64,000 nucleotides of DNA from Methanofollis fontis (GTDB lineage Archaea; Halobacteriota; Methanomicrobia; Methanomicrobiales; Methanofollaceae), in NCBI RefSeq assembly GCF_004297185.1, contig NZ_PGCL01000001.1, positions 62,001 to 126,000 of the forward strand, read 5' to 3'. The notes under the pieces were generated by a model. The model was not told the DNA's origin and searched no databases. It saw only the letters and a program-made list of their open reading frames with translations. Position 1 is the stretch's first letter; every line of letters begins with the position of its first letter. A program made the position numbers and the translations under genes. This document shows positions 1 to 64,000 of this stretch, one piece after another.

Positions 1-1
1 G

Positions 2-166
2 ATGGCCGCCATCGACAACATCATGGCAGACATCAAATACAAGGCCCAGATCATGGCCAGGACCAACAAACTCGAGTCCGGCATCATGGACTCAGGCATT
101 CCGGGTTTTGTGGCAGGCGCTGCCATCGCCCTGATCCTCGTCGTGGTGCCGGTCATGCTGATGTGA
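2..166 (+). CDS. mtrF: MtrF, tetrahydromethanopterin S-methyltransferase subunit F (5' end may lie outside the window)
   Basis: Small membrane subunit of the Na+-pumping methyl-H4MPT:coenzyme M methyltransferase. The visible 54 residues contain the [11 protein letters not shown] segment typical of MtrF, followed by one hydrophobic helix ([16 protein letters not shown]) that ends the protein. The first ATG is at base 2, so the true start could be here or upstream of the window. The C-terminus of MtrA is distantly related to MtrF, so an MtrA tail is the alternative, but the VVVPVM ending fits MtrF better. It lies 10 bases before the MtrA-MtrG fusion, matching the usual mtr order (A-F-G-H). Confidence 0.72.
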
Positions 167-176
167 GGTAGAAAAC

Positions 177-908
177 ATGGCAGACAAGACATCACCGGCG
201 AGCGGATGGCCCCTGATCAAGGGCGACTTCCACTCGGGCGACGCAAACTCCTGTGTCGCAGTCGTCACCATGGGCTCCCACCTCGATGAGCAGGCCATCT
301 GTGACGCAGGCGCCGCACTCTGCGGTTCATGCAAGACCGAGAACCTCGGCCTTGAGAAGGTCATCGCAAACGTCATCTCAAACCCGAACATCAGGTTTGT
401 CATCACCTGCGGTACCGAGGTCAAGGGGCACCTTTCCGGACAGACCCTCATCGCACTCCACGCAAACGGCGTCGAGGGCGGTAAGGTCGTCGGATCCAAG
501 GGCGCTATCCCCTTCATCGAGAACCTCGACGACTCAGCGATCAAGCGCTTCCAGGCGCAGGTCGAACTCGTCGATATCATGGAGGCAGAAGACCTCGGGG
601 CGATCAAGGCGAAGATCAACGAACTCGCCGGGAAGGACCCGGGAGCATTCGGCGAACCGCCCATGGTCATCGAGGTCAAGGAAGCCGAGGGAGGCGCTGC
701 CGGCGCGGCAGTTGCCGGTGCAAACCCCCAGTTCCTTGAGATCGAGAAGAGGCTCGACGAGATCGAGACGAAGATTGAGTTCGTGAACGCCGAGGTGGCC
801 CAGCGCGTCGGTCGCAAGATCGGCAGGGACATCGGTATACTCTACGGACTGGTTGCAGGACTGACGGTCTTTATGATCCTGGTCTTCCTGCTCCCGAAAC
901 TGATGTAA
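177..908 (+). CDS. mtrG: MtrA-like corrinoid domain fused to MtrG
   Basis: The product has 243 residues. Residues 1 to about 165 are a full MtrA catalytic domain: [19 protein letters not shown], the [20 protein letters not shown] block, and VKGHLSGQ, whose histidine aligns with the cobalt-coordinating histidine of MtrA. After a Gly/Ala-rich linker (about 170-185), residues 187-243 match MtrG ([18 protein letters not shown], then [13 protein letters not shown] and one membrane helix), not the normal MtrA tail. MtrA carries the corrinoid that moves the methyl group from H4MPT to coenzyme M; MtrG is a small membrane subunit. The gene occupies the mtrG slot between mtrF and mtrH. Whether a separate mtrA lies upstream cannot be seen. 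The fusion is visible directly; its role is inferred. Confidence 0.88.
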
Positions 909-922
909 GGAGGATAAGCAGT

Positions 923-1951
923 ATGTTCAAATTTGAGAAGGAACAGGCCGTATTCGACTTCAACGGCATTAAGATCGGTGGCCAGCCGGGAGAGTACCCC
1001 CGCGTCCTCGGCGCATCCATCTTCTACAACAAGCACGAAACCGTGCTCGACGACCACACAGGAAAGATCGACAAGGCAAAGGCAGAGGCCCTCTGGAACC
1101 GCTGCCAGGAGCTCTACGACCAGACCGGCAACCCGTACTTCTGCCAGATCATCGCTGAGTACGGCGAGGCCTTCGAGAGCTACTTCGACTGGTTCTGCTC
1201 GATCGACGACAAGACTCCGTTCCTGATGGACTCCTCCGCCCCGGAGGCGCTCATCCACGCCTGCGAGTATGTCACCGAGGTCGGCATCGCCGACCGTGCG
1301 ATCTACAACTCGATCAACGGCTCCATCCTGCCCGAGAGCATCGAGGCCCTGAAGAAGTCCGACGTCAACTCGGCGATTGTGCTCGCCTTCAACCCCGGCG
1401 ACCCGACGGTTGCCGGCCGTGAGAAGGTGCTCGCCGAGGGCGGTGTGGCCGGTCAGGCGCAGTCCATGATCGGCATCGCCGAGGATTGCGGCATCACCCG
1501 TCCGATCCTGGACACCGCGGCCACCCCGCTCGGCATGGGATCCGGCGGTTCGTTCCGCGAGATCCTGGCCTGCAAGGCGATCCACGGTCTGCCGACCGGC
1601 GGCGCCTACCACAACATGACCGTCTCCTGGACCTGGCTGAAGCGCTGGCGCAAGTCCGTCCTGGCCTCCCAGTACGAGGGCAAGGACGTCCTGCTCGAGC
1701 AGATGGCACACCACCACTTCGGCGGCATGGAGGGCATCAGGCAGACCGCATGGGCTTCGCCTGATATCGGCTGCAACATCATGGCCATGACCCTCGGCGC
1801 CGACCTGATCATGTTCGGTCCGATCGAGAACTGCGAGGGTATCGCCACGGCTGCGGCATTCTCCGACATCGTGCTTGCCGAGGCATTCCGTGAACTCGGC
1901 GGCGACCTCGGCGAGGGTGTCGACAAGCACCCCCTCCTGATGCTCGTCTAA
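923..1951 (+). CDS. mtrH: MtrH, tetrahydromethanopterin S-methyltransferase subunit H
   Basis: MtrH is the peripheral cytosolic subunit that transfers the methyl group from methyl-H4MPT to the cob(I)amide on MtrA. The 342-residue product begins MFKFEKEQAVFDFNGIKIGG and has the family blocks RVLGASIFYNKHE, AFNPGDPTVAGREKVL, ILDTAATPLGMGSGGSFREI and YHNMTVSWTWLKRW. Its TIM-barrel belongs to the pterin-binding methyltransferase group. It is somewhat longer than the roughly 310 residues common in other orders. A strong ribosome site, AAGGAGG, lies 10 bases before the ATG. It closes the mtr operon and is followed by a hairpin with a T-run. Confidence 0.96.
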   Translation: MFKFEKEQAVFDFNGIKIGGQPGEYPRVLGASIFYNKHETVLDDHTGKIDKAKAEALWNRCQELYDQTGNPYFCQIIAEYGEAFESYFDWFCSIDDKTPFLMDSSAPEALIHACEYVTEVGIADRAIYNSINGSILPESIEALKKSDVNSAIVLAFNPGDPTVAGREKVLAEGGVAGQAQSMIGIAEDCGITRPILDTAATPLGMGSGGSFREILACKAIHGLPTGGAYHNMTVSWTWLKRWRKSVLASQYEGKDVLLEQMAHHHFGGMEGIRQTAWASPDIGCNIMAMTLGADLIMFGPIENCEGIATAAAFSDIVLAEAFRELGGDLGEGVDKHPLLMLV

Positions 1952-1962
1952 ACCCCCCATAC

Positions 1963-1987
1963 TTTTTTTCGCACGAAAAACCGTGCG
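1963..1987. terminator. Bidirectional transcription terminator after mtrH
   Basis: A run of seven T residues (1963-1969) is followed by a perfect inverted repeat, CGCACG/CGTGCG, with a six-base A-rich loop (1970-1987). It sits between the convergent genes mtrH and the TIM-barrel gene. The T-run can end mtr transcription by the archaeal U-tract mechanism, while the reverse strand reads as a stem-loop followed by A residues. Confidence 0.6.
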
Positions 1988-2023
1988 TCCGTTTGTCGAT
2001 CAGAGAGATCCGGTCAATCCTGA

Positions 2024-2752
2024 CTATAGCCGATTCAGGTAGTCCAGACTCGGGCGGACGGCGCGGGCATCCCCCACCTCGACCACCGCCGTTGCGCGGG
2101 AGGGAACCGCCTCCATAACAGCCAAAAAATCGATCCCGCCGATGCCGCAGGCGGCATGGAGATCTGTTCTGCCATCGTTGTCATGGAGGTGGAGGTGAAC
2201 GGGATCGCCGAGGCGGCAGAACTCCTCCAGGTTGCCGTTGAGGTGGGCATGACCGACGTCCAGCACAAAACCGAGGTCCAGGTCTGCAAGGAGGGGGAGG
2301 AGGGCGGTGTCACGGAAGTGGCAGCAGGGCCATGACCCCATATTCTCGACTGCCAGAGTGACGGCGCACTCCTCCTGGAGGCGGGAGAGGTCGTACAGGG
2401 AACGCCGAAGCGCCCGTTCAGATAACCGCATCAGGTGGGGTTCGAGGCAGATCCCTGGATGGACGACGAGCACACCCGCCCCAATCTGATCGCAGACCTC
2501 TGCCAGGTCGGCAAGCACCCGGAGCGTCGCCCTCCGCACCGCTTCGATGTCACTGGCGACGTTGAGGTCGGCGGTGGGGGCGTGGACCGTATATTGCAGG
2601 TCAAATGAGGCGGCGATCTCCGCATGATCAAAGAGGGAGTGGCGAGCGTCGGAGAGGATCTCCACACAGTCGGTCCAGACGGAGAGCGCTTCAAGAGCAT
2701 CGCTGAGGCTCTGCTCCATCATGCAGTAGGTTGAGGCGCCGATCCCCCTCAT
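2024..2752 (-). CDS. Sugar phosphate isomerase/epimerase-like TIM-barrel protein (AP endonuclease 2 family)
   Basis: The 242-residue product has the metal-ligand pattern of the xylose-isomerase-like/AP-endonuclease-2 barrel (PF01261 type): VHAP, VHPG, VENMGS, LDVGHAH, HLHDNDG and a final VVEVGD. Such proteins bind divalent metal and act on sugars, inositol or related compounds; the substrate here is unknown. Its ATG overlaps the stop codon of btuD by four bases (ATGA), so it is the last gene of the btuC-btuD unit and is translationally coupled to it. That placement suggests a link to cobamide or metal uptake, but no known cobamide enzyme of this exact type comes to mind. Confidence 0.75.
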   Translation of the reverse strand: MRGIGASTYCMMEQSLSDALEALSVWTDCVEILSDARHSLFDHAEIAASFDLQYTVHAPTADLNVASDIEAVRRATLRVLADLAEVCDQIGAGVLVVHPGICLEPHLMRLSERALRRSLYDLSRLQEECAVTLAVENMGSWPCCHFRDTALLPLLADLDLGFVLDVGHAHLNGNLEEFCRLGDPVHLHLHDNDGRTDLHAACGIGGIDFLAVMEAVPSRATAVVEVGDARAVRPSLDYLNRL

Positions 2753-4014
2753 GCCGGATCTGCCCTGAGCGCCGCCAGGCGGTTCACGAGGTCAGGGACG
2801 CTCCCGATCCGTTCGGCGCCGTTTTCCAGAAGCCCATCGAGGATTGCCGTCGCCTCGCCGCCGGTGTAGTCCTGGTCGGCTCCACCCGTTCCATCAGAAG
2901 AGAGCAGGAAAATTCTGGGGCGGGCATGACATTTGAGCTCTCGCAGGTTGTCGATATTGCCGGGGCCAACCGACATCCCGGTCACGATCACCGCATCCGA
3001 CGCACTGAGAATCGCAGAATACTCCTCCAGAGAATGGTGCGAGATCGGGGCGAAGGGAGGTTCCCGGATCACTCTGATCCCGAGACCTTCGGCAGCGGTG
3101 CAGTCGGAATCGTTTGCCGAGAGCACACCGGCAGTCACCTCATGACCGGCGGCGCGCAGGGCATAGAGGGTTTCTCCACCGGTTCCCCCGCCGCAGACCA
3201 CATGCACCCTGAGCGGGTGATCGACGGGTGGCCCGGAGTCATAGCGCGGCACCACATAGGGGCGTCCGGTGATGGGGTGGGTGCGGACGATCATGTCCAC
3301 GCCAAAGATCTCCCTGATGTTCCGGTCAGTGATCACCGCTGCGGGCGTCCCGACGGCGGCGATATGCGCCCGCTCCATCAGGACGACGGTATCGCAGAAG
3401 TAGGCGGCGAGATTGATGTCATGGAAGACACCGATCACCGTCACCTCAGGCACCAGGCCCCTGATGATCGATAGGACCTCGATCTGGTGGTTGATGTCGA
3501 GGTGGGAGGTCGGTTCGTCGAGCAGGAGCACCCGGGGCGTCTGGGCGAGGGCGCGGGCAATGAGCACCCGCTGCCGCTCGCCCCCGCTGATCTCGGTGAT
3601 GAGTGAACCGGCAAGATAGGCGGTATTGGTGATCTCCATTGCATGCCGGCAGATTGCATAGTCCTCTTCGCTCATCGAGGAGAGGCGCCCGAGATAGGGG
3701 TGACGCCCCATCTGGACGATCTCCTCGACGGTGAAGTCGAAGGTGACCGCCGTCTCCTGCGGGACGGCACCGACGATGGTGGCAAGTTCCCGGATAGAAT
3801 ACCCGTCGATCTCTCTGTCGCCAACATACACGCTCCCGGCATCAGGATCGATGATCCGGGAGAGCGCGCGCAGGAGCGTCGTCTTTCCGCAACCGTTCGG
3901 CCCGAGAATGCCGATGAACGACCCCTCTTTAACGGCGATGGAGATCGCCTCCAGCACCGGTTTTGTGCCGTAGGAGACGTCAAGTTCCTCTGTTCTGATC
4001 ATGATCCCTGTCAT
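2749..4014 (-). CDS. btuD: Cobalamin-type ABC transporter ATPase (BtuD) with an extra C-terminal domain
   Basis: Residues 1 to about 255 form an ABC ATPase of the FecCDE/BtuD type: Walker A GPNGCGKTT, Q-loop VPQE, signature ISGGERQRV, Walker B VLLLDEPTSHLD and switch histidine FHDIN. The ATG at 4014 overlaps the btuC stop by four bases; an ATG at 4002 is also possible. Residues about 270-421 are an additional alpha/beta domain starting RVHVVCGGGTGGETLYAL and containing AVIVTGMSVGPGNIDNLREL, which reads like a Rossmann-type fold with a glycine-rich loop. Similar extensions are known on some archaeal BtuD proteins, but I know no function for them. Substrate assignment rests on the neighbouring BtuF and transcobalamin-like proteins. 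Confidence 0.88.
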   Translation of the reverse strand: MTGIMIRTEELDVSYGTKPVLEAISIAVKEGSFIGILGPNGCGKTTLLRALSRIIDPDAGSVYVGDREIDGYSIRELATIVGAVPQETAVTFDFTVEEIVQMGRHPYLGRLSSMSEEDYAICRHAMEITNTAYLAGSLITEISGGERQRVLIARALAQTPRVLLLDEPTSHLDINHQIEVLSIIRGLVPEVTVIGVFHDINLAAYFCDTVVLMERAHIAAVGTPAAVITDRNIREIFGVDMIVRTHPITGRPYVVPRYDSGPPVDHPLRVHVVCGGGTGGETLYALRAAGHEVTAGVLSANDSDCTAAEGLGIRVIREPPFAPISHHSLEEYSAILSASDAVIVTGMSVGPGNIDNLRELKCHARPRIFLLSSDGTGGADQDYTGGEATAILDGLLENGAERIGSVPDLVNRLAALRADPA

Positions 4015-4958
4015 GCGCGTGTCCGGCTCCTGAGAAGATAGATGAAGAATGGTGCCCCGAAGAACGAGGTGACGATGCCCACCGGGATCTCGGTCGGGAG
4101 GATGCGGACCAGGGTGTCGGCCCACATGAGGAGGGCAGCACCCGCCATCATCGCCGAGGGGATGAGGAGGCGATGGTCGGGCCCAACCAGAATGCGCATC
4201 AGGTGGGGGACGATCAGCCCGATGAACCCGATCGAACCGGCCACCGAGACGGCGATGCCGGTGATAAACGACGAAAGGAGGAGAAGGGCAAACTTCACCT
4301 TTTCCACGTCAACACCGAGGTGCACGGCGTCCTCCTCACCGATGGAGATCACATTGAGGTCGCGAGCGAAGAGGAACAGCACCAGACAGGCGGGCAGGAT
4401 GAGAGCGCCGACCCAGACATCGCCCCACGAGATGTTCCAGAACCCGCCCATCAGCCAGAACATGATCTGGTGGAGGCTTTTTCCAGACATGAACATGATG
4501 AAGGAGAGGAGGGCCGAGAGGAACATCGAAACGGCGATGCCGGAGAGGAGCAGGGTCTCGACCGCCACCCGCCCGTTCCGCCGGGATATCAGGTAGACGA
4601 GAACGGTGGAGGCGGTGGCGCCGATGAAGGCGAAGACCGGAAGGGCAAACCCCATGAAGAGGACAATGGCGATTGAGGCGCCGAGTGCCCCGCCCGAGGA
4701 TGTACCGATGATATAGGGGTCGGCCATCGAGTTCTTGAAGAGTCCCTGCATCGCCGCACCGGCCACGGCAAGACCCGCACCCACCAGCAGGGCGGCGAGC
4801 ACCCGCGGCAGGCGGACGTCGAAGAGGAGCATGTGTATCGTCTCGGGATCGAGGTCCAGGAGGGAGAGGCCGCTCGCCCCGATGGCGGTGGATAGGACGA
4901 TGCTCAGGATAAGGAATAAGAAGAGCAAACCCGGCATCGTCCAGCTCTTTGTTTGCAT
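4011..4958 (-). CDS. btuC: Cobalamin/iron-chelate ABC transporter permease (BtuC/FecCD family)
   Basis: This 315-residue integral membrane protein has the FecCD/BtuC hallmarks: an N-terminal helix, the DVRLPRVLAALLVGAGLAVAG motif, QGLFKNSMADPYIIGTSSGG, and late GSIGFIGLIVPHLMRILVG. About ten helices are visible. The start MQTKSW at 4958 is preceded by GGGGAA at good distance; an in-frame upstream ATG would add an unlikely polar extension. It is the first gene of the leftward btuC-btuD-TIM-barrel unit and faces away from the surface-protein operon that encodes the BtuF-type binding domain, so the importer is probably split across the divergent pair. Confidence 0.92.
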   Translation of the reverse strand: MQTKSWTMPGLLFLFLILSIVLSTAIGASGLSLLDLDPETIHMLLFDVRLPRVLAALLVGAGLAVAGAAMQGLFKNSMADPYIIGTSSGGALGASIAIVLFMGFALPVFAFIGATASTVLVYLISRRNGRVAVETLLLSGIAVSMFLSALLSFIMFMSGKSLHQIMFWLMGGFWNISWGDVWVGALILPACLVLFLFARDLNVISIGEEDAVHLGVDVEKVKFALLLLSSFITGIAVSVAGSIGFIGLIVPHLMRILVGPDHRLLIPSAMMAGAALLMWADTLVRILPTEIPVGIVTSFFGAPFFIYLLRSRTRA

Positions 4959-5338
4959 GGATTCCCCTTCAAAATGGCATGTTAAAACAAATAAATTTAC
5001 GCTTTTTAAAAAAGGGTGTAGTTGTGCCCGTACCGCCCCCAATCGTCACCTGATACAGGAGGGCGGTCTTTTTACGTACACACAGAGCATCACACCCATT
5101 TCCTTCTCACAAGTTTTCACCTTCTCCGCCTGTTCTGGAGAAAGAGGCACAGAAACCATACAGATCATGGCGCTCCCATCACATGATGCGCGATTCCTGT
5201 GCATGCCGGGATGATCGTGAAGAAGGGGGGAAGAGGGAGCGGGGGGGAAGCGTCAGCCAAACAAAGTATATTTGAAGTAAGACCACATAATTTAAAAAAT
5301 AAATATTGTCATAGTCCCAAAAAAATGGAGCGAACTGA
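4959..5338. promoter_or_regulatory. Divergent intergenic region between btuC and the surface-protein operon
   Basis: This 380-base gap holds no convincing gene. AT-rich TATA-like stretches lie at both ends: CTTTTTTAAAAAGC and AAATTTATTTG on the minus strand (about 4988-5013), and AATTTAAAAAATAAATATTG on the plus strand (about 5290-5310), roughly 30-45 bases before the ATG at 5339. The middle is ordinary high-GC sequence with one purine-rich run (5220-5250). I saw no cobalamin riboswitch-like structure. A common operator for both directions would have to lie here. Confidence 0.5.
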
Positions 5339-8092
5339 ATGACCGGAAAATTTTCCTCTATAGGGATATGTTTTGTATTCCTGATGATTCTGGCCGCACC
5401 CGCGGCGGCCGACTACCCGATGTTCCACGCCGATCCGGCGCGCACCGGGATGGCATCGACACCAGGACCATTGAACGACACCCTCCTCTGGTCGGCAGAG
5501 ATCGATGAGTTCCCTGACGGCGCACCGGCAGTCCATGACGGGAAAGTGTACCTCCCGACCTGGCCCGATATGAACTTCACCGATGCCGATCCGATGGGGC
5601 TTGTCTGCTGTGACGCCGCAAGCGGCGAGGTTCTCTGGACAAACGAACTCGGCGGTCAGGCGGTCGGTTCGGTTTCCGGTGTCGCTGGCGCCGATGGTCA
5701 TATCTATATCGGCGGCACCGACGGAAAGGTGTACGCCGTCGACGCCGACACCGGCGTCACCCTCTGGTCGAGCGAACAGATCGACACCACCGCCTATTTC
5801 GGGCTCTCGTCCTCGCCTCTTGTCTATAATGGAACGGTGTACGTCCTCTCGGCCTCCGACGGTGTCCTCCACGCGTTCGGGACCGACGGTACCGGACTCT
5901 GGACATTCCAGACCGGCGGCGCCATCGGCTACTATATTTCGCCGTCTGCCGCAGACGGGAAGGTCTATGTCGCCGGGAAGGGGAACGAGATTTTCTGCAT
6001 CGATGCCGGCACCCACACCGCCGTCTGGAACGCTACCTTCCCCGAGGCCGTGAAATCGACCCCGGTCGTCAGTGACGGGAGGGTATATGCGACCACGGCA
6101 GACCATCTCTACGCCCTTGATGCGACCACCGGCACCGAAGCCTGGAACGCCGCCCTCACCGGCACCTATTCGACACCGGCCATTTCAGACGATATCGTCA
6201 TCGCCGGTTCATCCAACGGACTCCATGCCTACAATGCCACAACCGGTGCCGAACTCTGGACATTTGCGAGTGCACGGGTGAGCGTCTCCCCGACAATCGC
6301 CGACGACATCGTCTACTCTGGCACAAACGAGGAGACAGGAAGGGTGTATGCGGTGAATATCGCTACCGGCATCGAGGTCTGGTCATATGTGCTGCCTGAC
6401 TCCGGCGACGGCACCTACGCGGCGTTTTATACATCATCTCCGGCCATATCAGACGGTGTGCTCTATATCGGCGCTGAAAACAACCGTTTGTATGCCTTCG
6501 GCGAGGGTTCGTCCAGCCCCGAGGTGATCTGGGACGGAGCGGTCTCGATCACGGAGGGCGAGATCTTCACCTTCGTGCCCTCAAACAACGCCTCCGCATC
6601 CTATGAGATGAACCGCACCACCGATATCGGTGCACTCGACCGGGCGGCAACAGACGGCGGGTTCACCTACAATGCATCGGATGCATGGTACGCAGACTTC
6701 GGGTCATTCCTCCTGGAGGACATCAACGGCATCGAAAACCAGGACTGGACGCAGGAAAACGCACACGCATGGAGCATCTTCATCAACGGTGAGGCCGCAC
6801 CGATGGGATTCGGGGCAAACGACATCCAGAACGGGGATACACTCACCTTCTACTACTGCCCCACCGATTCCGTCACATGGGCGCCACTCATCGACCAGGC
6901 CACCTATATCGTCACCATCGATGTCGAGGTCACCACCGCAACCGTGATCTGGGACGGGGCGGTCGCCATCACGGAGGGCGAGATCTTCACCTTCGTGCCC
7001 TCAAACAACGAATCAGCATCCTATGAGATGAACCGCACCACCGATATCGGTGCACTCGACCGGGCGGCAACAGACGGAGGGTTCACCTACAATGCGTCGG
7101 ATGCATGGTACGCTGACTTCGGGTCATTCCTCCTGGAGGACATCAACGGCATCGAAAACCAGGACTGGACACAGGAGAACGCACACGCATGGAGCATCTT
7201 CATCAATGGTGGGGCCGCACCGATGGGATTCGGGGCAAATGACATCCAGAACGGGGATACACTCACCTTCTACTACTGCCCCACCGATTCTGTCACATGG
7301 GCGCCACTCATCGACCAGGCCACCTATATCGTCACCATCGATGTCGAGGTCACCACCGCAACCGTGATCTGGGACGGGGCGGTCGCCATCACGGAGGGCG
7401 AGATCTTCACCTTCGTGCCCTCAAACAACGAATCAGCATCCTATGAGATGAACCGCACCACCGATATCGGTGCACTCGACCGGGCGGCAACAGACGGAGG
7501 GTTCACCTACAATGCGTCGGATGCATGGTACGCTGACTTCGGGTCATTCCTCCTGGAGGACATCAACGGCATCGAAAACCAGGACTGGACACAGGAGAAC
7601 GCACACGCATGGAGCATCTTCATCAACGGTGAGGCCGCACCGATGGGATTCGGGGCAAACGACATCCAGAACGGGGACACAATCACCTTCTACTACTGCC
7701 CCACCGATTCTGTCACATGGGCGCCACTCATCGACCAGGCCACCTATATCGTCACCATCGATGTCTGCATCGCCGAGGCGGCGGTCGATACCCCCTCACT
7801 CGCCGACGGCACACGCGGCGGCTTCGTCCTGGCAGAGATTAACGCCACCGCAGAGGAGAGCGGGTGGTATGTGGTCGTGGTGAGCGGCACCGATGCCAGC
7901 GGAGAAGCGATCGCCGGCACCGGCACCGTCCGCCTGAACAGCGGCGAGACGGTCCAGGTGCCGGTGCTGGTCTCGGTCCCCGCCCAGGCGAGTGCGGGCA
8001 CCTACACGCTGTATGCCGGGATCTACCACCTGGATGAATATCCGGAGGGCCTGATCTCCCACAGCGGAGGTTCGGAATGCGTCGTATCCTGA
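5339..8092 (+). CDS. Exported PQQ-like beta-propeller protein with three tandem DUF4430 (transcobalamin-like) domains
   Basis: The 917-residue protein has a signal peptide (about 1-23, ending PAAA). Residues 25-390 are a PQQ-type beta-propeller with repeated blades such as DGKVYAVDADTGVTLW and TTGTEAWNAALTG. Residues about 397-810 are three copies of a 140-residue DUF4430 domain (PF14478, related to the C-terminal beta-domain of transcobalamin), each with TDIGALDRAA, DINGIENQDW, AWSIFING and IQNGDTLTFYY. A C-terminal beta-domain of about 105 residues follows, with no obvious anchor. The gene leads a four-gene operon and overlaps the next gene by 16 bases. Cobamide or other ligand binding at the cell surface is inferred from domain and context. 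Confidence 0.85.
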   Translation: MTGKFSSIGICFVFLMILAAPAAADYPMFHADPARTGMASTPGPLNDTLLWSAEIDEFPDGAPAVHDGKVYLPTWPDMNFTDADPMGLVCCDAASGEVLWTNELGGQAVGSVSGVAGADGHIYIGGTDGKVYAVDADTGVTLWSSEQIDTTAYFGLSSSPLVYNGTVYVLSASDGVLHAFGTDGTGLWTFQTGGAIGYYISPSAADGKVYVAGKGNEIFCIDAGTHTAVWNATFPEAVKSTPVVSDGRVYATTADHLYALDATTGTEAWNAALTGTYSTPAISDDIVIAGSSNGLHAYNATTGAELWTFASARVSVSPTIADDIVYSGTNEETGRVYAVNIATGIEVWSYVLPDSGDGTYAAFYTSSPAISDGVLYIGAENNRLYAFGEGSSSPEVIWDGAVSITEGEIFTFVPSNNASASYEMNRTTDIGALDRAATDGGFTYNASDAWYADFGSFLLEDINGIENQDWTQENAHAWSIFINGEAAPMGFGANDIQNGDTLTFYYCPTDSVTWAPLIDQATYIVTIDVEVTTATVIWDGAVAITEGEIFTFVPSNNESASYEMNRTTDIGALDRAATDGGFTYNASDAWYADFGSFLLEDINGIENQDWTQENAHAWSIFINGGAAPMGFGANDIQNGDTLTFYYCPTDSVTWAPLIDQATYIVTIDVEVTTATVIWDGAVAITEGEIFTFVPSNNESASYEMNRTTDIGALDRAATDGGFTYNASDAWYADFGSFLLEDINGIENQDWTQENAHAWSIFINGEAAPMGFGANDIQNGDTITFYYCPTDSVTWAPLIDQATYIVTIDVCIAEAAVDTPSLADGTRGGFVLAEINATAEESGWYVVVVSGTDASGEAIAGTGTVRLNSGETVQVPVLVSVPAQASAGTYTLYAGIYHLDEYPEGLISHSGGSECVVS
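6524..7767 (+). repeat. Three in-frame 420-bp tandem repeats encoding DUF4430 domains
   Basis: The unit begins GTGATCTGGGACGG at 6524, 6944 and 7364, so the period is exactly 420 bases (140 codons). The third copy diverges after about 7767. Copies 2 and 3 differ at only about five positions by eye (near 7207-7261 versus 7627-7681); copy 1 differs a little more. Such identity over long distances implies recent duplication or ongoing gene conversion, and predicts copy-number variation among strains. Confidence 0.95.
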
Positions 8093-9660
8093 CGCTGCTC
8101 TGCCTGCTGCTCGCCGCCGCCTGCAGCATGCCGGCGGCAGCGCTGAGCATGGATGTCTCGGGAAACACTGCCGGTTCCCCGGTGGTGGTCACCTGCGACG
8201 GGGAGGCATTCATCATCTTTCAGGAGAATGGCGGCACCCCGGTGTTCGCACAGGGCACAACCGTCAGGTACGTCCCGCAGACCACCGGCACCCTCTCGAT
8301 TGTGGCGAGTGCCGGGAACGAATCGGCAACCGGGAGCGTCACTATCTCATCGAGCGGCAGCGGCGGCGGTAGCAGCGGCGACGGAGACGACGATGACGAC
8401 GACACCTACCAGTCTGTGACCCTCACGGCAGGCAACTTCAGCCTCACCTCCGCCAACAGCGGCACCACCTACACGGTGAACCGCCGCACCGCACTGGGCG
8501 CACTCGACGCATCCGGAGCGGCATATGCAATCGATGACACCTGGTATGACCAGTACGGCACCCTCTACGTCACTGCCGTCAATGGACGGACAAATGATGG
8601 AGCCAGGGGCTGGATGTTCCAGGTCAACGGCGTCTCCCCATCAGTCGGCGCCAATGTAAAGGGAGTGCAGGACGGCGACCGGGTTGTCTTCTACTGGAGT
8701 GAGAGCATGTCCTCCACCCCTGAGACCTCCGAAGAGGTGATCAGGCTGCAGGTCGTCTATGGCAGCAGTTCGGACGAGAATGATGAAACAAGCACGACCA
8801 ACGATGAAAATACCTTTGGTCAGGCCAATGAACCCGAAATTCCGGTCGGTCTGCCTGCAGGCACCACCATCTCGATCGTGGGCGGAAAGACCAGAATCGC
8901 GGTGGACCTGAGCGCCGACCACGACGGGGAGCAGGTCATCGTCAGGGGCGACCGCATCATCATCTACCGTCCGGGCATGTCCATGACCGTCATGACCGAG
9001 GACATCACCGAACGTGACGGCATCGCCTCCGGGTTCATCAGGAGCGTAGAGGTTGACCTGGACCCGGCAGGCGGCGAAATCCCGGGGGTAGGTCCTGTAC
9101 GGACGACCGCCTCCCTGATACTCGCAGGCATGCCTGCCGATGCCCGGTTGACCGTCACCTATACAGACGACCTCACCCCCGGCGAACGCTCCGCCCTTGA
9201 CCTGGCGGCAAGAGAAGAGAAAATGGGCATTGAGGCATTCGCGTATGCCGCCGATATCGAAACAAACGGATTTGAGGCGGAAGAGATCCAGGGCGCCACG
9301 ATCAGGCTGTATGTGAGTCCAGAATGGGTGAACGCACATGGCGGTGCCACTGCGATCCGCATCGCCGACATCACAGCGGACGGGACGGTCACCATCCTCC
9401 AGACCTCCCTTGTCGGTGTGGACGACGACGGCGACCTGATCTTCGAGGCGGATTCCCCGGACGGACTCTCCAGATTCGCCCTCGTCGCCCTCGGAGAGGG
9501 GGGGACAGTGGCGACAACGACCACCGCAGGCATGACCACCGCACCGGCGTCCGCACCTGAAACGACACCCCCGGCGCAGGCACCGATCGGCGAGGCGACG
9601 GTGATCGCCGCTGCCCTTATCGGAGCAGGCGCCCACCTGATCAGGAGACAGGAGGGATGA
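8077..9660 (+). CDS. Exported, membrane-anchored DUF4430 protein
   Basis: The 527-residue product starts with a signal peptide (MRRILTLLCLLLAAACSMPAAA). A short Ig-like segment (25-90) leads into a Ser/Gly/Asp-rich linker, then one DUF4430 domain (about 108-210) with NRRTALGALDASG, GWMFQVNGVSP and VQDGDRVVFYW. Residues about 245-475 form a beta-rich domain resembling the PGF-pre-PGF region of archaeal surface proteins (RLYVSPEWV, FEADSPDGLSRFALVAL). A Thr/Pro-rich stalk and a terminal hydrophobic helix ending in RR anchor it. The start overlaps the previous gene by 16 bases, and its stop overlaps the next start (ATGA). It is probably a surface ligand-binding partner of the toroid-BtuF protein. 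Confidence 0.83.
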   Translation: MRRILTLLCLLLAAACSMPAAALSMDVSGNTAGSPVVVTCDGEAFIIFQENGGTPVFAQGTTVRYVPQTTGTLSIVASAGNESATGSVTISSSGSGGGSSGDGDDDDDDTYQSVTLTAGNFSLTSANSGTTYTVNRRTALGALDASGAAYAIDDTWYDQYGTLYVTAVNGRTNDGARGWMFQVNGVSPSVGANVKGVQDGDRVVFYWSESMSSTPETSEEVIRLQVVYGSSSDENDETSTTNDENTFGQANEPEIPVGLPAGTTISIVGGKTRIAVDLSADHDGEQVIVRGDRIIIYRPGMSMTVMTEDITERDGIASGFIRSVEVDLDPAGGEIPGVGPVRTTASLILAGMPADARLTVTYTDDLTPGERSALDLAAREEKMGIEAFAYAADIETNGFEAEEIQGATIRLYVSPEWVNAHGGATAIRIADITADGTVTILQTSLVGVDDDGDLIFEADSPDGLSRFALVALGEGGTVATTTTAGMTTAPASAPETTPPAQAPIGEATVIAAALIGAGAHLIRRQEG

Positions 9661-11636
9661 CTCTGAAACCAACAATACAACCAATACTCATTTTTCTGCT
9701 CTGCATCGCCTGTGTGACGGTTGCAACAGCCTATCCCTATGACAGGGGCGATCCGGCCATCAAGAGCGGGCTTGACTACATCAGGTCCTGCCAGCACGAC
9801 GACGGCGGATTTGCCGAGGCCGGGAGGGGCACGAACCCGGGCACCTCATGGTTTGCGGTGATGGCGATCGTCGCCGCCGGCGAGGACCCGCATGACTGGG
9901 CGGTGAACGGCACTTCAGCGATCGATTACTGGAAATATTCAGATGACACCGTCAACCCGGACGGCACGGCCGAACTCGGTAAGATGGTCACCGTGATCTC
10001 GGCGGCAGGAGAGAACCCGCATGACTTCGGCGGCTACGACTATCTCACCACACTCAGGGGGCGGATGAACCCCAACGGCCAGTTCGGGGACTTCATCTAC
10101 ACGACCTACTGGGGGATCCTCGGACTCGTCTCTGCCGGCGAGGACGTCGCCCTATCTGTCAGCTGGCTGAAGGACCAGCAGAACGACGACGGCGGCTACG
10201 GCTGGATGCCGGGTGCCGAGAGCGACTCTGACGATACCGCCGCCGTGGTCATGGCCCTCGTTGCCGCAGGCGTGCCGAAGACCGATCCATCGGTCACAGG
10301 GGCCCTCGACTACCTCAGGGCACACCAGATGGAGGACGGCGGCTTCAACTACGGCGGGTCGTCATCCTCGAATGCCGCCTCGGCGGGATGGGTGATCCAG
10401 GCGATCGTCGCCGCCGGCGAAGATCCCTCCGGATGGTCAAAGAACGGCTACGACGTGGTCTCGGCACTTGCAGACCTGCAGCAGCCCGACGGATCGTTCC
10501 GGTGGACGACCTACACCACCGACAACCCCTGCGGCATGACGGCGCGAGCAATCCCCGCCCTGCTCGGCAGACCCTACCCGGTCCTCCCCGGACAGACCCC
10601 ATCCGACCTGTCGGCACCAGAGACATCGGTTCCGGCGGCATCAGAGACCACACAGACAGCAACAACCGTGACAACCACCCAAATACCAGCCGAATGGCAG
10701 GCCGTTACCATCACCGATGACTTCGGCGATCAGGTCACCATCGAGCAGATGCCGATGCGTATCGTCTCCCTTGCTCCGGCCAACACCGAGATCCTGTATG
10801 CTCTGGATCTCGGCGAGCAGATCGTCGGCGTGACCGACTACTGCAACTATCCGGCTGAGGCGAAAGAGAAGCCAAAGGTCGGCGGGTATTCAACCGTGAA
10901 CATCGAGCGCGTGGTGGCGGCGAAACCCGATCTCGTCGTCGCCGCCTTCGGTAACACCGAAGAGGTCGTCGACCACCTCAGAAACCTCGGCCTGACCGTG
11001 ATATCGCTGAACCCGGATTCAGTGGAGGGGACGCTCCATGACATCAGGCTCGTCGGTGAGGCGACCGGCAGGACGGCGGAGGCGGAGCACCTGGCAGCGT
11101 CGATGGAGGAGCGGATCGGTGCGGTGACCAAAAAAACCCGGACCGTGAGCGATCCGCCGACGGTCGTCCACGCCGTCTGGTACGACCCCATCTGGGTGAG
11201 CGGGAACGCCACCTTCCAGGACGAACTGATCCATCTCGCCGGCGGCACCAACGCCTTCCCGGACGTTGACGGCTGGCAGATCGTCACCATGGAGCGCTTC
11301 ATCACCACCGACCCGGACGTGATCATCGTCAACTCCGGGACCGGAATGGGCGAGGGGGGCACCGACCTCATCTACCACTACTTCATGGAGGAACCGCGCT
11401 TCAAGAACCTGAAGGCGATAAAAAACGATCGGGTCTATGTCATCGAGTCTGACCTGATCGACCGGGGCGGGCCGCGCCTGGTCGACGCCCTGGAAGAGGT
11501 GGCGGCCGACATCCATCCCGACCTCTTCGGGGCGAAGGCGGCACCGACGACAGGCACACCGCAGACTCCCGGTTTCGGAATAGGAGCGGCCTTCACCGCT
11601 CTTGCAGGCGCCGTCATCCTGTTGAGGAGAACCTGA
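9657..11636 (+). CDS. btuF: Alpha/alpha-toroid domain fused to BtuF-type cobalamin-binding protein, PGF-CTERM-like tail
   Basis: The 659-residue protein has a signal peptide (1-26). Residues about 30-305 are prenyltransferase/squalene-cyclase-like toroid repeats (HDDGGFAEAG, NDDGGYGW, MEDGGFNYGG, QPDGSFRW), the fold also used by the N-terminal half of transcobalamin and intrinsic factor. After a Thr/Ser/Pro linker (310-345), residues 350-625 are a BtuF/TroA-type binding protein (VTITDDFGDQVTIEQMPMRI, SLAPANTEILYALDLG). The C-terminus, TPGFGIGAAF plus a hydrophobic helix and RR, matches a PGF-CTERM archaeosortase signal. It is coupled to both neighbours by overlaps. I infer capture of a cobamide and delivery to BtuCD; an iron-chelate ligand is the alternative. 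Confidence 0.88.
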   Translation: MTLKPTIQPILIFLLCIACVTVATAYPYDRGDPAIKSGLDYIRSCQHDDGGFAEAGRGTNPGTSWFAVMAIVAAGEDPHDWAVNGTSAIDYWKYSDDTVNPDGTAELGKMVTVISAAGENPHDFGGYDYLTTLRGRMNPNGQFGDFIYTTYWGILGLVSAGEDVALSVSWLKDQQNDDGGYGWMPGAESDSDDTAAVVMALVAAGVPKTDPSVTGALDYLRAHQMEDGGFNYGGSSSSNAASAGWVIQAIVAAGEDPSGWSKNGYDVVSALADLQQPDGSFRWTTYTTDNPCGMTARAIPALLGRPYPVLPGQTPSDLSAPETSVPAASETTQTATTVTTTQIPAEWQAVTITDDFGDQVTIEQMPMRIVSLAPANTEILYALDLGEQIVGVTDYCNYPAEAKEKPKVGGYSTVNIERVVAAKPDLVVAAFGNTEEVVDHLRNLGLTVISLNPDSVEGTLHDIRLVGEATGRTAEAEHLAASMEERIGAVTKKTRTVSDPPTVVHAVWYDPIWVSGNATFQDELIHLAGGTNAFPDVDGWQIVTMERFITTDPDVIIVNSGTGMGEGGTDLIYHYFMEEPRFKNLKAIKNDRVYVIESDLIDRGGPRLVDALEEVAADIHPDLFGAKAAPTTGTPQTPGFGIGAAFTALAGAVILLRRT

Positions 11637-12706
11637 TGAGGCGAACAGCGGGGATCGTCCTCCTTCTCCTCTCCGTCATGGCGGCAGGCGCCGGTGCAGC
11701 GCCATGGACCACAGCGTGGCAGAAAGGAACGGCGGAGGCGGCAATCGACGTCGCCCTCTCCGGGGACGGCAGAACCGTTGCCGTCCTCAACGGACCAGCC
11801 CTGACGCTCTATGATGCCACCGGCAGTCTGCTCTGGGAGGCACCGGCATCCCATGCCGGATCGGTGGATATCAGCACGGACGGGTCCCTCATCGTAGCAG
11901 GGGGAGAGAACCTGCGGGCATATCACCGGGACGGAGAGATTGCGTTCAGGCACGACACCGGTTTTTTCGCCCTGGGAAGCGGCATCTCACCGGACGGTTC
12001 AACAATCGCCGCCGGTTTTGACAACTCCAGCCTGATGATATTCCGTCAGGACAGCAACGGATCCTTTGAAGCCGCCCATATCCTCACCACGCCTGCCGAC
12101 GTGACCACACTCGACCTGGCAATGAATGGTTCCCACATCGTCACCGGTGACAGGGAAGGGTTCATCCGGTATTATACCGGTGAAGGCCGTCTTCTGTGGT
12201 CCTATAAAACCGGGAGCGACCTGCTCAGCCTTGTCATCACCGACGACGGGAGCAGGATCATCGCAGGCATGGACCATGGTGTGGTCGGTCTGCTCACCGC
12301 CAACGGCAGGGAGGCATGGAAACAGACGGCAGGCGACCGGATGCCCGCCGTGGCAATCGCCGGAGACGGAACGGTCGCCGCAATCGGTGCAGACGGGATC
12401 ACCGTGCACTCGATCTCGGAAGACACGGAGGAGTCCGTCGGAACAACGGGTGTCACCGCCCTCTCCCTCTCCGCCGATGGATCGGGCATGGCAGCCGCAT
12501 TCGAGAACAGGAGCGTTGCTCTCGTCACCATCGGAGAGGAGAGCACACCTGCCGTCACCACACCGCAGGGGAGGACAGAGACCACTCCGTCAACCCCTCC
12601 CAGGACAGAGACAGACGCCATACCGCCGACAGATGCCGCACCCTCACCCGCACTCATCGTTGCCGCACTCGGCGGCGCGGTGCTGCTGGCCCTCAAACGG
12701 CGATAA
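11636..12706 (+). CDS. Exported, membrane-anchored WD40/PQQ-like beta-propeller protein
   Basis: The 356-residue product has a signal peptide ending GAGAA, a single propeller-like domain (about 25-295) with repeats such as LSGDGRTVAVLNG, ISTDGSLIVAGG and ITDDGSRIIAGMD, a Thr/Pro-rich stalk and a C-terminal helix (ALIVAALGGAVLLALKRR) that anchors it. The start codon overlaps the previous stop (TGATG), so it is the fourth gene of the surface operon. A scaffold role for the other exported proteins is plausible; no enzymatic motif is visible. It ends two bases before the convergent DUF362 gene. Confidence 0.78.
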   Translation: MRRTAGIVLLLLSVMAAGAGAAPWTTAWQKGTAEAAIDVALSGDGRTVAVLNGPALTLYDATGSLLWEAPASHAGSVDISTDGSLIVAGGENLRAYHRDGEIAFRHDTGFFALGSGISPDGSTIAAGFDNSSLMIFRQDSNGSFEAAHILTTPADVTTLDLAMNGSHIVTGDREGFIRYYTGEGRLLWSYKTGSDLLSLVITDDGSRIIAGMDHGVVGLLTANGREAWKQTAGDRMPAVAIAGDGTVAAIGADGITVHSISEDTEESVGTTGVTALSLSADGSGMAAAFENRSVALVTIGEESTPAVTTPQGRTETTPSTPPRTETDAIPPTDAAPSPALIVAALGGAVLLALKRR

Positions 12707-12708
12707 TA

Positions 12709-13794
12709 TCACCTGAACAGGCGTGCCAACAGCGGGAGCCCGACCACCACTGCATCTGCCGGGCAGCGCTCCTGACACCTGAGGCACCGGATGCACTCCG
12801 CCACCCGGATGCGGGGAAGGGCTGAAGCCTTCATACGGATTGCACCGGTCGGGCAGAGATCTGCACACACCCCGCATCCGGTGCACCGCTCCGCATCAAT
12901 CAGCGGACGGGCGGCGAGCGTCCGGTCGGCAAGGCGGACTGCAAGAGAGGGGCCCTTTTCCCTCCCTGCCGGGTGCACCACACCATCACCCGGAGAAAAT
13001 CCGGGTGGAGGCGTCCCGAACACCCGTATCTCCGAGAGACTCCCCGGACCCTCTCCCCGCCCGTAGGCGCGGCCGATGGTGGGGACGGAGAGGGGATCCA
13101 ATCCAACCGCCGCCGCGGCGGTATAGTCCAGCACGGTGGAACTCGTTGAGGCCATGATGAAACCGGGACCGTCTGGACCCCGGATCCCGGCGATGCCCTC
13201 CATGATCGACAGGGACGGGGGGACGGTCGCATGGACGTCCAGAAGGAGGTCGGCATACAGGGCAGGATCGCTGCAGACATGACGGCGATAGGCGATCCGC
13301 GCCGCACGCGGCATGTAATGGCAGAGGAAGGAGACCGCACCTGAATACCCGTTGAGACAGGTGGACTTCAGTGTCGGGAGGCAGATCACCGCATCTGCGT
13401 CGAGCACTTCTCGTGCCACCATCAACCGCCGGAAGGTGAGGGCGCCCGGCGCCGGGATCATCTCCGTGTCATCGTCCAGACAGACAGATTCACACCCGCA
13501 CTCATCGATCACATCCTGAATTCCGGTTTTTGCGAGCAGGCGCCGAAGGGTTCCAGCGCCGCCGTCCGGCGAATATCCAATCACCGGCGCACCCCCGGCA
13601 CCCTCCACCGCCTCCACAACCGCCCGCACCACCCGGGAATGGGTGCCGGTGAGATCAGGGATGACGATTGTCCGCATTCCAGGTTTCACCACTGCCCCGA
13701 TACCGCCAATCGGATGTAAAGACGCCCCAATAGAAAGAGAGACGTCATCCACCCCATATGATGGGCATCCTACGATTGAGACAGCGTTATGCAT
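12709..13794 (-). CDS. DUF362 protein with two C-terminal 4Fe-4S clusters
   Basis: The 361-residue protein has a DUF362 domain (about 1-290; AVSIVGCPSYGVDD, IVIPDLTGTHSRVVRAVVEA, LPTLKSTCLNGYSGAVSFL) followed by a ferredoxin domain with CTGCGVCADLCP and CIRCLRCQERCP, sufficient for two [4Fe-4S] clusters. DUF362 proteins are redox proteins of unsettled function common in methanogens. I chose the ATG at 13794 because a minus-strand TATA-like element (TTTTATATTTTTATGG, about 13816-13831) would place the transcript start near 13800, inside the extension that an ATG at 13815 would require. Confidence 0.82.
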   Translation of the reverse strand: MHNAVSIVGCPSYGVDDVSLSIGASLHPIGGIGAVVKPGMRTIVIPDLTGTHSRVVRAVVEAVEGAGGAPVIGYSPDGGAGTLRRLLAKTGIQDVIDECGCESVCLDDDTEMIPAPGALTFRRLMVAREVLDADAVICLPTLKSTCLNGYSGAVSFLCHYMPRAARIAYRRHVCSDPALYADLLLDVHATVPPSLSIMEGIAGIRGPDGPGFIMASTSSTVLDYTAAAAVGLDPLSVPTIGRAYGRGEGPGSLSEIRVFGTPPPGFSPGDGVVHPAGREKGPSLAVRLADRTLAARPLIDAERCTGCGVCADLCPTGAIRMKASALPRIRVAECIRCLRCQERCPADAVVVGLPLLARLFR

Positions 13795-13896
13795 ATACTG
13801 CACGCAATACACCATAAAAATATAAAACGATGATCATATATTCGGAGTGATCACTATCTTGATATTTTTCCACGATGATTCCAACGTGGTGCATTC
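13795..13896. promoter_or_regulatory. Divergent promoter region, DUF362 gene / lemA
   Basis: The 102-base gap contains ATAAAAATATAAAACG (13814-13829) and ATCATATATTC (13832-13842). These can serve as TATA elements for the leftward DUF362 gene and possibly for the rightward lemA gene, whose ATG lies about 60 bases further on. No other structure was seen. Confidence 0.45.
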
Positions 13897-14460
13897 ATGG
13901 ATATCCTGACACTCGTGTTGATTGCCGTCATCGTTATCGTGGTGCTGGCGCTGATCGGCTGGATCGTTTCCATATATAACCGCTTCATGAGCCTGAAAAA
14001 TTCTGCCGAGGCCACCATCGGGCAGATCCGGGTCGCAATGAAGAAACGTCTCGACCAGATCGAGCAGCTCCTGGGTGCGGTGCGGAGCTATGCCGCCTTT
14101 GAGAAGGAGACCCTGACACAGGTCACCGAGATGCGTGCGAACGTCGCAAAAGCAGGCCCGGGCGACCTGAACGAGGTCGAACGGCAGTCCCGCTCCATCT
14201 TCGGCAGGTTGCTGGCGGTGGCCGAGGCCTACCCCGACCTCAAGACGCAGGCCACGGTCTCGGACCTGATGTCTTCGATCAAGAGTATCGAGGACGAGAT
14301 CGCCCGCCAGCGCTACACCTACAACAACATCGCCCAGCAGCTGAACACCATGACCGAGACCATCCCCTCAAACATCGTCGCATCCCTGATCCACATGCAG
14401 AAACTCGACTATCTGGAGTTTGAGGAAGAGATCCAGCGGGCGCCGAAGATCGAGTTCTGA
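13897..14460 (+). CDS. lemA: LemA family membrane protein
   Basis: The 187-residue product has one N-terminal membrane helix (LTLVLIAVIVIVVLALIGWI) and the coiled LemA domain with YNRFMSLKNSAEATIGQIRVAMKKRLDQIEQL and NDVERQSR-type sequence (LNEVERQSRSIFGRLLAVAEAYPDLK). It ends RAPKIEF, with the PKIEF-like ending often seen in this family. LemA proteins are anchored helical bundles of unclear function. The gene is 11 bases upstream of a DUF2207 gene, a common LemA partner, so the two probably form a two-gene operon. Confidence 0.9.
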   Translation: MDILTLVLIAVIVIVVLALIGWIVSIYNRFMSLKNSAEATIGQIRVAMKKRLDQIEQLLGAVRSYAAFEKETLTQVTEMRANVAKAGPGDLNEVERQSRSIFGRLLAVAEAYPDLKTQATVSDLMSSIKSIEDEIARQRYTYNNIAQQLNTMTETIPSNIVASLIHMQKLDYLEFEEEIQRAPKIEF

Positions 14461-14471
14461 GGTGTGATGCA

Positions 14472-16289
14472 GTGAGTGAAAACCGGCAGATCGCTACGGT
14501 CATAGCCGTCACCCTGTTTTTCGGGCTGATCGCCATTCTGGCGACCTTCGCCCTCCCCACCCTCTTCGAGGGCGACCTTGTCGTCGATACGTATGAGGCG
14601 GTCTGGTACGAGAACGGCACCCTGCTCGAACACTATGTCTATGAGGTGAAGACACCGGGCGAATACCGGATGCTCTTCCGCTACTTCGACGACCCCCTCA
14701 CCTTCACGTCGGTCTCCTATCCACATATCCGTTACCTGGATATGACGGCGCCGCCGGGAATGATCGGGTATGCAAAGGACAGCACAGGAGGTATTTCGGT
14801 CTCAGGCGACGCAACAGAGGCAGAACGATCGTTTATCATGGACCGGGCGTTTGCCAGCGAGGTGGGCATCTACAACCCCGCCTATTTCGATGCCGGCACC
14901 TATTCCGTCGATTACCGCTTCGAGGTCGCACCACCGGTAGAGTACGACGAAACCGCCACCCACATCAACCTCAAACTCGTCAGGGAGCATATCCCCTACC
15001 GCTCCCTCTCGATCACCCTCCCTGACTGGGGGGCGATCGAAGAGGTCTATGCCTATCCGCCTGACCTCTCGGTCGAACGGGAGGGAGGGACCGTTCGCCT
15101 GAGCGGGGCGGCGGCGGCTGACGATACGGTTGCCGTCGAACTCCTCCTCCCGGCCGGCGCATGGGAGAGCATCCCCGGTTTCCCGTCTCCGGTTGAGGAC
15201 GTGCGCGGCCGGACCGCGGCCGGGGCCTTCTGGTATACCCTGCCCTATACGGCGGCATCCCTCCTCCATGCCCTCGCCGCCCTCCTCGCCCTCGCCATGC
15301 CATTTGTGCTCTTTGCCGTCTACCGGCGATGGGGCGTTGAAAAAGGGTTTACCGTGCCCGAATACCTCAGCACCACCCCGGATCCCTCGAAGAAGCCCTG
15401 GCAGGTGAACCTCCTCTTCAACGGCGATGTGATCGATTTCGATGAGAACGGCTTCTATGCAACGGTGCTCGACCTCCACCGGCAGGGCGCCCTCACCGTC
15501 ACCGAAAAGGCGGATGGTAAGGGGGTGCTGATCGCCGTGAACCGGCAGAGCGCCGCCGATCCCTATGAGCAGCGGGTGCTCAACACCCTGGGCGGGATGG
15601 CGGAGGGCGGGACGTTCGACACCTCGACGCTGGAGCGTCTTGCCGCAGAGGGGCGGCATGGCGGGGCAGCGGAGAGGCGGGCGCTCAGCATCCAGGGGAG
15701 CATGAAGGCCCTCTTCACCCAGGCGGATCTCCGGCTTTCAGCCGAGTACGCCACCGACGGGCGGACGACCATCGCACTCCTCCTCTTCCCGGGTGCGATC
15801 CTCCTCGGGCTCTCCATACTGGTGGCGGTCATCGCCCCGGCGACCGCTTCCATCGCCTTCCCGGCGATCGTGCTCTCTCTGGCCTCCGTGGCCGAGGTGA
15901 TCATCGCACTCCTCTTCCCCTCCACCCTCTTCGGGCACTGGCGGGGCGACCACTACCGTGAAAAACTGGAGTGGGACGCCTTCGGGCATTTCCTCTCCGA
16001 CATGGCGATGATCAGTAAATACACCCCGTCGGATCTCTCGATGTGGGGTGAATGGCTTGTCTATGGCACGGCGCTCGGCGTCGGCGAACAGGTGGAGGCG
16101 GCGATGAAATCCCTCAACGTCCCGATGGCCGCGGTCGGGATGCCGATGTACTCCCGCATGCACCTCGCCTTCGTACCGATCATCGCCTTCTCCCCACCCT
16201 CGTCGGGCGGAGGGAGCGGTGGATTCGGCGGCGGAGGAGGATTCGGTGGAGGCGGCGGGTTTGGCGGCGGCGGTGTGGGCGGCCGCTGA
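14472..16289 (+). CDS. DUF2207 (YpeP-like) membrane protein with Gly-rich C-terminus
   Basis: The 605-residue product has an N-terminal helix, a large extracytoplasmic beta-rich DUF2207 domain (about 35-250; VDTYEAVWYENGTLLEHY, YSVDYRFEV), a helix pair near 255-285, a cytoplasmic region (YLSTTPDPSKKPWQVNLLFNG; HRQGALTVTEK), two more helices near 435-485, and a tail of GGGGGFGGGG repeats. Such Gly-rich tails are typical of DUF2207 proteins. The GTG at 14472 is used; the ATG five bases upstream is closed by an immediate stop. It partners LemA; its function is unknown. Confidence 0.85.
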   Translation: MSENRQIATVIAVTLFFGLIAILATFALPTLFEGDLVVDTYEAVWYENGTLLEHYVYEVKTPGEYRMLFRYFDDPLTFTSVSYPHIRYLDMTAPPGMIGYAKDSTGGISVSGDATEAERSFIMDRAFASEVGIYNPAYFDAGTYSVDYRFEVAPPVEYDETATHINLKLVREHIPYRSLSITLPDWGAIEEVYAYPPDLSVEREGGTVRLSGAAAADDTVAVELLLPAGAWESIPGFPSPVEDVRGRTAAGAFWYTLPYTAASLLHALAALLALAMPFVLFAVYRRWGVEKGFTVPEYLSTTPDPSKKPWQVNLLFNGDVIDFDENGFYATVLDLHRQGALTVTEKADGKGVLIAVNRQSAADPYEQRVLNTLGGMAEGGTFDTSTLERLAAEGRHGGAAERRALSIQGSMKALFTQADLRLSAEYATDGRTTIALLLFPGAILLGLSILVAVIAPATASIAFPAIVLSLASVAEVIIALLFPSTLFGHWRGDHYREKLEWDAFGHFLSDMAMISKYTPSDLSMWGEWLVYGTALGVGEQVEAAMKSLNVPMAAVGMPMYSRMHLAFVPIIAFSPPSSGGGSGGFGGGGGFGGGGGFGGGGVGGR

Positions 16290-16388
16290 CCCGGTCAGGA
16301 CAACCTCATTTTTATATTGTAATCCCAGTGGCCAGATCCCCCTCCCCCCTCACATAGTATTATGAAACCGGAGGGAAGAGGGGGGCCC

Positions 16389-17345
16389 ATGGAACGGACA
16401 TGCGTCATCTATGAGAGCACCTACGGTTCGACGGAGGAGGTCGCCGGGGCGATTGCGATGGTCCTCGGCCCCGCACGCACCGTCCGGACAACGGAATTCA
16501 CGGCGGCGATGCGGGAATTCGACCGCTTTGTGATCGGCACCCCGATCTACAACGGCGATCTCTCCCCCCTCATCCGGGAGTTTGTCAGGGCCAATGCCGG
16601 TTGGCTGACGCACAAACCGGTCGCCTTCTTCTGCACCGCCTTAAACCCGGCACGTGGGCGGGACTACCTGAAGGAGGTTCGGGAACTGGTCGACCCGGAG
16701 GCGCCTCTCGTGGCATTCGGCGGACGCCTCCGGGTGGACCGCCTCAGCCGCGACGACCGCACCGCCCTCTCCCTGTATGCCAGAAAGACCGGATGGGACC
16801 TCTCCGACCGCGACCTCATCGACATGAATGCGGTCACCGCCTTTGCCCTGGCCCTCAGGGAGCGGGGCGAAAGGGAGGGGCAGATGGGAGAGGGGGAGAT
16901 CAGGGAACGGGTCCGGACCTATCTGGCGACGCACCGCACCTGCGTGATCTGCACCGCCCATAACAACCGGGTGCGGGCGACGCCGGTCGATTACCTCTTC
17001 GCCGATGACGAGAGCACCATTTTCAGCGAAGGGGGCGAGAAGTTCGTCCACCTCCTCTGCAACCCGGTTGTGGGCCTGGCCGTCTATGACGACCACACCG
17101 GCAGGGAGGATGTCAGCGGTCTGCAGGTCACCGGAACGGCCCGGATCCTCAGGCCCGGCGAACCGGGACACGAGGAGGCACTCAGGGTGCGGGGGATCAC
17201 AGCAGGAGATCTCGATATCGACCTGAACGTGATCCGGGTCCACCCCGAACGGGCCGAACTCCTGAACGCCGCCTTCAAAAAGGAGGGGTATGGGTTCAGG
17301 CAGGTCTGCCGGTTTGCACCGGATCAGCCTTCGCCGCACGGATGA
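16389..17345 (+). CDS. Flavodoxin domain fused to a pyridoxamine-phosphate-oxidase-like flavin-binding domain
   Basis: Residues 1-165 are a flavodoxin of the protoporphyrinogen-oxidase (HemG) type: VIYESTYGSTEEVAGAIA phosphate loop, RFVIGTPIYNGDLSPLIREF and AFFCTALNPARGRDYLKE. Residues about 180-318 are a split-barrel flavin-binding domain (TCVICTAHNNRVRATPVDYL, VGLAVYDDHTGREDVSGLQV). Both parts bind FMN in their families, so an electron relay within one chain is plausible. The ATG at 16389 follows a purine-rich ribosome site; an ATG at 16362 is less likely. A TATA-like TTTTTATATTG lies at about 16309. The last 50 bases overlap trpF tail to tail. Confidence 0.82.
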   Translation: MERTCVIYESTYGSTEEVAGAIAMVLGPARTVRTTEFTAAMREFDRFVIGTPIYNGDLSPLIREFVRANAGWLTHKPVAFFCTALNPARGRDYLKEVRELVDPEAPLVAFGGRLRVDRLSRDDRTALSLYARKTGWDLSDRDLIDMNAVTAFALALRERGEREGQMGEGEIRERVRTYLATHRTCVICTAHNNRVRATPVDYLFADDESTIFSEGGEKFVHLLCNPVVGLAVYDDHTGREDVSGLQVTGTARILRPGEPGHEEALRVRGITAGDLDIDLNVIRVHPERAELLNAAFKKEGYGFRQVCRFAPDQPSPHG

Positions 17346-17895
17346 AGGCGAGGACCTTCGCCCGGTCCTTGACGCCGGGGGAGACCTCCACACCAGAACA
17401 CACATCGACCGCATAGGGATGCAGCGACACCGCCGACCCCACGTTCCCGGGCGTGAGACCGCCGGCAAGGACCACCGGCAGGGGGCAGCGTTCCAGAAAC
17501 CGCCGGGCGACGATGGGGTCAAAGGCCCTCCCTCGCCCCATACTCTCGTCCACAATGTATGCATCCGTTTTTCCGGGGAAGGGCGGCATCCGTCCCCCTC
17601 CCACGGCCCGGATCACGCGCACCGGCGCATCCTCATCCACCTGATGAGGATAAAAGATCTGCACCGCCGTCGGACGGAGGGCGATGATGGCCGCCAGGTC
17701 TGCCGCCGAGGTGGTGTGGGTGACGACCACCGTGGCCGTGAAGGGGCCGACGGCAGCAAATATCTCCCGCGCCCGCCGTTCGTCAATCGAACGGGGCGAA
17801 TCCGAATACATCACCACACCGACGGCGTCCGCCCCCGCCCTGGCTGCAAACGCCGCATCCTCAGGGGAGGTCAGCCCGCAGATCTTCACCCTCAT
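17296..17895 (-). CDS. trpF: Phosphoribosylanthranilate isomerase
   Basis: TrpF converts phosphoribosylanthranilate to the carboxyphenylamino-deoxyribulose phosphate in tryptophan synthesis. The 199-residue product starts MRVKICGLTSPEDAAFA (catalytic cysteine in KICG) and contains DAVGVVMYSDSPRSID, TAVQIFYPHQ, LAGGLTPGNVGSAVSLHPYAVDVCSGVE and VKD, all TrpF blocks. The start at 17895 is preceded by GAGGTG. It is alone here, not in a visible trp operon, and its 3' end overlaps the flavodoxin-fusion gene by 50 bases. Confidence 0.94.
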   Translation of the reverse strand: MRVKICGLTSPEDAAFAARAGADAVGVVMYSDSPRSIDERRAREIFAAVGPFTATVVVTHTTSAADLAAIIALRPTAVQIFYPHQVDEDAPVRVIRAVGGGRMPPFPGKTDAYIVDESMGRGRAFDPIVARRFLERCPLPVVLAGGLTPGNVGSAVSLHPYAVDVCSGVEVSPGVKDRAKVLAFIRAAKADPVQTGRPA

Positions 17896-17977
17896 CTCAC
17901 GCACCTCTTCAATCATTACTTCTCTTGCGCCGCGCACCAAAAACATGCGGATGCACCGCAGAAGAGGTCTGGAGGGG

Positions 17978-19798
17978 TCAGTCCTCCTTCACCCGGTATT
18001 CTGCATCCACATACTCCTCCCCCTGTTGCGGCCCTCCAGGGCGCTGGGCCGTTCCCCCATAGATCGACGCCCCGGCCTCGCCAAGCACCTTCCTGAGGCG
18101 GTCGGTGGCCGAGCGTATCGCAGGGAGATCGGTGCCAGCCACGGCCTCTTTCAGGGAGGCGAGAGCGGCATCGAGGGCGTCCTTCTGCGCACCCCCCATC
18201 TTCTCGCCCAGGTCGGCGAGGGTCTTTTCCGTGGTGTAGATGAGGGAATCGGCATCATTGCGCACTTCAGCCTCCTCCTTTCGTTTTCTGTCCTTCTCCT
18301 CGAAGGTCTGCGCCTCCCGGATCATCCGCTCCACCTCGGCGTCCGGGAGTTTTGTGGAGGCGGTGATGGTCATCCGCTGCTCCTTTTCGGTGGCGAGGTC
18401 GCGTGCCGAGACGTTCAGGATCCCCGAGGCATCGATATCGAAGGCGACCTCGATCTGCGGCACGCCCCGCGGCGCCGGCGGGAGACCGACCAGATTGAAC
18501 TGACCAAGGCTGGTGTTGTCGGGCGCCATCGGGCGCTCTCCCTGGAGGACGTTGATCGTCACCGAGGTCTGGAGATCGGCGGCGGTGGTGAAGACCTGAC
18601 TGGCCCGCGTGGGGATGGTGGTGTTGCGCGGGATCAGGGCGGTCGTGACATGGCCAAGGGTCTCGATGCCCAGGGTGAGGGGGGTGACGTCCAGGAGGAC
18701 CATGTCGGTGATCTCGCCCGCCAGGATCGCCCCCTGGATCGCCGCACCGATGGCGACGCACTCCATGGGATCGACGCTCCGTTCTGGTTTTTTGCCGGTA
18801 TGCTCCTCGATGAAGCGTTGGACGCACGGCATACGGGTGGGGCCGCCGACCAGGATCACCCTGTCGATCCCGTCCTTCGCGATTTTTGCGTCTGAAAGCG
18901 CCTGATCAAGGGGTGCGGCGCAACGGTCGATGACCGGGGCGACGATCTGTTCGAGTTTCGCCCTGGAGAGTTTCATGGAGAGGTGCTTTGGACCGCTCGC
19001 CGTGCCGGTGATGTAGGGGAGGGTGATCTCGGTCTCCAGCGCCGTCGAGAGTTCGATCTTCGCCTGTTCGGCCGCTTCTCGCAGGCGTCCAATCGCCCGG
19101 GTGTCCTTTTGCAGGTCAATCCCCTCCTGCTTCCTGAAATCCTCCGCGATCCAGTCGACGAGCGCCGCATCCATATCGGTGCCGCCGAGATGGGTGTCGC
19201 CGGCGGTCGAGATGACGCGGAAGGTCCCCTCTCCGAACTCCATGACGGTGACGTCCAGCGTCCCGCCGCCGAAGTCGAAGACCATGATCTTCTGCTCCCC
19301 GCCCCGGTCCAGCCCATAGGCCATCGAGGCGGCGGTGGGTTCGTTGATGAGGCGCACCACCTCAAGCCCGGCGATCGTGCCGGCGTCCTTTGTGGCCGTA
19401 CGCTGATTGTCGTTGAAGTAGGCGGGGACGGTGATCACCGCCTTTGTCACCGTTTCGCCGAGATAGGCCTCGGCGTCCCTCCGGATCTTCTGGAGGAGGA
19501 AGGCGGAGATCTGCTGGGGGGTGTAGTCCTTCCCGAAGATGCGGTAGCGGTGGTCCGTGCCCATCCGCCGCTTCGCCGCCATCACCGTCCCGTCAGGGTT
19601 GGTGAGCGCCTGTCTTCGTGCCGGTTCGCCGACGAGCATCCCTCCTTCTTTCGTGAAGGCGACAACCGACGGGAACATCTTGCCCGCATAGGTCGATCCC
19701 TCTGCCGAGGGGATGATCGTCGGTTTCCCGCCGATCATCACCGCCGCCTGACTGTTCGAGGTGCCCAGGTCTATCCCGATGATCTTCTCCTTCTGCAT
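17978..19798 (-). CDS. dnaK: Hsp70 chaperone DnaK, without adjacent dnaJ or grpE
   Basis: The 606-residue product is a full Hsp70: [65 protein letters not shown] and [14 protein letters not shown] in the ATPase domain; [23 protein letters not shown] and [15 protein letters not shown] in the substrate domain; then the helical lid and an acidic tail, [13 protein letters not shown]. The start at 19798 follows GAGAGG. Archaeal dnaK genes are of bacterial origin and usually sit beside grpE and dnaJ; neither is next to this one, so it may be a second or displaced copy. Confidence 0.94.
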
Positions 19799-20083
19799 GA
19801 ACCTCTCCCCACATTCCTGTGTTTTCGCACCATCGGTGTGTGCAGGGAGATAAGGGTTGCTGTCCGCCGGACTCCCCCCCCAAAAGCGCCCCAAACAGCA
19901 GCATAAATCCTAAAAACAGAGAAAAATCGAATATTTTTTCTATTGAGGGACATCACAGTACACCACTGCCGATTAAGGCCCTTATAGAGCCTTTTCCAGG
20001 CGCGATTCAGTCGCCCGCACGGCAGTTCAGGCTGCGAATAGACATTTGCAGCGTGTACATCAAATATACGTGGAGGATCTGCG

Positions 20084-21118
20084 ATGATACGGAACAATCA
20101 CTCTCTGATCTACCTGTGTGCCATTCTGGGCATATGTTTCATTCTCACATGCGGCTGTACGAACGGGGATTCCTCACCTCAGGATGGAGATACCATTCCA
20201 CCGGAAGGTGCAGATACCCCCCAGGAACCGGATTATGCAGACACCGGGAACTGGCTCTCATTGCCTTCAATAGACAATGAAGTGGACGTATTTTACGTCT
20301 ACCCGACGGTCAGCAGCAATTCAAGCGGCTTCATGGACATCGAAAGCACAGAAGAGCGGGCGCTGGCACAGGGGATTTTCACGGCACAGGCAAGCGTCTA
20401 CGAATCGCATGCCAACGTCTTCGCCCCGTACTACCGGCAGATGTCGACGCAGGTGACGATGGGACCCGACGAACTTGCGACCGATACCGAGGAGTTCAAG
20501 CGGGGCGCCGCCGACGTGGAGCGGGCCTTTGACTATTACATCACCAACCTCAACCAGGGACGTCCGTTCATTATCGCGGGCCACAGTCAGGGGACGATGG
20601 CATTGATCGAACTGATCAAAAACCGTTTCGGGGACGACGAGGACCTCCGCACCCGCCTGGTTGCCGCCTACCTGATTGGATACACCGTCACAGACGCCGA
20701 CCTTGAAAAGGCGGGACTGACGGCGGCAATGGGCGCAAACGATACAGGCGTCGTGATCACCTACAACACGCAGTCTCCGACCTCTGAAGGCGGTCCCATG
20801 CTGATGGAGGGCGCACACTGCATCAACCCGCTCACCTGGCGCACCGATGACGAATACGCCCCCGCCTCAATGAACCTGGGTGCACGCTTCTACAACGACA
20901 CCACCGGCGAGTTCATACGCGAGGTCGAACACTACTCGGACGCCCGGATCAACGCCAAAACGGGAGCGCTTCAAACGACGATACCAGAGGGCGAAGACCT
21001 GGATATCGGTCCGTATACAGAGGGCGTCTACCACCGCTACGACTACGCCTTCTGGTATCGGAACCTGGAAGAGAATGTCGGCGACAGGATCGATGCATAC
21101 CTGAACACCACGGCATGA
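20084..21118 (+). CDS. DUF3089 alpha/beta-hydrolase-like lipoprotein
   Basis: The 344-residue product has a signal peptide with a lipobox (ILTCGCTNGD), so it is probably a lipid-anchored surface protein. The DUF3089 domain follows: DVFYVYPTVSSNS, NVFAPYYRQM, FIIAGHSQGTMALIELI (GHSQG nucleophile elbow), LVAAYLIGYTV, CINPLTWRTDDEYAPASMN and a late HRYDYAFWYRNLEENVGDRI. The family resembles alpha/beta-hydrolases, but the substrate is unknown. A ribosome site GGAGG lies about 9 bases before the ATG. It overlaps a paralogue by four bases. Confidence 0.85.
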   Translation: MIRNNHSLIYLCAILGICFILTCGCTNGDSSPQDGDTIPPEGADTPQEPDYADTGNWLSLPSIDNEVDVFYVYPTVSSNSSGFMDIESTEERALAQGIFTAQASVYESHANVFAPYYRQMSTQVTMGPDELATDTEEFKRGAADVERAFDYYITNLNQGRPFIIAGHSQGTMALIELIKNRFGDDEDLRTRLVAAYLIGYTVTDADLEKAGLTAAMGANDTGVVITYNTQSPTSEGGPMLMEGAHCINPLTWRTDDEYAPASMNLGARFYNDTTGEFIREVEHYSDARINAKTGALQTTIPEGEDLDIGPYTEGVYHRYDYAFWYRNLEENVGDRIDAYLNTTA

Positions 21119-22149
21119 GGGGTCAGATGACGGAGACACCAACGCTTGAAGACCTGCGGGGACGGGAGCTCGGGGTGCCGGTCACCCTTCCCCCCTTCAT
21201 CCCGGAGAGGGACGTGCCGGCGGCGCCCGACTACGCCGACCCGAAGACCTGGATCAGCCTGCCCGCGCACTTCAGCACGGAACAACAGCCCGTGGACGTG
21301 TTCTGGGTCTATCCCACCGTTCTTTCCGATACCTCAACCTATCTGATGGATACCGCCGATCCCGTCCTGCGAGAAAAGGCGTCCTGGACCCTGGTGGAGC
21401 AGGCGAGCATATTCGACGGACAGGCGAACATCTACGCCCCCTATTACCGGCAGAACAACGTGAAGATCAACCCCCTGATGCTGACCGATGCGGCGCCGAT
21501 CTTCGACCTGGGGCAGGGGGACCTCATCGCCGCCTTCAGATATTTTCTGGAGCACTTCAACCGCGGGGAGCGACCGATCATCCTGGCCGCCCACAGTCAG
21601 GGGTCGGTCAGGGTCGTCGAACTCTCGAAGGCCGGAGAACTCCTGACCGGCGATCCGGCATCGCTCGAACAACTCGTGGCGGCATATGTCATCGGCTACT
21701 CCATCACCGGATCCGACCTGGACACAAACCCGCTCATGCGGATCGCCCGGAGTGCGGGCGAGACGGGGTGCTTTATCACCTACAACACCATCTCGGACGC
21801 AGAGGGCAAGGAGCGGGAGGCGCCGACCGTGCGACAGGGATCGGTGGTGGTGAACCCCCTGACCTGGAGGACCGACACCGCATTCGCACCCGCATCGGCA
21901 AATATCGAGGCGGCATTCTTCAGGCACGAGGATCCAGCAAAACCCGTGAGATACCGGAACTTTGCGGCGGCACAGGTGGTGGACAACGCCCTGGTGATCA
22001 CGGACATCTCCCATCCCGAAGAGTTGCCGGCGACGAGTGTCACCTTCCCGGAGGGGGTCTATCATATGTACGACTATGCGATCTTCTACGAGAACCTGAG
22101 AGAAAATGTCGGAGAGCGTATCCGCGCCTATTTCAGGGAACGGAACTGA
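21115..22149 (+). CDS. DUF3089 alpha/beta-hydrolase-like protein, no signal peptide
   Basis: The 344-residue paralogue of the preceding gene has DVFWVYPTVLSD, NIYAPYYRQNN, IILAAHSQGSVRVVELS (catalytic-type serine in HSQG), VVNPLTWRTDTAFAPASAN and YMYDYAIFYENLRENVGERI-type ending. Unlike its neighbour it lacks a signal peptide or lipobox, so it is predicted to be cytoplasmic. The ATG at 21115 overlaps the upstream stop (ATGA); the ATG at 21127, preceded by GAGGGG, is an equally good start. The pair looks like a tandem duplication with a change of cell location. Confidence 0.82.
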   Translation: MRGQMTETPTLEDLRGRELGVPVTLPPFIPERDVPAAPDYADPKTWISLPAHFSTEQQPVDVFWVYPTVLSDTSTYLMDTADPVLREKASWTLVEQASIFDGQANIYAPYYRQNNVKINPLMLTDAAPIFDLGQGDLIAAFRYFLEHFNRGERPIILAAHSQGSVRVVELSKAGELLTGDPASLEQLVAAYVIGYSITGSDLDTNPLMRIARSAGETGCFITYNTISDAEGKEREAPTVRQGSVVVNPLTWRTDTAFAPASANIEAAFFRHEDPAKPVRYRNFAAAQVVDNALVITDISHPEELPATSVTFPEGVYHMYDYAIFYENLRENVGERIRAYFRERN

Positions 22150-22202
22150 ACACCCCTTTTAAACCATATTTTTTTATCCCTTCCGACGATGGAGGCTCCG
22201 CC

Positions 22203-22574
22203 ATGAGAATGGCGGTGCAGGACCGGACCCCGGGATCACCGGCATGCCTGTATGGGCGGCAGTGTGTGGAGGAGGGGGGCACCCTCTTCGAGACCACCGC
22301 AGGGGTGTTTGCCGATGCGGTGATCTCGGGGCTGATGGAGGCGAAGGGGATCGATGCCGGGGAGGTGTGGGACGTGCATGCACGGAAGGACAGGACGCTC
22401 GACGGACACCGGTGCGCGGAGCGGCACAGGCCCCCACCCCCCTATGATCCGTCAATCCCCCGCACAACCTCTATCACCCCCGCCGTCCTCCAGACAACAT
22501 ATGGGAGAGGACACCTACTGGAAGGCGGAGATCGAGACGATGGATCGCTCAGACCTCGACGCCCTCGTGGATGA
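22203..22574 (+). CDS. Small hypothetical protein upstream of the F390-synthetase-like gene
   Basis: The reading frame begins at an ATG preceded by GGAGG (about 10 bases upstream) and by TTTTAAACCATATTTTTTTAT, a plausible promoter. The first 80 codons (FETTAGVFADAVISGLMEAKGIDAGEVWDVHARKD) have strong third-position G/C bias and amphipathic character, so they look coding. After about residue 82 (HRPPPPYDPS) the bias fades, and the frame overlaps the next gene from 22501. I do not recognise the family. The real 3' end may be shorter in strains, or a frameshift may be present. Confidence 0.45.
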   Translation: MRMAVQDRTPGSPACLYGRQCVEEGGTLFETTAGVFADAVISGLMEAKGIDAGEVWDVHARKDRTLDGHRCAERHRPPPPYDPSIPRTTSITPAVLQTTYGRGHLLEGGDRDDGSLRPRRPRG

Positions 22575-23850
22575 ACGGGTGCGCTCCACGGTCCGCTACG
22601 CCGCCGAGCATTCCCCATTCTACAGGAAGTGGTTTGCCGCCCACGCCATCGACCCCTTATCCGTCACCTGCCACGAGGACCTCCTCGAACTCCCGATCGT
22701 CTCGGGTCAGACGATCAGGGACAACCAGCCCCCGCTCATGGACGAGTTCGCCTTCCGCTCGGCGGACTGGGCGGACGTCTACACCATCCACGAGACAAGC
22801 GGCACCTCCGGGGTGCCGAAATCCTTCTTTCTCACCTGGGACGACTGGACCCGCTACGCAGAGAAGTACGCCCGGGCCTTCACCATGGAGGGGCTGACGG
22901 CCGGCGACCGTCTCGTCGTCTGCGCCTCCTACGGCATGAACGTCGGGGCGAACACCATGACGCTTGCCGCGCATGACATGGGCCTCTCGGTCATCCCGGA
23001 AGGGAAGTGCACCTTCCCGGTCAGGGTGATCACCTCCTACCGCCCGACGGCGATCGTCGGCAGCGTGTTCAAGCTCCTCAGGCTGGCCCGGCGCCTCGAT
23101 GCCGGGGGGATCGCACCCAGAGATTCGGGCGTGCGCCGCCTTGTCATCGGCGGGGAGAGCTTTGCCGAGGAGGCGCGCGCCTACCTGGAGGAGGTCTGGG
23201 GGTGCCCGGTCTACAACACCTACGGCTCCACCGAAGGTACGATGTGCGGGGAGTGCAGGGTAAAAACCGGACTTCATTGCCCTGAAGACCTCGTCCACGT
23301 CGATCTCTACGACCCCTCCCTGGGGCGGTTCGTGCGGGACGGCGAGGACGGTCGGCTGGTGCTGACCACGCTCATCCCGCCGGGCGGAAAAACAGGCACC
23401 CTTCTCATCAACTACGACACCGAGGACTGGAGCCGGGTGGTGGACCGCGGCACCTGTGCCTGCGGACGAACGCATATGAAGATCCATCCCCCCTGGCGCG
23501 AGGCCGAGAGCGTCCTCCTCCATGGCTGCAGCCTCAACCGCATGGAGATCGAGGGCGCCGTCTTCCAGCCCGAACACATGAAGAGCATCACCGGCGAGTA
23601 CGAGGCATTCATCTATGGCGACGAGAACGAGACGACGGTGCGCGTCAGCATGGAATGCACCGATCCGTCGGGGATCGACCGAACATCCATTAAAAATTCT
23701 TTCCTCAACGCCCTTTTCTCCGAAAGAAGCGACCTGCAGGAGATCTACGAGGACGGACAGATCGCCATCATCTTCAACTTCACCCCCCCCGGCGGACTCG
23801 AACTCGCCAGCATCCGGGGCCGCCCGAAACGGCTGGTTGACCGGAGGTAG
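22501..23850 (+). CDS. PaaK-family adenylate-forming ligase, probable coenzyme F390 synthetase
   Basis: The 449-residue product is an AMP-binding ligase of the phenylacetate-CoA ligase type: the HSPFYRKWF N-terminal block, the TSGTSGVPKSF phosphate loop, VIGGESFAEEARAYLEEVWG, YNTYGSTEGTMCGEC, NYDTEDWSRVV and a late CACGRTH cysteine/histidine patch. In methanogens this pattern, with EGTMCGEC and LHCPEDLVH, is characteristic of coenzyme F390 synthetase, which adenylylates F420 under oxidising conditions; a different acyl or aryl substrate cannot be excluded. I start at the ATG at 22501 because homology begins a few residues later (YWKAEIETM). Confidence 0.78.
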   Translation: MGEDTYWKAEIETMDRSDLDALVDERVRSTVRYAAEHSPFYRKWFAAHAIDPLSVTCHEDLLELPIVSGQTIRDNQPPLMDEFAFRSADWADVYTIHETSGTSGVPKSFFLTWDDWTRYAEKYARAFTMEGLTAGDRLVVCASYGMNVGANTMTLAAHDMGLSVIPEGKCTFPVRVITSYRPTAIVGSVFKLLRLARRLDAGGIAPRDSGVRRLVIGGESFAEEARAYLEEVWGCPVYNTYGSTEGTMCGECRVKTGLHCPEDLVHVDLYDPSLGRFVRDGEDGRLVLTTLIPPGGKTGTLLINYDTEDWSRVVDRGTCACGRTHMKIHPPWREAESVLLHGCSLNRMEIEGAVFQPEHMKSITGEYEAFIYGDENETTVRVSMECTDPSGIDRTSIKNSFLNALFSERSDLQEIYEDGQIAIIFNFTPPGGLELASIRGRPKRLVDRR

Positions 23851-23982
23851 ATGACATTACCTGCGGGAAAATGTTAAATAGACAGATTTAATATCGGCGG
23901 CGACAACACCATGAACAGCCGGAGGCGCGGGGCACCCCATCGTGGACCTCCTCCCGGCCCAATTTCTGGCACAGACACCATC

Positions 23983-23997
23983 GTTTCCTTTTTTTAA
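23983..23997 (+). terminator. T-rich terminator after the F390-synthetase-like gene
   Basis: The sequence GTTTCCTTTTTTTAA ends a 130-base untranslated stretch downstream of the ligase. A nearly identical GTTTCCTTTTTTTAA occurs right after mtd (42571), supporting its use as an archaeal U-tract terminator. Confidence 0.5.
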
Positions 23998-24026
23998 GCC
24001 ACAAAAATAAGAGATTGGATTCAGAT

Positions 24027-24443
24027 TTACGCCAGGATGGGCTTACCGTCCTCTGCGCGCAGGCTGCTCCGGGTCCAGATAACCTCGCTGGCCTTCACCG
24101 CATAGGACCTGAGATAGAAGAGCTCCACGCCCTTCAGGTCTGCGGGGGCAACAACGTCCTGCGGGACGACCAGCAGCGCCTTTTTCACTGCCATTTTCTT
24201 GGAGGAAAGGGCATTGGCCCAGGAATTCATGAGATCAATCTCGGCGTCCGAGATTTCTGCTGCGATCCTGACATTCACCAGAATGCATTCTTTTTTGCCG
24301 GGGAGCCTGCGGACCAGGACATAATCGGGTTCTGCACCATCGAGGGACGGCTGCTGTTCCAGGATCCATCCTTCATCGGCCCGGTACGCCTTCTTCAGGT
24401 CGCGCTCAACCGAATTGTAAAAACCTTCCTTACACGCACCCAT
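24027..24443 (-). CDS. Hypothetical protein
   Basis: The 138-residue soluble protein has no signal peptide or membrane helix. Readable segments are EGFYNSVERDLKKAYRADEG, PDYVLVRRLPGKKECILVNV and KKALLVVPQDVVAPADLKGV; the alternation of hydrophobic strands resembles small nuclease-like alpha/beta folds, but the key catalytic residues of such folds are not evident, so I assign no function. The ATG at 24443 is preferred over a TTG at 24497 because an AT-rich promoter-like element (24478-24494) lies between them. It is divergent from the YwbE gene and probably shares that promoter region. Confidence 0.65.
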   Translation of the reverse strand: MGACKEGFYNSVERDLKKAYRADEGWILEQQPSLDGAEPDYVLVRRLPGKKECILVNVRIAAEISDAEIDLMNSWANALSSKKMAVKKALLVVPQDVVAPADLKGVELFYLRSYAVKASEVIWTRSSLRAEDGKPILA

Positions 24444-24550
24444 TGTGATTTCACTCTCAATACCTATTCCACAGGCAACATTAAAAGCATTTTTCAATGA
24501 ACGCCGGACCGATCCGCATCTTCATCCCCGCGGCCGACAGAGAGATCGGG

Positions 24551-24796
24551 ATGAACGGACAGTGGAGACGCGAAATCTCACCCGGCATGACGGTGGACAT
24601 TGTGTTGAAGGCCGATCAGCGCTCCGGAAAAAGGACCCGGGGGGTCGTCGCCACCATCCTCACCAGGTCTGCACACCACCCCCACGGCATCAAGGTGAGA
24701 CTGCGTGACGGGCGAGTGGGCAGGGTCTGTGCCATCATCCCTTCAGACGAGCAGGACGGCGACAAAGGGGATCGTCAGGGTGCAGAAGAGCGTTGA
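24551..24796 (+). CDS. ywbE: YwbE family protein (DUF2196)
   Basis: The product, 81 residues from the ATG at 24551, has the complete YwbE signature: REISPGMTVDIVLKADQRSGKRTRGVVATILTRS in pieces, then HPHGIKVRLRDGRVGRV. The family is small, widespread and beta-rich, and its function is not established. An in-frame ATG at 24497 would add 18 residues outside family homology and would lie upstream of the expected transcript start. The last 54 bases overlap the convergent AEC carrier gene. Confidence 0.85.
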   Translation: MNGQWRREISPGMTVDIVLKADQRSGKRTRGVVATILTRSAHHPHGIKVRLRDGRVGRVCAIIPSDEQDGDKGDRQGAEER

Positions 24797-25669
24797 GATG
24801 AACACTCCCTGCGACGCCAGCTGCGTATCGGCCCGGTACTCCTCGGCAAGGATTGCCGCATTGGCCGCGGCAGGCATCGCCGCCATGACCACCGGGATGC
24901 CGAGCAGGTAGGGGTCATGGATAAACGGTGACAGGACCGCCCAGACAACGAGCGGGAGGAGCAGAAGGCGGGCCCCGCTCACCACATATACCCGCCACCC
25001 GGCAAAGATCTCCGAGGGTTCGATCCGTGCCAGCATTGCCCCGATGACAATCATCGAGAGGGGGGTCGTCACCGATCCCAGCGCCGTGACCGCACCGCTC
25101 ACGGCCACCGGCAGGGAGATCGGTATGACGAAGATCAGGAACCCGATCAGGACGGCGATAATGCCGGGATTGAGCAGGATGACCGGATCGAACCGACCCT
25201 CATCACCGCCGCGGTGGCGCGTGAGCAGGATGATCCCGACCGAGAACACCAGCAGGTTGAAGGGCAGATTGAAGATCGCCGCATAGAAGAGGCCTTCATC
25301 CCCGAAGATCGTCTGCACCACCGGAAAACCCATGAAACCGGTATTGGAGAAGAGCAGCAGGAAGGCGTAGGTGCCCTGCTCTGCCAGGGGTGCCCGGATC
25401 AGCAGCGGCAGGAGCAGGGCGATCACGAGCGAGACCCCATAAAAGATGCCGGTGATGACGAGCATCCCCCCGCAGGCAGAGAGGAGATCGGCGCTGAAGG
25501 GGACCATCATTGAGGAGATGATCAGGGCCGGAAGGGCGCAGTTGACCAGAAAACGACAGGTGCCGGTCGTCATCGCATCGTCGATCACGCCAGAGCGGCG
25601 GGCCGCATACCCGGCGCAGACAAGAAGAAACAGCGTCAGCACCTGATTGAAAACACCGAAATATTCCAT
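24743..25669 (-). CDS. AEC family transporter (auxin efflux carrier type)
   Basis: The 308-residue product is a ten-helix membrane protein of the AEC/PIN family: FNQVLTLFLLVCAGYAARRSG, FLVNCALPALIISSMM, FSNTGFMGFPVVQTIFGDEG (a typical motif with the crossover proline), LNPGIIAVLIGFLIF and LPVVMAAMPAAANAAILAEEY-like sequence (GIPVVMAAMPAAANA). Family members export small organic acids or related anions; the substrate here is unknown. The ATG at 25669 is preceded by AGGTGGG; ATGs further upstream are not needed. It overlaps the YwbE gene tail to tail by 54 bases. Confidence 0.88.
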   Translation of the reverse strand: MEYFGVFNQVLTLFLLVCAGYAARRSGVIDDAMTTGTCRFLVNCALPALIISSMMVPFSADLLSACGGMLVITGIFYGVSLVIALLLPLLIRAPLAEQGTYAFLLLFSNTGFMGFPVVQTIFGDEGLFYAAIFNLPFNLLVFSVGIILLTRHRGGDEGRFDPVILLNPGIIAVLIGFLIFVIPISLPVAVSGAVTALGSVTTPLSMIVIGAMLARIEPSEIFAGWRVYVVSGARLLLLPLVVWAVLSPFIHDPYLLGIPVVMAAMPAAANAAILAEEYRADTQLASQGVFISTLFCTLTIPFVAVLLV

Positions 25670-25802
25670 GACCCACCTGAAACCGGCACCGAACACCGGG
25701 AGATGAGTGTATAGGTTGGACGTCAGAGGCATAATACCTCCTCAATGCCCCAATGAGTCAACCCATAAGCATTAACAATAGAAAATAATAAGTGCATTTG
25801 CG

Positions 25803-26057
25803 TTGACATTGATCCCGGGTGATACCACGCATTACTTTGAAGATGAGACTGTACTTCACCTCTATCTCTCAGTAAAGGACGCCAACGAACCAATGATCAA
25901 CGAAATTCAGCGCGATGCGATTGAGATCCTGGTCGACAAGGCACGCTCAGGCAACAGCGAGGCGGCAACGGCACTCAGGGAACTCATCAACGCCCCCATG
26001 ATCCACCCCCTGATCAGGGAGCAGATCAGATACAGCGCTGGCGGTCTTGCCCGCTGA
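25803..26057 (+). CDS. Small hypothetical protein (start uncertain)
   Basis: The frame encodes up to 84 residues from a TTG at 25803 or, from the first in-frame ATG at 25893, 54 residues (MINEIQRDAIEILVDKARSG). The downstream part is helical and acidic, with a coding-like third-position bias (EILVDKARSGNSEAATALRELINAP resembles a small repeat helix pair). An AT-rich element (AGAAAATAATAAG, about 25780-25792) could be its promoter. No family is recognised. It stands alone between the AEC gene and the cmk terminator. Confidence 0.5.
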   Translation: MTLIPGDTTHYFEDETVLHLYLSVKDANEPMINEIQRDAIEILVDKARSGNSEAATALRELINAPMIHPLIREQIRYSAGGLAR

Positions 26058-26235
26058 AATGTGTTGGCATACATACCGTAACACGGGTCAATCAATTCTA
26101 CTCTAAAAGAAACTCCCATCATCCGGACCGGTGCCCCGCCGGTCCCACCACCCTTTCACTCTTCTGAAATGATTTCCCATACAGAATCGATCGGGCGCGG
26201 TACCCGGTGTTATACCATGCGAGACAATCAAGAGA

Positions 26236-26247
26236 ACAAAAAAATAT
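26236..26247 (-). terminator. T-run terminator at the end of the ribosomal protein operon
   Basis: On the minus strand the cmk stop codon is followed at once by an ATATTTTTTTG stretch (26237-26247), which fits an archaeal U-tract terminator closing the 14-kb operon. Confidence 0.5.
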
Positions 26248-26775
26248 TCAGCGCCGGGAAACGGCAATCGCCGCATCCACGATCGCCCCGAGGGCATCGA
26301 CATCCCACCGCTCGGAACTGAGCACCAGATCATAGACCGAGAGGTCATCGATGTCGATCCCATAATAGGTCCGATAGCGTGCCCGTTCGCAGGCCTGCCG
26401 CTCCTCGGTATGGAGACGTGCTGCTGCCTCGTCCTCACCATCACGGCTTGAGATGCGCCCTGTCCGACACTCGATCGAGGCGGCGAGCCAGATCCTGATA
26501 TCGGCGTTCTCCACCATCCACCCGGAGAGACGCCCCTCGGCGATGATATCATCCGAGGACTCCGCCGTCTCCTTCTGCCGGGCATCGATGAGTTTATCGA
26601 CCGAGGGATCGGATTCTGCAAGCCGCCCGAAATCGCCAAGGGACATCGAACGCTCTGCTGCAAGCGCACGGAAGAACTCTCCGGCCGAAATTGTCCTGTA
26701 GCCATGACGGGTGGCCAGATACCGCGCAAGCGAGGTGGTGCCGCTGCCCGGGGGTCCGCTGATGGTGATCCGCAC
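26248..26775 (-). CDS. cmk: Cytidylate kinase (archaeal type)
   Basis: The 175-residue kinase phosphorylates CMP/dCMP with ATP. It starts MRITISGPPGSGTTSLARYL (P-loop) and has ISAGEFFRALAAERSM, a DIIAEGRLSGWMV segment and ERARYRTYYGIDIDDLSVYD, matching archaeal Cmk. It is the last gene of the ribosomal/secretion operon, one base after the EMC3-like gene, the usual place in euryarchaea. Confidence 0.94.
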   Translation of the reverse strand: MRITISGPPGSGTTSLARYLATRHGYRTISAGEFFRALAAERSMSLGDFGRLAESDPSVDKLIDARQKETAESSDDIIAEGRLSGWMVENADIRIWLAASIECRTGRISSRDGEDEAAARLHTEERQACERARYRTYYGIDIDDLSVYDLVLSSERWDVDALGAIVDAAIAVSRR

Positions 26776-26776
26776 C

Positions 26777-27376
26777 CTACAGCCCCCCGATATTCAGCGA
26801 CTTCCGGATCACCTGACTGATTGTCAGGGAACAGATCATATACCAGAGGATCCAGAGCGGGAAGAAGAGCAGCACCGTCTCCTGGAAGGTCATCATCCCG
26901 GCAAACGGCATCGTCATTGTCTGGGTGACACCCGGGAGACGGTAGAGGAGCCAGAAGAAGATGGGCACCGACACCAGCAGGATATAGGCCATCGGCTGGA
27001 ACTGCTGCTTGGAGAGCTCCATCTGCTCCTGCATCATGCGGTCCCGCTTCGTCTCCAGTTTCTTCAGTTTCTTCTCGTCGCCGCCGAGCTGGGCTTCCCT
27101 GAACTCTGCCTGGAACTCCTTCATCCGCGCCTGCACCCGCTGCATCTTCTCATAGTCGATGGTATATTTCTGGATCAGCGAGGAGTACAGACCGGTGATC
27201 GCGGAAAGGATCATAATCAGCACAAAGATCGGAATGCCCAGGTCATCCACCAGCGGACCGAAGATCACGTCCATCGCCCCACCGACGCCATCACGCACAA
27301 ACGGAATGCCATATGAGAACATCATCAGCATCGTGATGACAATCGCAATCGTGCCGCCATGATCCTTCAGCGCCAT
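26777..27376 (-). CDS. EMC3/Oxa1-type membrane protein insertase (DUF106)
   Basis: The product, about 199 residues, has an N-terminal helix, then a helix (FVLIMILSAITGLYSSLIQK), a charged cytoplasmic coiled region (KMQRVQARMKEFQAEFREAQ; EKKLKKLETKRDRMMQEQMEL) and two or three further helices (FQPMAYILLVSVPIFFWLLY). This is the archaeal DUF106 family, related to EMC3, TMCO1 and bacterial YidC, which helps insert membrane proteins. Its position after secY and adkA supports that role. I chose the ATG at 27376; a GTG at 27382 overlapping the adkA stop is possible. Confidence 0.88.
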   Translation of the reverse strand: MALKDHGGTIAIVITMLMMFSYGIPFVRDGVGGAMDVIFGPLVDDLGIPIFVLIMILSAITGLYSSLIQKYTIDYEKMQRVQARMKEFQAEFREAQLGGDEKKLKKLETKRDRMMQEQMELSKQQFQPMAYILLVSVPIFFWLLYRLPGVTQTMTMPFAGMMTFQETVLLFFPLWILWYMICSLTISQVIRKSLNIGGL

Positions 27377-27378
27377 GC

Positions 27379-27951
27379 TCACCTCAGGACCTGGACCATC
27401 GCCTCGACGGCGTGTTCGAGGAGGAAGTTCTCATTGCGGACGATCTGGACGGTGCACCCGGTCATCATCGCATATGATGCTGCAAAGGCGCGGTTGATCC
27501 CCTGATGGTCGGCGATGCCGCGGCCGCCCTCCGCATCGCGCCGCCGGGTTTCATCGCCCATCCGGCGCATCAGGATCTGGTCCTCGTCGGTTTCGACGAG
27601 CACGACGGTGTCCGGCTTGATTGCAGTGAGCACCCATTCAGGCAGACCGGGGAGGTATCCTGCCGGCGTCTTCACCGAGGCATGGGTATCGACGATAATA
27701 TTGCCCTCCATCGCACCGATCCGCTCGCCGGCAAGGCGCTGGAGGTTCTTCTGGACGTCGCGGCCAAGGTTGCGCATCTCATCGCGGTCCTGGACAAAAC
27801 CCTCGGCCTTTGCCGTCTCGAACATAAATGAGCCGAAATTGACGGCGGTGTAGAGGACATTCTCCTCTGCACACCGCTTCATGGATTCTTCGATGACCGT
27901 GGTCTTCCCAACGCCGGGAACACCGGTGATCACCACTCTCTTACCTGACAT
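27379..27951 (-). CDS. adkA: Adenylate kinase (archaeal AdkA)
   Basis: The 190-residue archaeal-type adenylate kinase interconverts ATP+AMP and ADP. It starts MSGKRVVITGVPGVGKTTVI (P-loop) and contains NFGSFMFETAKAEG, IIVDTHASVKTPAGYLPGLP and VVLVETDEDQILMRRMGDETRRRD. It starts directly after the secY stop with no spacer, which indicates tight coupling in the operon. Confidence 0.95.
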   Translation of the reverse strand: MSGKRVVITGVPGVGKTTVIEESMKRCAEENVLYTAVNFGSFMFETAKAEGFVQDRDEMRNLGRDVQKNLQRLAGERIGAMEGNIIVDTHASVKTPAGYLPGLPEWVLTAIKPDTVVLVETDEDQILMRRMGDETRRRDAEGGRGIADHQGINRAFAASYAMMTGCTVQIVRNENFLLEHAVEAMVQVLR

Positions 27952-29385
27952 CTACTCTCTCCCAAAGAACTGTCGCATGAACGGATACATCTCCATGATC
28001 TGCTCACTGGCCACTTCTTCATAGAGACGATAGGTGATACTGACCGTCAGCAGCAGTCCTGTACCACTCACTGCACCTATGACACCAAAGAGGTTTGCAA
28101 ATACGCTCAACAGCCCGATCAGGACACCACCGATAACGGTTACCCTCGGGATATAGCGGTCGAGGTATTTAATCAGCACCTGGGTGTTCCGGCGGTAACC
28201 GGGGATCTGCATGCCGGAGAGCTGGATCTGCCGGGCGACGTCCTTCGAGTCGAGACCGGCGGTCTTGATCCAGAACAGGGCAAAGATGGCGCCGCCGACG
28301 ATCATGAAGAACATGTCGATGCCGAGGCGGAGAATGATCTCCCAGGGGGCGTGGCCAAGGTCCTGCACCCACCACATCCAGTCGGTGGGCCCGTTCACCG
28401 GTGCGAGATACCACATCAGACCGTCCACCGGGGTCTGCCCGTCGAACCTGCCGAAGATGGTGATGCCGGTATTCGAGAGGAACATGCCGATCATCTGGAT
28501 ATTTGCCTGGAGCACACGGACCAGGATCATCGGCAGGACACTTGCATAGATCAGTTTCACAGGGAACCTCGCCCGCGCACCGCGCACGCGGGCATGGGCG
28601 AGCGGGATCTCGATACGCGTCGACTCCACATAGACGACGATCAGGAATATGGCGATCGTCGTCACGAAGGCGAGCAGATCGGTCCCGAAGTACTGCAGAT
28701 AGTTGCCGCCCGAGACGCCGATGGCGAAGAGGCGCGGGAAGAAACCCACCGGATAGGGATCGGAGACCGCCGTCCAGTTCAGGAATCCGTTCACCAGACT
28801 CTGCGAGATGCCTGCGATGATGAAGAGTCCGACACCGGAGCCAAGACCCCACTTGGTGACGACCTCGTCCATCAGAACGATGAGGACACCACCCAGACAG
28901 ATCTGCAGGAAGATCAGGAACGAGAGCGTAAAGGTGTTCCCGCCGAAGAACGCTGCTGCAATGGTCGGATCAGGGATGAGAAAACCGCCGAAGAGGTTCG
29001 GCGCCGCTTCCAGTATGATCATCACCACGATGAGCAGCTTCTGGAGCCCCATATACATGACCTGTCCCCTGACCTCACTGGTGTCGATCGGGATCAGGTC
29101 CGCACCCTTGAGGAGCTGGAGAACGATGGACGCGGTGACGATCGGTCCGATACCCAGGTGCACGATCGACCCGTTCGCCCCGGCAAGCAGTGCACGGTAG
29201 TACAGGAACACGTCCTGAGAACTGGGATCAAGACCGAACACAGGAATATTGGTCAAGAAAAAGTACAGCAGCAAAATTGCAGCGGTCCACAGCAGTTTGT
29301 TCTTGAAGTGGACATGGCCTTCCGGAGACTTTACCGACGGCATCGCCGCAAGCAAAGGCTCCATTCTATCCAGCAGATTCCCCAT
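27952..29385 (-). CDS. secY: Protein translocase subunit SecY
   Basis: The 477-residue ten-helix channel is the core of the Sec translocon. Visible motifs include the plug-region VFLYYRALLAGANGSIVHLG, GPIVTASIVLQLLKGADLI, GSGVGLFIIAGISQSLVNGF, ARVRGARARFPVKLIYAS and the cytosolic loop DLGHAPWEI followed by RLGIDMFFMIVGG. The ATG at 29385 follows GGTGAAACC. It sits between rpl15 and adkA, the standard euryarchaeal order. Confidence 0.97.
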   Translation of the reverse strand: MGNLLDRMEPLLAAMPSVKSPEGHVHFKNKLLWTAAILLLYFFLTNIPVFGLDPSSQDVFLYYRALLAGANGSIVHLGIGPIVTASIVLQLLKGADLIPIDTSEVRGQVMYMGLQKLLIVVMIILEAAPNLFGGFLIPDPTIAAAFFGGNTFTLSFLIFLQICLGGVLIVLMDEVVTKWGLGSGVGLFIIAGISQSLVNGFLNWTAVSDPYPVGFFPRLFAIGVSGGNYLQYFGTDLLAFVTTIAIFLIVVYVESTRIEIPLAHARVRGARARFPVKLIYASVLPMILVRVLQANIQMIGMFLSNTGITIFGRFDGQTPVDGLMWYLAPVNGPTDWMWWVQDLGHAPWEIILRLGIDMFFMIVGGAIFALFWIKTAGLDSKDVARQIQLSGMQIPGYRRNTQVLIKYLDRYIPRVTVIGGVLIGLLSVFANLFGVIGAVSGTGLLLTVSITYRLYEEVASEQIMEMYPFMRQFFGRE

Positions 29386-29408
29386 GGTTTCACCAAAAAA
29401 CGAGGTGA

Positions 29409-29834
29409 TCAGATGGTCAGCGCCTGACCGCCTGCCGCCTCAATCTTCTCTTTTGCCTGCGCAGAAAACGAGGCTGCCGTCACCTTCAGGACATGGGTGA
29501 CCTGACCACCGCCGAGCACCTTCTCGACACCGATATCTGCGGCATCGAGGAGGATTGCACCCTCTTCGGTCTCGGCAATGCCGGCCTGGACCAGATACTC
29601 GGCGATCTGGTCGATCTCTCCGATGTCCAGCACCGGAACCTTCACCTTGCGGGCGCTGACAAAACCATTCTTGCCGTTGTGGATCTGACCAGCAAGGAGG
29701 AAGTGGGACCACCGGTGGTCGCGGTGACCCGCCCTGCCGCGGCCGCCCCGGTTGCCTGCACCGCGGCGGTTCTTATGGGTGCCGCCGCCGCAGGTCCGGG
29801 ATCCGCGGTACTTGGAACGTGTGTTTGTGGGCAT
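29409..29834 (-). CDS. rpl15: Ribosomal protein uL15
   Basis: The 141-residue protein starts MPTNTRSKYRGSRTCGGGTH and has the Gly/Arg-rich N-terminal extension (GAGNRGGRGRAGHRDHRW) that threads into the large subunit, then the archaeal L15 globular part (LDAADIGVEKVLGGGQVTHV). The ATG at 29834 is preceded by GAGGTGAAAC, which decides it against the upstream in-frame ATG. It lies between rpl30 and secY. Confidence 0.96.
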   Translation of the reverse strand: MPTNTRSKYRGSRTCGGGTHKNRRGAGNRGGRGRAGHRDHRWSHFLLAGQIHNGKNGFVSARKVKVPVLDIGEIDQIAEYLVQAGIAETEEGAILLDAADIGVEKVLGGGQVTHVLKVTAASFSAQAKEKIEAAGGQALTI

Positions 29835-29839
29835 CAGTT

Positions 29840-30301
29840 TCACCTCATCCTGTAGAGGAGATCGTTGATCTCCTCACCATAGTTGCCGAGCGCACCTCCC
29901 TGCTGGACAGTGCGCTTGATCGTCCTGTATCCCTTTCTGGGGGGGTGGAGACGGAGGACCGGTTTGAGACCCGGAATGTCCTCGAACCTCGCCTCGCTCC
30001 GGCAGAGTGCGGAGGCAAACTCCTCAATGCCGGAGTACTGCGAATTTTCACGCACATACTCGTCGGTGAGCCGGATGTTCCCGGTCAGACGGCCGCGCGT
30101 GGCGAGGACCGTCGCCACGATCCGCTCGTCCACCTCACCATATGCAACATAGTCCTTGACCTTCCGGATCATGCCGAGATATGCCGGCGTGTCCGGGATC
30201 AGGACACAGTGGTTGATGTGGTGGAGGCGGAGCATCTTCAGCGTGTCCTTGATATCGCGGCGGGTATTCACAACCCCGCGAACCTGAACGACTGCGAACA
30301 T
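29840..30301 (-). CDS. rpl30: Ribosomal protein uL30
   Basis: The 153-residue archaeal L30 begins [20 protein letters not shown] and contains [21 protein letters not shown] and the archaeal/eukaryotic C-terminal extension with [15 protein letters not shown]. The length is normal for archaea and far greater than bacterial L30. It is spaced one base from rps5. Confidence 0.96.
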
Positions 30302-30302
30302 A

Positions 30303-30920
30303 TTATTCCGCTCCTCCGGTCCGGATCATGTTCGTCGCCTTCAGCGCATAGAAGGTCGCCTTGGCATAGTTGATCGTCGTCCGGGTGTTCCCGCTCGAGA
30401 ACGCCCAGGCGTCCTTGACGCCTGCAAGATCCAGCACCTTCTTGCCGATCTCACCGGTCACAAGTCCGATACCCTGCGGTGCAGGCATCAGGGTGACACT
30501 GACCGAACCAGCCTTGCCCTTTACCCGCATCGGGATGGAATGCTCGGTATCGCACCCGCATTCCCAGCTCCCGCAGCCGCGGCGAACCTTGATGATGTTG
30601 GTCTTTGCATCCCCAATTGCCTTTCGGATCGCGTTTCCAACCTGTGCGTCCTTACCCTGCCCGAAACCGATGTATCCGTTCCGGTTTCCGACAATGACCA
30701 CGGCCCTGAACTTCACACGGCGGCCTGAGTCGGTCATCCTCTGGACCATAGAGATATCAATCACTTCGTCCGTGAGGTCGGGGAGGAACGCATCAACGAT
30801 CTGGGGCTCCCGGATCGGTTTTCCGCTCTGGAGCACCTCGTCGATGCTCGTGATCTCGCCGGCGGCAACCGCACGGCCAAGACCGGTCAGCGGAATCCAG
30901 GGTTCCTGTTCGAATGCCAT
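30303..30920 (-). CDS. rps5: Ribosomal protein uS5
   Basis: The 205-residue small-subunit protein has the archaeal N-terminal extension ([20 protein letters not shown]), the double-stranded-RNA-binding-like domain with [20 protein letters not shown] and [20 protein letters not shown], and the C-terminal domain with [17 protein letters not shown]. It lies between rpl18 and rpl30. Confidence 0.97.
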
Positions 30921-30921
30921 G

Positions 30922-31449
30922 TCACTCCTGCTCCTTCATGATGGCCTGTGCCACTTTTTCAACATTCTCAACGAGATTTCCGGCCTTTTCAGGAGCATAT
31001 TCAGCAATGACTGCCCCGCTGGTGCGCTCATCGTCGGGGAGGATCTCCTCACCGAACGGGATCTCGAGCCCGGCCTCAACAGCGCCCTTCAGGGCTGCAA
31101 AGACCCGTGCTCCCCTCTGCGCCCGAGCAAGCCCGATGTCAAGGACCGCCTCATCGTATCCAGCCTCAAGGGCCTTCGTCGCAAACAGCATTCCTGTCAG
31201 ATAGGCCGCCGGTGTGCTCGAGGTCGAACCCTCATAGCCAAGCGCCTTCAGTTCGGCAGAATAGGCCGAAATCAGAGTCTCATCTCCCTGTTCGCCAGGT
31301 ACAACGAGCTGACAGATTATCTGGCGGTTGGTCTTGCGGACGACCATCCGCGGCGTGCCGGAGAGCAGGAGCTTCATGCGCGCATAGTAATCGGTCCTGC
31401 CCTCTTTCCTCCTGCGGAACGGAACAAAATATCGTGCTCCGGTCGCCAT
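30922..31449 (-). CDS. rpl18: Ribosomal protein uL18
   Basis: The 175-residue 5S-rRNA-binding protein starts [20 protein letters not shown] and has [20 protein letters not shown] and [20 protein letters not shown], typical of archaeal L18. The ATG at 31449 is favoured over one at 31458 because GGAGG lies ten bases before it and overlaps the end of rpl19e. Confidence 0.95.
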
Positions 31450-31450
31450 A

Positions 31451-31903
31451 TCACTCATTCCTCCCTTTCGTCATATCAACATGGGCCTTCATGTGGGCGC
31501 GGCTCCTGAACTGTCCACCTGCAGCACGCCGGTAGAGTTTCCGGTAGGTGCGGCGGTCAATGGAACCGTCCTCACGCATCTCGCGCAGCGAGGATCTAAT
31601 CGCACGGATTCTGAGGATCCACTGCCGCTTGGAAGGCGTCCGGGCACCCGCCCGACCTTTCCTGCGACCATATCCCTTCTTGTGACCGTAGCTCCGCTTC
31701 TCGGTACGGATACGGGCACGGCCGCGGCTGTTGCCCTTGATCGGGGCGGCGCCGATCGCACCGTCGGCGACAAGTTCGCGGATCTCACTGCGCGAGATCG
31801 CGTTCTCGATGTCACTGAGACGCTCGGGATCGAAGCGGACGCGGTTGACACCGCACTTCATGACGGCGGCGGCAACGCGCTTCTGGGTGGCGAGGTCACT
31901 CAT
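31451..31903 (-). CDS. rpl19e: Ribosomal protein eL19
   Basis: The 150-residue archaeal/eukaryotic-type protein begins MSDLATQKRVAAAVMKCGVN and has SEIRELVADGAIGAAPIKGN, RGRARIRTEKRSYGHKKGYG and a basic C-terminal helix (RTYRKLYRRAAGGQFRSRAH). Its start overlaps the rpl32e stop region by eight bases. An upstream in-frame ATG at 31951 would add an Arg-rich stretch that belongs to the other frame of rpl32e. Confidence 0.96.
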   Translation of the reverse strand: MSDLATQKRVAAAVMKCGVNRVRFDPERLSDIENAISRSEIRELVADGAIGAAPIKGNSRGRARIRTEKRSYGHKKGYGRRKGRAGARTPSKRQWILRIRAIRSSLREMREDGSIDRRTYRKLYRRAAGGQFRSRAHMKAHVDMTKGRNE

Positions 31904-32327
31904 CGGACTCAGCCTCCTCCGCTTCGGTCTCCGGCGCCGCTGCCGGGGCAAGATCCTTTGCGTTCAGCACCTTGAGGCCCGCCTCAAGTGCCCGCTGCTG
32001 GATATCGGCGCGCTTTTTGTTTCCGACGCTTCCTCCGATGCGAACGGCCTGGACCGCCGCATCAAGCCCCTCGAGATCGGAGGGGGTGTAGACCAGTACC
32101 TCGAAGTAGCCGGACGGATGCATGCCGCGCACCGCCACAGGAGCATTGTAACCTCCCTGCGGGTGAGCGCCTTTCGCCTTGTACTGCCTGCGCTGTTTGC
32201 TGGTCAGACCGCGGGGGCGTCTCCAGGTATCCTTCAGCTTCTTCTTTGCGTGGAGGCACTGGCGCTGGAATTTGCACCCGGTCTTCGCTGACCGGACACG
32301 GATTAAACGGACTGTTTCGTCTGCCAT
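31896..32327 (-). CDS. rpl32e: Ribosomal protein eL32
   Basis: The 143-residue protein has the L32e core: FQRQCLHAKKKLKDTWRRPR, GLTSKQRRQYKAKGAHPQGG and YNAPVAVRGMHPSG, followed by an acidic Ala/Glu-rich tail (APETEAEEAESDE). Starts at 32333 or 32336 that overlap the rpl6 stop are also possible; I chose MADETVRLIRVR at 32327. Confidence 0.94.
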   Translation of the reverse strand: MADETVRLIRVRSAKTGCKFQRQCLHAKKKLKDTWRRPRGLTSKQRRQYKAKGAHPQGGYNAPVAVRGMHPSGYFEVLVYTPSDLEGLDAAVQAVRIGGSVGNKKRADIQQRALEAGLKVLNAKDLAPAAAPETEAEEAESDE

Positions 32328-32332
32328 CTGCA

Positions 32333-32857
32333 TCACGCCTTCTCTACGATGTATATTCCGTCCTGGAAGACCCGCGTATCGCGCTTGCGAACCTTCGTCG
32401 CCCGCTCGATCTTTGCCGCCGTCGATCCGACCAGATCCTTGTCGATGCCGCTCACGGTCACCTCGTCGTTACCGACCTTGACCGTCACACCCGGCAGGAT
32501 CGTGGCGCGCCTCGCCTGCTTCTCCCCGAGGAAATTATTGATCTCCAGCATGCCGGACTGCAGTTTGAGCTGGATCGGGAAGTGGGAGTAGACCACCTTC
32601 ATCCTGTACTCAAAGCCCTTGGTGACGCCCTCAATCATGTTCGCGATATGCGAGGCATAGGTGCCGACCATGGCAACAACGCGCTTCCGCCCCAACTCGG
32701 TGGCGACAACGCACTCACCGTCCTCGACGGTGATGGTGATGCCGGGGTAGCGCATGTCGCGCTCGAGTCCTCCCTTCGGACCCTTCACCTTCAGGACCGT
32801 CCCTTCGAGGTTTGCCGTAATTCCGTCCGGGATGGCAACTCTTCTCTCAACAACCAT
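32333..32857 (-). CDS. rpl6: Ribosomal protein uL6
   Basis: The 174-residue protein begins MVVERRVAIPDGITANLEGT and has the two L6 repeats, with VLKVKGPKGGLERDMRYPGI, YSHFPIQLKLQSGMLEINNF and VSGIDKDLVGSTAAKIERAT. GAGGTGAGAGGA directly precedes the ATG at 32857. Confidence 0.97.
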   Translation of the reverse strand: MVVERRVAIPDGITANLEGTVLKVKGPKGGLERDMRYPGITITVEDGECVVATELGRKRVVAMVGTYASHIANMIEGVTKGFEYRMKVVYSHFPIQLKLQSGMLEINNFLGEKQARRATILPGVTVKVGNDEVTVSGIDKDLVGSTAAKIERATKVRKRDTRVFQDGIYIVEKA

Positions 32858-32867
32858 TCCTCTCACC

Positions 32868-33260
32868 TCAGAAGACGAACCCCAGCAGTTCGCCACCGAT
32901 ACCGGCGCGGCGTGCCTGTTCGTGTGATATAACACCCCGTGAGGTCGAGAGGATCAGGATGCCGAAGCCCTTTGCCGGAAGGTATCTCGTTTCCCAGGTC
33001 TCCATCTCCTCAAGGGTGGTGGAGAACCGCGGGGTGATCGCACCGCACCGGTTGATCCGACCGGTCAGAGAGACCACGAATCGGCCTCCCCGTCCGTCCT
33101 CGACGTACTCGAATTCGCCGATATAGCCTGCTTCCTGCATGATCCCGAGCATGGAACCAAGCAGCTTGCTTGCGGGCTCAACGACCACTGAGGACTTGCC
33201 GCCATCGCTGGCATTCTTGATGGCGCTCATCGCATCTGCAATTGTATTCAGTCGTGCCAT
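32868..33260 (-). CDS. rps8: Ribosomal protein uS8
   Basis: The 130-residue protein begins MARLNTIADAMSAIKNASDG and ends with the S8 C-terminal signature (LILSTSRGVISHEQARRAGIGGELLGFVF split around TSRGVISHEQA). It binds 16S rRNA helix 21. It lies between rps14 and rpl6. Confidence 0.97.
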   Translation of the reverse strand: MARLNTIADAMSAIKNASDGGKSSVVVEPASKLLGSMLGIMQEAGYIGEFEYVEDGRGGRFVVSLTGRINRCGAITPRFSTTLEEMETWETRYLPAKGFGILILSTSRGVISHEQARRAGIGGELLGFVF

Positions 33261-33269
33261 TGCTCCACC

Positions 33270-33428
33270 TCAGTTCATCTTTTTAAAGCCCATCTTCGGC
33301 GCCCACTCGCGGAAGCACTGCCGGCAGAACATGATATTGTACCTGCGGACAAGGCCCTGCTTCCGGCCACAGATCTGGCACTGGTTGGCACCGCGTCCGA
33401 ATTTTTTCTTGATATCTTTGTCTGCCAT
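33270..33428 (-). CDS. rps14: Ribosomal protein uS14 (zinc-binding type)
   Basis: The 52-residue protein begins [20 protein letters not shown] and contains two CxxC pairs (CQIC near residue 17 and CRQC near residue 36), which bind structural zinc in this family. Its ATG overlaps the rpl5 stop (TGATG). It is followed nine bases later by rps8, preceded by GGTGGAG. Confidence 0.95.
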
Positions 33429-33937
33429 CAGAGCACCTCCATGCCGTAGCTGTCCCTGACAAAGGAGATCGCCTCATCCTTGGTGACGCGCTGCTTCGTC
33501 GGGAGTTTCCGGGGAGCGATACGCCTGCGGGCGATCCTGACGCCCTTCTTCTCGAGCACGACATTGATGTCCATGCCATAGATGCCGATCTGCGGGTCGT
33601 AGGACTGGCCCGGGAAATCGGTGTGCTCTTCGATGCCGAAGGAGAAGTTCCCCTGTTGATCGAAGGCCCGGTCGGCAAGCCTCCGTTCGACGATATCGAA
33701 GGCGGTCTGCACAAATGCCTCGGCTTTCTTGCCCCTGAGCGTCACTTTCGCTCCAGTCGGGGCGCCTTTTCTGATACCGAAGGCCGGCTGGGTCTTCTTG
33801 GCAATCGAGCGCACCGGGCTCCCGCCGGTGATCTGCCGGAGGATGTCCTCACCCTTGACCAGCCTCTCACCGCTCTCGCCGACACCCATGTGGACAACAA
33901 TCTTGTCGATGTGGACGTCCTGCATCGGGTTCGCCAT
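33428..33937 (-). CDS. rpl5: Ribosomal protein uL5
   Basis: The 169-residue 5S-rRNA-associated protein starts [20 protein letters not shown] and has [40 protein letters not shown] and [20 protein letters not shown]. It overlaps rps4e by one base upstream and rps14 by one base downstream. Confidence 0.97.
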
Positions 33938-34662
33938 CAGGCCTCAATCCCCCATTCTGCTACTGCCGGAGTATCCCGGCCAATCATGAACACATACCCC
34001 TCGATCGTCTCGAAGGTGGCGCCCTCGGCGTCCTCGAAGAAGACACGGTTCGGAACCGAGCCCGGAACAACCCTGATCTCGGTGATACGACCAACCTTGC
34101 CCGAGTGCTTGCCGCCGATGACCATCGCCATGTTGCCGACGGCAAACGGGAAGTGGTCGACAATTCTGAAACGCTCCTCTCCCTCGCCGAGGGTGAGGAC
34201 GATCGAGTCCTTGGGCTTGTAGGTGTTGTCGGCAAGGATGTTGGCGCCGTACATCAGGTTCAGCTGGATCTTCCCGCCGCGCACATAGCGCTTGTCGCGG
34301 ATCCTGCACAGACGGCTTTTTGCCGCCTCGGCGTCGATCTCGATCGTGGTAAGGCGTCCGACCTTGTCCAGAAGGATCCGGTAGTGTTTGTCGGTCCGCG
34401 GGATCGAGATGATATCAAAGATGCCGAGCCCGATCTTCGGGTTTGTTACCGGCCTGCCATTGACGATGATCTGCCGTGCGTTGAGGATCCGTTTTACCTC
34501 CTTCATGTTGCCGGCAAGCCCCATCTTGTCGCGGAGCCAGACGGCGATCGGCATGGCATGGGCACCGTGCGGACCGGGGCAGGTCTTTGTGATGAACTTC
34601 TCCTCTTTCTTGGCGATATGCCAGGAAACCGGAGCCGTCAGTCTCTTCAGGTGATGTGACAT
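33937..34662 (-). CDS. rps4e: Ribosomal protein eS4
   Basis: The 241-residue archaeal/eukaryotic S4 begins [20 protein letters not shown], with the N-terminal S4e motif, an S4 RNA-binding domain ([20 protein letters not shown]), the central domain and a KOW segment ([20 protein letters not shown]). It starts directly after rpl24. Confidence 0.97.
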
Positions 34663-35028
34663 TTACTTCCTCTCCTCCAGCTTCTCCACACGGCGGGGGT
34701 CCTTGGTGTTCAATTTGGTGACCACCACGTTGGAGGCGTTCACCGGACGGGGCACATCGGTGCCGTCGGCCTTGGTGACCGATACGCCATGGACGATGAG
34801 CGTGCCCTTCTTGGAGTTCACGCCATCGACGACGCCCTCGGTGCCGTTGTGATCGCCGCGGAGCACCAGGACCGTATCACCGGTCACGACGCGTACGGTG
34901 CGGCGGCTGTATTCACTGCGCAGGTCCTCTGAGAGGGGCGCCGACAGGAACATGCTCCGCTGGTGTGTGGCTGCATTGTAGCGCGCTTTGCGCTGTTTTC
35001 TCGGCTGTTTGCTTGCGATTCGTACCAT
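34663..35028 (-). CDS. rpl24: Ribosomal protein uL24
   Basis: The 121-residue protein begins MVRIASKQPRKQRKARYNAA and contains HQRSMFLSAPLSEDLRSEYS and the KOW motif VLVLRGDHNGTEGVVDGVNS. GAGGTGTGGCTC before the ATG at 35028 decides the start; a longer frame upstream is Arg/Ser-rich noise. Confidence 0.96.
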   Translation of the reverse strand: MVRIASKQPRKQRKARYNAATHQRSMFLSAPLSEDLRSEYSRRTVRVVTGDTVLVLRGDHNGTEGVVDGVNSKKGTLIVHGVSVTKADGTDVPRPVNASNVVVTKLNTKDPRRVEKLEERK

Positions 35029-35038
35029 GAGCCACACC

Positions 35039-35437
35039 TCAGACGATGATTGTTGCGGTCGACCCGATCTTCGGGAACCGCTCTGCGACCTCACGGGCGA
35101 CCGGACCCTTGATCTCGGTGCCCTTCGGTTCACCGCGCTCATCCACGATCACGACAGCGTTGTCGTCAAAGCCGACGCGAAGACCGTTTGGCCGGCGCAT
35201 CTCCTTGCGCTGCCGGATCACGACCGCCTTGATCAGCTTCCGCCGCATGTCCGGGGTGCCTTTCTTGACCGATACGGTCGCCATGTCACCGATACCGAGC
35301 TTCGGCTGACGCCGCCGGACACCGTGATAACCGTCGACCGAGACGATCTCCACGACCCTGGCGCCCGTGTTGTCGGCACAGACCAGTCTGGTGCCGGTGT
35401 GGACCGCCCTCGGGATCCGGGAGAGCTTTGCCTTCAT
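35039..35437 (-). CDS. rpl14: Ribosomal protein uL14
   Basis: The 132-residue protein begins [20 protein letters not shown] and contains the L14 signature ([20 protein letters not shown]) and [20 protein letters not shown]. It binds 23S rRNA near the factor-binding site. It is one base after rps17. Confidence 0.97.
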
Positions 35438-35438
35438 C

Positions 35439-35759
35439 TCAGACCACCTCCACGACGACGAAATTGGTCGTCTTGGACAGCGGGCGGCATTCGGCGATCT
35501 TCACCGTGTCCCCGACCTGGAGGTCGAGGCAGGGGGGAAGGTGCGCGTGGTACTTCGAGGAGCGCTTCTCGTAACGGTTGTATTTCCGCACGAAGTGAAG
35601 GTACTCCCGTCCGACGACCACCGTACCGTTCATACGGTTGCTCACGACCTTGCCGGTGATCACCTGGCCGTGCACCGGCAGGGTGCCGTGAAACGGACAA
35701 TTCACGTCACTGCACTCCCTTTCGGGCAGTGGGACGTTTAACCCAATGTTTCTCGCCAT
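35439..35759 (-). CDS. rps17: Ribosomal protein uS17
   Basis: The 106-residue protein begins [20 protein letters not shown] and has [20 protein letters not shown] and the OB-fold motif [20 protein letters not shown]. The N-terminal extension with [10 protein letters not shown] is typical of archaeal S17. Confidence 0.97.
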
Positions 35760-35769
35760 TGTCTATCCT

Positions 35770-36048
35770 CTATCTATTATTTTTGCGCATGCTGATCCGC
35801 TTTTCAGGCTGTGCCACAAGGGCAGACCCGTCCACTTCGGCGCGAGCACCGTCGGGGAGGTGGAACAGAAAGGTTGTCCCCTTCTTTTCCACCCATTTCG
35901 GCCCCGTCGATGCGAGGATTACCAGCATATTGCGAGTCTCATCCAAAATCCGGCCAGAAATCCCACAATATGCAGGGTTCCGGGCCTTCACCACAGAGAC
36001 GGGCAATCCTATCAGTTCGTGCCGGATCAGGGTCTGCGGTGTGATCAT
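35770..36048 (-). CDS. rnp1: Ribonuclease P protein component 1 (Rpp29/Rnp1)
   Basis: The 92-residue protein has the Sm-like Rpp29 fold: MITPQTLIRHELIGLPVSVV, PAYCGISGRILDETRNMLVI and KKGTTFLFHLPDGARAEVDG. It is a protein subunit of RNase P, which trims tRNA 5' leaders. It lies between rpl29 and rps17 with a four-base overlap with rpl29, the standard archaeal location; the eIF1/SUI1 gene often found beside it is absent here. Confidence 0.94.
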   Translation of the reverse strand: MITPQTLIRHELIGLPVSVVKARNPAYCGISGRILDETRNMLVILASTGPKWVEKKGTTFLFHLPDGARAEVDGSALVAQPEKRISMRKNNR

Positions 36049-36257
36049 GCCTGGTCGCCGGACCTCCGTGCGTTCTGCTCGGTCTGGATGCGGGCGATGG
36101 TCCGCCGGACCTCACGGATGTGCCCGGGGTTTTCCGGGGCGCCGCCGGCGCTGACCTTTCCCCGCGCCTGCATCAGGTCGAGACGCATTTTGTCGAGCTG
36201 TTCGGAGAGTTCAACGTCCGAGAGCTGGCGGACCTCGTGTGCCCTGAAGATCGCCAT
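36045..36257 (-). CDS. rpl29: Ribosomal protein uL29
   Basis: The 70-residue helical protein begins MAIFRAHEVRQLSDVELSEQ and has DKMRLDLMQARGKVSAGGAP and IREVRRTIARIQTEQNARR, the L29 pattern. It starts directly after the rps3 stop and lies at the exit tunnel in ribosomes. Confidence 0.96.
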   Translation of the reverse strand: MAIFRAHEVRQLSDVELSEQLDKMRLDLMQARGKVSAGGAPENPGHIREVRRTIARIQTEQNARRSGDQA

Positions 36258-36968
36258 CTACTGCTCCTCCGGCACGGCGGCCTCAGGGACCTCTTCCTCG
36301 AACTCCTCGAGTTCGGCGTCGACATCGTCACCGATATCCTCCGGTTCCTCGACGATCTCGGCAACGACCTTCTTGGGCTCGAGCACCTCGAACTTGTCCG
36401 GGAGTCTGGCGTCGCCCGGAATGATCCTGACCTGGACACCGATGGTGCCGAGTTTCTTGATCGCAACGGCATACCCGGTTTCGACGATCGTCTCGCTGGG
36501 TTCACCGGAGTGCTTGATATAGCCCTCGACAAACTTCTGGACCCTCGAACGGGCGCCGGTCAGCTTGCCGGAGAGGACAATCTCGCACCCGAGTGCGCCG
36601 GACTCCATGACGCGACGCATCGTGCTCTGACCGGCCTTTCTGAAGTACCAGCCGCGTTCAAGGGCGGTGGCAAGACGCTCGGCCATGATCTGGGCGTTCA
36701 CGGACGGGTTGGCCACCTGCTGCACCTCGACCTGCGGGGAGTCGATGTTGAAGTTCGTCGCCAGGTCCTGGGTGAGCTGGCGGACGATCTTGCCGCCCTT
36801 ACCGATCACAATACCGGGCTTCTCGGCAAAGATCGTGATCTGTGTCCCGAGAGGAGTGCGGACGATGTCCATGCCGCCGTATCCGGCGCGCTTCAGCTCA
36901 CGGGTGAGGAATTCATCGACTCTGACCTTCGTTACTCCCTCGCTGACAAATTTGCGCTCAATCGCCAT
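36258..36968 (-). CDS. rps3: Ribosomal protein uS3
   Basis: The 236-residue protein begins MAIERKFVSEGVTKVRVDEF and has the KH domain (TIFAEKPGIVIGKGGKIVRQ) and S3 C-terminal domain (RRVMESGALGCEIVLSGKLT; GARSRVQKFVEGYIKHSGEP). It ends in an acidic Glu-rich tail of about 40 residues. Confidence 0.97.
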   Translation of the reverse strand: MAIERKFVSEGVTKVRVDEFLTRELKRAGYGGMDIVRTPLGTQITIFAEKPGIVIGKGGKIVRQLTQDLATNFNIDSPQVEVQQVANPSVNAQIMAERLATALERGWYFRKAGQSTMRRVMESGALGCEIVLSGKLTGARSRVQKFVEGYIKHSGEPSETIVETGYAVAIKKLGTIGVQVRIIPGDARLPDKFEVLEPKKVVAEIVEEPEDIGDDVDAELEEFEEEVPEAAVPEEQ

Positions 36969-36969
36969 A

Positions 36970-37437
36970 TTACTCCTCCTCCCTCAGGATCAGCTCGATG
37001 TTCACGGTCTCGCGCCGTTTCGGCGTCGCCCGTCCCATCGCACGCGGGAAGATGGCGCGCATGCACCGGCCGCGGTTGGCGGAGGCGTGCACGATGACAA
37101 GCTGCTCGGTGTCAAGCCCTGCATACTCGGCGTTCTTCTTTGCCTGGTTGATCAGGCGGATGAACTCGGCCGAGGCCTTGACCGGGTAGCGACCGGCGTC
37201 CCAGCCTTCGAGGCCGCGCTTGTGGGCGACGTCCCTGTTGAAGTGCTTGAAGGGGATCGCCTTCTTCTTCGCCACCACATCCTCAAGGTATGCAAGGGCG
37301 ACATCGGCGTTCTTGCCCCTGATGAAGTGGGCAATCTCAATGGAGTGTTTCGGGGAGACATGCAACTCGTTCGCCTTAGCGCGGGCGAGGTTGTCCCCCT
37401 CGATCTGCAGTGAATATCCGGTTCGTGCCATTGCCAT
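36970..37437 (-). CDS. rpl22: Ribosomal protein uL22
   Basis: The protein of about 155 residues begins [20 protein letters not shown] and contains [20 protein letters not shown] and [20 protein letters not shown], the tunnel-lining hairpin region. Starts at 37437 (TGATG overlap with rps19) or 37431 are possible. Confidence 0.95.
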
Positions 37438-37850
37438 CACTTCAGGGGTACATACTTGGAGGACCTGGTCGCACCGATACCGGCCGTTCCGTGGGAAACT
37501 CTCCTTCTGGTCAGGGCGAACTCCCCCAGATAGTGGAAGACCGACTCCGGCTGCAGCTCGACTGCAACAAAGTCCTTTCCGTTGTGGATCTGGATCGTCT
37601 TTCCAATCATCTCGGGCATGATGACCATGTCCCTCAGGTGGGTCCTGATGCTGTCATCCCCGCCCCGCACCTGTGCGAGGAGCTTTTCGTGCTCTCTCGT
37701 CAGTCCGCGGGTAAACTTGCGGCGCGCCCGTGAGGGCATGAGGGGCACGAGTTCGCTCGTCCCCATCTGCTGGAGCTCCTCGATCTTGTAGCCCCGGTAG
37801 GTGAACTCCTCACGCCGTCTGGGTAGCCGCCTCTGCATTTTCTTTGCCAT
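37437..37850 (-). CDS. rps19: Ribosomal protein uS19
   Basis: The 137-residue protein begins [20 protein letters not shown] and has the S19 motif [20 protein letters not shown] followed by [20 protein letters not shown]. It lies between rpl2 and rpl22. Confidence 0.97.
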
Positions 37851-37859
37851 TCAATCCCC

Positions 37860-38576
37860 TCACTTCTTTAATTTGCCTGTTCTGCGGGCAGCAATGCTTC
37901 CGACCTTACGACCCGGCGAGGTGCCGCGTGCAACGGTCTTGGGTCTGCCGGTGTGCTGGTGACCGCCACCACCGAACGGATGGTCGATGACGTTCATCTT
38001 CAGACCCGACGATCTGGGCCACTTCTGCGCCTGCGACTTCATCTTATGATATTTGTTGCCTGCCTTGACGAAGGGCTTCTCGCCGCGTCCGCCGCCGGCA
38101 ACGATGCCGATGGTCGCCATGCACATATCGTTGAACCACTTCTGCTTGCCGCTGGGCATCGAGATGGCCACGCGGCCGGCATTCTTGCCGACGAGCATTG
38201 CCTGGACACCGCTTGAACGAACGAACTTGCCGCCGTCATTCGGTTTTGACTCGATGTTGCAGACATAGGCACCGATCGGGATGTCGCGGAGGGGCAGGGT
38301 GTTGCCGTTCTGGACCTTTGCCCCGGCGCCCCAGGCGACCTCATCGCCAACGCCCATGCCCTCGGTCACGAGCATGTAGATCTTCTTTCCGTCCGCAATC
38401 TCCACCCGGGCAATCGGGGCGTGGCGTGCAGGATCGTGCTCGATATCGATGATCTTGCCATTCACACCCTCGTTGTTCCTGCAGGCGTGTTTCAGTTCGG
38501 CCTTGTAGCGGTGGGATGGTGCCCGGTAGGTCGGGCCGCCCCGTCCACGGTTCTGGCTGATAATTCTATGTCCCAT
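37860..38576 (-). CDS. rpl2: Ribosomal protein uL2
   Basis: The 238-residue protein begins MGHRIISQNRGRGGPTYRAP and has EHDPARHAPIARVEIADGKK, GVQAMLVGKNAGRVAISMPS and the conserved peptidyl-transferase-proximal loop DHPFGGGGHQHTGRPKT, whose histidine is the best-conserved residue of L2. The ATG at 38576 is preceded by GGTGGTGGAG. Confidence 0.97.
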   Translation of the reverse strand: MGHRIISQNRGRGGPTYRAPSHRYKAELKHACRNNEGVNGKIIDIEHDPARHAPIARVEIADGKKIYMLVTEGMGVGDEVAWGAGAKVQNGNTLPLRDIPIGAYVCNIESKPNDGGKFVRSSGVQAMLVGKNAGRVAISMPSGKQKWFNDMCMATIGIVAGGGRGEKPFVKAGNKYHKMKSQAQKWPRSSGLKMNVIDHPFGGGGHQHTGRPKTVARGTSPGRKVGSIAARRTGKLKK

Positions 38577-38586
38577 CTCCACCACC

Positions 38587-38841
38587 TTACATTACGCCGA
38601 GTCTGCTGAGGATCTCTTCAGCAGCCCTGTCATTCTCAAAGCTGACGATTGCCTTCTTCTGGCCCTTCATCGTCATCATGGTCTGCACCGAGGCGACCTT
38701 CTGGTCGAAGGCCCGCTCGATATCGCGCCTGATATCGTCCTTGGAGGCTGACTTGTCGACGAGAACCTGGATCTTGTTCTCGTTCTCGAGCATCATCATC
38801 GCCTTTTCTGTTACATACGGATGCCTGAGCACCATCATCAT
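38587..38841 (-). CDS. rpl23: Ribosomal protein uL23
   Basis: The protein of about 84 residues has VLRHPYVTEKAMMMLENENK and VDKSASKDDIRRDIERAFDQ with the C-terminal AIVSFENDRAAEEILSRLG. Three successive ATGs (38841, 38838, 38835) follow the rpl4 stop; the exact start is uncertain. Confidence 0.95.
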   Translation of the reverse strand: MMMVLRHPYVTEKAMMMLENENKIQVLVDKSASKDDIRRDIERAFDQKVASVQTMMTMKGQKKAIVSFENDRAAEEILSRLGVM

Positions 38842-39581
38842 CACTCCATCCTCTTCAGTGCGCTCTCAGACCAGACGGTCAGGCGACCGGCATGGGTGCC
38901 CGGCGCCAGCAGTTCTGCATCGAGGTCATAAATGCTGACAGCGTCGACACCGGCAAGGTTGCGGGCGGCACGGAGCGGTTCGTCGCCGGTGACGATCAGA
39001 ACGCTCTTGCGCTGCTTGTAGCGGCGACCGCGCATCTTGCCGCGGCCGGCCCGGACCTTCTTGCTCGCCTTGGAACGCTCAACGTCGGCATACAGCCCGA
39101 GTGCCCCGAGTGCGGCGATCACGTCAGCGGTCTTCGTGAGGTTCTCGAAGCCCTCGTCGACAACGACCGGCACCTCGCCCTCGAAGCGGTGGCCGCGGAG
39201 GGTCACGAGTTCGGGGACGGCGGTGGCGGCGATTGCCGAACGCAGGGCCGCCCACCGTTCCTGCTTGTTGATCTTCTTCTCGAGCACCTTGGCAGTGACC
39301 GGCGGGTGCGCCGCACGACCGCCCTTTGCCTGCGGGACCTTTGCGGCGCGCGAACCATTCTTCAGGCGCGGCACATGGGAGGCACCACGGCCCGAGCCCC
39401 AGCCGACAGCCGAACTCCTGATGCCCGCATACGGATGGGTGCCGTGGGGCTGGAGTCTCGTGCTCTGGATTGCGAGAACGGCCTTCTTGATCAGGTCAGG
39501 CCGATAAAGTTCATCGAAGACAGCCGGAAGGTCGATTTCACGCATAACCGAGCCGTCGATTGATCTGACATTTGCTTTCAT
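38841..39581 (-). CDS. rpl4: Ribosomal protein uL4
   Basis: The 246-residue protein begins [20 protein letters not shown] and has the tunnel loop [20 protein letters not shown], and [20 protein letters not shown]. It follows rpl3 after six bases and overlaps rpl23. Confidence 0.97.
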
Positions 39582-39587
39582 CCCTGA

Positions 39588-40601
39588 TCACCCCTGCTTG
39601 CTCTCAAGGCTGACGAAGTTCACGGCCGGCGCCCGGACCGCATGTTCACCCTGGCGGATGGCCGGGCGGATGCGGACAATGCGCTTGACCGGACCCGGTA
39701 TCGAGCCCTTGATCATGATGTATGGATTCCTGACCACACCATAGTGGAGGAAACCGCCTTCTGGCACGATTTCAGCGCCGTCGGTACCGACACGGAGAAT
39801 CCGCTTATTGAATTCCGTCCGCTGCTGGTAACCCATCTGGCCTATCTGTGGGACCTGCCACCTGACATGGTGGGGGTTCCACGGCCCGAGGTTCCCGATA
39901 TGACGCTTCTTGCCGCCGCGGGAGTGTTTTCTCTTCCGGACCATGATACCCCAGCGCTTGACCGGACCCTGGGTGCCCTTGCCCTTGGTGATGGCGGTTA
40001 CATCGATGTACTGCCCCTCAGAAACGAGGGAGAGCGGGTCGAATTCCTGGCCCAGAAGAGCGAGAGCGTGCTCGAGACGCTCCTCAATCGATCCTCCACC
40101 GATCCTGGTCTCCATCAGCTCGGGCACCTTCTTCGGGACACCGGTGGTGGCCGCGGGCATGGTGTAGACGAGGGCGAAGATGTCGGTGACGCGATCCTCG
40201 GCCACACCCTCGCGGATTGCGGCAAGGGTGGCGTCGCGGTCGTGCTCCTTTGGAAGGGTGACCCGACCGGCGAGGAGGGGGTCGAGGTTCTCGGCCCAGA
40301 CCTCGGTCATCGGGTGGCGTCCATAGGTGTCTGAGGCATAGGCGCGCACAGCAGCGACACGGAGGGCAGGCACCTCGACGATGGTGACCGGCACCATGAT
40401 CTCGCGCCCCTCGGTCGGGCTGCTCTTGTGGTCGTCGACCATGATGACGTGCGTCATCCCCACCTTATATCCTGCAATACCCTGCAGCACGGGCTCGCCG
40501 TTGTGTACAGGCCAGGACTGGTACTTCGGCACCTGGCTCTTTGCCCGTTTTCTCGGGCTGTACGCGAGGGAACCCCTGCGCGGTCTGTGTATATTCGGCA
40601 T
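39588..40601 (-). CDS. rpl3: Ribosomal protein uL3
   Basis: The 337-residue protein begins [20 protein letters not shown] and has [20 protein letters not shown], the signature region [20 protein letters not shown] and [20 protein letters not shown]. It is the first gene of the leftward operon. AGAGGATTG before the ATG acts as ribosome site. The methyltransferase gene often found upstream of rpl3 in methanogens is not present. Confidence 0.97.
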
Positions 40602-41182
40602 GTTCCAATCAATCCTCTGCGTTTGGTCTTCTCCGAGAATCCCTGGTTCCCGCTACAGGATTTTAGCAAACACATGCGAAACCATTGACCAACCCACTCC
40701 ACGCACCCACAGGGGGCGGGGACGATCGGGCCCGCTCTCCGCACAGCAAATACGTCTGCTGCGGTGGTGTCGGGAGCGATGTACCGTGGGTCGGTCTCCA
40801 GATATGGAGAACATTCCGGCGTGCACCGGAATACCATGTCTCGCGAAGAGATCCTGACCATCTGCATGCCGGCGGTATCACCGGCCGGGCTCGTCTGCAC
40901 TGACGGAGGCCCATGCATGGATCAGATCCAGCGTCTGTCAGCTCCTTTGGACTGGGTACAGTCCTTCTCGGTTGTGCCCCCCGAGGGGGCAGCCGGGGCA
41001 TCGCAGTCCGCCCCGCATGGGGGTCGGACATGATCATCCGCACAAACGGTTACAGAATGGCCATTTTACCACCATATGGCCATTATACTGTGTCCGGCTG
41101 AGCAGGATGCCATCGTCTCCGGTTCTTTAATAATTCTACAAAAATGAATATAAACCTTCTCATCTGCTGGCGTCGCCAGACC
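40602..41182. other. Gene-free region upstream of rpl3
   Basis: This 581-base gap between rpl3 and tfx (both minus strand) shows no frame with a ribosome site or recognisable homology. It must contain the ribosomal operon promoter; the best minus-strand candidate is TTTGCTAAAATCC at about 40659-40671. Positions 40680-41035 are very GC-rich with several short inverted repeats (for example CCCCCGAGGGGG near 40979-40990). The stretch 41055-41160 is AT-richer and follows tfx on the minus strand. An untranslated leader or a structured RNA is possible but unproven. Confidence 0.45.
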
Positions 41183-41587
41183 TCACCCGAAGAAGAGGTC
41201 ACCCTCTTTATTGATGTAGACCTCGACATTCTCCCGGACATAGCGAGCCCTGAAGCGTTCGGGGTTTGAGTCATGGATCCGGTTGATCAGTTCGATGGTG
41301 TTGTACTTCACCTTGATCCCCATCTTTTCGGCCTCGCGGAAGATATCGGACGCCGCATCAATGAGATCGGTCCCGGCCGCGATGGTGCAGAGGTGCTCTG
41401 AATCAAGAGTGTAGAGGAACTCCAGCGTCTCCCGCGCCCGTTCGATATTTTCATATGCCGCCTTCTCGATGGTGCAGACATTCGCCTTGGACGTCTTGAT
41501 GATGTCCGCCACCTGCTGCTGGGTGAGCCCCATTTTCCGGTATCTGAGGACCTCCTTCTGCCGGTCGGTGAGAAGCCCCTGTTTCAT
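41183..41587 (-). CDS. tfx: Tfx family DNA-binding protein
   Basis: The 134-residue regulator has an N-terminal helix-turn-helix (LTDRQKEVLRYRKMGLTQQQ, VADIIKTSKANVCTIEKAAY) and the Tfx C-terminal domain (HLCTIAAGTDLIDAASDIFR; VKYNTIELINRIHD). The Methanothermobacter homologue binds downstream of the fmdECB promoter. Here it is divergent from mtd, so control of mtd or of itself in the shared 131-base region is a reasonable guess. Confidence 0.92.
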   Translation of the reverse strand: MKQGLLTDRQKEVLRYRKMGLTQQQVADIIKTSKANVCTIEKAAYENIERARETLEFLYTLDSEHLCTIAAGTDLIDAASDIFREAEKMGIKVKYNTIELINRIHDSNPERFRARYVRENVEVYINKEGDLFFG

Positions 41588-41660
41588 ACCATTGTAATTT
41601 AACCTGATGGCACTTAAACACTATTATTTAACACCCCCTGACCCCGGGCCCGCTTTCACA

Positions 41661-41672
41661 ATCTTTATATGA
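41661..41672 (+). promoter_or_regulatory. mtd promoter (TATA box)
   Basis: ATCTTTATATGA lies about 48-58 bases before the mtd ATG and matches the archaeal TATA consensus. It predicts a transcript start near 41690 and a leader of about 30 bases containing the GAGAGGTG ribosome site. Confidence 0.7.
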
Positions 41673-41718
41673 GATTTCGCCGATAGTATCTCTGTTCTCA
41701 AATTTGAGAGGTGTATAG

Positions 41719-42561
41719 ATGGTAGTTAAAGTAGGAATTGCCAAACTGGGCAACATTGCCAGCGGTGTCATGGCAGAGCTGCTCCTTGACGAGCGTGCGG
41801 ACCGTGAAGACATGCAGACCTTCATGGCCACCTCAGGCACCAAGCTTCAGCCCGAAGACATCGACCGTGTCGTCACCAACATGAAGGCATGGGGACCTGA
41901 CTTCTGCATTGTTGTTTCCCCGAACGGTGTCCTCCCCGGACCGAAGGGCGCACGCGAGGCCCTGGCCGAGGCAGGCATCCCGTGCGTCGTCATCACCGAC
42001 GACATCACCACCAAGAAGGACGACTTCGCCGCCCTCAAGGAGAGCGCCTTTGGCTACATCATCATGAAGGCCGACTCCATGATCGGTGCCCGCCGTGAGT
42101 TCCTCGACCCCATCGAGATGGCGGACTACAACGGCAACCTCGTCAAGGTCCTCGCCCTGACCGGCGCCTTCCGCAAGCTCCAGCTCGAGCTTGACAAGGT
42201 GGTCGACCAGGTCAAGGAAGGCAAGAAGGGCGCCGACCTCGTGCTCCCGAAGGTCGTCATGACCTCCGACAAGGCCGTCGACGGTGAGTTCACCAACCCG
42301 TACGCACTGGCCAAGGCCCGCGCCGCCTACGAGGTCGCCTCGGCGGTTGCCGGCGTCAACGTCAAGGGCTGCTTCATGACGAAGGAGTGGGAGAAGTACA
42401 TCCCGATCGTCACCTCGGCCCACGAGATGATGCGCCAGGCTGCTGTGCTCTGTGACGAGGCCCGCGAGATCGAGAAGGCCGGCGACGGCGTGATCCGCAT
42501 GCCCCACAAGAAGGATGGCGTCATCGTCTCCAAGACGGCGCTCATCTCCAAGCCCGAGTAA
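41719..42561 (+). CDS. mtd: F420-dependent methylenetetrahydromethanopterin dehydrogenase
   Basis: Mtd reduces methenyl-H4MPT+ to methylene-H4MPT with F420H2 in methanogenesis from CO2. The 280-residue product begins [20 protein letters not shown] and carries the family blocks [60 protein letters not shown] and [20 protein letters not shown]. The ribosome site GAGGTG lies about eight bases before the ATG. It is monocistronic: a TATA box precedes it and a T-run follows the stop. Confidence 0.98.
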
Positions 42562-42570
42562 AAATACCCT

Positions 42571-42583
42571 GTTTCCTTTTTTT
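42571..42583 (+). terminator. T-rich terminator after mtd
   Basis: GTTTCCTTTTTTTAA starts ten bases after the mtd stop codon. It matches the T-rich element after the F390-synthetase-like gene (23983). Confidence 0.6.
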
Positions 42584-42712
42584 AACGTAATTTTCGGCCA
42601 TCAGCCCGGGGCAGGAGCCTTTGCGGATCCATGCAATCTCGGCACCGGTCAGGCAGGCGCGATGATGGGAAACGTGAGAGGATAGACGCCCCTGCGGGGC
42701 CCGTCCCGCCGC

Positions 42713-43639
42713 TCAGACGGTGTGATCGCGGAAGGCCCTTCCAAGGTCCTCGGGCAGGGTGAGCACCACGGGTTCAAGGTGCAGGCGCTCCATGAATGCA
42801 GAGTCATTGCGCGACTCCGGGTTCGGGTTCATCCTGGCGATGATGGAGCAGAAGGCACCAAAACCATTCTCATCCCCCTGCCGGTCAAAATGGATCGCCA
42901 TGTTAAACGCATACACCCCCAGGGCATGATAAAACTCGGTCACCCGGACGATGCCTCGCGAGAGTGCCGGAATATGGGGGACCGCCCCCTCCAGGGACGC
43001 TGCCGGCAGGTATCCCCGCACCTCGTATTCGCCGATCGGAACCGGACTGGCGGCCCAGAGGATCGCGCCGTCCTCGAAGAGCAGGCGGTCTGATGCGGCT
43101 TCGGCATCGACATGGTCGTCTCTGAAGGTGCGCCCGCTCTGGCTGAGATACCGCCGACTGCCGTCGATATAGCGCCCTGTAAGCCATGTCGGTTCCGGAC
43201 CGGCAATCCCCTGCAGGTGGGGGTGGACCATGCTCGCCCCTGCAGAGGGAAGGAGGTTCCAGTTGATCGAGGGATAGCCGCCGGCAGGAATGAGGGAACG
43301 GACCTGCCCGGTCAGGGCGTCCCTGATCTCGCCTGCAGTGAAGGTGGTGGTCGAGTGCTCGGGCGTGATCACCGTCACCGTATGGCAGGGGGCGAAGGGA
43401 TAGAGGTTGGGGAAGGTGAGGCTTTTGCCGCACCGGATTCTCGTGCCGTCCGGGAAGGTGGGGGTCTCTCTCTCGATTCGCCCCGGACAGAACGGGCAGG
43501 TTTCGTCCGTCGCCGGCGGATGATATTCGCTGCTGATATTGCGCCTGATCCGCTCGGGAGAGATCCGGCACCTGATGCCGGTCAGGTGTTCCCGCCGGAT
43601 CTGGAGTCTGCCGTCCACATAGTGCTCGACCGAAAACAT
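42713..43639 (-). CDS. galT: Galactose-1-phosphate uridylyltransferase-like protein (HIT superfamily)
   Basis: The 308-residue product has the GalT active-site motif HPHLQ (residues about 160-165, in SAGASMVHPHLQG), the zinc-type CPFCPGRIE pair near residue 49, and FPNLYPFAPCHTVTVITPEH. GalT-like enzymes exchange UMP between UDP-sugars and sugar phosphates. The chain is shorter and divergent from classical GalT, so the substrate may be another nucleotide sugar. The ATG at 43639 gives MFSVEHYVDGRLQIRREHLT. It lies alone between mtd and mer. Confidence 0.82.
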   Translation of the reverse strand: MFSVEHYVDGRLQIRREHLTGIRCRISPERIRRNISSEYHPPATDETCPFCPGRIERETPTFPDGTRIRCGKSLTFPNLYPFAPCHTVTVITPEHSTTTFTAGEIRDALTGQVRSLIPAGGYPSINWNLLPSAGASMVHPHLQGIAGPEPTWLTGRYIDGSRRYLSQSGRTFRDDHVDAEAASDRLLFEDGAILWAASPVPIGEYEVRGYLPAASLEGAVPHIPALSRGIVRVTEFYHALGVYAFNMAIHFDRQGDENGFGAFCSIIARMNPNPESRNDSAFMERLHLEPVVLTLPEDLGRAFRDHTV

Positions 43640-43738
43640 GCCTTCAAATTCACCATGGGACGGACAGGGGTATAAAGACACCCGAAAGGGGGAGGAGGAT
43701 CTCCCTCCCAAAAAATGATGAGGACCGTCCGGCCCTCT

Positions 43739-44728
43739 TCAGACGACGTATTTGCCGAGCAGACGGATCGAGTTGGTCATGTCCGGGCCGAGCGGGGACC
43801 CGAAGATGATCTGGGTGACACCGGCTGCCATGAGGTCCTCGCACTTCTGCTTGACCATGTCCGGGGTACCGGCGATGGTGAAGGCGTCGATCTCGGCATC
43901 GCCGACGAGGCCACCAACGGCCTTGAAGTCAAAGCGCCCGAGGGCTTCCTTGATCTTGGCGACGTTACCCAGGTCGAGGCCGTGGCGCTCCAGCAGCGGG
44001 GGCGGGGAGCCGGCGGCGATGAAGGCGGCGACGATCTTGGCGGCGTTGCGGGCCTTCTTCTCGCTCTGGTCGATGGACATGGCGGTGTAGGCACCGACAT
44101 CGTGGCTCTTCCTGCCTGCGGCCTCCTGAGCCTTCTTGATGATGGGGATGGCGATCTCGAAGTCCTTCGGGTTGGAGGCGTTGATCAGGGAGCCCTCACC
44201 CTCAATACCGGCGAGCTCGAGCATCTTGGGGCCCTGAGCGCCGATGTAGACGGGGATGCCCTTCTTGCCGGGGAGCTGGACGCCGGTGAGCTTTGCACCG
44301 TCGTAGTCGAAGAACTCCATCTCGCCGGTCTTCTTGATCTCTTCACCTGCACAGAGGCGGCGGATCTGGGTGACACCCTCCTTCAGGCGGGCCACGGGCT
44401 TTCCGCCGGCGATGGCAAGCTTCGGAAGGGTCGAGAGGTCGCCGGGTCCGATGCCGAGCACGGCGCGGCCGTCGGAGATCTCGTTCAGGGTGCACATGAA
44501 GGACGCAATCGCCGCAGGAGTGTCGGTGAAGGTGTTCATGATACCCGGACCCATCTTGATCGAGTCGGTGTTGGCTGCGATCATGGCCAGGGTCGGGTAG
44601 CAGTGACGGTTGTTATAGTGGTTGGTAATCCACGCGTAGTCGATATCCTTGGACTCCGCCAGTTTGACGTAGTTGACAACCTGCTTTACGCTGATGTTGC
44701 CCGGGACAAATTCAATTCCATAACTCAA
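43739..44728 (-). CDS. mer: F420-dependent methylenetetrahydromethanopterin reductase
   Basis: Mer reduces methylene-H4MPT to methyl-H4MPT with F420H2, the step before Mtr. The 329-residue product begins SYGIEFVPGNISVKQVVNYV and has the luciferase-like barrel blocks YAWITNHYNNRHCYPTLAMI, GRAVLGIGPGDLSTLPKLAI, PVYIGAQGPKMLELAGIEGE and FDFKAVGGLVGDAEIDAFTI. The start is a TTG at 44728: GAGGTGA lies six bases before it and no in-frame ATG fits. A minus-strand TATA-like TACTTTTATCTTTG is near 44762-44775. Confidence 0.97.
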   Translation of the reverse strand: MSYGIEFVPGNISVKQVVNYVKLAESKDIDYAWITNHYNNRHCYPTLAMIAANTDSIKMGPGIMNTFTDTPAAIASFMCTLNEISDGRAVLGIGPGDLSTLPKLAIAGGKPVARLKEGVTQIRRLCAGEEIKKTGEMEFFDYDGAKLTGVQLPGKKGIPVYIGAQGPKMLELAGIEGEGSLINASNPKDFEIAIPIIKKAQEAAGRKSHDVGAYTAMSIDQSEKKARNAAKIVAAFIAAGSPPPLLERHGLDLGNVAKIKEALGRFDFKAVGGLVGDAEIDAFTIAGTPDMVKQKCEDLMAAGVTQIIFGSPLGPDMTNSIRLLGKYVV

Positions 44729-44982
44729 GGCATTTCACCTCAGAGAGAGTAGTTATCGCACAAAGATAAAAGTATTATGTTTTGCCCCGGAAAACCACGT
44801 ATTAACCGTCATATCTCGAATAGGAGCGCCATAAAGGGTCGGGCATGGGCGGGAGCCCCGGGAGGCGGGAAAGAGGCGCACCGGTGGCGGCAGAAGTATT
44901 TATGATCCCCCGCAGACATACCCACAATGGACAGAAGACCCGGAAGGCAAATATGATGCCGCACCGGGCAGGATGATGATAC

Positions 44983-46785
44983 ATGCGGGTTCTGGCAATC
45001 GGACTTGGGGGTGCAGGCAGCAGGATAGTGGACCGACTCTATGACCACGACCGCCGGAGCAAGATCCTCTGTATGAACGCCCTCACCATCGATCTCGATT
45101 CGAACTCCCTCATCCAGCTTGAACGCCTCCCCGAAGAGTCGAAGGTGTTTTTTCCGCCGATCGATCCGGCACATCCCTTCGACGTAAAGACCACTATCGA
45201 TATCGAGGAGGTGATGACCCGCATCCAGAAGGTCGATACGGTGGAGATCGATGCGATCATGATCTGTGCCGGACTCGGCGGGACGATGGTCAATGCCGTA
45301 CCCTTCATCGTACCCGAACTGCGGAAGTCCTTCATCGAACCGATCTTCGCCGTCGTCACCCTGCCCTGCAACGGTGAAGGCAAACGGCGGGCGGCAAAGG
45401 CTGCAGATGATTTCGAAATGGTCGAGGCCCTGGTCGATTCGACGATCGTCTTTGACAACGACACCTGGTACCGGAAACTCCGCCTCAAGGAAACCTCAGG
45501 ACCGGTGCGTGAAAAGGGCGGCAGACGGGACCCGGGCCTGACCTATTCCAGCAATCCAAAGAAAGTCAACACTGTCCTGAATGAACATATAGCTCGCCGT
45601 ATCGGGCTGCTTCTCCGGGCAGGAGAGTTCAGTGACAACGGGCTTGAAGTGGGCGAACTGGTGCTGGACGCCGGGGAGGTACTCAACACCCTCAACGGCA
45701 TGGGCACCGTGGCCGTAGGATATGCAGTCGAACGCCTCCCTTCCGGGACCTTCGATTTCCTGACCAAATGGAACTCGGCACGCCGCTTCATGGAGGGATC
45801 GCAGACCCGTGCGGCACGGATCGTTTCTCTTGCCAAAAAGGCGGTGTATGAGGAGATATCGGTGCCGTGCGACTTGACCAGCGCCCAGAAGGCACTGGTT
45901 CTCATCGCCGGCCCGAGTTACGAACTCTCGATCAAGGGGTTTGTTACGGTCAGAAAATGGATCGACCGGAGCATTGCCGGACTCGAGGTGAGGTCAGGGG
46001 ACTATCCGGTAAAGAGCACGAACTATGTCGGGATTATCATCGTGCTCTCAGGAGTGGAGAATATCCCGCGTATCGAGGAGCTGAAGATCCTGCGTGAGCA
46101 GTATCTCCTTGAGTGCGAGGACAGGGAAGATGCCGGCGATGTCGAGGGGGAGGATGTGACCGCCGGAGACCATCCATCCTACGATCCATTGGCGCCGCCC
46201 GAACCGGAAGACGAGGGCGAACACGACGAGATGATCTCGATCGAAGGCGCAAAACAACAGGGAACAGAGAAAAATGAAGGGAGCGGCGTGATGCGCCTCC
46301 ACCTCTCAAGCGACAGCCTGAAACGGCGGGTTGAAGAGGGAGACGCCATCATTGTTCCGGGCGTCAAATCGGAGGCCCCCCGGGACATCACCCGGAAGAC
46401 CTCTATCGGCGGCCCGCAGGCCCCGAAGGACGCCTCACTCGGCACCGGCAGTTCATGGGGCATGATGAAAAAGCCGAAGGAGGCAGACTTCACCCACATC
46501 AAGGTGGACAACCTCCCGGAAACCAGGGACGATCTCCTCTCTGATCGGGCCATAAGCATGAAATCAACGGTGAAAAAAGCGAAGGACGACATATTCACCG
46601 GGGAGAGCGTCCGGATGCGTGACGGCAGCGTGGCACCGGCAGACGACGTGCTTGTGGGCCCCAGTCGGATCGCCCCGAAACAGCAGCCAAAAGAGGTCGA
46701 ACCCGGAAAGAGGAAGATATCCGTCTCCGAAGGCGACACCAAAAAGAAAAAGGGCGATTCAGAGCATATCGACTGGATTACCTAG
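44983..46785 (+). CDS. Divergent tubulin/FtsZ-superfamily protein with long disordered tail
   Basis: The 600-residue product starts MRVLAIGLGGAGSRIVDRLY, the nucleotide-binding opening of FtsZ/tubulin proteins. The second glycine-rich loop, IMICAGLGGTMVNAVPFIVP, sits where FtsZ has GGGTGTG but is degenerate. The rest of the first 370 residues keeps the FtsZ-like layout (IFAVVTLPCNGEGKRRAAKA; DAGEVLNTLNGMGTVAVGYA; FVTVRKWIDRSIAGLEVR). Residues about 375-600 are charged and low in order, ending SEHIDWIT. It may be a CetZ/FtsZ-like cytoskeletal or membrane-remodelling protein. Its 3' end overlaps nrpR by eight bases, tail to tail. Confidence 0.75.
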   Translation: MRVLAIGLGGAGSRIVDRLYDHDRRSKILCMNALTIDLDSNSLIQLERLPEESKVFFPPIDPAHPFDVKTTIDIEEVMTRIQKVDTVEIDAIMICAGLGGTMVNAVPFIVPELRKSFIEPIFAVVTLPCNGEGKRRAAKAADDFEMVEALVDSTIVFDNDTWYRKLRLKETSGPVREKGGRRDPGLTYSSNPKKVNTVLNEHIARRIGLLLRAGEFSDNGLEVGELVLDAGEVLNTLNGMGTVAVGYAVERLPSGTFDFLTKWNSARRFMEGSQTRAARIVSLAKKAVYEEISVPCDLTSAQKALVLIAGPSYELSIKGFVTVRKWIDRSIAGLEVRSGDYPVKSTNYVGIIIVLSGVENIPRIEELKILREQYLLECEDREDAGDVEGEDVTAGDHPSYDPLAPPEPEDEGEHDEMISIEGAKQQGTEKNEGSGVMRLHLSSDSLKRRVEEGDAIIVPGVKSEAPRDITRKTSIGGPQAPKDASLGTGSSWGMMKKPKEADFTHIKVDNLPETRDDLLSDRAISMKSTVKKAKDDIFTGESVRMRDGSVAPADDVLVGPSRIAPKQQPKEVEPGKRKISVSEGDTKKKKGDSEHIDWIT

Positions 46786-47731
46786 AGAGGATGCGCGAGA
46801 ACGGAATGTTCCCGGCCCCGATCTCCGTCCGGATCGGGCATCCAATCTCTACGGCATGACCGATCAGGTTCATGCCGGAGAATGAGACGATCGAGAGACG
46901 GTAGGGTTCACGGGACAGGTTGAAGACCCGCTCTCCGGCCTGAAGGGGGAAGATGAAGCCCTCCTCTCGCATGGCGGCAGCGATCTCCTCCACACTTTTT
47001 CGTGCCGGCAGCGGCACCTGCCTGACATTTGCAAGCACTGTTCCGGTGCCGGTTGTGACGTAGTCATGGATCGAGGTGAGACCGGCCGAGATGAAGAGCT
47101 GGAGAGGGTCGATGCTCGAACCGCGGTAGGCGACAAGGTCGGCAAACGAGGGTGTTTCTTCCCCTTTGATCGTGATCCTGCCACCATATTTCATCTCGAC
47201 GGGGATGCCCTGCCTCTGGAGGACGCCATCCATGGTGACCGAGCAGACGGTGATGAATCCGACGTGCCCGGCCGGGATCCGGGGGTCGTCATCGATGATC
47301 CGGTAGCGGGAAAAAAAACTGCACCCTGCTTCAATCACCTGATCAAACGCCCGGATCACAACATCTTCTGCCTCATATGGGACATATGAGAGGTTGTAGG
47401 CCACATCCCCGGTGCCGCTCTCCGGATTGAAGGTGGTCCTGACCGCCAGGCGTTCCAGCTTCGAGATGATGAACCCGATCCGCTCCCCGACAAGGGCGCT
47501 CTCGATCTCGGCAATCCCACTCTGGGTGAGGACGCGCCCGCGGTTGCCCACCTTCCGGGTGAAGCCCATATCATCGAGGGAGCGGAGATAGTACTGGACG
47601 GCGCGATCGGAGAGGACAAAACCATGCTCGGCCATCAGTTCGGAGAGGCGTTTCGCACCCATCGGTTCGGGATATTCCTTCAGGATCCGCAGGATCTCGA
47701 CGAGCTTTCGTTCGGTCTTGACACCGCTCAT
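46778..47731 (-). CDS. nrpR: NrpR-type nitrogen regulator (single-domain form)
   Basis: The 317-residue regulator has an N-terminal winged helix (KLVEILRILKEYPEPMGAKR, SDRAVQYYLRSLDDMG) and one NrpR/DUF128 sensory domain (VRTTFNPESGTGDVAYNLSY; GRITIKGEETPSFADLVAYR; SSIDPLQLFISAGLTSIHDY). NrpR represses nitrogen-assimilation genes and is released by 2-oxoglutarate. Many methanogens carry two sensory domains in one chain; this one has one. Its ATG overlaps the stop of the upstream dUTPase-like gene, so the two form one operon. Confidence 0.9.
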   Translation of the reverse strand: MSGVKTERKLVEILRILKEYPEPMGAKRLSELMAEHGFVLSDRAVQYYLRSLDDMGFTRKVGNRGRVLTQSGIAEIESALVGERIGFIISKLERLAVRTTFNPESGTGDVAYNLSYVPYEAEDVVIRAFDQVIEAGCSFFSRYRIIDDDPRIPAGHVGFITVCSVTMDGVLQRQGIPVEMKYGGRITIKGEETPSFADLVAYRGSSIDPLQLFISAGLTSIHDYVTTGTGTVLANVRQVPLPARKSVEEIAAAMREEGFIFPLQAGERVFNLSREPYRLSIVSFSGMNLIGHAVEIGCPIRTEIGAGNIPFSRILSR

Positions 47732-48168
47732 CGGACACCCACCGCCCCGTCGCTGTCCTGGTAGCGCCCCTCATAGAGGGGAGCGCCGTCGGCGACCTCA
47801 TGAAGGATCATCTGGACCACCCGGTCGCCCTGCCTGAGATGGACGGCCTCGCCGCCCATATTGACCAGACAGAGGGTGAGGTTCCCGCGGAAACCGGGAT
47901 CGACGAAACCCCCGCCGATCAGCACACCCCTGCGGCCAAAACTGGAGCGGCAAAGAAGGGTCGCCGCCAGGTCCACAGGGATTTCGACTCGTTCAAGGCT
48001 TGATACGAGTGTGCATGCCGCAGGCTGAAGAACGGCGTCATGTCCGGCCCGCAGATCGTAGGAAGCAGGTTGAAGGGAGGTGTCGGCGAAGGGTTCGATG
48101 ACGAGTCGCCCTCTCGCTTCGGGATCGTGGTGACGACGAGACAGGATCTGGGCGGAAGAGAGGATCAT
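47728..48168 (-). CDS. dCTP deaminase/dUTPase-family protein, dUTPase-like active site
   Basis: The 146-residue product starts MILSSAQILSRRHHDPEARG and has IEPFADTSLQPASYDLRAG and CRSSFGRRGVLIGGGFVDPG, then FRGNLTLCLVNMGGEAVHLR and QGDRVVQMILHEV. This is the trimeric dUTPase/Dcd fold. The Glu that performs deamination in dCTP deaminases (E138 in E. coli, in an LE motif) is replaced by Cys, while the dUTPase Asp (GFVDPG) is kept and the loop length is dUTPase-like. It probably removes dUTP rather than deaminating dCTP. It is translated with nrpR (ATGA overlap). A minus-strand TATA-like GGTATATATCAT lies at about 48211-48222. Confidence 0.85.
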   Translation of the reverse strand: MILSSAQILSRRHHDPEARGRLVIEPFADTSLQPASYDLRAGHDAVLQPAACTLVSSLERVEIPVDLAATLLCRSSFGRRGVLIGGGFVDPGFRGNLTLCLVNMGGEAVHLRQGDRVVQMILHEVADGAPLYEGRYQDSDGAVGVR

Positions 48169-48293
48169 ATCAATATCTGGTGGTATCGGAAAATGCTTAA
48201 TAACTTGTGATATGATATATACCACAGTACAATTCATCCATTCCTTCCGTTTATGGTGGTGTGGCCGGTATTCTGGCCGCAATCCGATGCCGG

Positions 48294-48365
48294 GGATCCA
48301 TGGGGTAGAGGATATCCTTCCGGGCTTCGAACCCGGGGACGCGGGTTCGATTCCCGCTGGGTCCG
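48294..48365 (+). tRNA. tRNA-Arg (UCG anticodon)
   Basis: The 72-base segment folds as a tRNA: acceptor GGATCCA/TGGGTCC (one T-G wobble) plus discriminator G; D-stem GGGT/ATCC with a short seven-base loop; anticodon stem CCGGG/CCCGG with loop CTTCGAA, giving anticodon TCG at 48327-48329; T-stem GCGGG/CCCGC with loop TTCGATT. CCA is not encoded. The D-loop is short, so a computed covariance score should be checked. Confidence 0.82.
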
Positions 48366-48451
48366 TTCACATTTTCCGGGAAAAATTTGGTGGTGCGGAT
48401 GGTGATTGGACCATTCCAGCATTTCTGTCCTCTGATCCGCTCTTGCCGGGA

Positions 48452-51373
48452 TTACTCAAGCCTGATCTTCGGGCCACCGGACATTCCTGGACCGACGGGG
48501 ACGGCGATCTCCCCGACGGCGTCCGGGGCATCCGGGGCGGTGGCGCGGACCCGGACCCAGTAATAACCCCCTGCCGCGCCGTTCATGTCAAGGAACGTCT
48601 CCTGCGCATACTCTCCCGCTGAAAGCGGCGGGAGGGTGCCGGAGAGTGTCCATGTCTGGCGGTCGTCGGTGGAATAGGAGATGCGCTGGGTGGCAGCGGC
48701 ACTCCCGTTGTAGCCAAGATCCCATTGGACGTGCAGTGTGTCTGCACCGCCCGATTCGGTCCGGAGATTTTCCAGATCGAGTGCGGCGGCGCCAAGACCG
48801 GCATTGTTCAGGTCGGCTACGGCCGTGACATAGGTGTCAGGGAGTGCAAGCGTATCGGAACCGTTGTTGAACGAAAGAAGCGAACCGGGGCCGAAGAGGT
48901 TGATGTTGCCGCTGCATCCGACTTTCAGCGTATAGGATGCGGTCCAGACCTGGTTGAGGTGAACGGTCCCGATATCAAACTGCAGCGTCCGGTCATCGGC
49001 CCAGTCCGCAGACTGGTCCACGGTATGGGGCGCCTCGATCTCGACAGTCACCGATTCTCCCTCCATCCAGCTCCTCAGGAGCGTTGAACGTCCATCGATC
49101 GGGACATAGTCCAGCACACCGGCGCCATCGACGATCGCATCATTGACCGAGACGCGGGAGAGCGAAACGGTCATCGAGGCGTCAACGCCGGCGATATCCT
49201 TCAGTTCACCGGCGATACGAGCATAGATTTCCGAGAGAGCTGCGGCGTCCGGGGCATGTTCATGGAAACCCCCGGTGGATTCGGCACATACGCTCATGGT
49301 GTCATAGGTGGTGTCACCGGCAGCGATGCCGTCGCCAAAGGAGATGCAGTAGATCCTGACCCCGTGCGAGGCAGCATAGGAGGCGAGGTTCTGGTCGGGA
49401 AGAGAGGTGAAATCATAGAGCGGTGAACTCGCGGCACCCCCACAGTAGCCATACCACCGATAGCAGTCGTCGTCGGTTCCTGTGTCATTGTAGACGGCGT
49501 CGGATGCATTACCGCGTGCAAGCGGGTCGCCGAAATAATTGTACTGGCCATCAGAGAGCAGAATCACTGCACGAACGGCGTCCGGGTTCTCGTTCGGGTG
49601 GAGAACGAGATCGTCGATGGCGTTCTTCAGGGCCAGGCGCGTCGGCGTCCACCCTCCGGGCGAGAGGCCCTCGATGGCGTCGCAGACCCCTGCATACTCA
49701 GAGGAGAGCGAGACCGCCACCGGGGCCGAGGTGGTGAAGTAGGGAACGACACCGATCCTGTCCTGATTACTGTTCATCTGACACACAAATGCCAGAGCAG
49801 CGTTTTTTGCGGCATCCATCTTTGTGCTGGCAGGAAGGATGGGATCATTCATGCTCCCCGAACGGTCGATCGCCAGCACCACATCGATCGGGTCGGACTG
49901 GAGCGCCCATCCGTCACCCCGCAGCGTGACGGTCACATCCACCGTATCGTTCACCCGTACCGTTTCAGGGTCGACCGAGGTGACAACGCTCAGATAGGGA
50001 TAGTTCATCCAGTTCATGTCGATCTCCCGGTTCACCCCCTCCCAGACAGCCCGGACGGTGCAGGTGGCCACGGATGCCGGATCATATCCGGCATCCCCTG
50101 GACCGGGAAAGGCACCGGGCACGAACCGGACTGATGCATACCCGTCCGCATCGGTCAGCGCCGACGAACCGGAGAGGGCGGGCGCCACCGTCATGGCGCT
50201 CCCCACCGGATCGGTGATCGAAAAATCGACCCTCTGCCCGGCCACCGGATTGCCCTTCTCGTCGATAACCTTCGCCCGGACCTCAGAGTGGGCGCCGGGG
50301 TTCACCTCCAGAGCCGGCATGCACTGGGGACTCGCCGAGAGGATCATATCGACGGGGTCACGGTTTGTGAACTGCAGGGGCACGGTAAGGGAGACCGAGG
50401 CATTGTCCACTGCCGCCACAACCAGGTCCACCGTTCCGGCCGTTTGCTTGGGGCCATAGGTCAGCGTCACCGTGCCGTCTGAGTTGGAGGCGAGTGTCTG
50501 TTCTTCGCCGGGAAGGGCAGAAATGCGGATGTCACGGCCGCATGACGGGTTCCCGAACCGGTCGCAGAGCCTGAAAGTGATGGAGATCGCGCTGATTCCA
50601 TCTGCCGGCACAGAGGAATCAGGGGTGACAGAGGCCGATATGGAGGCGGGGACACCGTTGCCGATCCCGTAGACGATACAATATCGGGAGAGCACCGGCG
50701 CGGGCGGCATGATCAGGACGATGTTCTCGCCGACAACCGGATCGGTGCGGAGGACGGCGGTCACCCGACCGTCTGCGCCGATCGGCAGGAGGACATCGTC
50801 CAGACAGGATCCACCGTCACAGATTCCGGCCTCCCCTGAGGGGGAACCGGTGAAAAAGTGGATATATTCCGTCTCGCGTTCCGGGTCAACGGTGTTGCCA
50901 AAGCGGTCGGTGATCTGCAGGGTGATTTCCGTCGTCCCCCCAGCAGTCACCTCGCTCTCATACGCCTGGACCGACATCCGGCAGGGTGCTGCGTGGTCGA
51001 TCCTCTGGACGCATTCGGCCTGGAAGACCCGGGCATCGTCGTCCATGCTAACGCTCGCCGTGATCACCGCCTCCCCGCTGCACGTGCCCTGCCTGAAGAG
51101 CACCACTGCCGTCCCGTCGGACCGGGTTTTTTGTTCGCGCGGGCTGAAGGAGCTGGTGCCGTCGTCACAGGAAAACCGGACATTCACCCCCTTCAGCGGG
51201 GCGCCGCCGCTGTCGGTGACCGTCGCCGTGACCCTCCCATAGTCGCTGCTCCCTGCCGTCAACCACTCCTGATCGGTCGATACCGAGACGACCGGCGTAT
51301 CCGCGGCCATCGCCACCGGCACCATGATCAGGAGACCTATCACTATCATCAGGATAGATCGCGTAATCTCCAC
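48452..51373 (-). CDS. VWA-domain surface protein with Ig-like repeats, paralogue 1
   Basis: The protein of about 973 residues has a signal peptide (MIVIGLLIMVPVAMA near its start), three or four Ig/invasin-like beta-domains (TDQEWLTAGSSDYGRVTATV; GTVTLTYGPKQTAGTVDLVV), and a von Willebrand A domain from about residue 495 with MIDAS DRSGSM and VILLSDGQYN. A beta-rich C-terminal region ends PKIRLE with no anchor. The GTG at 51373 is chosen since a TATA-like TTTATATG lies about 35 bases upstream (51409-51416); an ATG at 51349 is possible. It is the first member of a five-gene tandem family. MIDAS-containing VWA domains bind ligands through a divalent metal; adhesion or cell-cell contact is inferred. 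Confidence 0.85.
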   Translation of the reverse strand: MEITRSILMIVIGLLIMVPVAMAADTPVVSVSTDQEWLTAGSSDYGRVTATVTDSGGAPLKGVNVRFSCDDGTSSFSPREQKTRSDGTAVVLFRQGTCSGEAVITASVSMDDDARVFQAECVQRIDHAAPCRMSVQAYESEVTAGGTTEITLQITDRFGNTVDPERETEYIHFFTGSPSGEAGICDGGSCLDDVLLPIGADGRVTAVLRTDPVVGENIVLIMPPAPVLSRYCIVYGIGNGVPASISASVTPDSSVPADGISAISITFRLCDRFGNPSCGRDIRISALPGEEQTLASNSDGTVTLTYGPKQTAGTVDLVVAAVDNASVSLTVPLQFTNRDPVDMILSASPQCMPALEVNPGAHSEVRAKVIDEKGNPVAGQRVDFSITDPVGSAMTVAPALSGSSALTDADGYASVRFVPGAFPGPGDAGYDPASVATCTVRAVWEGVNREIDMNWMNYPYLSVVTSVDPETVRVNDTVDVTVTLRGDGWALQSDPIDVVLAIDRSGSMNDPILPASTKMDAAKNAALAFVCQMNSNQDRIGVVPYFTTSAPVAVSLSSEYAGVCDAIEGLSPGGWTPTRLALKNAIDDLVLHPNENPDAVRAVILLSDGQYNYFGDPLARGNASDAVYNDTGTDDDCYRWYGYCGGAASSPLYDFTSLPDQNLASYAASHGVRIYCISFGDGIAAGDTTYDTMSVCAESTGGFHEHAPDAAALSEIYARIAGELKDIAGVDASMTVSLSRVSVNDAIVDGAGVLDYVPIDGRSTLLRSWMEGESVTVEIEAPHTVDQSADWADDRTLQFDIGTVHLNQVWTASYTLKVGCSGNINLFGPGSLLSFNNGSDTLALPDTYVTAVADLNNAGLGAAALDLENLRTESGGADTLHVQWDLGYNGSAAATQRISYSTDDRQTWTLSGTLPPLSAGEYAQETFLDMNGAAGGYYWVRVRATAPDAPDAVGEIAVPVGPGMSGGPKIRLE

Positions 51374-51817
51374 GCCCCCCAGAGGAGGGATAGATACAAG
51401 CAACACATATAAATATTTCGGCATCGGCAAAGGAGAAATCAACCATATTTCAATTTATTTCGACATAAAAACGCATATTTTCGGCGCCATTCAGAGAACA
51501 GGAGGAAATCCATCTGACAGAATCGATATTTACACATCCATACACCCCCGGAATACAGGGAGGGCAGAATAATGACATCAGACGATACGATGAAGTGTCC
51601 ATCACACACGAGCCCTGAGATTCAACTATACGGGATGAAGGTTTTTTCATCTCATCGGGGTTGTGCATCCCTTTTCATTGTATCCAAACACCGGTGAGAA
51701 GAAGTTCAACCCACCATTCCCCGTAAAAAAGAGGTTTAGAGGGATTCTCGGATGAAACTCATAAAAAGTGCGGAGCGGCGGATGTAAACACTACAGGGGG
51801 CGACCCACCCCTGCCCC
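51374..51817. other. Intergenic region between VWA paralogues 1 and 2
   Basis: The 444-base gap contains the TATA-like promoter of paralogue 1 (about 51405-51420) and AT-rich sequence up to about 51560. No coding frame looks real. A GGGGG/CCCCC inverted repeat at 51796-51818 touches the stop codon of paralogue 2 and may help end its transcript. Confidence 0.5.
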
Positions 51818-54800
51818 CTATTCGATCTTGATCTTCGGCGTGTCTGCAAGTCCAACACAGATCGAGGTATCGGTCTCGGCGATCGCGTCCGGGGCATCCG
51901 GCGCCGTTGCATGCACCCGGATCCAGTAATACCCTTCCAGAAGCCCCCTTACATCCAGTGTGCCGCCCTGCGTCGTGTTCCCGGGCGGGACCGGCGAGAG
52001 GGTGTCAAACCGGGTCCAGGTGTGGCGGTCGTCGGTGGAGTAGTAGAGACGCTGGGTCGCACTGGCGTTGCCCGTATAGTTCAGGTTCCACGTCAACTGC
52101 AGGAGATCGCCGATCGGTCCGGTTCCATCCCGGCAGAGGTTCCAGACCTCGAGGGTCGAGGCATTCAGACCGGTGTTGTTCAGGTCGGGTACGGCGGTGA
52201 TGAAGGTGTCGGGCAGGGCGAGGAGATCGCTGCCCTCGTTGAAGGCAATCACCGATCCCGCCCCGAAAATATTGATATTCCCGTCTTTGAGCGCCTGCAG
52301 GGTGAACCGCGCCGTCCATGTCTGGTTCAGGCGGATCGTCCCGAGATCGAAGGCAAGGTTGCGGTGCGCCTGCCAGTAGGTGGTGTTGTCGCAGGTCGTC
52401 GGCGGGATGACCACATATGCCGGCGTGGTGTTGTCGATATGGCTCTCGATGAGGGTTGATTCGTTCTGGACGAAGAGGTATTCAAGCACCGGATCGGCGA
52501 CGGTGTTCGGCACCGTTACATTGTTCACCTCCAGGGTATCGAAGCGGAGGTCCATCGTGGTGTTCACGCCGGCGTCGGTCTTGAGTTCGCCGGCGATCGC
52601 CTGATAGATCTGTTCTAACTCTTCCTGATTGCCTGCCCAGGTATAGGCCGCACCCGTGGATTCGGAGAGGATCGTGAGGGCATTTTCGACATTGGGATCC
52701 AGACCGGTTACAAAACCGATGGTGTAGACCTGGACTCGTTCAAAAGGATACCCACTGTTGGCATAGACCGACATGTTCTGGTTGGTGTGCTGGCCGTCAG
52801 TGCATACTGAGCCCGTGATTGTGCTATAGTAGGGATATCTCCTGTACCAGGACGTTTCTACATTTTTGGTCCCTCTGGGTTCCGGGATGTCATAGTACCA
52901 CTCATATTTTTCGTTACTGAAATCATATGTGCCAATATAACCGCTCCAGGGATATCCAGCGAATGTTTCAGGATATGTTGGATGGTAGCTTGAGAGATAG
53001 GGGTCATCGTCCGGATAGCCCGGTCCAACAGCGAGAGGAGAACCATGAAGGTTCCAGTCACCATCAGACATCAGGATAACAGCCTTTACCGCATCACTCC
53101 TCCCTGTCGTCTTGAGGATTTTAATGGCATCATAAAATGCCCGTCTCATATTCGTCCCGCCGGAAGGGCTCAACGCATTGATTGCCGAAACAATATCCTC
53201 TCTGTTGTCTGTCAGTCCCTGGTCGATATATGCACCCCATGAAAAAGAGACGAGCCCGATTCTATCCTTTTCAAGATCCATCTGGTCCACAAAATCGATT
53301 GCAGCGGCCTTAGCAGCAGTAATACGGTTCGGACTGATGTCGGTGCCTCCCATGCTCCCGGAACGGTCGATCACCAGCACCACATCGATCGGATCGGGCT
53401 GGAGCGCCCATCCGTCGCCCCGCACTGTGACATTCACGTTCACGGTGCCGTTCACCTCCACGGTCTCCGGGTCGACCGAGGTAAACACGCTCAGATAGGG
53501 ATAGTTCTTCCAGGTCATCTCGAGGCGGCGCTCCACCCCACTCCAGGTCGCTACCACCGTGCAGGTGCCGGTGGCCATTGGATCGTAGTCCGGGTCATCG
53601 GGATCGGTGATGAAACTCCCGGGGACAAAGGGGACAATGGCGTAGCCGCAGGAATCAGTGAGGGCGCTCCCGCTCGGGAGGTTTGGGGCGCCGTCGGCGG
53701 CGTCTCCGCCGTCGATCTCTGCAAGGGCAAAGGTGACTGTCTCGCCGGCGACCGCGTTGCCCTTCTCGTCCATGACCTTGGCCCTGATATCGGCGGTGAA
53801 CGCCGGTTCGACCTCATGACTGGCCATTGTCTGCGGACTGGCGGAGAGGATCATGTCGGTCGCTGCCCGGCTAATGAACTCGACGACCTCCGAACAGGTG
53901 ACCGAGGCATCGTCCACGGCAGTCGCCGTGAGGGTGACGGTTCCGGTGGACTCCTTGGGGCCGTAGGTGATCATGGCCTGACCATTGGAGTTGGTGGTGA
54001 TGGTCCGATCCTCACCCGGCAGGGCAGTGATCCGGATGTCACGCCCTCCCGAGGGGTTGCCATAGGTGTCCCTCAGGGTGTAGGTGATAGAGAACTTCGA
54101 TCTGCCGTCAGCTGGCACCCAGGGGTTCGGGGTGCCGTCCGGGCTGATCGAACAGGCGATCTCCGCCGGCAGGGCGCACCCCTCACCATAGATGACGATA
54201 TATCTATCCCCGACATAGCCCGGAAAATCGATGTACACGATATTTTCACCGGTCCGATAATCACTCCTCAAGAGGATACTCAGATAGCCGGATTCATTTA
54301 CCGGCACAATGATATCCTCGACATAGGTGGAACCATCGATGAAACCGGCATTTCCCTCCGGGGAACCGACAGAGAAGTGGACCGTTTCAGCCGTCCGGAG
54401 GGAGTCGATCGGGTTTCTATAAAAGTCCCACATCCTGAGCGTGATCGCAGTCGTCGATCCGACCGGTACCTCATTCTCATAGTCGAGATAGACGAGCCAG
54501 AACGGGGTGGCGTGATCGATCCGCTGGATGCAGGAGGCGCTCACCTCTTCCGGGTCGCCACCTCCGGCACTCACCGTTGCGGTGATCACCGCCGATCCGC
54601 TCCTGTAACCGGGACGGAAATTGACCGATGCAATCCCCCCGGCATTGGTTTTTCGTGTATCCCGATTGAATGACCCCATTCCATCTTCAACCGAGAACTC
54701 CACAGAGATGCCTTTGACCGGGTCCCCTCCGGCATCGAGGACTGTCGCCGTTATGGTACTGTCAGATCCACCGGCAACAAGCCATTCGGTATCTGACTCA

Positions 54801-54886
54801 ACATTCAGCACAATGTCGGCTGCCGATGCCGCCTGGAGCAGCAGGAGGGTGCCAACCACGAGTAGGCTACATCGTAGGAATGTCAT
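51818..54886 (-). CDS. VWA-domain surface protein with Ig-like repeats, paralogue 2
   Basis: The 1022-residue paralogue starts MTFLRCSLLVVGTLLLLQAA (signal peptide). Ig-like repeats (WLVAGGSDSTITATVLDAGG; GQAMITYGPKESTGTVTLTA) precede the VWA domain, with MIDAS DRSGSM near residue 505 and VILMSDGDWN. The VWA domain contains a long tyrosine-rich insertion (about 615-690). The C-terminal 150 residues (NLNYTGNASATQRLYYSTDD) are the most conserved part among the paralogues. The ATG at 54886 has no ribosome site; it follows a TATA box by about 35 bases, so the transcript probably has a very short leader. Confidence 0.87.
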   Translation of the reverse strand: MTFLRCSLLVVGTLLLLQAASAADIVLNVESDTEWLVAGGSDSTITATVLDAGGDPVKGISVEFSVEDGMGSFNRDTRKTNAGGIASVNFRPGYRSGSAVITATVSAGGGDPEEVSASCIQRIDHATPFWLVYLDYENEVPVGSTTAITLRMWDFYRNPIDSLRTAETVHFSVGSPEGNAGFIDGSTYVEDIIVPVNESGYLSILLRSDYRTGENIVYIDFPGYVGDRYIVIYGEGCALPAEIACSISPDGTPNPWVPADGRSKFSITYTLRDTYGNPSGGRDIRITALPGEDRTITTNSNGQAMITYGPKESTGTVTLTATAVDDASVTCSEVVEFISRAATDMILSASPQTMASHEVEPAFTADIRAKVMDEKGNAVAGETVTFALAEIDGGDAADGAPNLPSGSALTDSCGYAIVPFVPGSFITDPDDPDYDPMATGTCTVVATWSGVERRLEMTWKNYPYLSVFTSVDPETVEVNGTVNVNVTVRGDGWALQPDPIDVVLVIDRSGSMGGTDISPNRITAAKAAAIDFVDQMDLEKDRIGLVSFSWGAYIDQGLTDNREDIVSAINALSPSGGTNMRRAFYDAIKILKTTGRSDAVKAVILMSDGDWNLHGSPLAVGPGYPDDDPYLSSYHPTYPETFAGYPWSGYIGTYDFSNEKYEWYYDIPEPRGTKNVETSWYRRYPYYSTITGSVCTDGQHTNQNMSVYANSGYPFERVQVYTIGFVTGLDPNVENALTILSESTGAAYTWAGNQEELEQIYQAIAGELKTDAGVNTTMDLRFDTLEVNNVTVPNTVADPVLEYLFVQNESTLIESHIDNTTPAYVVIPPTTCDNTTYWQAHRNLAFDLGTIRLNQTWTARFTLQALKDGNINIFGAGSVIAFNEGSDLLALPDTFITAVPDLNNTGLNASTLEVWNLCRDGTGPIGDLLQLTWNLNYTGNASATQRLYYSTDDRHTWTRFDTLSPVPPGNTTQGGTLDVRGLLEGYYWIRVHATAPDAPDAIAETDTSICVGLADTPKIKIE

Positions 54887-54935
54887 GGGGGGTCACAGCG
54901 ATCTCCCCTTGAGATCGCAATAATATATATACATT
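54887..54935 (-). promoter_or_regulatory. Promoter and leader of VWA paralogue 2, shared with paralogue 3
   Basis: Reading from the gene outward on the plus strand, the sequence is CATGGGGGGTCACAGC, then GATC and an AATAATATATAT TATA box at about 54919-54930. The same arrangement, including identical bases around the start, occurs upstream of paralogue 3. The leader has no Shine-Dalgarno sequence. Confidence 0.6.
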
Positions 54936-55066
54936 ATTATAATATTTATCTGAAAAATAATTGATTTCTTTTTTTCCTTTGGACTTCTGAACCGACTCGA
55001 AAAAAGAGCACGCCCCTCAGCATGGACCAAAAAGAGGCACATGGCGGGCAGACCCGGAATATCCCC

Positions 55067-58030
55067 TTATTCAATCAGGATCTTCGGCTTATCGGCAGGA
55101 CCGACACAGATCGCCGCATCAGTCTCAGCGATCGCATCCGGGGCGTCCGGTGCGATGGCACGGACCCGGATCCAGTAATTCCCTTCAGCAAGTTCCCTGA
55201 CATCCAGTTCATCGCTCTGTGTCACATTTCCTGGCGGGACCGGCGAGAGGGTGTCAAACCAGATCCATGTGTGGCGGTCGTCGTTGGAATAGTAGAGGCG
55301 CTGGGTTACGTTCTGGGTGCCCGTATAGTTCAGATTCCATGCAAACTGCAAGAAGCCCGAGATCGTGCCATTGCCCTGCCGGCAGAGGTCCCAGACATCG
55401 AGGGTCGAGGCGTCCATGCCGGTGTTGTTCAGATCAGGCACGACCGTGACGAAGGTGGGGGGGAGGGGGAGAATATCAGCACCCTCATTGAAGGCGATTA
55501 TCGACCCTGCCCCGAAAATATTGATATTTCCATTTTTGAACGCCTGAAGACTGAATTTCGCCGTCCAGACCTGATCCAGACGGACCGTCCCGAGATCGAA
55601 GGCAAGACTGCGGTGTGCCTCCCAGTATGTGGTGTTGTCACAGGTCGTTGGCGGGATGATCACATACGATGGCGTGGTGTTGTCGATATGACTCTCGATG
55701 AGCGTCGATTCATCCTGGACGAAACGGTATTCAAGCACCGGATCTGCGGCGGCGTTCGGGACCGTGAGGTTGTTCATCTGGAGGGTGTCGAAGCAGAGAT
55801 CCATCGTGGTGTCCACACCTGCATCGGTCTTGAGTTCGCCGGAGATCCGGACATAGATCTCCTCCAGGGTTTCGGCATCGGGAGCATGCTCATGGAACCC
55901 TCCGGTCGACTCTGCAAGGATCGTCATGGTGTCATAGGTATTGTCCCCCTCAGCAATGCCATCGCCAAAAGAGATGCAGTAGATCCGGATCCCGTTCGCA
56001 TGTGCATAACCGGCGAGATTCTGATCCGTGAGGGTGGTGAAATCATAGGGCGGTGAGGTAGAGGCACCGCTGCAGAAGCCGAATTCCCGGTAATTCAGGT
56101 TAGATTCCCCATCTCTGAGATACACATCCTCCGAACCCTCACCGCGCCCGAGTGGATCACCGAAATAGTTATACGCGCCATCCGATAGCAGGACAACGGC
56201 GCGAACCGCATCGGCTTCTGGATTGGGGTTCATGATCAGGTCCTCGATCGCATTTTTCAGGGCCAGTCGCGTCGGGGTATATCCATCCGGCGAAAGGGCG
56301 TCGATGACAGTGCGAACCCTCGCATGATCATTTGATAGGGACACGGCTACGGGCGCCGAGGCGGTGGAGTAGGGCACTACGCCAACTCTATCCCTGCTAT
56401 CGTCCATCTCCCCCAGAAAGGTCAGCGCCGCAGTCTTTGCGGCCTCCATCTTTGTTCCTGCAGGCTGGACCTCATCATCCATGCTGCCCGAACTATCGAT
56501 GGCCAGCACCACATCGATCGGATCGGGCTGGAGCGCCCATCCGTCGCCCAGCACCGTGACGTTCACCCTCACAGTATCGTTCACCTCGGCGATCTCGGGA
56601 TCGATCGACGCAATGACACTCAGATAGGGATAGTTCTTCCAGGTCATATCGACGCGGCTTTCCATTCCATTCCAGGTCGCCAGCACCGTGCAGGTACCGG
56701 TGGCCATGGGGTCGTAATCCGGATCTGAGGGTTCCAGGATGAACCCGCCAGGGACGAAGGAGACGGCAGCATACCCCCCCGAATCGGTGACAGCACTCTC
56801 GCTCAGGAGGGCAGGAGCACCGTCGGCCGCATCCCCACCATCGATCTCTTCAATGGTAAAGGCGACCTCCTCACCGCTGACCGGGTTGCCCATTTCGTCC
56901 ACGACCCTGGCCCGGATAGTGGCAGTGAAGCCCGGATTGACCTCATGACTGGCCATCGTCTGTGGACTGGCCGTAAGCACCATATTCGACGGCGCCCGGT
57001 TGATGAACTCAACGATCTCCGAAGAGGCGACCGTGGCGTTGTCAACCGCCGTTGCCGTGAGGGTGACCGTGCCGGGCGATTCCTTGGGCCCATAGGTGAT
57101 CATGGCCAGACCATCGGAGTTCGTGGTGATGGTGCGTTCTTCACCCGGCAGGGCGGTGATCCGGACGTCACGCCCGCCGGCGGGGTTGCCGTAACGGTCC
57201 GTCAGGGTATAGGTGATCGAGAACTGCGATAACCCATCGGCAGGCACCCGGGGATTCGGGGTGCCGTCCGGAGTGACCGAACAGGATATGCTGGCAGGAA
57301 CACCGTTGCCAATCCCATAGACAGTGAAATAGCAGTCGCTCATCGGCGAGGGAAGATCTGCCAGAATGATATTTTCACCGACCTGAGGGTCGGTCCGAAG
57401 GCGGGTGGTGACCTGACCGCTCCCGTCCACCGGCACCACAATGTCGCTGATATAACCCTCGCCGTCATAAAAACCCGCCATGCCGTCTGATGAACCCACG
57501 GAGAATCCGACCGTTTCTGTCGACCTGTCAGAATCGATCGGATTACCGTCGATGTCCGTCATCGCCAGCACAATCAGGGTCTCCGACCCGGCGGTGATCT
57601 CACTATCATACTCGCAGGTGGAGAGGATACGGGGATCACCATGGTCGATCTGCTGGACGAAGGAGGCGGTCACCAGCGTATCGTCGTCATCATCATCATC
57701 GTCGTTTCCCAGGGTTGCGGTGATCACCGCCGGTCCACTCCGGGTCAGTGAGTGGAAATTGACCTTTGCTTTGCCGTTGTTATCGGTCTTTTTTATTTCA
57801 GGGCTCAATATCCCCATATCATCTTCAACTGAGAAGGAGACGTCGATCCCTCTGATCGGATCGCCCTCGCCATCGAGGACTGTCGCCGTAATAAAGCACT
57901 GCTCCAGAGCATCAACAACAAGCCATTCGGTGTCCGATTCGATCGTCATAACGATACCGGTTCCTGAAACCACCGGAAACAGGATGAGAGCACCGAATAA
58001 TACTATAATGCTACACCGCGGGGATACCAT
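55067..58030 (-). CDS. VWA-domain surface protein with Ig-like repeats, paralogue 3
   Basis: The 987-residue paralogue starts MVSPRCSIIVLFGALILFPV (signal peptide). It has Ig-like repeats with an Asp-rich loop (NDDDDDDDDT near residue 115), the GTVTLTATAVDNATVASSEI domain, a VWA domain with MIDAS DSSGSM near residue 508 and VVLLSDGAYN, and the family C-terminal region (NLNYTGTQNVTQRLYYSNDD). It ends PKILIE without anchor. It is followed by a 180-base gap before paralogue 2. Confidence 0.87.
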   Translation of the reverse strand: MVSPRCSIIVLFGALILFPVVSGTGIVMTIESDTEWLVVDALEQCFITATVLDGEGDPIRGIDVSFSVEDDMGILSPEIKKTDNNGKAKVNFHSLTRSGPAVITATLGNDDDDDDDDTLVTASFVQQIDHGDPRILSTCEYDSEITAGSETLIVLAMTDIDGNPIDSDRSTETVGFSVGSSDGMAGFYDGEGYISDIVVPVDGSGQVTTRLRTDPQVGENIILADLPSPMSDCYFTVYGIGNGVPASISCSVTPDGTPNPRVPADGLSQFSITYTLTDRYGNPAGGRDVRITALPGEERTITTNSDGLAMITYGPKESPGTVTLTATAVDNATVASSEIVEFINRAPSNMVLTASPQTMASHEVNPGFTATIRARVVDEMGNPVSGEEVAFTIEEIDGGDAADGAPALLSESAVTDSGGYAAVSFVPGGFILEPSDPDYDPMATGTCTVLATWNGMESRVDMTWKNYPYLSVIASIDPEIAEVNDTVRVNVTVLGDGWALQPDPIDVVLAIDSSGSMDDEVQPAGTKMEAAKTAALTFLGEMDDSRDRVGVVPYSTASAPVAVSLSNDHARVRTVIDALSPDGYTPTRLALKNAIEDLIMNPNPEADAVRAVVLLSDGAYNYFGDPLGRGEGSEDVYLRDGESNLNYREFGFCSGASTSPPYDFTTLTDQNLAGYAHANGIRIYCISFGDGIAEGDNTYDTMTILAESTGGFHEHAPDAETLEEIYVRISGELKTDAGVDTTMDLCFDTLQMNNLTVPNAAADPVLEYRFVQDESTLIESHIDNTTPSYVIIPPTTCDNTTYWEAHRSLAFDLGTVRLDQVWTAKFSLQAFKNGNINIFGAGSIIAFNEGADILPLPPTFVTVVPDLNNTGMDASTLDVWDLCRQGNGTISGFLQFAWNLNYTGTQNVTQRLYYSNDDRHTWIWFDTLSPVPPGNVTQSDELDVRELAEGNYWIRVRAIAPDAPDAIAETDAAICVGPADKPKILIE

Positions 58031-58078
58031 GGGGGGTCACAGCAATCACTCCATGAAATCACAATAATATATAAATAT
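58031..58078 (-). promoter_or_regulatory. Promoter and leader of VWA paralogue 3, shared with paralogue 2
   Basis: The plus-strand reading is CATGGGGGGTCACAGCAATC, then ATCACAATAATATATAAA with a TATA box at about 58064-58077, about 36 bases from the ATG. It matches the region before paralogue 2 over most of its length. Confidence 0.6.
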
Positions 58079-58215
58079 TATTATTAATTTTGTACAAGAA
58101 TATTTCGATATAAAATTTTTTTATCAGACATCAGGGACCAGACAGGCAGCCAAATGCCCACATACTAAAAAATAGGGAATACTGGAGAGAATAGAGGGCC
58201 GATGCCCAATATCCC

Positions 58216-61188
58216 CTACGAAATTCGGATTTTCGGGGTTTCTGTAAGTCCGACGCGGATTGCCGCATCGGTCTCGGCGATCGCATCACGGGCGTCCGGT
58301 GCGGTGGCGCGGACGCGGATCCAGTAATACCCCTCGGACAGGGCCCTGAGGTCCAGTGCACCGCTCTGCGTCACGTTTCCTGCAGATACGGCGGTGAGGG
58401 TGTCAAACCGCGTCCAGGTGTGGCGATCGTCGGTAGAGTAGTAGAGGCGCTGGGTCACACTCTCGTTGCCCGTATAATTCAGGTTCCACCCGAAGTGCAG
58501 GAAGTCCCCGACCGGTCCGCTCCCCTCCCGGCAGAGGTTCCAGACGTCAAGCCCCGATGAGTTGAGGCCGCTGTTGTTCAGGTCGGGCACAGCGGTCACG
58601 AAGGTGTCAGGAAGCGGCAGAGATACCGCTCCGCCATTGAAGGTGATCGCCGAACCCGGCCCAAAGATATTGATGTTGCCTTCTTTGAGCACCTGCAGGC
58701 TGAAGCGGGCCGTCCAGGTCTGGTTCAGATAGACGGTGCCGACATCGAATGCAAGCCCCCTCCCGGCATTCCATTCTGTGGTGTTGTCATAGGTGGCGAG
58801 CGGAAGGATGTCAAAGTGCCCGCTCTCATTCTCGATCCAGCTCCCGATCAGGGTGGACGAGCCCGGAAGGTAGAGATAGTCGAGCACCGGATCGGCGGCG
58901 GTGTTGGGGACGGTGAGGTTGTTGACCTGCACATGATCGAAGCGCAGGTCCATCAGGGTGTCCACACCGGCCTCGGTCTTCAGTTCGCCGGCGATCTCAG
59001 AGTAAATCGCCGCAAGATCGTCCCCGCCCGGGGCCTCGTAATAAATCCCCCCAGTGGACTCGGCCAGCGTCCTGAGCGTTGCCTTTCCGGAATACGAAAT
59101 ATCCTCGGCAAAGGCGATCGAGTAGATGACGATGCCGTTGTTCTGCGCATAGACCGCCATGTTCTGTTCCGCCGGACTCAGGTCGCCGTAATAGTCATAG
59201 GTGCTGATGGCCAGGGGGTCACCGCCGGTGTTCCAGTCACCGTCCGAGAGCAGGATCACCGCCTGCACATCACTCGTGCCACTGTCGATCAGTTCGGTGA
59301 TGGCAGTATACAGGGCGGGGCGCATGGGCGTTCCCCAGTAGGGCACCAGGGTGTCGATGGAGGAGGCGACGGCGGCATGGTCATAGCTCAGGCCATGGTC
59401 CAGGGTGGCATATCCGGCATAGACCTTCCCGTTGTCCGGATAGTGGTCGGAGATATACCGGTAATCGTCGTCCCTCGTGTAATCCCGCCCTGCCCAGTAC
59501 TTGTAGCCATAATCATAGATGTCCGCCTTACCGTTGACCCCGAAGGAGACGAGACCGATCCGGTCCCTGAGGGGGTTCATATTCTCGACAAACACCTTCG
59601 CCGCATCCTTTGTCGAAACCATCCGGTCGGGATAGTCCTTGAGCATGCTCCCCGATCGGTCGATGGCGAGCACCACATCGATCGGGTCGGGCTGCAGGGC
59701 CCATCCGTCGCCCCGCAGCGTGACGTTCACGGCAATGGTGTCGTTCACCTCCACGGTCTCGGGATCGACCGAGGTCAGCACCGAGAGGAAGGGGTAGTTC
59801 TTCCAGGAGAGGGGAATGGAACGGCTGGTATTCCCCCAGGTGGCGCGCACGCTGCAGGTGGCCGACGCACTGGCATTGTAGCCCTCCTGGGAGGGGAGCG
59901 GGAAGGAACCGGGCACGAAGGTTACGGAGGCATACCCGTCTCCATCGGTTGTGGCGCCGGTCTGGAGGAGCACGGGCGACGTACCTGCGTCGTTGCCCTG
60001 GAAATCGATCGCTTCAATCGCAAACGCCACCGTCTCGCCGGACACCGGGTTGCCCTTCTCATCGAGCACCTTTGCACGGATCGAGGAGACGGCATCCGGG
60101 TTTGCATCCAGACTCGGCATCGTCTGGGGGTTTGCCGAGAGGATCATCTCCACGGGTTCGGTGTTGGTGAACCGGACCAGGGCAGAGCAGGTGACCGAGT
60201 CGTTGTCTGCAGCCGTCGCCGTGAGGGTGACCGTGCCGGTGGTGTCCTTCGGGCCATAGGTGATCATGATCCGCCCGTCCGAGTTGGTGGTGACGGTCCG
60301 GTCCTCACCCGGCAGGGCAGTGAGATGCACGGAACGGTTGCCGGCAGGATTCCCGTAGCCGTCCTCCAGGACATAGAGAACGGAAAATTTGCTGATGCCG
60401 TCAGCAGGAAGCCATGGTTCGGGCGAACCGTCCGGGCTGATGGTGCAGGAGATCGTGGCCGGAACCCCATCGGCGATACCGTAGACCGTGACGTAGGTGT
60501 CAGGCACCGGGTTCGGGAAGTCGACATATATGATATTCTCTCCAGCAATCCGGTCGGCCTTCAGGGTGGTGCGGATGTAACCATCCATGCCCACCGGGAG
60601 GGCGACCTCATCGGTATAGAGGCCGGTGGAGGGATCGGCGATGCCGCCATCGCCAGACGGTGACCCGACGGTGAACCGGGCCGTCTCGGTCTGATAGCGG
60701 GCATCGATCAGGTTACCATAGCGGTCCTGCATGGCCAGACTGAGGGCGGTCACCGAGTCCACGGTGACCTCACTCTGATATTCCCTGATTTTCAGCGAAT
60801 AGGGCGTTGCATGATCGATCGACTGTTCGCAGGAGGCGGCATGGACCTGTGTCTCTTCACCTTCTCCAAGGGTAGCGGTTGCCGTGATCACTGCCGTCCC
60901 GCTCTGTGTTCCCGGCACAAACGCTACCGTCGCTCTTCCTTCCCTGTCGGTGTCCACCGTGGCGCCACTCAACGTTCCCATGCCTGGTTCGCACGAGAAG
61001 GTGACCGTCACAGCGGGGGCTGGCACGCCCCCATCGGTGACAGTGGCGGTGATATGCGATCCCGCGGGAGCACCGGCGACACACCATTCGGTGTCGGTTG
61101 TTACTGTAATCTCATAGGGTTCCGCTGCCGCAACCTGGACAAGGACCAGGAGGCAGATCAGGAGGAAACCCGTGCGTGCTGTCGACAT
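58216..61188 (-). CDS. VWA-domain surface protein with Ig-like repeats, paralogue 4
   Basis: The 990-residue paralogue has a signal peptide (ARTGFLLICLLVLVQVAAAE), Ig-like repeats (WCVAGAPAGSHITATVTDGG; GRIMITYGPKDTTGTVTLTA), the VWA domain with MIDAS DRSGSM near residue 507 and VILLSDGDWN, a tyrosine-rich insertion resembling that of paralogue 2, and the conserved end (NLNYTGNESVTQRLYYSTDD; final PKIRIS). I use the ATG at 61188, six bases after GAGGGG; ATG 61191 and TTG 61194 are alternatives. A TATA-like CAATATTTAAAG lies at about 61223-61234. Confidence 0.87.
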   Translation of the reverse strand: MSTARTGFLLICLLVLVQVAAAEPYEITVTTDTEWCVAGAPAGSHITATVTDGGVPAPAVTVTFSCEPGMGTLSGATVDTDREGRATVAFVPGTQSGTAVITATATLGEGEETQVHAASCEQSIDHATPYSLKIREYQSEVTVDSVTALSLAMQDRYGNLIDARYQTETARFTVGSPSGDGGIADPSTGLYTDEVALPVGMDGYIRTTLKADRIAGENIIYVDFPNPVPDTYVTVYGIADGVPATISCTISPDGSPEPWLPADGISKFSVLYVLEDGYGNPAGNRSVHLTALPGEDRTVTTNSDGRIMITYGPKDTTGTVTLTATAADNDSVTCSALVRFTNTEPVEMILSANPQTMPSLDANPDAVSSIRAKVLDEKGNPVSGETVAFAIEAIDFQGNDAGTSPVLLQTGATTDGDGYASVTFVPGSFPLPSQEGYNASASATCSVRATWGNTSRSIPLSWKNYPFLSVLTSVDPETVEVNDTIAVNVTLRGDGWALQPDPIDVVLAIDRSGSMLKDYPDRMVSTKDAAKVFVENMNPLRDRIGLVSFGVNGKADIYDYGYKYWAGRDYTRDDDYRYISDHYPDNGKVYAGYATLDHGLSYDHAAVASSIDTLVPYWGTPMRPALYTAITELIDSGTSDVQAVILLSDGDWNTGGDPLAISTYDYYGDLSPAEQNMAVYAQNNGIVIYSIAFAEDISYSGKATLRTLAESTGGIYYEAPGGDDLAAIYSEIAGELKTEAGVDTLMDLRFDHVQVNNLTVPNTAADPVLDYLYLPGSSTLIGSWIENESGHFDILPLATYDNTTEWNAGRGLAFDVGTVYLNQTWTARFSLQVLKEGNINIFGPGSAITFNGGAVSLPLPDTFVTAVPDLNNSGLNSSGLDVWNLCREGSGPVGDFLHFGWNLNYTGNESVTQRLYYSTDDRHTWTRFDTLTAVSAGNVTQSGALDLRALSEGYYWIRVRATAPDARDAIAETDAAIRVGLTETPKIRIS

Positions 61189-61532
61189 CATCAACCCCTC
61201 ACACTACGCGTAAACAAAAATCCAATATTTAAAGATTTCATTTTTTTAATAACGTTTTATGCGGCCCTATTTGCAATTATAAACCATATAGGCAAATTTT
61301 ATCAAAAAATGCAAGATAAAGGCGGAAGATTAAATCATAATCAATATATATGAAAGATTACCGAAAATGCCAGAATAAGAAGGTTCCCCCCGGAGCCAGA
61401 GAGACCCGGCACACCTCAAGAGCATAGACAGGGGGAAAACAACGAACAAAAGAGAAGAATCACCGGCACCGGAGGAAAAAGAACCAACAGAAGGGCCCCA
61501 CCCCCCTCCGGGGTTGTGGTCCCTCCTGCCGC
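61189..61532. other. Intergenic region between VWA paralogues 4 and 5
   Basis: The 344-base gap is AT-rich from about 61210 to 61380, well below the GC content of the genes. It holds the promoter of paralogue 4 and possibly weak U-tract termination for paralogue 5. No coding frame is convincing. Confidence 0.5.
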
Positions 61533-64000
61533 CTACAGTATCCGCATCACGAGTTTGTTGCCGCTGTTGACGAGGACCAGGTAGTCTGCCGTCCTCCAGG
61601 CCTCGGCACCGCCGTCGATCGCCTCCCTGGCGCGAACACGGATTTTATACCATCCATTGTTTCCGCTCGTGCTGAAATCTGCCGAATAGACGCCGTCGAC
61701 ACCCTCATATACGGCAGGAATATCGGGGACCGGGATCCAGACGTTGTCCCAGACGATATTGTCCGGGCTGTACTGGTAGGAGAGGTGCTGTGTGACACTC
61801 TCCGGGTTCGCCCCCTCATATGCCAGACCCCATTCGACCTCGATGCTGCCGGTCTCGTTGTTGCCGGTCGGGGTGAGATAGGTCACATCAAAGGCGGTGG
61901 TGTTGAAGGCCCCGACATCGTCAGGGTCGACAACGCTGATGGAAAGCGGAGGGAGAACCTGTTCGTAGTCATTCCCTTCACCATCGGAGAGGCTGATGAC
62001 CGAGTTTTCGTCGGTGAAAAGACCGATGGACCCGGCACTGGAGAAATTCAGGCGGACGGTGGCGGTCCAGACCTGATTGTATTCGATCGTCCCGATGCCA
62101 AAGGAGAGCACCCGGTCGTCGGCCCAGTCGCCTGTGTCATCGACGGTACCACTGTAGAGGTCGTCACCGGTTGCAGAGGTGTTTGTTATCCAGGTCGAAA
62201 CACCCTCCACATACTCATAGGAGAGCACGCCGGCGCTGGAGACGCTCTCGCCATCGACGGTGACATCAGCCAGACTGGCGTCCAGGGCAGTGTTGAAGAC
62301 CGACGCCACCCTCAGGTCATCCTTGATATCCTCTAAAAATCCCTCAAGATCCGACTCAAAGTCCTCGTTTTCAACGTAGCAGTATTCCCCATCAGTCTGA
62401 TCCGCAAGCGTAGAGAGATCTCTCCCAATCTTACCATTGACGTTTCCATTATGCGTGTCGATGAGCAGGACATAGATCCTCACATCGTTATCAGAGGCAT
62501 AATTCGCAAGGTTCTGCCAGCGACCCCCGGAACCCCACATATGTCCGTTGCCCCTCCCATCGTCCGGAAATATATAATAATCCTCTTTTTCATATGTGCC
62601 ATCCGGACCGAGAGGGTTACCATACAGAGTGCCAAACTTCCCGCCCCCGCCATTGTTCCAGAAGTCGTCCAGAAGAACAACCACGGCACGCGCATCATCA
62701 GCACTCCCATTGTCGACGATCTCGGTGATTGATTTATACAGCGCCAACCTCAGTTCGTCACCGCTATGTTTGCCCTGCCCCTTTGAAAGACTCGAATAGG
62801 GGATGAGGCATTGAACAGAATCATTGAAAGAGCCATACGAAGTACTGAGTGGTAAATCCAGTGTCACTTCTTCGTCAAAGCGAACCGTCCCGCTTTTTGT
62901 ATAGTGTGTTGTAATGTAGGCTTCAGCGCCACTCCCACCACCAGGATCATAGCCAATCTCATTATACACACTCTTAGTGTTTCCTGAATTCATCTCGCGG
63001 AGATCTGCCATTAGTCCAGCCGGAGTTTCCTCACCATACGACACCAGTCCGAGACTGTCCACGTCCTCATCCATCAATCCGGCAAAATACATCGAGGCGT
63101 TCATGGCGATGACCATCGGGTCGGGATAGCCGCGCAGCATCGTGGGGGTGCGGCTGATGCACATCATCACATCGGCCGGAGGGGGGGCGAACTCCCACCC
63201 ATCGCCCCGGATCGAGATCGTCACATCCGCCGTATTGTTGACGACGAGTGTCTCGGGTTCTGCAGAGACCGAAACCGAGACGGAGGGGTAGTTTCGCCAG
63301 GCAAGGTCCAGGCTCCGGGTGACCGGGGTGCCATTCAGCGTCGCTGTCGCCGTCAGCGTGCACGTGCCGGTCGAGGGATCGCTCGAGGAAAATTCACCGG
63401 GGATGAAGGTGGCGGTCGCCACACCTCCGGACGTGGTGACGGTGGCGAGATTAAGCGAGGGGGCAGTGCCTCCCCCCCTTTCCTCATCGGTGATCGAGAA
63501 GGTCACCTCCACCTCCTCATCGGGAGGGGTGCCGCCCTCTGTGGTGATGCGGGCGGTGACCGCGGCCGTCGATGAGGAATCGACGTCCAGACTCTTCATA
63601 TTCAGGAGGGAGGCGGTCAGCGCCATATTCACCGGGGCGGTCGAGGTGAAGGAGACGGTATCGGAGGTCGTGACCGATCCGTTTCCGACCGCCGTCGCCG
63701 TGAGCACCACATCCACCGGCGTCACCTTCGGGCCATAACGGACGAGCGCACTGCCAAATCTGTTGGTCGCAACCGTCGCTGTCTCGCCCAGGCTGGAGGC
63801 AATCCGCACATCGGCGCCAGAGCAGGGGTTTCCGTATGTATCGAGGAGAGAGTATGCAATCAGCACTGTGTCTTCACCGTTTGCCGGGCAGGAGGCGGAG
63901 GCATAGGCACTTGTGATGGAAACCGGCGTCCCGTTCGCCACGCCCTCGATCGTCATATAGACATCGGCGACGGTGCCGGGGGCGTCGAGAAATACGATGT
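61533..64000 (-). CDS. VWA-domain surface protein, paralogue 5 (5' end outside the window)
   Basis: The frame is open to the window edge: upstream of the ATG at 63956 the reading continues IVFLDAPGTVADVY, aligning with the same region of paralogue 4, so the gene is truncated by the window. About 822 residues are visible: Ig-like domains (FGSALVRYGPKVTPVDVVLT), a VWA domain and a family C-terminus ending NKLVMRIL. The MIDAS loop reads ISRTPTM where the others have IDRSGSM, losing the metal-binding Asp, and the later LSDG is LDDF. It is the most divergent of the five and probably cannot bind metal in the normal way. Confidence 0.85.
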   Translation of the reverse strand, partial: IVFLDAPGTVADVYMTIEGVANGTPVSITSAYASASCPANGEDTVLIAYSLLDTYGNPCSGADVRIASSLGETATVATNRFGSALVRYGPKVTPVDVVLTATAVGNGSVTTSDTVSFTSTAPVNMALTASLLNMKSLDVDSSSTAAVTARITTEGGTPPDEEVEVTFSITDEERGGGTAPSLNLATVTTSGGVATATFIPGEFSSSDPSTGTCTLTATATLNGTPVTRSLDLAWRNYPSVSVSVSAEPETLVVNNTADVTISIRGDGWEFAPPPADVMMCISRTPTMLRGYPDPMVIAMNASMYFAGLMDEDVDSLGLVSYGEETPAGLMADLREMNSGNTKSVYNEIGYDPGGGSGAEAYITTHYTKSGTVRFDEEVTLDLPLSTSYGSFNDSVQCLIPYSSLSKGQGKHSGDELRLALYKSITEIVDNGSADDARAVVVLLDDFWNNGGGGKFGTLYGNPLGPDGTYEKEDYYIFPDDGRGNGHMWGSGGRWQNLANYASDNDVRIYVLLIDTHNGNVNGKIGRDLSTLADQTDGEYCYVENEDFESDLEGFLEDIKDDLRVASVFNTALDASLADVTVDGESVSSAGVLSYEYVEGVSTWITNTSATGDDLYSGTVDDTGDWADDRVLSFGIGTIEYNQVWTATVRLNFSSAGSIGLFTDENSVISLSDGEGNDYEQVLPPLSISVVDPDDVGAFNTTAFDVTYLTPTGNNETGSIEVEWGLAYEGANPESVTQHLSYQYSPDNIVWDNVWIPVPDIPAVYEGVDGVYSADFSTSGNNGWYKIRVRAREAIDGGAEAWRTADYLVLVNSGNKLVMRIL

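Follow-up and report, generated by a model that had tools for sequence, protein, structure and literature searches.

Transcobalamin, intrinsic factor and haptocorrin, the animal B12 carriers, combine a toroid with a beta-grasp (DUF4430/SLBB) domain, and the alpha and beta domains of transcobalamin, when expressed apart, assemble only with cobalamin (PMC5599065). A B12-related role has also been predicted for bacterial DUF4430-toroid proteins that occur with an ECF-type transporter, while the ligand of the archaeal proteins was left open (Burroughs et al. 2007, PMC1796856). The general idea is already known, as it was proposed for bacteria in that study, and the locus described here is a BtuCDF-coupled archaeal variant of the DUF4430-toroid B12 system. 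Its gene context addresses the question raised in 2007 of what purpose the transcobalamin-like proteins of archaea serve.

Organisation of the locus

The window, meaning the whole stretch of 64,000 nucleotides that was analysed, derives from Methanofollis fontis of the order Methanomicrobiales (GCF_004297185.1, NZ_PGCL01000001.1, positions 62,001 to 126,000). Between positions 2024 and 12706 it contains a three-gene btuC-btuD-CbiR-like operon on the minus strand, divergent from four plus-strand genes that overlap by 1-16 bp and encode, in this order, a propeller with three DUF4430 domains, a DUF4430 protein, a toroid-BtuF fusion and a further propeller.

2024 to 2752, minus strand: CbiR-like AP_endonuc_2 protein, a putative cobamide phosphodiesterase (PF01261 5.3e-21; NF041277 6.4e-17)
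2749 to 4014, minus strand: btuD, ATPase (ABC_tran 4.4e-30; PRK09536 1.7e-104, residues 14-389)
4011 to 4958, minus strand: btuC, permease (FecCD 1.7e-92; PRK09535 BtuC 9.3e-98)
4959 to 5338, no strand: divergent intergenic region with the AT-rich element CAAAGTATATTTGA near 5260-5280
5339 to 8092, plus strand: gene 1, exported BamB-type beta-propeller with three DUF4430 domains and a NEW3-like C-terminus (PQQ_2 3.8e-53, DUF4430 1.9e-22)
6527 to 7786, plus strand: three tandem 140-aa DUF4430 repeats of gene 1, with an exact 140-aa period
8077 to 9660, plus strand: gene 2, exported DUF4430 protein with a C-terminal membrane anchor (DUF4430 9.3e-14; hydrophobic tail followed by RR)
8377 to 8721, plus strand: DUF4430 domain of gene 2, a relative of the transcobalamin beta-domain and member of profile A7
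9657 to 11636, plus strand: gene 3, toroid-BtuF fusion with a PGF-CTERM-like anchor (domain and structure matches)
9744 to 10601, plus strand: toroid domain of gene 3 (SQHop_cyclase_C 3.3e-12, Prenyltrans 5.2e-11)
10689 to 11552, plus strand: BtuF-type binding domain of gene 3 (Peripla_BP_2 8.9e-44)
11556 to 11630, plus strand: PGF-CTERM-like surface anchor of gene 3 (TIGR04126 4.6e-4; 19.8 bits, below the cut-off of 24.5)
11636 to 12706, plus strand: gene 4, exported beta-propeller with a C-terminal membrane anchor (PQQ_2 1.6e-11, WD40 6e-8)

A FecCD permease, an ABC ATPase and a Peripla_BP_2 binding protein are all present at the locus. The preliminary description, made from the sequence alone, had placed btuC and btuD divergent from an overlapping operon of four genes, and both the coordinates and the domain matches agree with this. 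On the importer side it was correct for these two genes and missed the CbiR-like gene, which overlaps btuD and forms the third gene of that operon. The mtr genes that it had reported nearby are found in the same window (mtrA/G and mtrH at 177-1951). The btuC stop overlaps the btuD start (ATGA); the btuC start itself is likely at 4958 judging from the lengths of homologues (about 315 aa), the reading frame being open to 5042. In an alignment of intergenic regions the AT-rich element is common to some members of the genus, and an Rfam search of window positions 1-16000 returned no cobalamin riboswitch.

The best NCBIfam model for the ATPase is the 'corrinoid ABC transporter ATPase' PRK09536, although at 350.2 bits the match lies below the equivalog cut-off of 537, and the permease scores 327.9 bits against PRK09535 (equivalog cut-off 461). 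CbiR (NF041277) is the best model for the protein at 2024-2752, which is termed 'CbiR-like' because its score of 61.9 bits falls under the cut-off of 105. Histidine, aspartate and glutamate residues of metal-ligand type are important in CbiR (PMC7733943), and in the CbiR-like protein H57, H98, E136, D165, H168, H186, H188, H190, D191 and E225 are invariant among 14 cluster homologues.

DUF4430 domains, toroid and binding protein

Four DUF4430 domains had been counted in the preliminary description, and these are recovered as three in gene 1 (1.9e-22 for the whole protein) and one in gene 2 (9.3e-14), with none in the rest of the genome according to a domain search. The gene 1 repeats are near-identical, sharing 132-137 of 140 amino acids and 394-405 of 420 nucleotides, and therefore represent one recently amplified domain. 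The claimed relationship of DUF4430 to the C-terminal beta-domain of transcobalamin is confirmed by profile A7, whose best matches in 177,635 PDB sequences are transcobalamin-1 (4kki, 9.5e-6) and transcobalamin-2 (5no0, 1.7e-4). It took this broader profile to find transcobalamin, which was not matched in the PDB by gene 2 alone or by a first, narrower DUF4430 profile.

Gene 3 indeed fuses a toroid to a BtuF-type protein, as its SQHop_cyclase_C/Prenyltrans and Peripla_BP_2 matches attest. The toroid is an all-helical repeat in the predicted structure (pLDDT mostly 80-95), and the idea that it corresponds to the alpha-domain half of transcobalamin stands as far as the alpha/alpha-toroid fold is concerned; its best sequence and fold matches, however, are terpene cyclases. 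Toroid profiles rank these first in the PDB, with intrinsic factor at only 0.03 and no significant transcobalamin match among the matches listed, and the top 50 fold matches listed for the models are binding proteins or cyclases/prenyltransferases, transcobalamin not being among them. Squalene-hopene and drimenyl diphosphate cyclases are nearest (1.5e-40) and most members keep an SDxDDTA motif, as would be expected of an exported enzyme akin to class II terpene cyclases whose link with the importer is fortuitous or serves lipid anchoring. It is nevertheless highly improbable that the toroid is such an enzyme, as it is exported, single and fused to BtuF or DUF4430, it tracks the presence and absence of DUF4430, and its profile matches correspond to a late cyclase repeat.

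The BtuF domain carries two docking-type glutamates, E417 and E546, that are invariant in an alignment of homologues. Its model matches Vibrio cholerae BtuF (5ysc) at 3.3e-16 in Foldseek, and by sequence 5ysc (1.9e-26) is preceded in the PDB by the best match 4m7o (1.6e-31), which is named as iron-binding. Heme binders rank close, and Burroughs et al. (2007, PMC1796856) noted that archaea with such proteins are often B12 producers and may be scavenging a different metabolite. The cargo could accordingly be another large metal chelate such as heme, an F430-type tetrapyrrole or a siderophore, but this is a poor prospect given that BtuF (120.8 bits, below the equivalog cut-off of 234) outscores heme IsdE (80 bits) in NCBIfam, that the best model of the ATPase is a corrinoid one, that the top matches of DUF4430 are cobalamin carriers, that CbiR-like and, in some sister loci, CbiZ genes are neighbours, and that the genome studied here has lost its corrin-ring operon. 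The same neighbours and operon loss support a corrinoid as the predicted ligand, and neighbours and loss of ring synthesis are what supports the putative BtuCDF-type transport of corrinoids. The toroids of toroid-BtuF proteins form one clade (98/95), whereas in the BtuF tree the toroid-fused BtuF domains do not, so that BtuF halves have perhaps been exchanged or toroids lost.

Cobamide synthesis, co-occurrence and fusions in archaea

According to an older survey, B12 synthesis is common to all sequenced methanogens (PMC2667541). In the genome studied here the operon for the corrin ring (cbiT,L,F,G,H,C,D,E,A) has been lost from its syntenic position and cobS and cobT have been kept; the genome is therefore predicted to belong to a cobamide auxotroph. 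Having lost the genes for the B12 ring, the organism seems to depend on the capture proteins. This methanogen still encodes the corrinoid-dependent Mtr complex yet is apparently unable to build the corrin ring, hence its methanogenesis should depend on the cobamides of its neighbours. Almost every relative makes its own corrin ring, CbiD occurring in 168 of 199 Methanomicrobiales genomes. This rules out the system as a marker of auxotrophs and means that it is not confined to them; among 11 other genus members searched CbiD is found in ten, the sole exception being an 81% complete assembly. A replacement of CbiZ by CbiR was likewise ruled out by CbiZ-family genes in 190 of the 199 genomes.

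The survey of toroid, DUF4430 and btuCD in relatives is strongly positive. In raw counts that ignore kinship, 46 of the 199 Methanomicrobiales genomes have both DUF4430 and toroid-BtuF, three DUF4430 only, four toroid-BtuF only and 146 neither, and all 43 pairs on the same contig lie within 5.9 kb. The association persists within one genus (11 both, 1 DUF4430 only, 0 toroid-BtuF only, 23 neither). BtuF occurs in a stretch of up to 20 kb at 53 of 60 loci sampled around DUF4430 matches, against a chance expectation of about 4% calculated from 6 matches in 2.36 Mb. Methanosarcina-type DUF4430 genes have no BtuFCD nearby (L071, L072).

The strongest evidence that DUF4430 and the toroid cooperate comes from the Archaeoglobi, where the two form one natural protein, DUF4430 first, beside BtuF, BtuC and BtuD. 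There are 29 natural DUF4430-toroid fusions, nearly always with BtuF nearby. At one locus (L093) BtuF is fused to propeller-DUF4430, and at another (L045, 11023-14478) toroid-BtuF apparently runs on into gene 4 in a single frame. The four fusion types are spread over different clades, and such re-shuffling indicates domains that probably must meet. It is also conceivable that the cobamide importer is real and that DUF4430 and toroid are adhesive or scaffold domains, holding the BtuF protein in the S-layer or concentrating ligand without joint binding. Propellers and tandem DUF4430 do resemble surface scaffolds, tethering roles for partner domains have been suggested (Burroughs et al. 2007, PMC1796856), and sister genera have toroid-less btuC-btuD-btuF-cbiR loci, with cbiR retained and cbiZ close by in some. 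This is unlikely in view of the natural fusions, which join both folds as in transcobalamin next to BtuF, and of the strict co-occurrence of DUF4430 and toroid-BtuF.

A proposed capture pathway and its relation to known systems

The locus is probably a cell-surface cobamide scavenging system in which a DUF4430/toroid clamp, acting in trans, feeds BtuF, BtuCD and the CbiR-like enzyme. The earlier interpretation as a surface capture and hand-over machine largely holds, owing to the co-occurrence, the transcobalamin homology of DUF4430 and the Archaeoglobi fusion. The observed basis comprises gene content, homologies, conservation, alternative fusions and the loss of the corrin-ring operon, from which the ligand, the clamp geometry, hand-over and remodelling may be inferred. 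It is proposed that exported DUF4430 proteins, multiplied on a beta-propeller scaffold, would catch corrinoids and that the toroid, membrane-tethered in one chain with BtuF, would close on the corrinoid from the opposite side, giving a transcobalamin-like clamp whose halves work in trans. From there the corrinoid would pass within the toroid-BtuF chain to BtuF, which would dock on BtuC and be emptied by BtuCD. Once inside the cell, the cobamide probably has its nucleotide loop cleaved by the CbiR-like enzyme, and CobT/CobS could then rebuild the preferred cobamide of the cell for MtrA. Counting against this scheme, the BtuC, BtuD, BtuF and CbiR matches all lie below NCBIfam cut-offs, the class to which BtuF belongs includes heme and iron-complex binders with almost equally good scores, and the toroid is closest to terpene cyclases by sequence and fold, with SDxDDTA kept. 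The ring synthesis of most relatives and the Methanosarcina-type DUF4430 genes that stand apart from BtuFCD also weigh against it. The fuller picture, an archaeal transcobalamin in trans whose DUF4430 and BtuF-tethered toroid form a relay before BtuCD and the lifeline of a methanogen lacking ring synthesis, is a plausible one that is held with less assurance.

Like the Escherichia coli BtuCDF importer and archaeal btuD (PRK09536), the locus has a permease, an ATPase and a class III binding protein with invariant docking-type glutamates; unlike in E. coli, the binding protein bears an N-terminal toroid and surface capture proteins are added. CbiR remodelling in Akkermansia (PMC7733943) similarly involves an AP_endonuc_2 protein near corrinoid genes and nucleotide-loop assembly genes in the genome, but the archaeal protein scores under the CbiR cut-off and adjoins an importer rather than biosynthesis genes. 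In Bacteroides, surface-exposed lipoproteins are reported to capture B12 and feed a B12 importer (PMC6143338); this is an outer-membrane system of other proteins and serves as an analogy only. The bacterial SLBB-toroid loci (Burroughs et al. 2007, PMC1796856) share exported DUF4430, a toroid partner, a second DUF4430 paralogue, propeller fusions and proposed B12 scavenging, and differ in using a CbiO/CbiQ ECF-type transporter in place of BtuCDF and a CbiR-like enzyme; a double ATPase is also found in Clostridia. The transcobalamin family of animals has both domains in a single chain, toroid first, whereas here the two domains belong to different proteins, the toroid being joined to BtuF and anchored at the surface, and the Archaeoglobi fusion has the reverse order. 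The locus offers a testable parallel, in archaea, to the B12 carriers of animals.

Architecture of the locus

The minus strand of the window carries btuC, btuD and a CbiR-like gene, each overlapping the next head to tail, and four overlapping genes diverge from them on the plus strand. The arrangement is as the preliminary description had it, an importer divergent from four genes with four DUF4430 domains and a toroid fused to BtuF:

5339-8092, plus strand: gene 1, propeller with three DUF4430 domains
8077-9660, plus strand: gene 2, DUF4430 protein
9657-11636, plus strand: gene 3, toroid-BtuF fusion
11636-12706, plus strand: gene 4, propeller

The whole genome (2.36 Mb, 98.5% complete) encodes four DUF4430 domains, all at this locus. 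The three of gene 1 are near-identical 140-aa repeats, their number ranging from one to three elsewhere in the genus. The product of gene 3 has a PGF-CTERM-like tail at its C-terminus, and direct reading of genes 2 and 4 reveals a C-terminal hydrophobic stretch with basic residues. Similar AT-rich elements at 5255-5285 and 4980-5000 (CAAAGTATATTTGA, CAAATAAATTTAC), upstream of both operons and partially conserved in the genus, are possible promoters or a shared operator.

Elsewhere in the window, the minus strand at 48452-63956 carries a surface adhesin-like array of four tandem exported proteins of ~1000 aa (Big_1, Invasin_D3, VWA) and an 807-aa relative. A CetZ-type tubulin of 600 aa (44983-46785) has a C-terminus reaching far beyond the family domains.

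Conservation and domain fusions

Nearly all of 20 stretches from other Methanomicrobiales genomes, taken around DUF4430 matches, contain btuC, btuD, propeller/DUF4430 and toroid-BtuF; gene 4 is usual and the CbiR-like gene frequent. The operons are divergent beside mtr in the window's genus and often co-directional in other families. Among 199 Methanomicrobiales genomes, 46 encode both strong DUF4430 (E<=1e-8) and toroid-BtuF, 3 DUF4430 only, 4 toroid-BtuF only and 146 neither (Fisher 1e-36, relatedness ignored), so that the co-occurrence question raised in the preliminary description is answered by joint presence and absence. The counts for Methanoculleus alone (11, 1, 0 and 23, respectively) indicate joint gain and loss among close relatives, and in 43/43 same-contig pairs the two lie <=5.9 kb apart. 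Horizontal transfer of the module is suggested by one Methanoculleus toroid-BtuF (L046, genome G071), which branches inside the clade of Methanofollis.

Outside Methanomicrobiales, DUF4430 and toroid form a single protein in 29 cases, mostly Archaeoglobaceae, with a separate BtuF next and often BtuC/BtuD. The Methanophagales-type stretches L059 and L060 have one gene each for propeller, DUF4430, toroid, BtuF and BtuC, lined up in series, and L092, also Methanophagales-type, comes close to this layout. BtuF is fused to a propeller and two DUF4430 domains in L093, and in L045 the reading frame apparently runs from toroid-BtuF into gene 4. Since domains joined in one chain in some lineages are encoded side by side in others, DUF4430, toroid and BtuF very likely act together. 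In the toroid tree, toroid-BtuF is one clade (98/95) adjoining an archaeal group of DUF4430-toroid and free toroids.

In a Methanosarcina-type genome (L071, 8406-10847) one protein near propeller proteins carries five DUF4430 repeats with no BtuFCD within reach, and DUF4430 therefore has other contexts too.

Transcobalamin kinship and the probable corrinoid ligand

A profile of 65 DUF4430 domains, the window's included, was run against 177,635 PDB sequences and best matched transcobalamin-1 (9.5e-6) and transcobalamin-2 (1.7e-4), followed by 3u7z (1.2e-3), which bears out the proposed relation to the transcobalamin beta-domain. SWGPFVSCIAGKC of Archaeoglobi members corresponds to SWGPYITCIQGLC of transcobalamin-1. 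The N-terminal domain of gene 3, originally likened to the N-terminal half of transcobalamin, is a toroid by its domain matches, and two structure models of toroid proteins have pLDDT 80 and 91; among the matches listed, those closest to the toroid by sequence and by fold are terpene cyclases and prenyltransferases rather than the transcobalamin alpha-domain.

The top models are a corrinoid ATPase for btuD and BtuC for the permease, each under its equivalog cut-off; for the binding domain of gene 3 a generic PGF-CTERM binding-protein model ranks first and BtuF second, under the equivalog cut-off. The CbiR-like gene inside the importer operon is kept in toroid-less sister loci as adjacent btuC, btuD, btuF and cbiR, and cbiZ is also nearby in three genomes (G092, G064, G181). 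CbiR-like genes occur in 198/199 Methanomicrobiales searched, a much wider spread than the single archaeal taxon reported in 2020. The M. fontis genome has a second CbiR-like paralogue (L188, 7624-8334, minus strand).

CbiD and CbiC are absent from this 98.5% complete genome. In the sister genome G003 a PadR gene and a Gate-domain gene flank the operon cbiT-L-F-G-H-C-D-E-A; in M. fontis these two lie on a single contig with ~0.3 kb and no Ns between them, ~7.7 kb being gone:

C3:472515-478111 (L185), outside the window: syntenic site of the deleted cbiT-to-cbiA operon, cobS and cobT kept

CobS (TIGR00317, 141.7>110 bits) and CobT (TIGR00303, 273.1>240 bits) persist beside the deletion. The methanogen is accordingly predicted from its gene content to be a cobamide auxotroph that must obtain corrinoid for MtrA from outside and can itself rebuild the nucleotide loop. 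CbiD is found in 168/199 Methanomicrobiales genomes, so the system is not confined to auxotrophs. The corrinoid-type models, the CbiR-like and cbiZ neighbours and the loss of the ring operon together point to a corrinoid as ligand.

Proposed mechanism and comparison with known systems

We infer that the system catches, clamps and hands over corrinoid. Propeller-borne DUF4430 modules would capture it at the surface and the toroid, tethered to BtuF, would close on it. BtuF would then take over the corrinoid and dock on BtuC via two glutamates, BtuCD would import it, and the CbiR-like enzyme with CobT/CobS would remodel the imported cobamide. The glutamates, E417 and E546, are invariant in 20 sequences and aligned with V. 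cholerae BtuF; their docking role is presumed from E. coli BtuF. Trans assembly of DUF4430 and toroid has a precedent in transcobalamin, whose alpha and beta parts, when made as two proteins, come together only in the presence of cobalamin (PMC5599065).

Akkermansia has been described much like the predicted corrinoid need and loop rebuilding of M. fontis (PMC7733943). Burroughs et al. 2007 (PMC1796856) defined the domain clade, described bacterial fusions to toroids, fusions to propellers and paralogues in pairs, and linked the clade to CbiO/CbiQ transporters and B12 scavenging, leaving undecided what the archaeal members bind. The Clostridial loci of the present analysis, with DUF4430 proteins, a double ATPase and a toroid, match that bacterial description, whereas the archaeal form employs BtuCDF instead of CbiO/CbiQ. 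Judged by the literature searched, what is new comprises this archaeal form coupled to BtuCDF, the fusion of toroid to BtuF, the link with CbiR-like/CbiZ genes, the test of co-occurrence and the deletion of the ring operon.
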